From: a virus
Direction: 5' to 3' (one strand)
Virus record (IMG/VR): IMGVR_UViG_3300032326_000475
Location: 1 to 21,326 of that record
Length of the DNA: 21,326 bases
Shown: one piece after another, positions 1-21,326 of the stretch
Numbering within the stretch: position 1 is the stretch's first letter
How the letters are laid out: the number at the start of each line of letters is the position of its first letter
Notes under the pieces: model-generated
Told to the model about the DNA's origin: nothing
The model's input: the letters and a program-made list of their open reading frames with translations, nothing else
Databases searched by the model: none
Program-made: the position numbers and the translations under genes

Positions 1-1695
1 AAGGATACGATCGCCATTGTTTAATGTGTGACCATCAATTGCTGACAGACCAGCAGAAAGAGTAAGTGTAGCTCCAACACCATCAGTGCCATTATTGTAT
101 GTTACTGTACCACCAGAAAGATTGGCAAGAGTATCAGTAGTTGCGCAATGCGCAGCTTCGTGAACGTGTAGACCTTCTGCAACTGTATCAACGTAGTTCT
201 TTGTAGCTGCATCTGTAGCATTTACAGGTTCATTTAATCCTGTAATAATAGAACCAGAAACATCAACTCTACCAGTACCATTTGGAGATAGAATAATATC
301 TCCATTGGTATCTGTTGAGGTAATTGTATTGCCATTGAAGTTTAAATTATCAACAGTTAATTCGGTAACACCAGCAATAGAAGTTGTAGTAGAACCAAGT
401 GTTAAAGTAGAAGAACCAAGAGTAATATTTTTAGCAGTAACAGCACCAGAGCTAACTGTGAAGTTTGCATCAGCAAAAGAAGCAACACCTTTGTTGCTAG
501 TAGAAGCATCTTCACCAGCAACAGTAATTGTAGTGCTTGCGTGAGTTACATCAATACCTTCTCCACCAAGAATTGAGAATCCATGAGTAGAAGGAGTTAG
601 TGCACCAGAGTCTGTTGTAACAGATTTAACAACTGCATCTTTTAATTCAACTGCACCAGAAGATACATTAAAGTCTGCATCAGCAAAAGATGCTACACCT
701 TTGTTAGATGTAGATGCGTCTTCAGCTGCAATAGTAATAGTATTTGTAGAAGAGTTGATAGAAGTATCAATCCCTTCGCCACCAGCAAATGTTAGAGTGT
801 CAGTGGCAAGAGCAATAGAATCTGTACCAGTATCAGCTGCAATACCAAGCGTAGTAGTAATTGATGCAGTTGTTACTGTAGTTAATTGACCCTGAGCATT
901 AAATGTAATAACTGGGATTGCTGTAGAAGAACCAACAGCAGATCCAAAACCAGTAACACCAGTATTAGTGATAGAAACTGTAGAAGTATTACTACCATCA
1001 TTATTAGTAACAGTAATACCAGTACCAGCAGTAATCGCACCACCAACTGTATCGTAAATATACTCAGCAAGACTATCTGCACCAATGTTTATACCACCAT
1101 TAAATGTAGCTGCACCAGTAAAAGTAGAAGTGCTGCTGGCAGATAATGTGGTAAAAGCACCAGTGCTGGCTGTTGAATTACCGACTGGTGTATTATTAAT
1201 AGAAGCAAAAGTAGCACTATCAGCTTGAATTAAACCACCAACATATAAAGCACCACCAATACCAACACCACCAGTAACAACTAATGCACCAGTGCTTGTG
1301 CTACTTGCTGCATTACTAGAAGTTAAACTAACTTTACCAGTACCATTTGGAGCAAGAACTAAATTGCCATTACTGTCCGTAGTGCTAATTGTGTTGCCAT
1401 TTAAGTCGAGATTATCAACTTTAAGATTATCTAATTTGCTACTAGCGTCTGTGATTAGAGCAGAAGATGCTGTTAGTGTACCACGAGTATGGTCTAGTAA
1501 ATCAGTGAAATATTTACCACCAATAACTATATGGTTTGCTGCATCGCCTGCAGTTTCTGAACCAATACCAATGTATAAACGATCACCGCCATTAGAGTCG
1601 TTATTGGTAAGTGCTGAGTACGCTAACTCACCAGCACCAAGCGTTGTTGGATTCCCTGCTGTGGTCGATCTTTTTATTCTAATTATTGATGCCAT
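1..1695 (-). CDS. Long repetitive virion/tail-fibre protein, 3' end outside window
   Basis: The 565 visible codons are open from the ATG at 1695 to the window edge; the C-terminus is missing. An SD-like GGAG lies about 10 nt upstream of the start. The N-terminus (MASIIRIKRSTTAGNP) followed by LGAGELAYSAL and GGDRLYIGIG is a type I recognise from structural proteins of T4-like marine phages. The rest is low-complexity and rich in Gly, Thr, Ser and Ala, as expected for a trimeric beta-structured fibre. Two DNLxxNGNTI..TD.NG segments (about residues 88-105 and 448-465) and two EDASTSNKGVASFADA segments (about 390 and 460 of the reverse reading order) mark internal duplication. Near the visible end GLHVHEAAHCATTDTLANL resembles a domain found in other phage fibres. 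It is the third gene behind the late promoter at 2331. The family is confident; the exact position in the virion is not known. Confidence 0.85.
   Translation of the reverse strand, partial: MASIIRIKRSTTAGNPTTLGAGELAYSALTNNDSNGGDRLYIGIGSETAGDAANHIVIGGKYFTDLLDHTRGTLTASSALITDASSKLDNLKVDNLDLNGNTISTTDSNGNLVLAPNGTGKVSLTSSNAASSTSTGALVVTGGVGIGGALYVGGLIQADSATFASINNTPVGNSTASTGAFTTLSASSTSTFTGAATFNGGINIGADSLAEYIYDTVGGAITAGTGITVTNNDGSNTSTVSITNTGVTGFGSAVGSSTAIPVITFNAQGQLTTVTTASITTTLGIAADTGTDSIALATDTLTFAGGEGIDTSINSSTNTITIAAEDASTSNKGVASFADADFNVSSGAVELKDAVVKSVTTDSGALTPSTHGFSILGGEGIDVTHASTTITVAGEDASTSNKGVASFADANFTVSSGAVTAKNITLGSSTLTLGSTTTSIAGVTELTVDNLNFNGNTITSTDTNGDIILSPNGTGRVDVSGSIITGLNEPVNATDAATKNYVDTVAEGLHVHEAAHCATTDTLANLSGGTVTYNNGTDGVGATLTLSAGLSAIDGHTLNNGDRIL
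461..750 (-). repeat. Internal 70-residue repeat in the long fibre gene
   Basis: Two copies of a coding segment lie 210 nt (70 codons) apart, at about 461-540 and 671-750. Both encode EDASTSNKGVASFADA followed by a (D/N)F(N/T)VSSGAV stretch, and both are preceded in translation by GGEGID. The copies differ mainly at synonymous positions, so selection has kept the protein repeat while the DNA diverged. This looks like a fibre-lengthening duplication, not a recombination hot spot. Confidence 0.75.
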
Positions 1696-1709
1696 CTTTT
1701 ATTTCTCCG

Positions 1710-1964
1710 TTAATATTGTCCACCAGTTACATCTTGCGCATCAAGAATTGTAGTGGAAGTCCATTTATTTGTTGTTGTTTTATAGACTAAAACTGATCCA
1801 TTTACTTGTCCGTTTGTAGTTACATCGACATCTGCGATATTAGAAACTGATTCTACTACGGCTGGATTAGCCAAATTCGTTGAAGTGTTAAGCACATATG
1901 TGCCTTCTGACACGGCAACTGTTAATGCCTCATCTGGGTTTACGACTGCTGTTATTTCTGCCAT
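1710..1964 (-). CDS. Small conserved virion-associated protein (84 aa)
   Basis: I place the start at the internal ATG at 1964 (MAEITAVVNPDEAL). The reading frame continues upstream, but that extension overlaps the preceding gene out of frame and has a composition (many Arg, Lys, Tyr and Phe) unlike a phage structural protein. The preceding gene stops at 1967-1969, only two bases before this start, so translation is probably coupled. The C-terminal part (GSVLVYKTTTNKWTST followed by LDAQDVTGGQY) resembles a short motif that recurs in fibre-associated proteins of marine T4-like phages. No enzyme motif or membrane segment is visible. A small fibre or adaptor protein is the best guess. Confidence 0.75.
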   Translation of the reverse strand: MAEITAVVNPDEALTVAVSEGTYVLNTSTNLANPAVVESVSNIADVDVTTNGQVNGSVLVYKTTTNKWTSTTILDAQDVTGGQY

Positions 1965-1966
1965 AA

Positions 1967-2302
1967 TTATATTTGAGTAATTTGAGGATTTACTGTTACG
2001 ATACCTTCCACGACTCTGGTTTTTGTCCCAGAAGAAGAAGTAATCTCTACATCGTACAGCCATCTTCCCGCAGGAATGGCTTCGGATTGACCACTTGTTA
2101 ATTGTAATCGGATTTTACCAGTTGCAGCATCGTATATAGATGCAGTAAAAGCATATGCAACGCTTGATTGGTAGGATTTTCTGATTTGAGAAGCGACAGT
2201 GTACCCAGCCAGATTCAGTGCCTGACCATTGGCTGCAGTTACAGTGATGATATTACTGTATGTCGCTCCAGCGTCCACATAAAGATTGCTAATAGTTGCC
2301 AT
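1967..2302 (-). CDS. Small beta-rich virion structural protein (111 aa)
   Basis: The chosen start is ATG 2302 (MATISNLYVDAGATYS), which has GGA seven bases upstream. An in-frame ATG at 2314 would add MDSR but has no SD and would leave a leader of only about 11 nt behind the late promoter. The pattern (an initial VDAGATYS strand, LAGYTVASQIRKSY, then GRWLYDVEI and TRVVEGIVTVNPQIT) fits a compact all-beta domain common next to fibre genes in T4-like cyanophages and pelagiphages; it resembles the N-terminal Ig-like modules of baseplate proteins. It is the first gene of the transcription unit begun by the promoter at 2331-2338. Identification as a virion protein is by family resemblance; its partner is unknown. 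Confidence 0.8.
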   Translation of the reverse strand: MATISNLYVDAGATYSNIITVTAANGQALNLAGYTVASQIRKSYQSSVAYAFTASIYDAATGKIRLQLTSGQSEAIPAGRWLYDVEITSSSGTKTRVVEGIVTVNPQITQI

Positions 2303-2330
2303 TCTGGAATCCAATAAATTCTATACATCT

Positions 2331-2338
2331 TATTTATA
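2331..2338 (-). promoter_or_regulatory. T4-type late promoter TATAAATA
   Basis: The minus strand reads TATAAATA exactly, the consensus of T4 late promoters recognised by the gp55 sigma factor with gp33 and the gp45 clamp. Initiation would fall near 2325, giving a leader of about 23 nt for the gene starting at 2302. It lies in the only sizeable gap of this part of the window, directly behind a strong terminator, which makes a chance match unlikely. It should drive the 2302-1 genes late in infection. Confidence 0.8.
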
Positions 2339-2365
2339 ATACCAGAGACTGCAACTTCTAATAAC

Positions 2366-2388
2366 AAAAAACCCTCCGAAGAGGGTTT
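2366..2388 (-). terminator. Rho-independent terminator with UUCG loop
   Basis: On the minus strand AAACCCTC pairs perfectly with GAGGGTTT around a TTCG tetraloop, and a T run follows (2366-2371 is all A on the plus strand). It begins four bases after the stop codon of the 2393-2773 gene, so it closes the adhesin/chaperone unit. A T-rich run on the other side could give some bidirectional activity, but there is no opposing gene. Confidence 0.92.
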
Positions 2389-2392
2389 ATTT

Positions 2393-2773
2393 TTATTCTG
2401 GCTTAACAGGTAGCGTTATTGAGGATTTATCTAACTGCCAATTAGAGTCTAATGTTGGAGTTTGAGTATCTGTTAAATCTCTTAAAGCCTGACGATATGC
2501 CATCCAAGCAGATTTAATTGTTGGTGACGCAAATGGATAATCTGCCAAACCATACTTATCAGTTTCTGCCAATAAAGAATTTCTAAGAACTCTAAGTTGT
2601 TTATATGGTTCTTCTGTATTTAAAGAAGTTACCGCAGATTCTAAAGAAGATAATGATGGTTTTTCAGAATTTTCGTCATCCCAGATTAAATTATCATAAG
2701 TGAATGGTTCTCCATCAAAATGGTAGAGACCAGAGTAATTATCTTTTAAATAACTAAAAATTGTGTGTTTCAT
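2393..2773 (-). CDS. Phage tail-fibre assembly chaperone-like protein
   Basis: This 126-aa protein has the signature of the Phage_tail_APC family in its C-terminal half: LRVLRNSLLAETDKYGLAD (residues about 60-78), then WMAYRQALRDLTD (about 90-102). The family's pattern is an LRxxRxxLLxxTD helix followed by WxxYRQxLRD. Such proteins help fold or trimerise fibre proteins and are usually encoded next to the fibre they serve. Here the gene follows three adhesin-like genes by 16 nt, with an SD-like AAAGGGA before the ATG at 2773, so those adhesins are the obvious clients. The N-terminal 50 residues (FSYLKDNYSGLYHFDGEP) have no family I can name and may confer client specificity. The intrinsic terminator follows immediately. 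Confidence 0.85.
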   Translation of the reverse strand: MKHTIFSYLKDNYSGLYHFDGEPFTYDNLIWDDENSEKPSLSSLESAVTSLNTEEPYKQLRVLRNSLLAETDKYGLADYPFASPTIKSAWMAYRQALRDLTDTQTPTLDSNWQLDKSSITLPVKPE

Positions 2774-2789
2774 TTATTTCCCTTTAATT

Positions 2790-3668
2790 TTATTTAACCC
2801 AAGTGGTGTAACCTTGACAATTGACCGCAGAAGAATCAGATGTATACCAACCTTCATGGCTGTTGCTAAGTTCACTGTTACCAGTACCATGTCCCATATA
2901 ACACCCAGTGCCTGGATCTCCCGAGCTACCTGCAGTAGCAACTGCACCAATAGTTGTTTGCTCGCCATTTGCACCGTATCCACCATTATTAAAGTCTGTT
3001 CTAACTCCATCTAATACAAACCATGCAGCTGATGATCCTAAACCAGAATTTCCAGTAATAGTTACACTACTTCTAGCAACTGGATTTGTGTATCTACCAG
3101 TTCCTGAACTACCAACAGTCCATCTAACATCTATAAATGTTCCTTTGCTAGCCCATGATGTTGATCCATTTAAAGAATTACCACCAAATGGAACACATCT
3201 AGCTTCTGTAAACGAAAATGTATCTAGCCAGTCTCCAATAATCCAATCATTATCAGGACTAGAAGTGCCTAATGATCCACCTGATCTACCCAACCAGTAA
3301 GAAGAAGATTGTCTAGAATTACCAGCAGGAATAGTTGATGAACTTGCGTTGTTGGATGCAACTAAAACCCACCCTCCACCTGGAACATCGCAATAAGTTT
3401 GGATTGATGCACCATTAGAATTTTTAAACCAATATAAACCAGCAGGTGCTGATGGTTGATCGAGATATAATGCACCACCAGAAGTTGCTGGGTTTCCAGA
3501 TGTACCTAATGGAGAACCAAAACCACCCCAACCAGATGGAGTATAAACTTCTGCAGTGTCCAGTGTCGTGTTATATCTTAACATACCAACGGATGGTGAA
3601 CCTGGACGATTTGCTGTAGTGTCTTTTGGAACTAAAATATATTGTGATTCTAATACTGTACTAGGCAT
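2790..3668 (-). CDS. Fibrinogen-C-like phage adhesin, paralogue 1 (292 aa)
   Basis: The N-terminal 50 residues (DTTANRPGSPSVGMLRYNTT, then VYTPSGWGGFG) are a widespread phage fibre module, likely the virion attachment or trimerisation part. From about residue 77, GLYWFKNSNG, QTYCDVPGGGWVLVAS and WIIGDWLDTF match the opening of a fibrinogen C-terminal-like domain (GxYxI...YCDM...GGGWT), a fold used for binding sugars or acetylated groups. Cysteines are at 93, 158, 256 and 284; the protein ends NCQGYTTWVK. There is no signal peptide or membrane segment. It is the last of three tandem paralogues and is followed by the chaperone gene. An AAGGAT SD precedes the ATG at 3668. Receptor binding is inferred from domain and context. 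Confidence 0.8.
   Translation of the reverse strand: MPSTVLESQYILVPKDTTANRPGSPSVGMLRYNTTLDTAEVYTPSGWGGFGSPLGTSGNPATSGGALYLDQPSAPAGLYWFKNSNGASIQTYCDVPGGGWVLVASNNASSSTIPAGNSRQSSSYWLGRSGGSLGTSSPDNDWIIGDWLDTFSFTEARCVPFGGNSLNGSTSWASKGTFIDVRWTVGSSGTGRYTNPVARSSVTITGNSGLGSSAAWFVLDGVRTDFNNGGYGANGEQTTIGAVATAGSSGDPGTGCYMGHGTGNSELSNSHEGWYTSDSSAVNCQGYTTWVK
3582..3624 (-). repeat. 43-nt perfect repeat shared by adhesin paralogues 1 and 2 (copy A)
   Basis: Positions 3582-3624 are identical to 4464-4506. They encode the N-terminal DTTANRPGSPSVGM module. A further block of about 28 nt is shared at the 3' ends of the same genes (about 2794-2821 and 3680-3707). Paralogue 3 has diverged at both places. Confidence 0.85.
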
Positions 3669-3677
3669 GTATAATCC

Positions 3678-4550
3678 TTATTTAACCCAAGTGGTGTAAC
3701 CTTGACAATCTGCAGCATTATTTGAATTATCATACCATCCTTCAAAATTACCTTCATTTTGTCCGTGACCTGTATAACATCCTGATTCTGGACTACCAGA
3801 AGAAGATGCAACACCAACAATACCAATAGTAGTTTGTTGTGAATTAGCATTTACGCTACCACCATTATTAAAGTCTGCTCGAATTCCATCTAATACCCAA
3901 TAAGCTGCTAAACTAGATACGCTACTATTACCAGTTGTAGTAACATTTCCTAGTGTAATAACTTCAGTATAACGAGATGTTCCTGATGTTGTAAGATTAA
4001 ATCTAGAATCAATAAATGTTCCTTTACTAGTCCAACTAGTTGATCCATTAGTAGAACCTCTACCATATGCTACTAGTCTAGCAGAACTAAAAGTAAATGT
4101 ATCTAACCATGTTCCAATAATCCAGTCATCATTTGGGCTTGGTGTGCCGAGAGAAGATGCTCCATTTCTATTTAATGCATATTGAATATTATTTCGTCCA
4201 TCTCCACTTGGAATAGTTGATGAACTTGCACTGTTCGATGCAACTAAAACCCATCCACCATTGGTCATGTCTACCCATGTTTGCATCAACGATCCATTAG
4301 AATTTTTAAACCAATATAAACCATCAGGCAATGATGCATTATAAGAGTATAATGCACTACCAGAAGTTGCTGGATTTGCTGAAGTTCCAAGAGGTGATCC
4401 AAAACCACCCCAACCAGAAGCTGTGTATATTTCTGCGCCATCGAGTGTTGTATTGTAACGCATCATACCAACGGATGGTGAACCTGGACGATTTGCTGTA
4501 GTGTCTGCAGGTAATTGAATAGCTTGAGAGTCTAGTTTAGTTATTGGCAT
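3678..4550 (-). CDS. Fibrinogen-C-like phage adhesin, paralogue 2 (290 aa)
   Basis: This is the middle copy of the tandem trio, colinear with its neighbours: fibre module (DTTANRPGSPSVGMMRYNTT), GLYWFKNSNG at about 77-86, then WIIGTWLDTF and an ending DCQGYTTWVK. Unlike the other two copies, the YCD motif at residue 93 has become WVD and the ARC motif near residue 159 has become ARL. Both cysteines are therefore missing, while those in GCYTGHG and DCQGY remain. The start at 4550 is preceded by AAGAGAA, and 9 nt separate it from the stop of the upstream copy. A diversified receptor-binding protein is likely; whether all three copies occur in one virion cannot be seen. Confidence 0.8.
   Translation of the reverse strand: MPITKLDSQAIQLPADTTANRPGSPSVGMMRYNTTLDGAEIYTASGWGGFGSPLGTSANPATSGSALYSYNASLPDGLYWFKNSNGSLMQTWVDMTNGGWVLVASNSASSSTIPSGDGRNNIQYALNRNGASSLGTPSPNDDWIIGTWLDTFTFSSARLVAYGRGSTNGSTSWTSKGTFIDSRFNLTTSGTSRYTEVITLGNVTTTGNSSVSSLAAYWVLDGIRADFNNGGSVNANSQQTTIGIVGVASSSGSPESGCYTGHGQNEGNFEGWYDNSNNAADCQGYTTWVK
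4162..4224 (-). repeat. 63-nt perfect direct repeat shared by adhesin paralogues 2 and 3 (copy A)
   Basis: Positions 4162-4224 are identical, base for base, to 5044-5106, although the surrounding parts of the two genes differ at many synonymous sites. The segment encodes SSTIPSGDGRNNIQYALNRNG. Identity at the DNA level in the middle of diverged sequence points to recent duplication, gene conversion or recombination between the paralogues. Confidence 0.9.
4464..4506 (-). repeat. 43-nt perfect repeat (copy B)
   Basis: This matches 3582-3624 and lies in the N-terminal module of paralogue 2. Together with the 63-nt repeat it makes paralogue 2 a mosaic: its ends resemble paralogue 1 and its centre resembles paralogue 3. 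Confidence 0.85.
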
Positions 4551-4559
4551 AATATTCTC

Positions 4560-5432
4560 TTATTTTACCCAAGTTGTCCAACCTTGGCAGTTTCTAGCAT
4601 CGTTTGACCCATTATACCATCCTTCAAAATTACCCTCAGAACTTCCATGTCCGAAATAACATCCAGCTTCTGGAGAACCACTCGAAGATGCAACACCAAC
4701 CATACCAATAGTTGTTTGATTAGCATTCGCATTAACACTACCACCATTATTAAAATCTGCTCTAATACCATCTAATACCCAGTATGCAGAAAGACTCGAT
4801 ACGCTACCGTTACCAGTAATAGTTACTTGTCCAAGAGTTTTAACTTCAGTATATCTTGAGGTTCCAGTAGTGCTTAAGGAAAATCTTGCATCAATAAAAG
4901 TGCCTCTGTTTGTATAAGAAGTTGATCCATTAGTAGAATCAAATCCAAAGGCAACACATCTGGCTTCTGTGAATGCAAATGTATCTAACCATGTACCAAT
5001 AATCCAATCATTATCAGGACTAGAAGTGCCTAAAGAAGAAGCACCATTTCTATTTAATGCATATTGAATATTATTTCGTCCATCTCCACTTGGAATAGTT
5101 GATGAATTTGCATTATTAGATGATACTAAAACCCAACCACCAGCTGGTACATCACAATATGTTTGCATTAATGCACCAGTAGAATTTTTAAACCAGTACA
5201 AACCAGCAGGTAAAGATGAGTTATCGTTATATAAAGCAGTGCCAGATACAGCTGGATTTCCTTCAGTTCCTAATGGAGAACCAAAACCACCCCAACCAGA
5301 TGGAGTATAAACTTCTCCTGCTCCTATAGTTGTATTATAACGCATCATACCAGTCACAGGAGATCCTGGACGATTTGCAGTGGTGTCAGCTGGAAATGTG
5401 AGTGCACGCTCGCCTAAGATTGCAGACGGCAT
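4560..5432 (-). CDS. Fibrinogen-C-like phage adhesin, paralogue 3 (290 aa)
   Basis: This is the first transcribed copy of the trio. It has the same architecture as the other two: N-terminal DTTANRPGSPVTGMMRYNTT, GLYWFKNSTG, QTYCDVPAGGWVLVSS, WIIGTWLDTF, TEARCVAFG, GCYFGHG and a terminal NCQGWTTWVK. Cysteines 93 and 159 are present as in paralogue 1, while its central part (DGRNNIQYALNRNGASSLG) is shared with paralogue 2. An AAAGGGA SD precedes the ATG at 5432. Upstream lies the hairpin at 5481-5504 that ends the previous fibre gene, and I see no convincing promoter of its own, so expression probably relies on read-through. Confidence 0.8.
   Translation of the reverse strand: MPSAILGERALTFPADTTANRPGSPVTGMMRYNTTIGAGEVYTPSGWGGFGSPLGTEGNPAVSGTALYNDNSSLPAGLYWFKNSTGALMQTYCDVPAGGWVLVSSNNANSSTIPSGDGRNNIQYALNRNGASSLGTSSPDNDWIIGTWLDTFAFTEARCVAFGFDSTNGSTSYTNRGTFIDARFSLSTTGTSRYTEVKTLGQVTITGNGSVSSLSAYWVLDGIRADFNNGGSVNANANQTTIGMVGVASSSGSPEAGCYFGHGSSEGNFEGWYNGSNDARNCQGWTTWVK
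5044..5106 (-). repeat. 63-nt perfect direct repeat (copy B)
   Basis: This is the second copy of the repeat at 4162-4224, at the same place within paralogue 3. Paralogue 1 has a different sequence here (AGNSRQSSSYWLGRSGGS), so the exchange concerns only copies 2 and 3. Confidence 0.9.
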
Positions 5433-5480
5433 ATTGAATTCCCTTTTTTATACATGATGTTTAATCCCCTAAACATTTGA

Positions 5481-5504
5481 AACCCAGATTCCCCAATCTG
5501 GGTT
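5481..5504 (-). terminator. Probable terminator hairpin after the S74 fibre gene
   Basis: AACCCAGATT and AATCTGGGTT form a perfect 10-bp stem around a four-base loop (CCCC on the plus strand, GGGG on the minus), 10 nt after the stop of the 5515-6474 gene. The T run behind it is poor (TTTCAAATGTTT), so termination may be partial, or the hairpin may protect a 3' end. It separates the S74 fibre from the adhesin trio. Confidence 0.6.
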
Positions 5505-5514
5505 GTGCAGCTAA

Positions 5515-6474
5515 TTATTTCCCTTTTAGCTGCTGAACTTCTTTATTTAGTTCTTTGATTGCTTCGATTAGCAATGGTACTAATTTTTCATACTGAACTG
5601 TTTTATAGTTTTCACCAGAACGAGAAATTTCTGTATTTTCATCAATTCTAATTAAATCGAATGGGGCAGGCTTAACTGCTTCTGGAAGAACTTTCTGTAC
5701 ATCACCAGCAAGGACACCAACCTGTGTTTCTTTGTTCGTATAACCAAATGATTCTGCTATCTCATTAGAATTGTATGTTACACCACGTAGTGACATTACT
5801 TTATCTAGTGCGTTTGTAATAACTTGAATGTTTTCTTTTAGACGTTCATCTGAGTAGAAAGAAGTGATAGCGTTTGTTGCTCGAATTTCACCAGCAACCC
5901 CAGAAGGAGCAGTTCCTAATCCAAGAGAATTGGTTGCGTGTATAGATCCAGCAGTTCCAGATGCAGCAGTGCCGATACCCAAAGATCCAAACTGCACATT
6001 TGAAGAAGATGCTAAATCTTGTGGTCCAGATAAAGTAATACCACCAGAGGAATTAGTTACTGTGACTCTATTTGCAGTTCCAGTCAATGTGGCAGAAGAA
6101 TATCCTCCGCCAGAAGTTCCAATTAAAAGAGTACCACTAGACGGAGCAGTTGTGATTCCAGTGCCACCAGAAGCTACAGGTAATGTTCCAGTAGTAAGAG
6201 CAGAGGTGCTAGTCGCATAAACCGCACCACCAGAAGTAAAGGAAGTTAACCCAGTTCCACCATGAGTAGTAGCAATTGTAGTCGCATTCCAAGTTCCTGT
6301 TGTAACTGTTCCAAGAGTAACAAGATTAGAATTTCCTGTGTACGATGCTTCTAACTTATCAGTGTTTAGATTGATAAAATTAGTGTCAATCTCAGCATTC
6401 GTTAAAGGTAGGTTTTTTCTGGTTACACCACCTGTACCAGTAGTTCCCGTTTCTCTAGTTGTAATCGCAGCCAT
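5515..6474 (-). CDS. Tail fibre with C-terminal S74 intramolecular chaperone
   Basis: The 319-aa protein has three parts. The N-terminus carries LTNAEIDTNFINLNTDK (24-40), a common phage fibre anchor motif also recognisable in the 404-aa fibre at 14238. The middle (50-200) is a Gly/Thr-rich fibre with GGTG repeats. The C-terminus (about 206-319) is a peptidase S74 chaperone domain: SFYSDERLKENI (205-216), VGVLAGDVQKVLPEAV (252-267) and the helical tail VQYEKLVPLLIEAIKELN. In this family the domain guides trimerisation and then cuts itself off at the serine of SDxRLK, here Ser208. The ATG at 6474 follows an AGGAA SD. It directly follows the enzymatic island (47 nt), so it could be a client of those enzymes, but nothing in the sequence proves that. 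Confidence 0.9.
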   Translation of the reverse strand: MAAITTRETGTTGTGGVTRKNLPLTNAEIDTNFINLNTDKLEASYTGNSNLVTLGTVTTGTWNATTIATTHGGTGLTSFTSGGAVYATSTSALTTGTLPVASGGTGITTAPSSGTLLIGTSGGGYSSATLTGTANRVTVTNSSGGITLSGPQDLASSSNVQFGSLGIGTAASGTAGSIHATNSLGLGTAPSGVAGEIRATNAITSFYSDERLKENIQVITNALDKVMSLRGVTYNSNEIAESFGYTNKETQVGVLAGDVQKVLPEAVKPAPFDLIRIDENTEISRSGENYKTVQYEKLVPLLIEAIKELNKEVQQLKGK

Positions 6475-6507
6475 TTATATTCCTATATGGTTTCTTAGCA
6501 TACTTGT

Positions 6508-6515
6508 TATTTATT
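6508..6515 (-). promoter_or_regulatory. Possible degenerate late promoter (AATAAATA)
   Basis: In the 47-nt gap before the S74 fibre gene the minus strand reads AATAAATA, one mismatch from the T4 late consensus TATAAATA. Initiation near 6502 would leave a leader of about 28 nt with the AGGAA SD intact. In such AT-rich DNA a 7-of-8 match is weak evidence; the support is its position in the only gap between the enzymatic island and the fibre. Confidence 0.35.
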
Positions 6516-6521
6516 ATTTAG

Positions 6522-7217
6522 TCAACCTACGATTAGGTCTCCAGAATAACAATTTATTGCAGGTTCTATTAGGTTTAAATCATCTATATCCACAAAAAAC
6601 CTTATCATAAGGGCTGGAGTAGATCCATGATTAAACACATTGTGATAATGATATGAGTTAAAAATATAAGGAACACCTTCAATATATTTAGAGTCATATG
6701 AAACAATCGGTTTTATATTAAAGTCTGATCCTCTATACTGTCGATAATCCACCACCGAATGTTTAAATCCTTCTGGAATAGAAATAGGAAGCTGAACTAT
6801 CAATATGTTCTCTGGTTGATGAAACTCTAACACATGGCTATGCCAACCTATAATGGTGCTCGGCATAACTTCCTCAATTCTACATAAAGACTTCCCTGCA
6901 CCAAGAGCCTCTAAAACCTCATAGGTATAGGGTAAATATTCTGTCAATCCAGTCTTTTGAAATTTACCAAATCTTTCTAGTAAAGCATTACCACCATCGC
7001 CTTCATTCGTGTCACAAAACATACTTCCATCGTAGCTATACAAAGAAAGATTATTCCAACCATCTGGGTTATGATTATATCCTTTTTGTATATTTGCATT
7101 ATAACTCATTAGAGGAAATGGCATCGCCCTAATCTCATCCTCTATTCGTTTAGCATCAAATGAGAATAGTAGAGGAAGATGTGGTATAGTTTTAACCTTC
7201 TCTAATAACTCGTTCAT
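6522..7217 (-). CDS. Aspartyl/asparaginyl hydroxylase-like candidate Fe(II)/2OG oxygenase
   Basis: The 231-aa protein shows a cupin-like pattern in its second half: GWHSH (124-128), LIVQLPISIPEGF (139-151), then YIFNSYHYHNVFNHGSTP (184-201) and MIRFFVDID (204-212). This resembles the aspartyl beta-hydroxylase family, where a strand ending in ..LxIPxxG precedes a (F)(N/D)(D/N)SxxHxVxN motif and an RxxxxVD strand; His192 would be an iron ligand and Arg206 would bind 2-oxoglutarate. The usual first iron-ligand position appears to be Gln142, so one of His126 or His128 would have to replace it, or the protein is a non-catalytic cupin. It overlaps the B12-type radical SAM gene by 26 nt as the last gene of the island. 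Substrate unknown; hydroxylation of a virion protein is a guess. Confidence 0.6.
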   Translation of the reverse strand: MNELLEKVKTIPHLPLLFSFDAKRIEDEIRAMPFPLMSYNANIQKGYNHNPDGWNNLSLYSYDGSMFCDTNEGDGGNALLERFGKFQKTGLTEYLPYTYEVLEALGAGKSLCRIEEVMPSTIIGWHSHVLEFHQPENILIVQLPISIPEGFKHSVVDYRQYRGSDFNIKPIVSYDSKYIEGVPYIFNSYHYHNVFNHGSTPALMIRFFVDIDDLNLIEPAINCYSGDLIVG

Positions 7218-9069
7218 AGTATGTTCTTATCTGATAGAATTTATCATATTTTGGTGAAAAAGTATTCTTATAACTATTCAATTTTTCTTTAAACTGCTCC
7301 ACTATATTTTCTGGGATCTCAAGATTAAGTTCTTTACCAATACCTATTAAAAATTTAATATAATCCTCTTCAAACACTAAAACACATACTTTGTAAATGT
7401 AAGAGAAATCAACAGATACATCAGTAAACGGTAAATTAAATTGTTTATAATCTACGATCTCTTTCCTGTTACCCATCATTAAATCATACATCTGATTATT
7501 AAGATCTTGCATTGCCAATACATATTTATTTTTACTGGGAGAGGTAATACCTTCATAAATTTTCCTAAAAATTAAAGAAGGTTTTTCTAGCCTACCGATT
7601 GCAATATTGTGCTTAACTATCGTATCTGTAAAGTCAATCATGGAAACATTTTCAAGTATCCAATGATTCATAAAGAAAAACTCCGTAAAGTCTTTTCTTG
7701 TGTAACCATCTGCTTCGACCACAAACTCTACATCAGATAAAAATTTAGGATCAGATGATATATGGTAATCTTTAAAGATATTAATGTCATCGTAAGAATA
7801 ACTATTCATTTTAGATTTACCAATGCAAATCTTTTCAGTTTTAATATTAAACTTTTTAATATATTCAGGATCGTATGCAGGAGAGTCTGGTAGAAATAAC
7901 CAAAGGTATCGTTCCAACCCATAACCATACTCATACTGAATATCAACTTCGTCATAAAAGTCGTTTTGAGTATAACCTGGAAGACCCATCATAAATTCAA
8001 AGTCTGCTCGAATACCATATTCATCGAATAGATACTTGGCAAACTCAAAGTCTTTTTCACGAGGGATATCAGTTCGTTTAATGTTACGAAGAACCTCGTT
8101 GTTAAGAGTTTGTAAACTTAATTTATATCGTTCAACCACACCTGCTCTTGCCAGTGGTTCAATTGTTGCCCATCTTCGTTCTTGTTTAGACTTGGTCATA
8201 CCATAAATCTCTACATGAGTTGGAAGACCAGAAAACGATTTTATTTCTTCAATATATTTTGAGACATCTTCATCTTCTTTGTAAATACCATAGTTGGCAT
8301 CAAGAATTTGAATTTGATCAATACCAACCTGAGGTATCCAATCTAGATCTTCTTTAATAAAGTTCATAGATTTACGGATAACCTTACCACCAATTCCACC
8401 ACCCCATTCGCAGAACACACATTCGTAGGGACATCCACGAGTTAACTCAATGGGTAGAACTAATGGAACACCTCGCTCCAGTGCAATATTTTTACATTTA
8501 AATAAAATGTCTTCATTACCTGCAATTAAACTTCCAGGAAACTCAAAGTCAATTTTATTTGGGCTTTTACCACGACCAGTTTTATAGATTGAAAATGAAA
8601 CTTCTTTCCAGTTTATATCGCCTTCAACAAATTGATCAAGAATGTCATTAATAAACCATTCACCATAACTGGTGGGTTCACAAATAGCATCTATAAATTT
8701 ATTCTTAAAGAACCAATCAATTTTATTATGCGTAATATTAAGATGTGGACCACCAAGCACAATAATTCTTTTTGGGTTTCTTTCCTTTAGTTCCTTTGCC
8801 ACAGCCATAATAGCCATGTGACTCCAAAGATAACTAGAAAATGCATAAATGTCAGAATCTTGTTTATCGTAGTAGTCAACGATATCTTCAAATGACCAAT
8901 CTTCTAAATTTAGAATTGGTTCTTCCCATTTTACATGTGACGCATACTTACCATGTTTAATATAATAGTTCTTAAAGTTAAGCCAATTAATCGGCAACCT
9001 TACAATGGGAACTCTTAAATCAATATTAAGAAACGAGATTCTTATGGATTCTTTGAGTTGCTTCGACAT
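7192..9069 (-). CDS. B12-binding-type radical SAM protein (625 aa)
   Basis: The first 160 residues have the look of a cobalamin-binding Rossmann domain as found in class B radical SAM proteins: SDIYAFSSYLWSHMAIMAVA, then RIIVLGGPHLN and FIDAICEPTSYGEWFINDIL; like many such domains it lacks DxHxxG. The radical SAM core starts at LTRGCPYECVFCEWGGG, with the 4Fe-4S ligands Cys213, Cys217 and Cys220 (CxxxCxxC) and later motifs such as ILDANYGIY and FEFMMGLPGYTQND. Relatives methylate unactivated carbons or do other radical chemistry with methylcobalamin. I use ATG 9069; an in-frame GTG at 9081 would add four residues, and neither start has a good SD. It overlaps the upstream SPASM gene by 44 nt. 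The substrate cannot be told; cobalamin would have to come from the host cell. Confidence 0.88.
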   Translation of the reverse strand: MSKQLKESIRISFLNIDLRVPIVRLPINWLNFKNYYIKHGKYASHVKWEEPILNLEDWSFEDIVDYYDKQDSDIYAFSSYLWSHMAIMAVAKELKERNPKRIIVLGGPHLNITHNKIDWFFKNKFIDAICEPTSYGEWFINDILDQFVEGDINWKEVSFSIYKTGRGKSPNKIDFEFPGSLIAGNEDILFKCKNIALERGVPLVLPIELTRGCPYECVFCEWGGGIGGKVIRKSMNFIKEDLDWIPQVGIDQIQILDANYGIYKEDEDVSKYIEEIKSFSGLPTHVEIYGMTKSKQERRWATIEPLARAGVVERYKLSLQTLNNEVLRNIKRTDIPREKDFEFAKYLFDEYGIRADFEFMMGLPGYTQNDFYDEVDIQYEYGYGLERYLWLFLPDSPAYDPEYIKKFNIKTEKICIGKSKMNSYSYDDINIFKDYHISSDPKFLSDVEFVVEADGYTRKDFTEFFFMNHWILENVSMIDFTDTIVKHNIAIGRLEKPSLIFRKIYEGITSPSKNKYVLAMQDLNNQMYDLMMGNRKEIVDYKQFNLPFTDVSVDFSYIYKVCVLVFEEDYIKFLIGIGKELNLEIPENIVEQFKEKLNSYKNTFSPKYDKFYQIRTYYERVIREG

Positions 9070-10072
9070 AATCTGTTTCACTGTTAATTTGTATAATTCT
9101 TGGAGCCAACTGTTTCATATGAGAACAATGCTCTTCAACCATTCCATGCTGTTTCAAATCTTTAATCGTTTTCTTACATCCGTTGCAAATACTAAACATC
9201 GGACAAGTAACACACTCATCTTTCAATGAAAATAACTCTGGTGCGTTTTGCAATGGAGTTATAAAACCACCCTCTTTAACTTCCTTTACAAAGTTAATTG
9301 GATATTCTTTATCGTCGCCCATGGCTCCACAAGAGTAATAATCACCCTCTGGATTCATTGCTCTAATATGGTCATCACAATTTCTTGCCTGAGGACAAAC
9401 ATTGGCGATATTATTCAGACGAGTCATCATCTGTTTAGTATTAAACTCCCACGGATGAAGTCCTCGTTCGTAAACTTCAATATACATTTCGTATATTTTA
9501 CTTAGGCGATATGGTGATGATTGTTCTCCAGATGCCATCGCATAGTTTAACTTACATTGGACATCCATTTTCTTGGCTAACTCCACATGACGAATTGCAT
9601 GCTTCTCGTTTTCTTCAGAGATAACTGCAATAAATCCTGGACGATAACCAACTTCTTTTAGGAACAAATCGCTAACATTCCAAAAGTCTTTTTCAGTATA
9701 GACTCTGGTTCCTGATATTACACGACCAAATCCATATTGAAAACTAGTTGTAACTGCAACTCTTGGGTGTTTGAATAAAGGTGTCCACATCTCTGGTTTC
9801 TTATAGAATGCCCAGAGATTTGTGGTGAAACTTATGTTTGTTGGGAGATTGTGTTCTTCAATATAGTCAAGTATAGTGAAGTAGTATTCTGGTTTCATCA
9901 TTAGCGGATCTCCGCCATTGACAATAATACTATTTGTGTTTGGAAATCTTTTTAAAAAATCAAAAATGTGCTGATGATCAAGAGTGCTTGCTTTGTCTTC
10001 TACGAGTTTGGTTGATGAACAAAAGGTGCACTTAAAATTACATAACTCAGTTGGTTTGATTATAAGTTCCAT
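9026..10072 (-). CDS. Radical SAM/SPASM protein, second in the island (348 aa)
   Basis: The radical SAM cluster ligands are Cys11, Cys15 and Cys18 (LCNFKCTFCSS), followed by a GGDP motif (53-56) that contacts SAM. A complete SPASM domain is visible: Cys226/232, Cys248 (YYSCGAM), then Cys287-x2-Cys290-x5-Cys296-x2-Cys299 and Cys316, enough ligands for two auxiliary 4Fe-4S clusters. SPASM proteins of this type modify peptides or proteins, for example sulfatase maturases and sactipeptide or ranthipeptide synthases. There is no extended N-terminus with a RiPP recognition element, so a separate partner would have to bind the substrate. It overlaps the neighbouring genes by 26 and 44 nt. Class is certain; product is unknown. 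Confidence 0.93.
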   Translation of the reverse strand: MELIIKPTELCNFKCTFCSSTKLVEDKASTLDHQHIFDFLKRFPNTNSIIVNGGDPLMMKPEYYFTILDYIEEHNLPTNISFTTNLWAFYKKPEMWTPLFKHPRVAVTTSFQYGFGRVISGTRVYTEKDFWNVSDLFLKEVGYRPGFIAVISEENEKHAIRHVELAKKMDVQCKLNYAMASGEQSSPYRLSKIYEMYIEVYERGLHPWEFNTKQMMTRLNNIANVCPQARNCDDHIRAMNPEGDYYSCGAMGDDKEYPINFVKEVKEGGFITPLQNAPELFSLKDECVTCPMFSICNGCKKTIKDLKQHGMVEEHCSHMKQLAPRIIQINSETDYVEATQRIHKNLVS

Positions 10073-11018
10073 TTTTCACTTTATACTTGTCAAGCCATGC
10101 TGTATTTTTATGGAGAATGGTGTTCCAGAAAATTGGATTAATTGAATCAAAATTAGAATAGTTAGGAAATAATAATTGATTGCCAGACGCAAACTCTTTA
10201 TTTAAAAGGTAAGTCTCAACAAATTTTTGTTTAGAAATATTTGCATCTTGATCCCACATTGGTTTCCATTCTGTGGTATTATTCATTACAGTAAAGTAAT
10301 GTTCTAGATAATCAAAATCAAAATGTTCTTTAATTTTATCTACAATTTTATTTGGAAATACTTCATCGACCTCAAACTGTTCCACAAAAGAATCAATAAA
10401 CTCATTATTAGTTAAATTTGCAATTGTAAATTCTTCATCTGAAAGTAATGCTGGTAAATTTTGTTCAGCATCTTTAGACCAAAATCCAGGAGATCCATCA
10501 TACATTTCAGTGGCACGATCTACGCAGAATTGTAAGGCATCTTCATTACCTCTCATAGCGTTTGCAAATGCAATTTCTATTCTTGTTGTAGTCAATAAAG
10601 AAGAAAAGATAGATGCAGTATCTGTTCCCTTTAAAGTCTTTGGTAGATCTACAAACTCTACATCTCTAGTTGCGAATACACCAATTCTATAATTTTCTTT
10701 AAGTCTATCGAATGAGTATAATTCTTTAACAGCAGATTCTTCTAATACACCATTAAAGAAGTATGAGTATACATACATAAAGTTTTCAACATCACAATAA
10801 ATTACAGTTTTAATATTCGAATAATCTTCATGAATTTCATTAAATAATTCTTCTAACTCATCATCGTTGATCTCTTTATATGAATGTAAAATATCATATG
10901 TAAGATTGAGCATTGGATCTCGATCTAATTTTGCATGAGACCCTATCCAAATCTGTTTAGATTTTTCAACAATACTATTTGTAGTTGATAGATAACAATT
11001 ATCGAAAAGATATATCAT
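10047..11018 (-). CDS. Unknown protein, paralogue B of the island (323 aa)
   Basis: I place the start at ATG 11018 (MIYLFDNCYL), which overlaps the upstream stop codon in an ATGA junction; the open frame runs 17 codons further into the upstream gene but without support. I do not recognise the family. Residues 1-80 align with the next gene upstream (M-I-Y-L-F-D-N-C-Y against M-L-H-L-Y-N-S-C-Y; KQIWIGSHAKL against DYIVVGDKHAIL; TVIYCDVEN against FIIYCDNET), so the two are probably diverged paralogues. The rest is acidic and helical (NDDELEELFNEIHEDY), with no transmembrane segment or metal motif. Position between the SPASM enzymes suggests a substrate-binding or scaffold partner. That is inference from context only. 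Confidence 0.75.
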   Translation of the reverse strand: MIYLFDNCYLSTTNSIVEKSKQIWIGSHAKLDRDPMLNLTYDILHSYKEINDDELEELFNEIHEDYSNIKTVIYCDVENFMYVYSYFFNGVLEESAVKELYSFDRLKENYRIGVFATRDVEFVDLPKTLKGTDTASIFSSLLTTTRIEIAFANAMRGNEDALQFCVDRATEMYDGSPGFWSKDAEQNLPALLSDEEFTIANLTNNEFIDSFVEQFEVDEVFPNKIVDKIKEHFDFDYLEHYFTVMNNTTEWKPMWDQDANISKQKFVETYLLNKEFASGNQLLFPNYSNFDSINPIFWNTILHKNTAWLDKYKVKNGTYNQTN

Positions 11019-11899
11019 GCTATTAAACCTAACTGTGTGATTTTTGATTGTGGTAATCTCATTAACCATCTAATCAACCAAGTATCTACTTTATCATTGG
11101 ATACCAGTAATAAAAATTTTGGATCATTTAACAATTCTTCGGTGACCCCAGTTTCAAAAAATTGTAAAATTAATGGATCTGTAAACAACGCTATTTCTTT
11201 TCGCATTTCCATGTATAATTCTTTCATGGAAGCTACTGTACTAAATCGCTGATTATTTACATCTACTGCCCAGCCACCAGTTTTTCTTGAAAGATAACTT
11301 TCTTGTGCTTCATCAAAAAACGAATAAACATAACGATTCACAAGATCGTTTAATATGTTAATGTGACTGTTTGGAACACCACAATTCCTATTTGCAACTT
11401 TCCATTCAATTCCAGCATTCTCCCAAACCCAATAAGGATCTATCGGAAATTTACTAACATTTGGTATTGAATTTAGTTCTATAAAAGTATCACCAAGATC
11501 GTTAATGATTTCTTTATTGGAAGAATCAATTAGTTTTGATTTAATTTTTAAACGAACACCAAATAGTTTAGCAAGATCAAAATACAAACTATTATCAAAA
11601 AACTGAATATGTGATTTAAGTTTAGCAGTAAATAATTTTATTAGAGTTTCGTTGTCACAATAGATGATAAATTTTTGTTTGTTGCTAAATGCAGGTAATA
11701 GTAGATTACTATTAATAAAATCTTCGTATGTTTTAAAACGAGCATAACACTGATGTATGAACACATTATTATAATAAAAACTATTCTCAACTCCCGCACC
11801 TAAAATTGCGTGTTTGTCGCCAACTACAATATAATCTGCAGAAGATGGATCGAACATTGCATATGGATATGCATAACAAGAATTATAGAGATGTAACAT
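11015..11899 (-). CDS. Unknown protein, paralogue A of the island (294 aa)
   Basis: The start is ATG 11899 with AAGAGA upstream, and it overlaps the preceding gene by 17 nt. The family is not recognised. Shared features with the following gene are an N-terminal MLHLYNSCYA, an IVVGDKHAIL strand at about 24-33 and FIIYCDNETLIKLF at about 77-90. The pattern of short beta strands followed by helices suggests an alpha/beta N-terminal domain, and the C-terminal part (LLNDPKFLLLVSNDKVDTWL, WLMRLPQSK) looks helical. Cysteines at 8, 51, 81 and 173 do not form an obvious cluster-binding set. The gene is rich in A+T (Asn, Lys, Ile and Phe codons), like its two neighbours. An accessory role to the radical SAM enzymes is suggested only by the overlapping arrangement. 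Confidence 0.75.
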   Translation of the reverse strand: MLHLYNSCYAYPYAMFDPSSADYIVVGDKHAILGAGVENSFYYNNVFIHQCYARFKTYEDFINSNLLLPAFSNKQKFIIYCDNETLIKLFTAKLKSHIQFFDNSLYFDLAKLFGVRLKIKSKLIDSSNKEIINDLGDTFIELNSIPNVSKFPIDPYWVWENAGIEWKVANRNCGVPNSHINILNDLVNRYVYSFFDEAQESYLSRKTGGWAVDVNNQRFSTVASMKELYMEMRKEIALFTDPLILQFFETGVTEELLNDPKFLLLVSNDKVDTWLIRWLMRLPQSKITQLGLIA

Positions 11900-12641
11900 T
11901 TGTCTCTTCGTAAATATTTTGTAATTGTTGTGGAGTAAATGAATTATCTAATATCATCTTTAACAGAGGGAAAATAATACAACCACCTGTTATATAAGTC
12001 ATAAGTGTCTTACCTGAATAGATTGGTCTATCAAAGTAAAAATCAAAATATTTAATTTTATCAAATTTTGGAATTGATGCATAATAGTGAGAATTAAAAG
12101 TTTCGTTTTGAAATAGATTAACAAATGTTTTTCCTATTTCTTGTTTTTCTTCTACTATGTTATTTGTTATAAAATCTCCAAGTTCTTCTTTATAAGCATT
12201 TAAATTTTTAATTGCATATAGTAAAGTTCCATCTAAGATGTCACAAAGTGCTTTAATCAATTCTTCGTTTTCTTTAACAAAGTGCTCTATCTCAGAATTG
12301 GTTAAAATACTTTTTTGTAAAAATTCAATATCTAATTTCGAATTATCAACTAAAGATAAATTATATCCTTTTTGATAGAATAGACTTTTAATAACACTGG
12401 CCAATAATTGCTCAATATTTGCAGTGGAATTGTGTTTAATATATTCGAGTAATAGAGTTTCCTTCTCGTCAATAGAAACATCTGTGAAATCAATATCAAC
12501 TGTTCTATATTTTAAATTGCTAAAATAGGTAATAAAATTTTTACCTTTAATAGTTGAATTTGCATAATCAATTTTAGGAGAATCTAATTCTCCTGTGATA
12601 ATACTTTTTAAGGTAACAGAATCAAATGGAACACTATACAT
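11883..12641 (-). CDS. Unknown island protein following the Cys-tail gene (252 aa)
   Basis: The start is ATG 12641 (MYSVPFDSVTLKSIITGELD). Its first base is shared with the TAA of the Cys-tail gene (TAATG), and a GGAAG SD sits six bases upstream inside that gene's last codons. The open frame continues ten codons further up, but that would overlap the sequence of the Cys-rich tail. I do not recognise the family. The protein is soluble and rich in Lys, Asn, Ile and Leu; it is mostly helical by eye (NIEQLLASVIKSLFYQKGYN, EIEHFVKENEELIKALCDIL) with an aromatic strand KIKYFDFYFDRPIY near residue 205. Because its translation depends on reading to the end of the Cys-tail gene, a dedicated partner of that protein is plausible. 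Confidence 0.75.
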   Translation of the reverse strand: MYSVPFDSVTLKSIITGELDSPKIDYANSTIKGKNFITYFSNLKYRTVDIDFTDVSIDEKETLLLEYIKHNSTANIEQLLASVIKSLFYQKGYNLSLVDNSKLDIEFLQKSILTNSEIEHFVKENEELIKALCDILDGTLLYAIKNLNAYKEELGDFITNNIVEEKQEIGKTFVNLFQNETFNSHYYASIPKFDKIKYFDFYFDRPIYSGKTLMTYITGGCIIFPLLKMILDNSFTPQQLQNIYEETNVTSL

Positions 12642-13171
12642 TATAAACTTCCGTGACAAGATCCATGGCAATTGCTATGGCAGTAAAATTCTTCAATAAG
12701 AACAGTATTTGTTCTATGATTATTAATAGCTGTAGATAAAGAATTTACAAAATCATCTAAATCAGAAGCATCTACATTAGTTTCAGAAGAGGGAACACTT
12801 GATCCAGTTGTGCTCATATCAGCAGCATAATCAGCTTTTAAATTAGTTATGTTAGTTTGATCACTGTTTAACTGTGCTCTAACATCACCTTGTATCTGAT
12901 ACCATTTCTTTAATTGAACACTTCTAATTCTGGATAGTAAATTAGCATATCCTCTGAAGTTAGCCACTATTGTAGAAGCAGTAACATTAGCGTCAGAAAT
13001 ATCAGAACTAAAAGAACCTGTTGCATAGCCACTATCATTACCACCAGTAATATCTGTTTGAAATGGTTGGTTGCCACTGTGCCACACAATACCTGCATTA
13101 TAGGTATTTCTAATAGATTCCATTGAAGCAACAATATTTGCTTTTGTTATATTATCGCCAGCTGTTGTCAT
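12641..13171 (-). CDS. 176-aa protein with C-terminal CXXX-repeat tail; candidate radical SAM substrate
   Basis: The ATG at 13171 follows an AAAGG SD at seven bases. The protein ends EEFYCHSNCHGSCHGSL: three C-x-x-x units with Cys164, Cys168 and Cys172, each followed by His. These are the only cysteines in the protein. CXXX-repeat peptides are known partners of radical SAM/SPASM maturases, and such an enzyme is encoded immediately upstream with a 20-nt overlap. The first 160 residues (TAGDNITKANIVASMESIRN, GYATGSFSSDISDANVTAS, then two helical stretches around 75-150) look more like a small virion protein than a short RiPP leader. So it may be a structural protein carrying a modifiable tip, a precursor with a long leader, or an unmodified protein binding metal through the Cys/His pairs. 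The ending is read directly from the DNA; function is inferred. Confidence 0.8.
   Translation of the reverse strand: MTTAGDNITKANIVASMESIRNTYNAGIVWHSGNQPFQTDITGGNDSGYATGSFSSDISDANVTASTIVANFRGYANLLSRIRSVQLKKWYQIQGDVRAQLNSDQTNITNLKADYAADMSTTGSSVPSSETNVDASDLDDFVNSLSTAINNHRTNTVLIEEFYCHSNCHGSCHGSL
12644..12682 (-). other. Coding segment for the CHSNCHGSCHGSL tail
   Basis: Thirteen codons directly before the stop encode three CXXX units plus a final Leu. The units use different codons (TGC CAT, TGC CAT, TGT CAC), so this is not a fresh DNA slippage product; the protein repeat seems to be maintained. The last codons also hold the GGAAG SD of the next gene. Confidence 0.9.
12648..12652 (-). promoter_or_regulatory. 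Ribosome binding site GGAAG that fixes the 12641 start
   Basis: GGAAG lies six bases before the ATG at 12641, within the Gly-Ser codons of the upstream gene. Together with the TAATG junction it supports termination-reinitiation and the shorter start of the 252-aa protein. Confidence 0.7.
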
Positions 13172-14231
13172 TCTTTAACCTTTGCATTAGTGTTTTCGGT
13201 GCTGCACAGACATCTTCCTGCCACTTCAATTGGTGACAGTCGCTATTACAGATATCAAATACATCACAGGTATAGCAACGAGGATCTCTTTCTATCTCGC
13301 ATGTAATGTTATTTATTCTTCCTCTGGCAGAGAGTAGACTTCTAATGGGTTGAAATATATCTCCAAAACCATTACCCACTGCAGCATTTGGACATCCTGC
13401 CACAGTTCCATCGGCATTAATTGTGAAGATTTTCTGTTCACAATCTCTACAACGAACTCCACCATGTATTCCTTTAGTTATAGAGGAATAGACACCTTCC
13501 AGTAGGACATCTTTATATTTAGGTTTTATTGTCTGATAGGTTTCATGCATTCTAACAAACCAGTCGTCTTGATCTTTATTTGCAGGAAATATATGAGTGT
13601 TTACCAAAGCCGAACCATCGTGAGTTAATCGTTCAAACTGCACCCAATTAACACCTAGAGTATTGAGCCATAGAACTAACTCAGTAGTATCCATCTCCAT
13701 TAGTTGTTTATTAAGACTAATATTAAGAGTGATATTATGCCCAGCATCTACCACAGTTTGCAGATTCTTTCGCCAGAGGTTTTCTTGTTTATCATTTTCA
13801 AATCGAATACCTTTATCCCATGAAGTGCAGAATCCATTCTTTAGAACAGTTTTGAAAAACTTCATGTGGTCTTCAGTTAGATTAAAACAGAGATTAGTAG
13901 AACAAGACCAGTTAAGATTAGGAAATAATTTTGATACCTTATCCCATACATAGTACATGTCATCTAGCGGAGCAAGGAATGGTTCTCCTCCATGGAATGT
14001 AATATTCCCACCATTAAAAGATGGGCATTCCTCGTAGAGTCGTTCAAACCACTCTACTGTATTCTGGGGATTAAAATATATCTTTTTACCGTTGACACCA
14101 TTTGTAAAACAGTGTTGGCAATTAAGTTGACAAGTTTCGGTGGTCTTAAGATAGACCACCAAATCTTTTGGGATTAATATATCTGAAAGAGATACATCTG
14201 TCTTATGAAAGACAATTGGTTGAGTTATCAT
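13152..14231 (-). CDS. Radical SAM/SPASM protein, first in the island (359 aa)
   Basis: The catalytic cluster ligands are Cys34, Cys38 and Cys41 (TCQLNCQHC), preceded by a strand VVYLKTTE and followed by the SAM-binding HGGEPF (80-85). The SPASM domain is complete: Cys261-x2-Cys264, Cys280 (TVAGCPN), Cys319-x2-Cys322-x5-Cys328-x3-Cys332 and Cys342. This is the layout of anaerobic sulfatase maturases and peptide-modifying SPASM enzymes with two auxiliary clusters. The start at 14231 lies six bases after the stop of the 404-aa fibre and has no clear SD, so it probably depends on coupling. The downstream gene, with the CXXX tail, overlaps its end by 20 nt; enzyme followed by substrate is the natural reading. 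The specific reaction (thioether, C-C link or oxidation) cannot be told from sequence. Confidence 0.93.
   Translation of the reverse strand: MITQPIVFHKTDVSLSDILIPKDLVVYLKTTETCQLNCQHCFTNGVNGKKIYFNPQNTVEWFERLYEECPSFNGGNITFHGGEPFLAPLDDMYYVWDKVSKLFPNLNWSCSTNLCFNLTEDHMKFFKTVLKNGFCTSWDKGIRFENDKQENLWRKNLQTVVDAGHNITLNISLNKQLMEMDTTELVLWLNTLGVNWVQFERLTHDGSALVNTHIFPANKDQDDWFVRMHETYQTIKPKYKDVLLEGVYSSITKGIHGGVRCRDCEQKIFTINADGTVAGCPNAAVGNGFGDIFQPIRSLLSARGRINNITCEIERDPRCYTCDVFDICNSDCHQLKWQEDVCAAPKTLMQRLKNDNSWR
14139..14160 (-). other. Perfect inverted repeat inside the radical SAM coding region
   Basis: GGTGGTCT and AGACCACC form an 8-bp stem with a six-base loop, about 70 nt into the gene that starts at 14231. 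There is no T run, so it is not a terminator. It might slow translation or mark an RNA processing site, or be chance. Confidence 0.5.
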
Positions 14232-14237
14232 GAAGCA

Positions 14238-15452
14238 TTATAAAATTACACATTCAACAAGTTTAACATTAACATCTTCATTTGTTTCTAATGCTATTGC
14301 AAATGAATTGCTAGTATCACCATACATACCCTTACCATCTTGATTACAGATTAGTGGTTGTCCTTTGCGAATTGGACCAACTACTTTAACTGGAACACGA
14401 CCACGAAGTGCAATGGCTTGACCATCTGCTTCATCATTCATTAAAAATGCTGGATTAGTAGAAATAACACCAAGAACTCTTTGTCCAGACTGCCATGTTT
14501 GAGTTGCCTCTGCATCACCATTAAGTGCAACTGCTAATACAGTTCCTGCTTCATACTCTACATCAGTTGTATATTTTTCTGCCAAGTCAGCATATTGAGC
14601 AGTAGTTGCAGTTCCAAAAATAGTGCCGAAACGATTGCCAGTTTGACCGATATTACCAGAGCCATTAGTTCCTGTTTTAATAAGTGCAGAAACTTCAGGT
14701 GTGCTTGATAATGCAATAGTAGGATTACCAGAAACTGCATCACCATTAGTTACTGTTATAGAAGTGCTACCTGCAATACTTCTTGTTATTGCTGTACCTG
14801 CAGTATTTTTAACAAACAGACCATGAGTTGTTATAGCAGCAAGTGCTGTTAAGTTATTGGAAAATGGTTGAACATCTGAACCAAGAACCAATCCAAGATT
14901 TGTTCTTGCTTGAGCAGCAGTGCTCGCACCAGTGCCACCATCTGCAATCGCTAAGTCTGTAATTCCAGCAATAGAACCACCAGTGATTGATACGCTATTA
15001 GACGCTTGAGTTGCCATAGTGCCCAAACCTAGATTTGTTCTAGCGTTTGCTGCAGTAGTAGCACCTGTGCCACCATTGTTTATTGCTACAGTACCATCCA
15101 CATTAGTTGCATTACCTGTAACAGTTCCAGTTACATTACCTGTGAGGTTTCCTGTGACATTTCCAACCAGAGTTGCAGTAATAGTTCCAGCAGAAAAGTT
15201 ACCACTACTTCGTGTAACTACAGTATTACCTGATGTATCAGAACTGCTGGTATTTAAACCATCTAATAAATCTGCATCTAAACCAGAACTAGCACCATCA
15301 ACAGTTTTAATTTTTGTTAAAACATCTGCTGCAGTATAAGTTGCAGTATCTAGTTTAGTTCCAACCTCAGTGTTTAGATTGGTAAAATTAGCGTCTGCCT
15401 CTGCAATCGTAAGCGGACTGCCTTTAACTGATCGTAATACGATTACTGCCAT
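14238..15452 (-). CDS. Tail-fibre protein with tandem GGTG modules (404 aa)
   Basis: The N-terminus SVKGSPLTIAEADANFTNLN (8-27) is the fibre anchor motif also present in the S74 fibre of this window. Residues 96-118 hold tandem four-residue units (GNVTGNLTGNVTGTVTGN), and two copies of GGTGxxTAAxARTNLGL (127-143 and 172-188) follow, a hallmark of long phage fibres. The C-terminal 120 residues (from ADLAEKYTTDVEYEAGTV, through RVLGVISTNPAFLMND and ALRGRVPVKVVG) form a domain common at the ends of cyanophage fibres; it recalls G2-type intramolecular chaperones, but I cannot see a cleavage site. The ATG at 15452 overlaps the stop of the preceding gene (TAATG) and has an AAGGAA SD. The enzymatic island begins six bases after it. 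Confidence 0.87.
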   Translation of the reverse strand: MAVIVLRSVKGSPLTIAEADANFTNLNTEVGTKLDTATYTAADVLTKIKTVDGASSGLDADLLDGLNTSSSDTSGNTVVTRSSGNFSAGTITATLVGNVTGNLTGNVTGTVTGNATNVDGTVAINNGGTGATTAANARTNLGLGTMATQASNSVSITGGSIAGITDLAIADGGTGASTAAQARTNLGLVLGSDVQPFSNNLTALAAITTHGLFVKNTAGTAITRSIAGSTSITVTNGDAVSGNPTIALSSTPEVSALIKTGTNGSGNIGQTGNRFGTIFGTATTAQYADLAEKYTTDVEYEAGTVLAVALNGDAEATQTWQSGQRVLGVISTNPAFLMNDEADGQAIALRGRVPVKVVGPIRKGQPLICNQDGKGMYGDTSNSFAIALETNEDVNVKLVECVIL

Positions 15453-15679
15453 TATCGTTCCTTATTAATAAGAGTAATAAGCAATTGCTTAATCTCTGAC
15501 ATATCTGATTCAATCTGTTTGATCTTATCAGCATTTTGTTTAATTTCTTCTTTTATCTGTTTATTAGCATTACGCTTTATCAGATAATTTTGATAGTCTG
15601 TTGTACTAGTATTTATTACAGCACCGCTAGTTAAATCTCTAACTAGACTATCACTATCTTGTATTTTAACAAATTCCAT
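15452..15679 (-). CDS. Small coiled-coil protein between virion genes (75 aa)
   Basis: The start is ATG 15679 (MEFVKIQDSDSLVRDLTSGA), which shares its A with the TAA of the DUF4815-like gene (TAATG); an in-frame upstream ATG would add three residues inside that gene. The N-terminal half (KIQDSDSLVRDLTSGAVINT, then DYQNYLIKRN) is a motif common in small proteins of T4-like marine phages. The C-terminal half has a heptad pattern (IKEEIKQNADKIKQIESDM, then IKQLLITLI) predicting a coiled coil. A small structural or assembly protein is likely, but its precise role is unknown. Confidence 0.82.
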   Translation of the reverse strand: MEFVKIQDSDSLVRDLTSGAVINTSTTDYQNYLIKRNANKQIKEEIKQNADKIKQIESDMSEIKQLLITLINKER

Positions 15680-18600
15680 TATGCACACGCTATTACACGA
15701 AGGTCTTTAATTCTTGGCACTTCAGAAGAGTTAATTGACTTCATAACAATTTTTAATTGAACTGCATCAAAAGAATCAAGATTATTAGCAGAGTAACTTA
15801 CATCATAAAATTGTTGACTTCCATTACTTGCGCTAACAATTGTTTCATCTGCAGTCATTAATGTATAATTAACATCTTCAAAGGAAGAAGTAGAACCAAC
15901 AACTGCAGTTTTGTAGTAAACTTCAATAGTAGCATCAGATGGTTTATTTGCAGCAAAACGAACTCTTAAGAAGTTAGATGGATTTGCTAAAGTAACTTTT
16001 TTCGTTACATACTTACTGTATGTAGATGACTCTAATGGGGCTATTTCATCAACAAATCGTTCACGCTGAGTTAAGGTAGCATTACCAGTAATTGCATCAG
16101 GTGCTGTAGAGAAAGTGATAGAACTACCGTCTGAAGCTACAGCAGTAATCAAACGAGTGCTTGATCCAGAAGATGCACCAGCAATTGTTAAATATTTACC
16201 AACAGTTGCTGTTTTAAATTGAGCATTTCTAGTAGAAGTAGTAATTTGATTTCCTGAAACAGTAACACCAGAAAGAGCACTTAAAATAATATTATTATCA
16301 AGTCCTGCTACATTCATATTAGTTTCAGATGGACTATTTACTTTATTACTAAACACAATAGCACTAGTTCTATGAGTATCAATAATTGGAGATAGAGCAT
16401 TGTTTGTAGTGCTCATAGTAACATTTAATGTTAATGATTTATTTCCACTTAACGAATTAGTTTCATTAATTTCAGAAGCAACCATTCTTGGTGATGTAAA
16501 GAAATTATTTTCATTGGCCAAAATGCCACTAAATGATGCATCTTGAACATATGCAGTTTGTGTAGTTGAATCTACAGACTTACCTGTAGTTGTTTTAATC
16601 CCAAAGTCTAGTGGAGTTTCGGAGAATCGTTGAACTTGAATCTGTGGTTGAATACCATCATACTGTAGATTTCGTGTAGCCTGTACAGAAGAACCACCAG
16701 CATATCCAGAAGCAGTTGCAGCAGTGGTAGCTACAGTAACAACATAAGAGTCTAAATCTACATCACTAATAACATGTGTTGTATTTAATTCTGCAGCTGG
16801 AATACCATTTACTGCTGCAGCTACACCACTTATAGTTACACGAGTACCAGATGGAACACCATGATCTTTGTGCCAGACACGAACTTTAGTTTGTCCAGCT
16901 CTAGTTTCAAAAGGATTTGAGTCTAGTGTTTGTTTAGGAATCACATCATTAACAAACTCTACATTGGCAATAACTGAAGTATCAAATTTTGCACGATATA
17001 AAACAAATTTTAAATCTTGCGTTTGATCAGCTGTCCAAGTAGATGCGTTTTGTGATTTAAATAATGATCCAAGATATGGTTGTTCTGAAATTGTGCGAGC
17101 AGTTCCTGGCATTGTATCGCCGATCTGAGAAATCCACACTTTATAGTTATTTGAATCAGATGCTAGTACAATCGCATACTCTGTATTCTCTTGAACATAT
17201 ACAGGAGATGGGAAAACAAAAGATGTGGCAGTATCATATTTTGCTACAGAAACACCATCAAGTGTAACTGTATTGGCAGAAATATTAACTTGCTCTGGAT
17301 TTAATTTAATACGAGAAAATGGCAATACTCGTTTTCCAGGATATCCATTCACGACCTCACGAATTTCTAATGTTACTGGAACATTAGCATCTTTAGTCGC
17401 AAAGAAAATATCTACCTTAGATAAGAAACATCCACCTTTTTGTTCAATTAAGAATGTTTGAGCAAGTGGATCCCACCATCCAGTATCACCAGCAACACGA
17501 TCTGCAGTTTGTGTAATAACACGATTTTCTACTAATCGTTCTTCAACTAACTCAGCATTACGAACAGCATGAACAGTTTGTTGACGAGTTTCAAGCACAC
17601 CCTCTGCACGATAATTCGCACGACCACGAGATGTAAAATCTCCAGTGGCAGTTGAAACATCAAGAAGTTTTAATTCACGAACACCAGTGCGGAATCTTAA
17701 TGCATTTGTGTTTGGAATATTAAACAATAATTGTAAATTACCGTTAAAGTTTGATGTTAATGTTCCACCAAGAGATCCTGCTGTCACACTTCCGAATGTG
17801 CCTGTCTGAGATGAAATAGAACCAGTCAATGTTTCACCAGAAGTAAATGTTCCTTGAATATTATGAACATATAATGCATATGCTACAGTGTCTGGATTAT
17901 ATTCTTTTCCAACAACTACAGCAGTAGCACCAGAACTAGATCCAGTAATTATGTCACCACGATTTAAACAGACTTGTGAATCTCCATTTATACGACGAGC
18001 GGTTGCAGCTGCTAAACCACCAACATTGGTAATATCATCAAACGCTTGATGAGTAGCTAATCTTGCTGCAGCAGTTGCTCCTGATGGAGTATAAACAATT
18101 TTTGCAGCAGGGGTGCAGTAATCACCAACAGAAATCTCATCAAAGTATGGATAAAAGCGAGTATTTGGTTTTAAACCTTTAACTTGTATTAATATATTTC
18201 GTGAACGAATATATGGTAGAGCAGCAGTAGATAAAACACGATCTGCAACTACTTGTCTATCAATTTTAGTAACTAGATTAGTTTTAACACCAGTTCTAGA
18301 TTGCCCCAATTCACGAGCAACTTGTGTAACTGTAATCTGACGAGCATTGGTATGAGCACCCTCATTTGCAGCAGCACCAAAACGACGATTAAATTCTTCA
18401 ACACTTAGTCGAACATCCCCTTGACCAGATGCCCAATTAGTTCCAGTTGTGAATCTTACATTTCCTGTATTTCTTGGTGCACCAGTCCAATTGGTTTGCC
18501 ATGCATTCCAAACTGTACCCAAAACACCAGCTTTTTCAGCGATGTCTTTAATTGTGCTATAGTTACCCTCAACATCAAGAACTAAATCTGGACGACGATC

Positions 18601-21326
18601 TATTTCAAACCAGTCGTCTGAAGATGGGTTAATTTTAACATCACCCAAGAAAGTAAATACTGCAAATGGGTTAATGTTTTCTAATCTTGATGCATATGGT
18701 TGTGTGATAATTGCCAAATTTTCTAACACTGGCATGGTAATAACATCACCATATAATTTGTAATTTGCAGATGCTCTAGAACCGCTACTAGAATTTTTCT
18801 CTAATAGATTTATATTATTCATTGAGAAGAATGGACGAAGTTCTCCCCTTTCCATGTCAATAGAACATACATAATCTGGAGAAACAGTATTACCAGTATT
18901 ATGACCAGTAAATCCATCTACTATAAATCCATTTTTAAATCTACTATCACCATTAGAGTCAATAACATCTAAAGACTCAGTCTGTTGTTCTAATAAAGAT
19001 AATGATGTATAGTATTCTAAATTATCAATTCGTTTTTCAAGTTTACCGATATCACGCATTGTGTATCGTTTGTTGTCAATTCTATTAATTTGAACATTAT
19101 TACTTAATGTCCCAAAAGTATATGGTTCTAATGTTAGATTATAAAGCACAAGCCCTAATGCTGGATCCAATGGATCTCCTGGGTTAAGTGATGATACTCC
19201 ATCAATCGCAAAGAAATTTCCACCAAAGTCTATTGCAATTTTAGCCTTTCTTGCTAAGTGATAAGTGAAGTCTGTTGTTACATCGATACCACGCTTAGGC
19301 ACTAATGATACAGAAGATCCAGTTCCAGAAAAACTAGTACCAGCATCATCAATTCTTGGACGGAAATCAATAACATCTCTTAATGCCTGCCCTTCAAAAT
19401 ATGGAATTGCTTTGTAATCTACATTGGCTGGATAAGAATTTACAGTAAAATAATCACCAGTTGAATGTGTAAAGTAATCATATGTTACTTCAATTGGTGC
19501 TTCTGGTGGAGCATAAGAATTCTTTAAGATAAGTCTTGCTTGATCGTAATGAGTATTTCGTTGTCCGTCATCCCATTCGTAACGATCTGAAATATCAATA
19601 GAATATGTTGCTCCTGGAGAAGCAAATGTTCCAGATTTCATTTTAACAGAAATTAAACGATATCCATCTGCTTTACCTAATAACAGTGTAGAATTTTGTG
19701 CAGCTGCTTGAGTAGTAAATGTTGCTGTGGCTGCAGCAACTAATGTTTTAGATTTTTCTGTTAGAGTAGAACCACTCTTATTAACAGCTGCAATAACTAA
19801 CATTGATCTACCAGAATATGTAGAACCAAGATCAAATGTCACACTAGATCCTGATGGTGTAATTCCAGTAGGTAGCACAATAGCACCGCCAGCACCAGAA
19901 TCATTATCAACAACAATATAATTATCTGTTTCAGCTGCAGAAGCCATGTCACCAGATGCTGTTGATACTGTTAATTGAGGTGAACCTGATACTGTTGCAG
20001 TGCCAGAAAACTTTTCATACACAGTGTAAACTGTATCGTTAGCAAGTAGTGCTGAACGAACATCTTTAATTGCATAATAAGGTAATGGGAAAATTAAAGA
20101 TGTATGCTCTGGTTCTTTAATAGTAGTTGTAACTCTATCAAGAGTAGAACCAGTAATAGTAATTGATGAGTCAACAGTCATTGAAACTTGAGATGCAATC
20201 GCTGTAATACGACGCTTAGTTCCACCAAATGATACTACATCTCCAACAATAAAATCAGTTTGGAAAGAAGTACCAGTACCAGTGATTGTAGTAGAGGAAG
20301 AAGCTGTAGCTGATCCAACTAAACGAGTTAAAACTGGTTGAATATCAGCAGAGAAAGATAAATTTGCATCACTTGACACATTAAAGAAAAATGACTTAAC
20401 TTTACGAGCAAAGTCAAAAGTGCCATTCATTTTAATATCAAATAAACTTAATTTGTAAATAGCAGTCTGTGTACCAATTGTTCCACCAGAACCATCAGGT
20501 GCACCAAATTCTAGTAAACGGACACGGGCAGTACCAACTGCTGTGGCACTCGCAGGAGCAGTACCAACAGAAGATGTTAATCTATCATACAGTGTAACTT
20601 CACCAAAAGTATCTACTGGTGGTAAACTATTAACATTAGTAACAAGCACATAGTTACCAACTGTGGCTGGAATAATAGCGTTTTCTACTTGAACATATTC
20701 ACGAGATTTTGCAAGAGGAATATATTCAGTAGAAACTTTTTCAATTTCATATCCTTGAACATACGCTTTTCCTGGCTCTAAACCAATGGCAAGTTTTGCT
20801 TCGTTTGCTTGATTTGTACCAAGAGTATCTGCATTTCCTGGAGAATAAATTCCACGATTGTAGTAAGGATTTGTATTATATTCCCATTGAACACCAGTAT
20901 TACCTGGACCATCATAAACTAAACCAACAGTATGAGTTGGTGGAACACTTGATGATGATGTAGCACTATTTCTAGCCACATATGTATTACCACCATTTGT
21001 TATAACATCGCCTATTAGATAAACACGACTAGATGTCCATGCACCACGATTATTATTACGATATTCACGAACATCAATTTCAAAATTCTTAGTAGTATAA
21101 TCGCCAGACTCGTCATATGTACGACGAGCAAAAGTTTCTTCTAATACTGAATATTCTGTACGACGAGTTTCTTTTTTAATCTGCCCATCACCAGTACGAA
21201 CCAACTCAATAAAATCTGTATCTTCAGTACTACCTTCAGTTAGTTTAGTTAATGTTGCAGTTATGCTGTAACGATGAGCACCTGGAGCAGCATAGTTAAA
21301 TGAATTTTGAGCATTATCATATAATG
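15679..21326 (-). CDS. DUF4815-like giant virion protein, 5' end outside window
   Basis: The frame is open from the stop at 15679 to the window edge: at least 1,881 residues, with the start missing. The first visible residues (YDNAQNSFNYAAPGAHRYSI, TKLTEG, DTDFIELVRTGDGQIKKET, LEETFARRTYDESGDY) match the opening of DUF4815 proteins, large structural proteins of T4-like cyanophages, so little of the N-terminus is probably lost. Later landmarks are VDYKAIPYFEGQALRDVIDF (about residue 630), LKPNTRFYPYFDEISVGDY (about 1070), GWWDPLAQTFLIEQKGGC (about 1300) and a mixed-beta C-terminus ending RIKDLRVIACA. No catalytic motif was seen. A baseplate or tail-fibre component is likely from family and position, beside fibre genes and overlapping the 75-aa gene by one base. 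Confidence 0.87.
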   Translation of the reverse strand, partial: LYDNAQNSFNYAAPGAHRYSITATLTKLTEGSTEDTDFIELVRTGDGQIKKETRRTEYSVLEETFARRTYDESGDYTTKNFEIDVREYRNNNRGAWTSSRVYLIGDVITNGGNTYVARNSATSSSSVPPTHTVGLVYDGPGNTGVQWEYNTNPYYNRGIYSPGNADTLGTNQANEAKLAIGLEPGKAYVQGYEIEKVSTEYIPLAKSREYVQVENAIIPATVGNYVLVTNVNSLPPVDTFGEVTLYDRLTSSVGTAPASATAVGTARVRLLEFGAPDGSGGTIGTQTAIYKLSLFDIKMNGTFDFARKVKSFFFNVSSDANLSFSADIQPVLTRLVGSATASSSTTITGTGTSFQTDFIVGDVVSFGGTKRRITAIASQVSMTVDSSITITGSTLDRVTTTIKEPEHTSLIFPLPYYAIKDVRSALLANDTVYTVYEKFSGTATVSGSPQLTVSTASGDMASAAETDNYIVVDNDSGAGGAIVLPTGITPSGSSVTFDLGSTYSGRSMLVIAAVNKSGSTLTEKSKTLVAAATATFTTQAAAQNSTLLLGKADGYRLISVKMKSGTFASPGATYSIDISDRYEWDDGQRNTHYDQARLILKNSYAPPEAPIEVTYDYFTHSTGDYFTVNSYPANVDYKAIPYFEGQALRDVIDFRPRIDDAGTSFSGTGSSVSLVPKRGIDVTTDFTYHLARKAKIAIDFGGNFFAIDGVSSLNPGDPLDPALGLVLYNLTLEPYTFGTLSNNVQINRIDNKRYTMRDIGKLEKRIDNLEYYTSLSLLEQQTESLDVIDSNGDSRFKNGFIVDGFTGHNTGNTVSPDYVCSIDMERGELRPFFSMNNINLLEKNSSSGSRASANYKLYGDVITMPVLENLAIITQPYASRLENINPFAVFTFLGDVKINPSSDDWFEIDRRPDLVLDVEGNYSTIKDIAEKAGVLGTVWNAWQTNWTGAPRNTGNVRFTTGTNWASGQGDVRLSVEEFNRRFGAAANEGAHTNARQITVTQVARELGQSRTGVKTNLVTKIDRQVVADRVLSTAALPYIRSRNILIQVKGLKPNTRFYPYFDEISVGDYCTPAAKIVYTPSGATAAARLATHQAFDDITNVGGLAAATARRINGDSQVCLNRGDIITGSSSGATAVVVGKEYNPDTVAYALYVHNIQGTFTSGETLTGSISSQTGTFGSVTAGSLGGTLTSNFNGNLQLLFNIPNTNALRFRTGVRELKLLDVSTATGDFTSRGRANYRAEGVLETRQQTVHAVRNAELVEERLVENRVITQTADRVAGDTGWWDPLAQTFLIEQKGGCFLSKVDIFFATKDANVPVTLEIREVVNGYPGKRVLPFSRIKLNPEQVNISANTVTLDGVSVAKYDTATSFVFPSPVYVQENTEYAIVLASDSNNYKVWISQIGDTMPGTARTISEQPYLGSLFKSQNASTWTADQTQDLKFVLYRAKFDTSVIANVEFVNDVIPKQTLDSNPFETRAGQTKVRVWHKDHGVPSGTRVTISGVAAAVNGIPAAELNTTHVISDVDLDSYVVTVATTAATASGYAGGSSVQATRNLQYDGIQPQIQVQRFSETPLDFGIKTTTGKSVDSTTQTAYVQDASFSGILANENNFFTSPRMVASEINETNSLSGNKSLTLNVTMSTTNNALSPIIDTHRTSAIVFSNKVNSPSETNMNVAGLDNNIILSALSGVTVSGNQITTSTRNAQFKTATVGKYLTIAGASSGSSTRLITAVASDGSSITFSTAPDAITGNATLTQRERFVDEIAPLESSTYSKYVTKKVTLANPSNFLRVRFAANKPSDATIEVYYKTAVVGSTSSFEDVNYTLMTADETIVSASNGSQQFYDVSYSANNLDSFDAVQLKIVMKSINSSEVPRIKDLRVIACA

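Follow-up and report, generated by a model that had tools for sequence, protein, structure and literature searches.

The closest described systems in design to the locus analysed here are the His-Xaa-Ser systems (HxsA/HxsA2, HxsB, HxsC; Haft and Basu, as cited by PMC9062424). In these, as here, a protein with an N-terminal region and C-terminal repeats (His-x-Ser) is encoded beside radical SAM enzymes, whereas the phage locus has a CHxx repeat, a usual RGRR end, extra enzymes and a location among fibre genes. CXXX-repeat, ranthipeptide and SCIFF-type RiPPs share with it a Cys at every fourth residue and a SPASM maturase. They differ in that an invariant His follows each Cys here and the tail is carried on a folded protein. 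The darobactin and dynobactin maturases DarE and DynA (NF038005 and NF041298) are the top NCBIfam matches of two enzymes of the locus, termed rSAM-A and rSAM-B, with scores that miss the cut-offs (33.5 of 650 and 52.3 of 450 bits); the substrate motif of DarE/DynA is unlike the phage tail.

Two other systems resemble the locus in setting. Radical SAM cassettes are a variable element of the host-recognition cluster in pelagimyophage genomes (PMC7029224, excerpted sections), and we liken this variable genome region to the present one by description; those sections name no substrate or pathway for the cassettes. In predatory bacteria, S74-type chaperone fibres recognize prey, and the mosaic adhesive trimer (MAT) fibres of Bdellovibrio, which are of this type, serve in prey recognition and entry (PMC10769870, excerpted sections). 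The cassette described below lies near an S74 fibre in Bacteriovoracaceae, but those fibres start with a prepilin-like segment, and radical SAM modification is undescribed in the excerpted MAT work.

The window, meaning the whole stretch of DNA analysed, is a 21,326-bp virus record in which a cassette spanning about 6522 to 14231 sits between fibre genes. On the minus strand, the transcription order is DUF4815 protein, small ORF, tail-fibre-like protein, rSAM-A, T, P, q1, q2 and rSAM-B, followed by a B12-binding radical SAM enzyme, an Asp/Asn-hydroxylase-like protein and an S74 fibre protein:

15679-21204, minus strand: large structural protein (DUF4815), upstream; PF16075, E 3.7e-29; similar genes in 49 loci
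15452-15688, minus strand: small ORF between the DUF4815 protein and the tail-fibre-like gene
14238-15452, minus strand: tail-fibre-like protein, cassette flank; PHROG tail fibre matches and a weak Peptidase_G2 match below cut-off
13152-14231, minus strand: rSAM-A, radical SAM/SPASM enzyme of 359 aa, phrog_1802; CxxxCxxC and complete SPASM
12641-13171, minus strand: T, 176-aa tailed protein, putative modification substrate, phrog_35144 relative; folded body, disordered end
12644-12682, minus strand: C-terminal tail of T, CHSNCHGSCHGSL, 13 codons, putative core region; Cys/His (nearly) invariant across families, under strong purifying selection
11883-12641, minus strand: P, conserved partner, phrog_20767; in 86 of 114 loci
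11015-11899, minus strand: q1, first of two probable paralogues (Q family), without library match
10047-11069, minus strand: q2, probable paralogue of q1, start probably internal (MIYLFDNCYL), without library match
9026-10072, minus strand: rSAM-B, second radical SAM/SPASM enzyme, cassette core; weak HxsC match, 31.7 bits
7192-9081, minus strand: B12-binding radical SAM enzyme (KedN5-like C-methyltransferase relative), accessory; NF033712, 126 bits, cut-off 700
6522-7217, minus strand: Asp/Asn beta-hydroxylase-like protein (PF05118), accessory; 22.6 bits, equal to the gathering score of 22.6
5515-6474, minus strand: fibre protein with S74 intramolecular chaperone, cassette flank; PF13884, E 2.6e-16

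On sequence evidence, we consider it probable that the virus carries here a RiPP-like cassette for maturation, of the His-Xaa-Ser type, of the C-terminal tail of T, a fibre-associated virion protein. A preliminary description of the DNA had drawn attention to an enzyme and a Cys-tailed protein in a RiPP-like layout among fibre and structural genes, a pair held to be undescribed in phages and proposed to work through modification of the tail by the phage while it infects. Reading of the ORFs bears out that T has Cys residues only at 164, 168 and 172, ends as stated in CHSNCHGSCHGSL and shares 20 nt (13152-13171) with the gene of a radical SAM enzyme whose SPASM domain is complete. The gene content agrees with the proposed setting, and no paper on the pair emerged from a literature search that covered phage RiPPs and the association of radical SAM genes with tail fibres. 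The two genes are present as described but form only part of the cassette, and the enzyme, although core, shares that rank with P and with at least one further SPASM protein, rSAM-B.

Several features make rSAM-A a candidate peptide or protein maturase. Its CxxxCxxC motif comprises C34, C38 and C41, and its SPASM pattern runs G275-x4-C280, C319-x2-C322-x5-C328-x3-C332 and C342, with C261 and C264 in addition; none of these motif cysteines varies among six distant sequences that were aligned. The curated SPASM model TIGR04085 scores it at 23.4 bits, narrowly below the cut-off of 27. Weak similarity was found to DarE, to anSME and to 5wgg, the SCIFF maturase CteB. The sequences closest to A and B are peptide- or protein-modifying SPASM enzymes, and the conserved protein encoded next to rSAM-A, T, is its candidate substrate.

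T itself is modelled with confidence (AF2 pLDDT 83, pTM 0.77) as a folded body whose last six residues, 171-176, are predicted to be disordered. In BFVD the fold has matches among phage proteins, one of them the homologue from Agrobacterium phage Atu_ph07, but PDB and Foldseek searches with profiles or models matched it to no solved fold. The P model is also confident (pLDDT 88, pTM 0.86); the likely ATG start of P overlaps the T stop (TAATG), and the same kinds of search returned no solved fold for P and no usable match for Q. Two tailed proteins stand in tandem in L086, L102, L108, L124, L142, L164 and other loci, and one class of these proteins, about 130 aa long, is encoded several kb from its rSAM-A.

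Conservation of the tail was assessed in 55 aligned T homologues gathered by similarity to rSAM-A or T. Sequences found by a DNA pattern for the tail were excluded from this alignment (A6) as conservation evidence, because the pattern itself demands the Cys/His residues and RxRR. The only invariant columns are C164, H165, C168, H169 and H173, while the sixth tail Cys/His, C172, is kept at 90% or more; mean column identity is 24%. From this alignment we conclude that the conservation of the tail is not due to chance. Identity of the T body to that of the window ranges from 20 to 93%. Within the window clade, pairwise comparisons to the window, which are not independent of one another, counted 65 synonymous against 13 non-synonymous differences over the 13 tail codons, and 472 against 751 over the body. 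By this measure the body is far less constrained than the tail.

The commonest tail is CHxSCHxSCHxSRGRR. The CXXX repeat of the preliminary description holds in its Cys at every fourth residue, but the conserved unit is CHx[S/N], usually with an RGRR end. Repeat number and make-up vary, as they do in repeat-type RiPP cores: L050-L052 lack the third Cys and L059 has extra repeats.

A relative of rSAM-A is encoded in 361 viral stretches of IMG/VR, the best 80 of which were examined. The rSAM-A search also recovered relatives in Sinorhizobium phage Phosso, Agrobacterium phage Atu_ph07 and Burkholderia phages FLC6, FLC8 and SURPRISE13; in Phosso, Atu_ph07, FLC6 and SURPRISE13 the gene adjoins one for a protein ending CHxSCHxSCHxSR(G/S)RR. 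A Pseudomonas jumbo phage protein 28% identical to T ends in CHTSCHTSCHSARGRR and is encoded directly 3′ of a radical SAM gene. The comparison covered 153 distinct rSAM-A sequences. In 132 of them 1 kb or more of DNA follows the gene, and a tailed ORF occurs in the same stretch in 121 of these; T and rSAM-A usually overlap or abut. Eight of the remaining 11 (L255-L259, L261-L263) have a tail elsewhere in the same contig, contigs included for the tail they contain, to give 129 of 132. The tail was absent from the compared stretch in three loci (L105, L111 and L117), so that homologues keeping the enzyme without the Cys tail, proposed beforehand as the outcome that would count against the pairing, are rare.

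The reverse comparison gave a similar picture. Among 38 whole tail-bearing contigs, chosen for having no full rSAM-A near the tail, 32 contain an rSAM-A match; the remaining six are only fragments, 5.6-38.7 kb long. A tblastn search of named phages with a 36-aa consensus tail returned no match, probably through the low-complexity filter, and DNA patterns and rSAM-A profiles were used for this reason. The tail DNA pattern occurs in at least 120 stretches in viral contigs. Of 241 genomes from the Bacteriovorax phylum, 5 contain it and none contains a reversed control pattern. As judged from these matches, the cassette occurs in hundreds of phage contigs and in some predatory bacteria.

Neighbour clustering of 114 loci plus the window defined the composition of the cassette. 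Locus counts were 112 for A, 86 for P, 83 for T, 78 for B, 73 for a cupin, 61 each for C and D, 47 for Q-like proteins, 44 for a 140-aa protein and 33 for the B12-radical SAM enzyme, with two 2OG-oxygenase-type clusters in 45 and 33. The usual gene order is cupin-A-T-P-Q-C-(accessories)-B-D-140 aa. Common to cassettes at a minimum are T, A, P and B; rSAM-C, rSAM-D, the cupin and 2OG oxygenases usually accompany A, B and P. Of 46 complete cassettes, 39 have a tail with an RxRR end; 38 of these encode rSAM-C, 34 encode D and 32 encode the cupin. The seven without RxRR, which constitute the window clade, have none of the three and carry the B12 radical SAM enzyme and the Asp/Asn-hydroxylase-like protein instead. 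The 140-aa protein is jointly absent from this clade.

Since the set without RxRR is a single clade, the correlation of RxRR with rSAM-C serves only as a lead. It may be that the CHxx repeat is the site of action of A and B, and that C and D depend on the RxRR end or act near it. With no RxRR end on its tail, and neither C, D nor the cupin in its cassette, the window may make a simpler product. Two further observations concern the FLC6 cassette (L031). Its rSAM-D, gp81 (21111-22052), has prokaryotic viperin as best NCBIfam match (43.4 bits, cut-off 180) and is possibly kin to nucleotide-modifying rather than peptide-modifying enzymes, and two dihydrofolate reductase genes lie side by side at 18310-19523.

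The resemblance to His-Xaa-Ser systems is seen in an epsilonproteobacterial MAG contig (L114), which encodes rSAM-A, P, B, C and a T-type protein ending in CHSSHSSHSSHSSRGRR. This tail protein matches HxsA2 (E 6.4e-5, 23.9 bits against a cut-off of 48), and a bacterial protein that does pass the HxsA2 cut-off has the ending HSSHASHASHASHASHASSRY and is encoded next to a radical SAM-like gene. The best NCBIfam match of rSAM-C is HxsB (24.8 bits, cut-off 370), and the cut-off for the HxsC match of rSAM-B is 267.9. A search of curated families gave no HxsA/HxsA2 match for the T of the window. T proteins weakly match the Cxxx-repeat target TIGR04117 and FibroRumin TIGR04135; none of the 55 passes the TIGR04117 cut-off, one reaching E 0.049. 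Because the phage proteins tested fall below the Hxs, CXXX-repeat and darobactin cut-offs, we describe the locus as Hxs- or RiPP-like in its presumed working and do not file it as a member of these families. No RiPP recognition element, protease or transporter was recognized, proteases and exporters having been sought among the recurrent neighbours scanned.

A place for T in the virion is indicated by Atu_ph07, whose T homologue is gp170. ESI-MS/MS defined three main clusters of virion proteins in this phage, one of them CDS 170-215, of which gp170 is the first gene (PMC6102473). When protein accessions are counted onward from gp170, the annotated major capsid protein, 45 genes on, is gp215, in agreement with the numbering of that paper. 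Since gp170 sits at the edge of the cluster, it was probably itself detected in virions, as read from the cluster boundary. We infer that T is a virion protein in the phage of the window as well.

In Bacteriovoracaceae-type bins, the cassette lies near S74 proteins on chromosomal-looking contigs. Several of these S74 proteins have prepilin-like N termini, and they are possibly a pilin-anchored fibre of predatory bacteria. Such proteins, which begin like a prepilin and carry the S74 chaperone at their C terminus, were seen near the cassette in MAGs of the Bacteriovoracaceae/Halobacteriovoraceae type (L099, L100, L104, L107, L110, L112, L115 and L118). Seven Bacteriovoracaceae-type genomes tested hold only 2-13 S74 domains each. 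A terminase profile, which may miss some terminases, found none over the cut-off in the genomes with these cassettes. A prophage origin of the cassettes was considered and set aside, as this result and neighbouring genes for acyl-CoA dehydrogenase, ribosomal protein S20 and pyruvate kinase point to the chromosome. Variant tails YCHGNFPPPCHGSRGRR and ICHSNCYTPPPKSRSRR, in which a proline stretch replaces part of the repeat, occur in Bdellovibrionota-type MAGs (L104, L107, L110, L118 and L097).

For the phage of the window, we infer that the tail is modified, together with the following chemistry and role. T would be a folded protein with its flexible C-terminal CHxx repeat as substrate, on whose Cys/His residues the SPASM enzymes A and B would install radical-type modifications, P acting as a likely adaptor or chaperone. 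The most plausible modifications are Cys thioether links or Cys-His/His cross-links, and the product could be a rigid, protease-resistant or metal-binding tip. Further marks would be added by rSAM-C, rSAM-D, the cupin and 2OG oxygenases in most phages, and in the window clade by the B12 methyltransferase-like enzyme and the Asp/Asn hydroxylase-like protein. T would be built into or beside a host-recognition fibre, and from that position the modified tail would act at the interface between phage and cell.

Three other readings have to be weighed against this one. The tail might be the unmodified metal or Fe-S tip of a virion protein (holding Zn, Fe or similar), with the enzymes acting on another target or merely assisting metal loading. 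CHxxCHxxCH is a plausible ligand set in which both His and Cys are invariant, but this reading, which we consider unlikely, leaves unexplained why several SPASM enzymes accompany the tail in nearly every contig and why Cys is lost in the CHSSCHSSHSS and CHSSHSSHSSHSS variants. Tail loss from the body is the essence of another proposal, in which a RiPP toxin or signal is released from T as its precursor, the body serving as a long leader and the cut tail being secreted against host or competitors. The precursor-like layout and the tandem tailed genes in L086, L102, L108 and L164 would fit. That the body keeps a folded domain common to distant phage proteins, that no protease or exporter is found among the recurrent neighbours scanned and that gp170 marks a virion cluster (PMC6102473) make it quite improbable.

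It could also be that the tail or its RxRR end is a mere docking tag for enzymes, which would place their marks on neighbouring fibre proteins brought together with T. Fibre genes do lie alongside, and RxRR tracks rSAM-C (38 of 39 against 0 of 7 cassettes) and D (34 of 39 against none). This correlation hangs on one clade, however, which keeps A and B without RxRR, and the invariant residues include reactive Cys and His and not just Arg, so that we give docking the same low standing as release. On the basis of sequence, the cassette suggests chemical remodelling of the tip of a protein used against bacteria.

If this is true, viruses finish a virion part by some of the most demanding peptide chemistry known. 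They would do so both in phages known from environmental contigs, which number in the hundreds, and in cultured jumbo phages that infect Pseudomonas, Burkholderia, Agrobacterium and Sinorhizobium. The T tail would then be the probable substrate for otherwise unexplained phage radical SAM genes, and phages would be connected with predatory bacteria. More tentatively, and with more doubt than conviction, we propose that a Cys-His cap built by radical SAM enzymes on a cell-attack fibre protein is common to tailed phages and predatory Bacteriovoracaceae, delivered in virions as a RiPP-like tip, as a common chemistry for attaching to or breaching cells.

Beyond the cassette, the window encodes on the minus strand three tandem similar proteins of 290-292 aa (2790-3668, 3678-4550 and 4560-5432). 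These resemble fibrinogen-related domains (GLYWFKNSNG...CDVPGGGWVLV), which is odd for a phage fibre locus.
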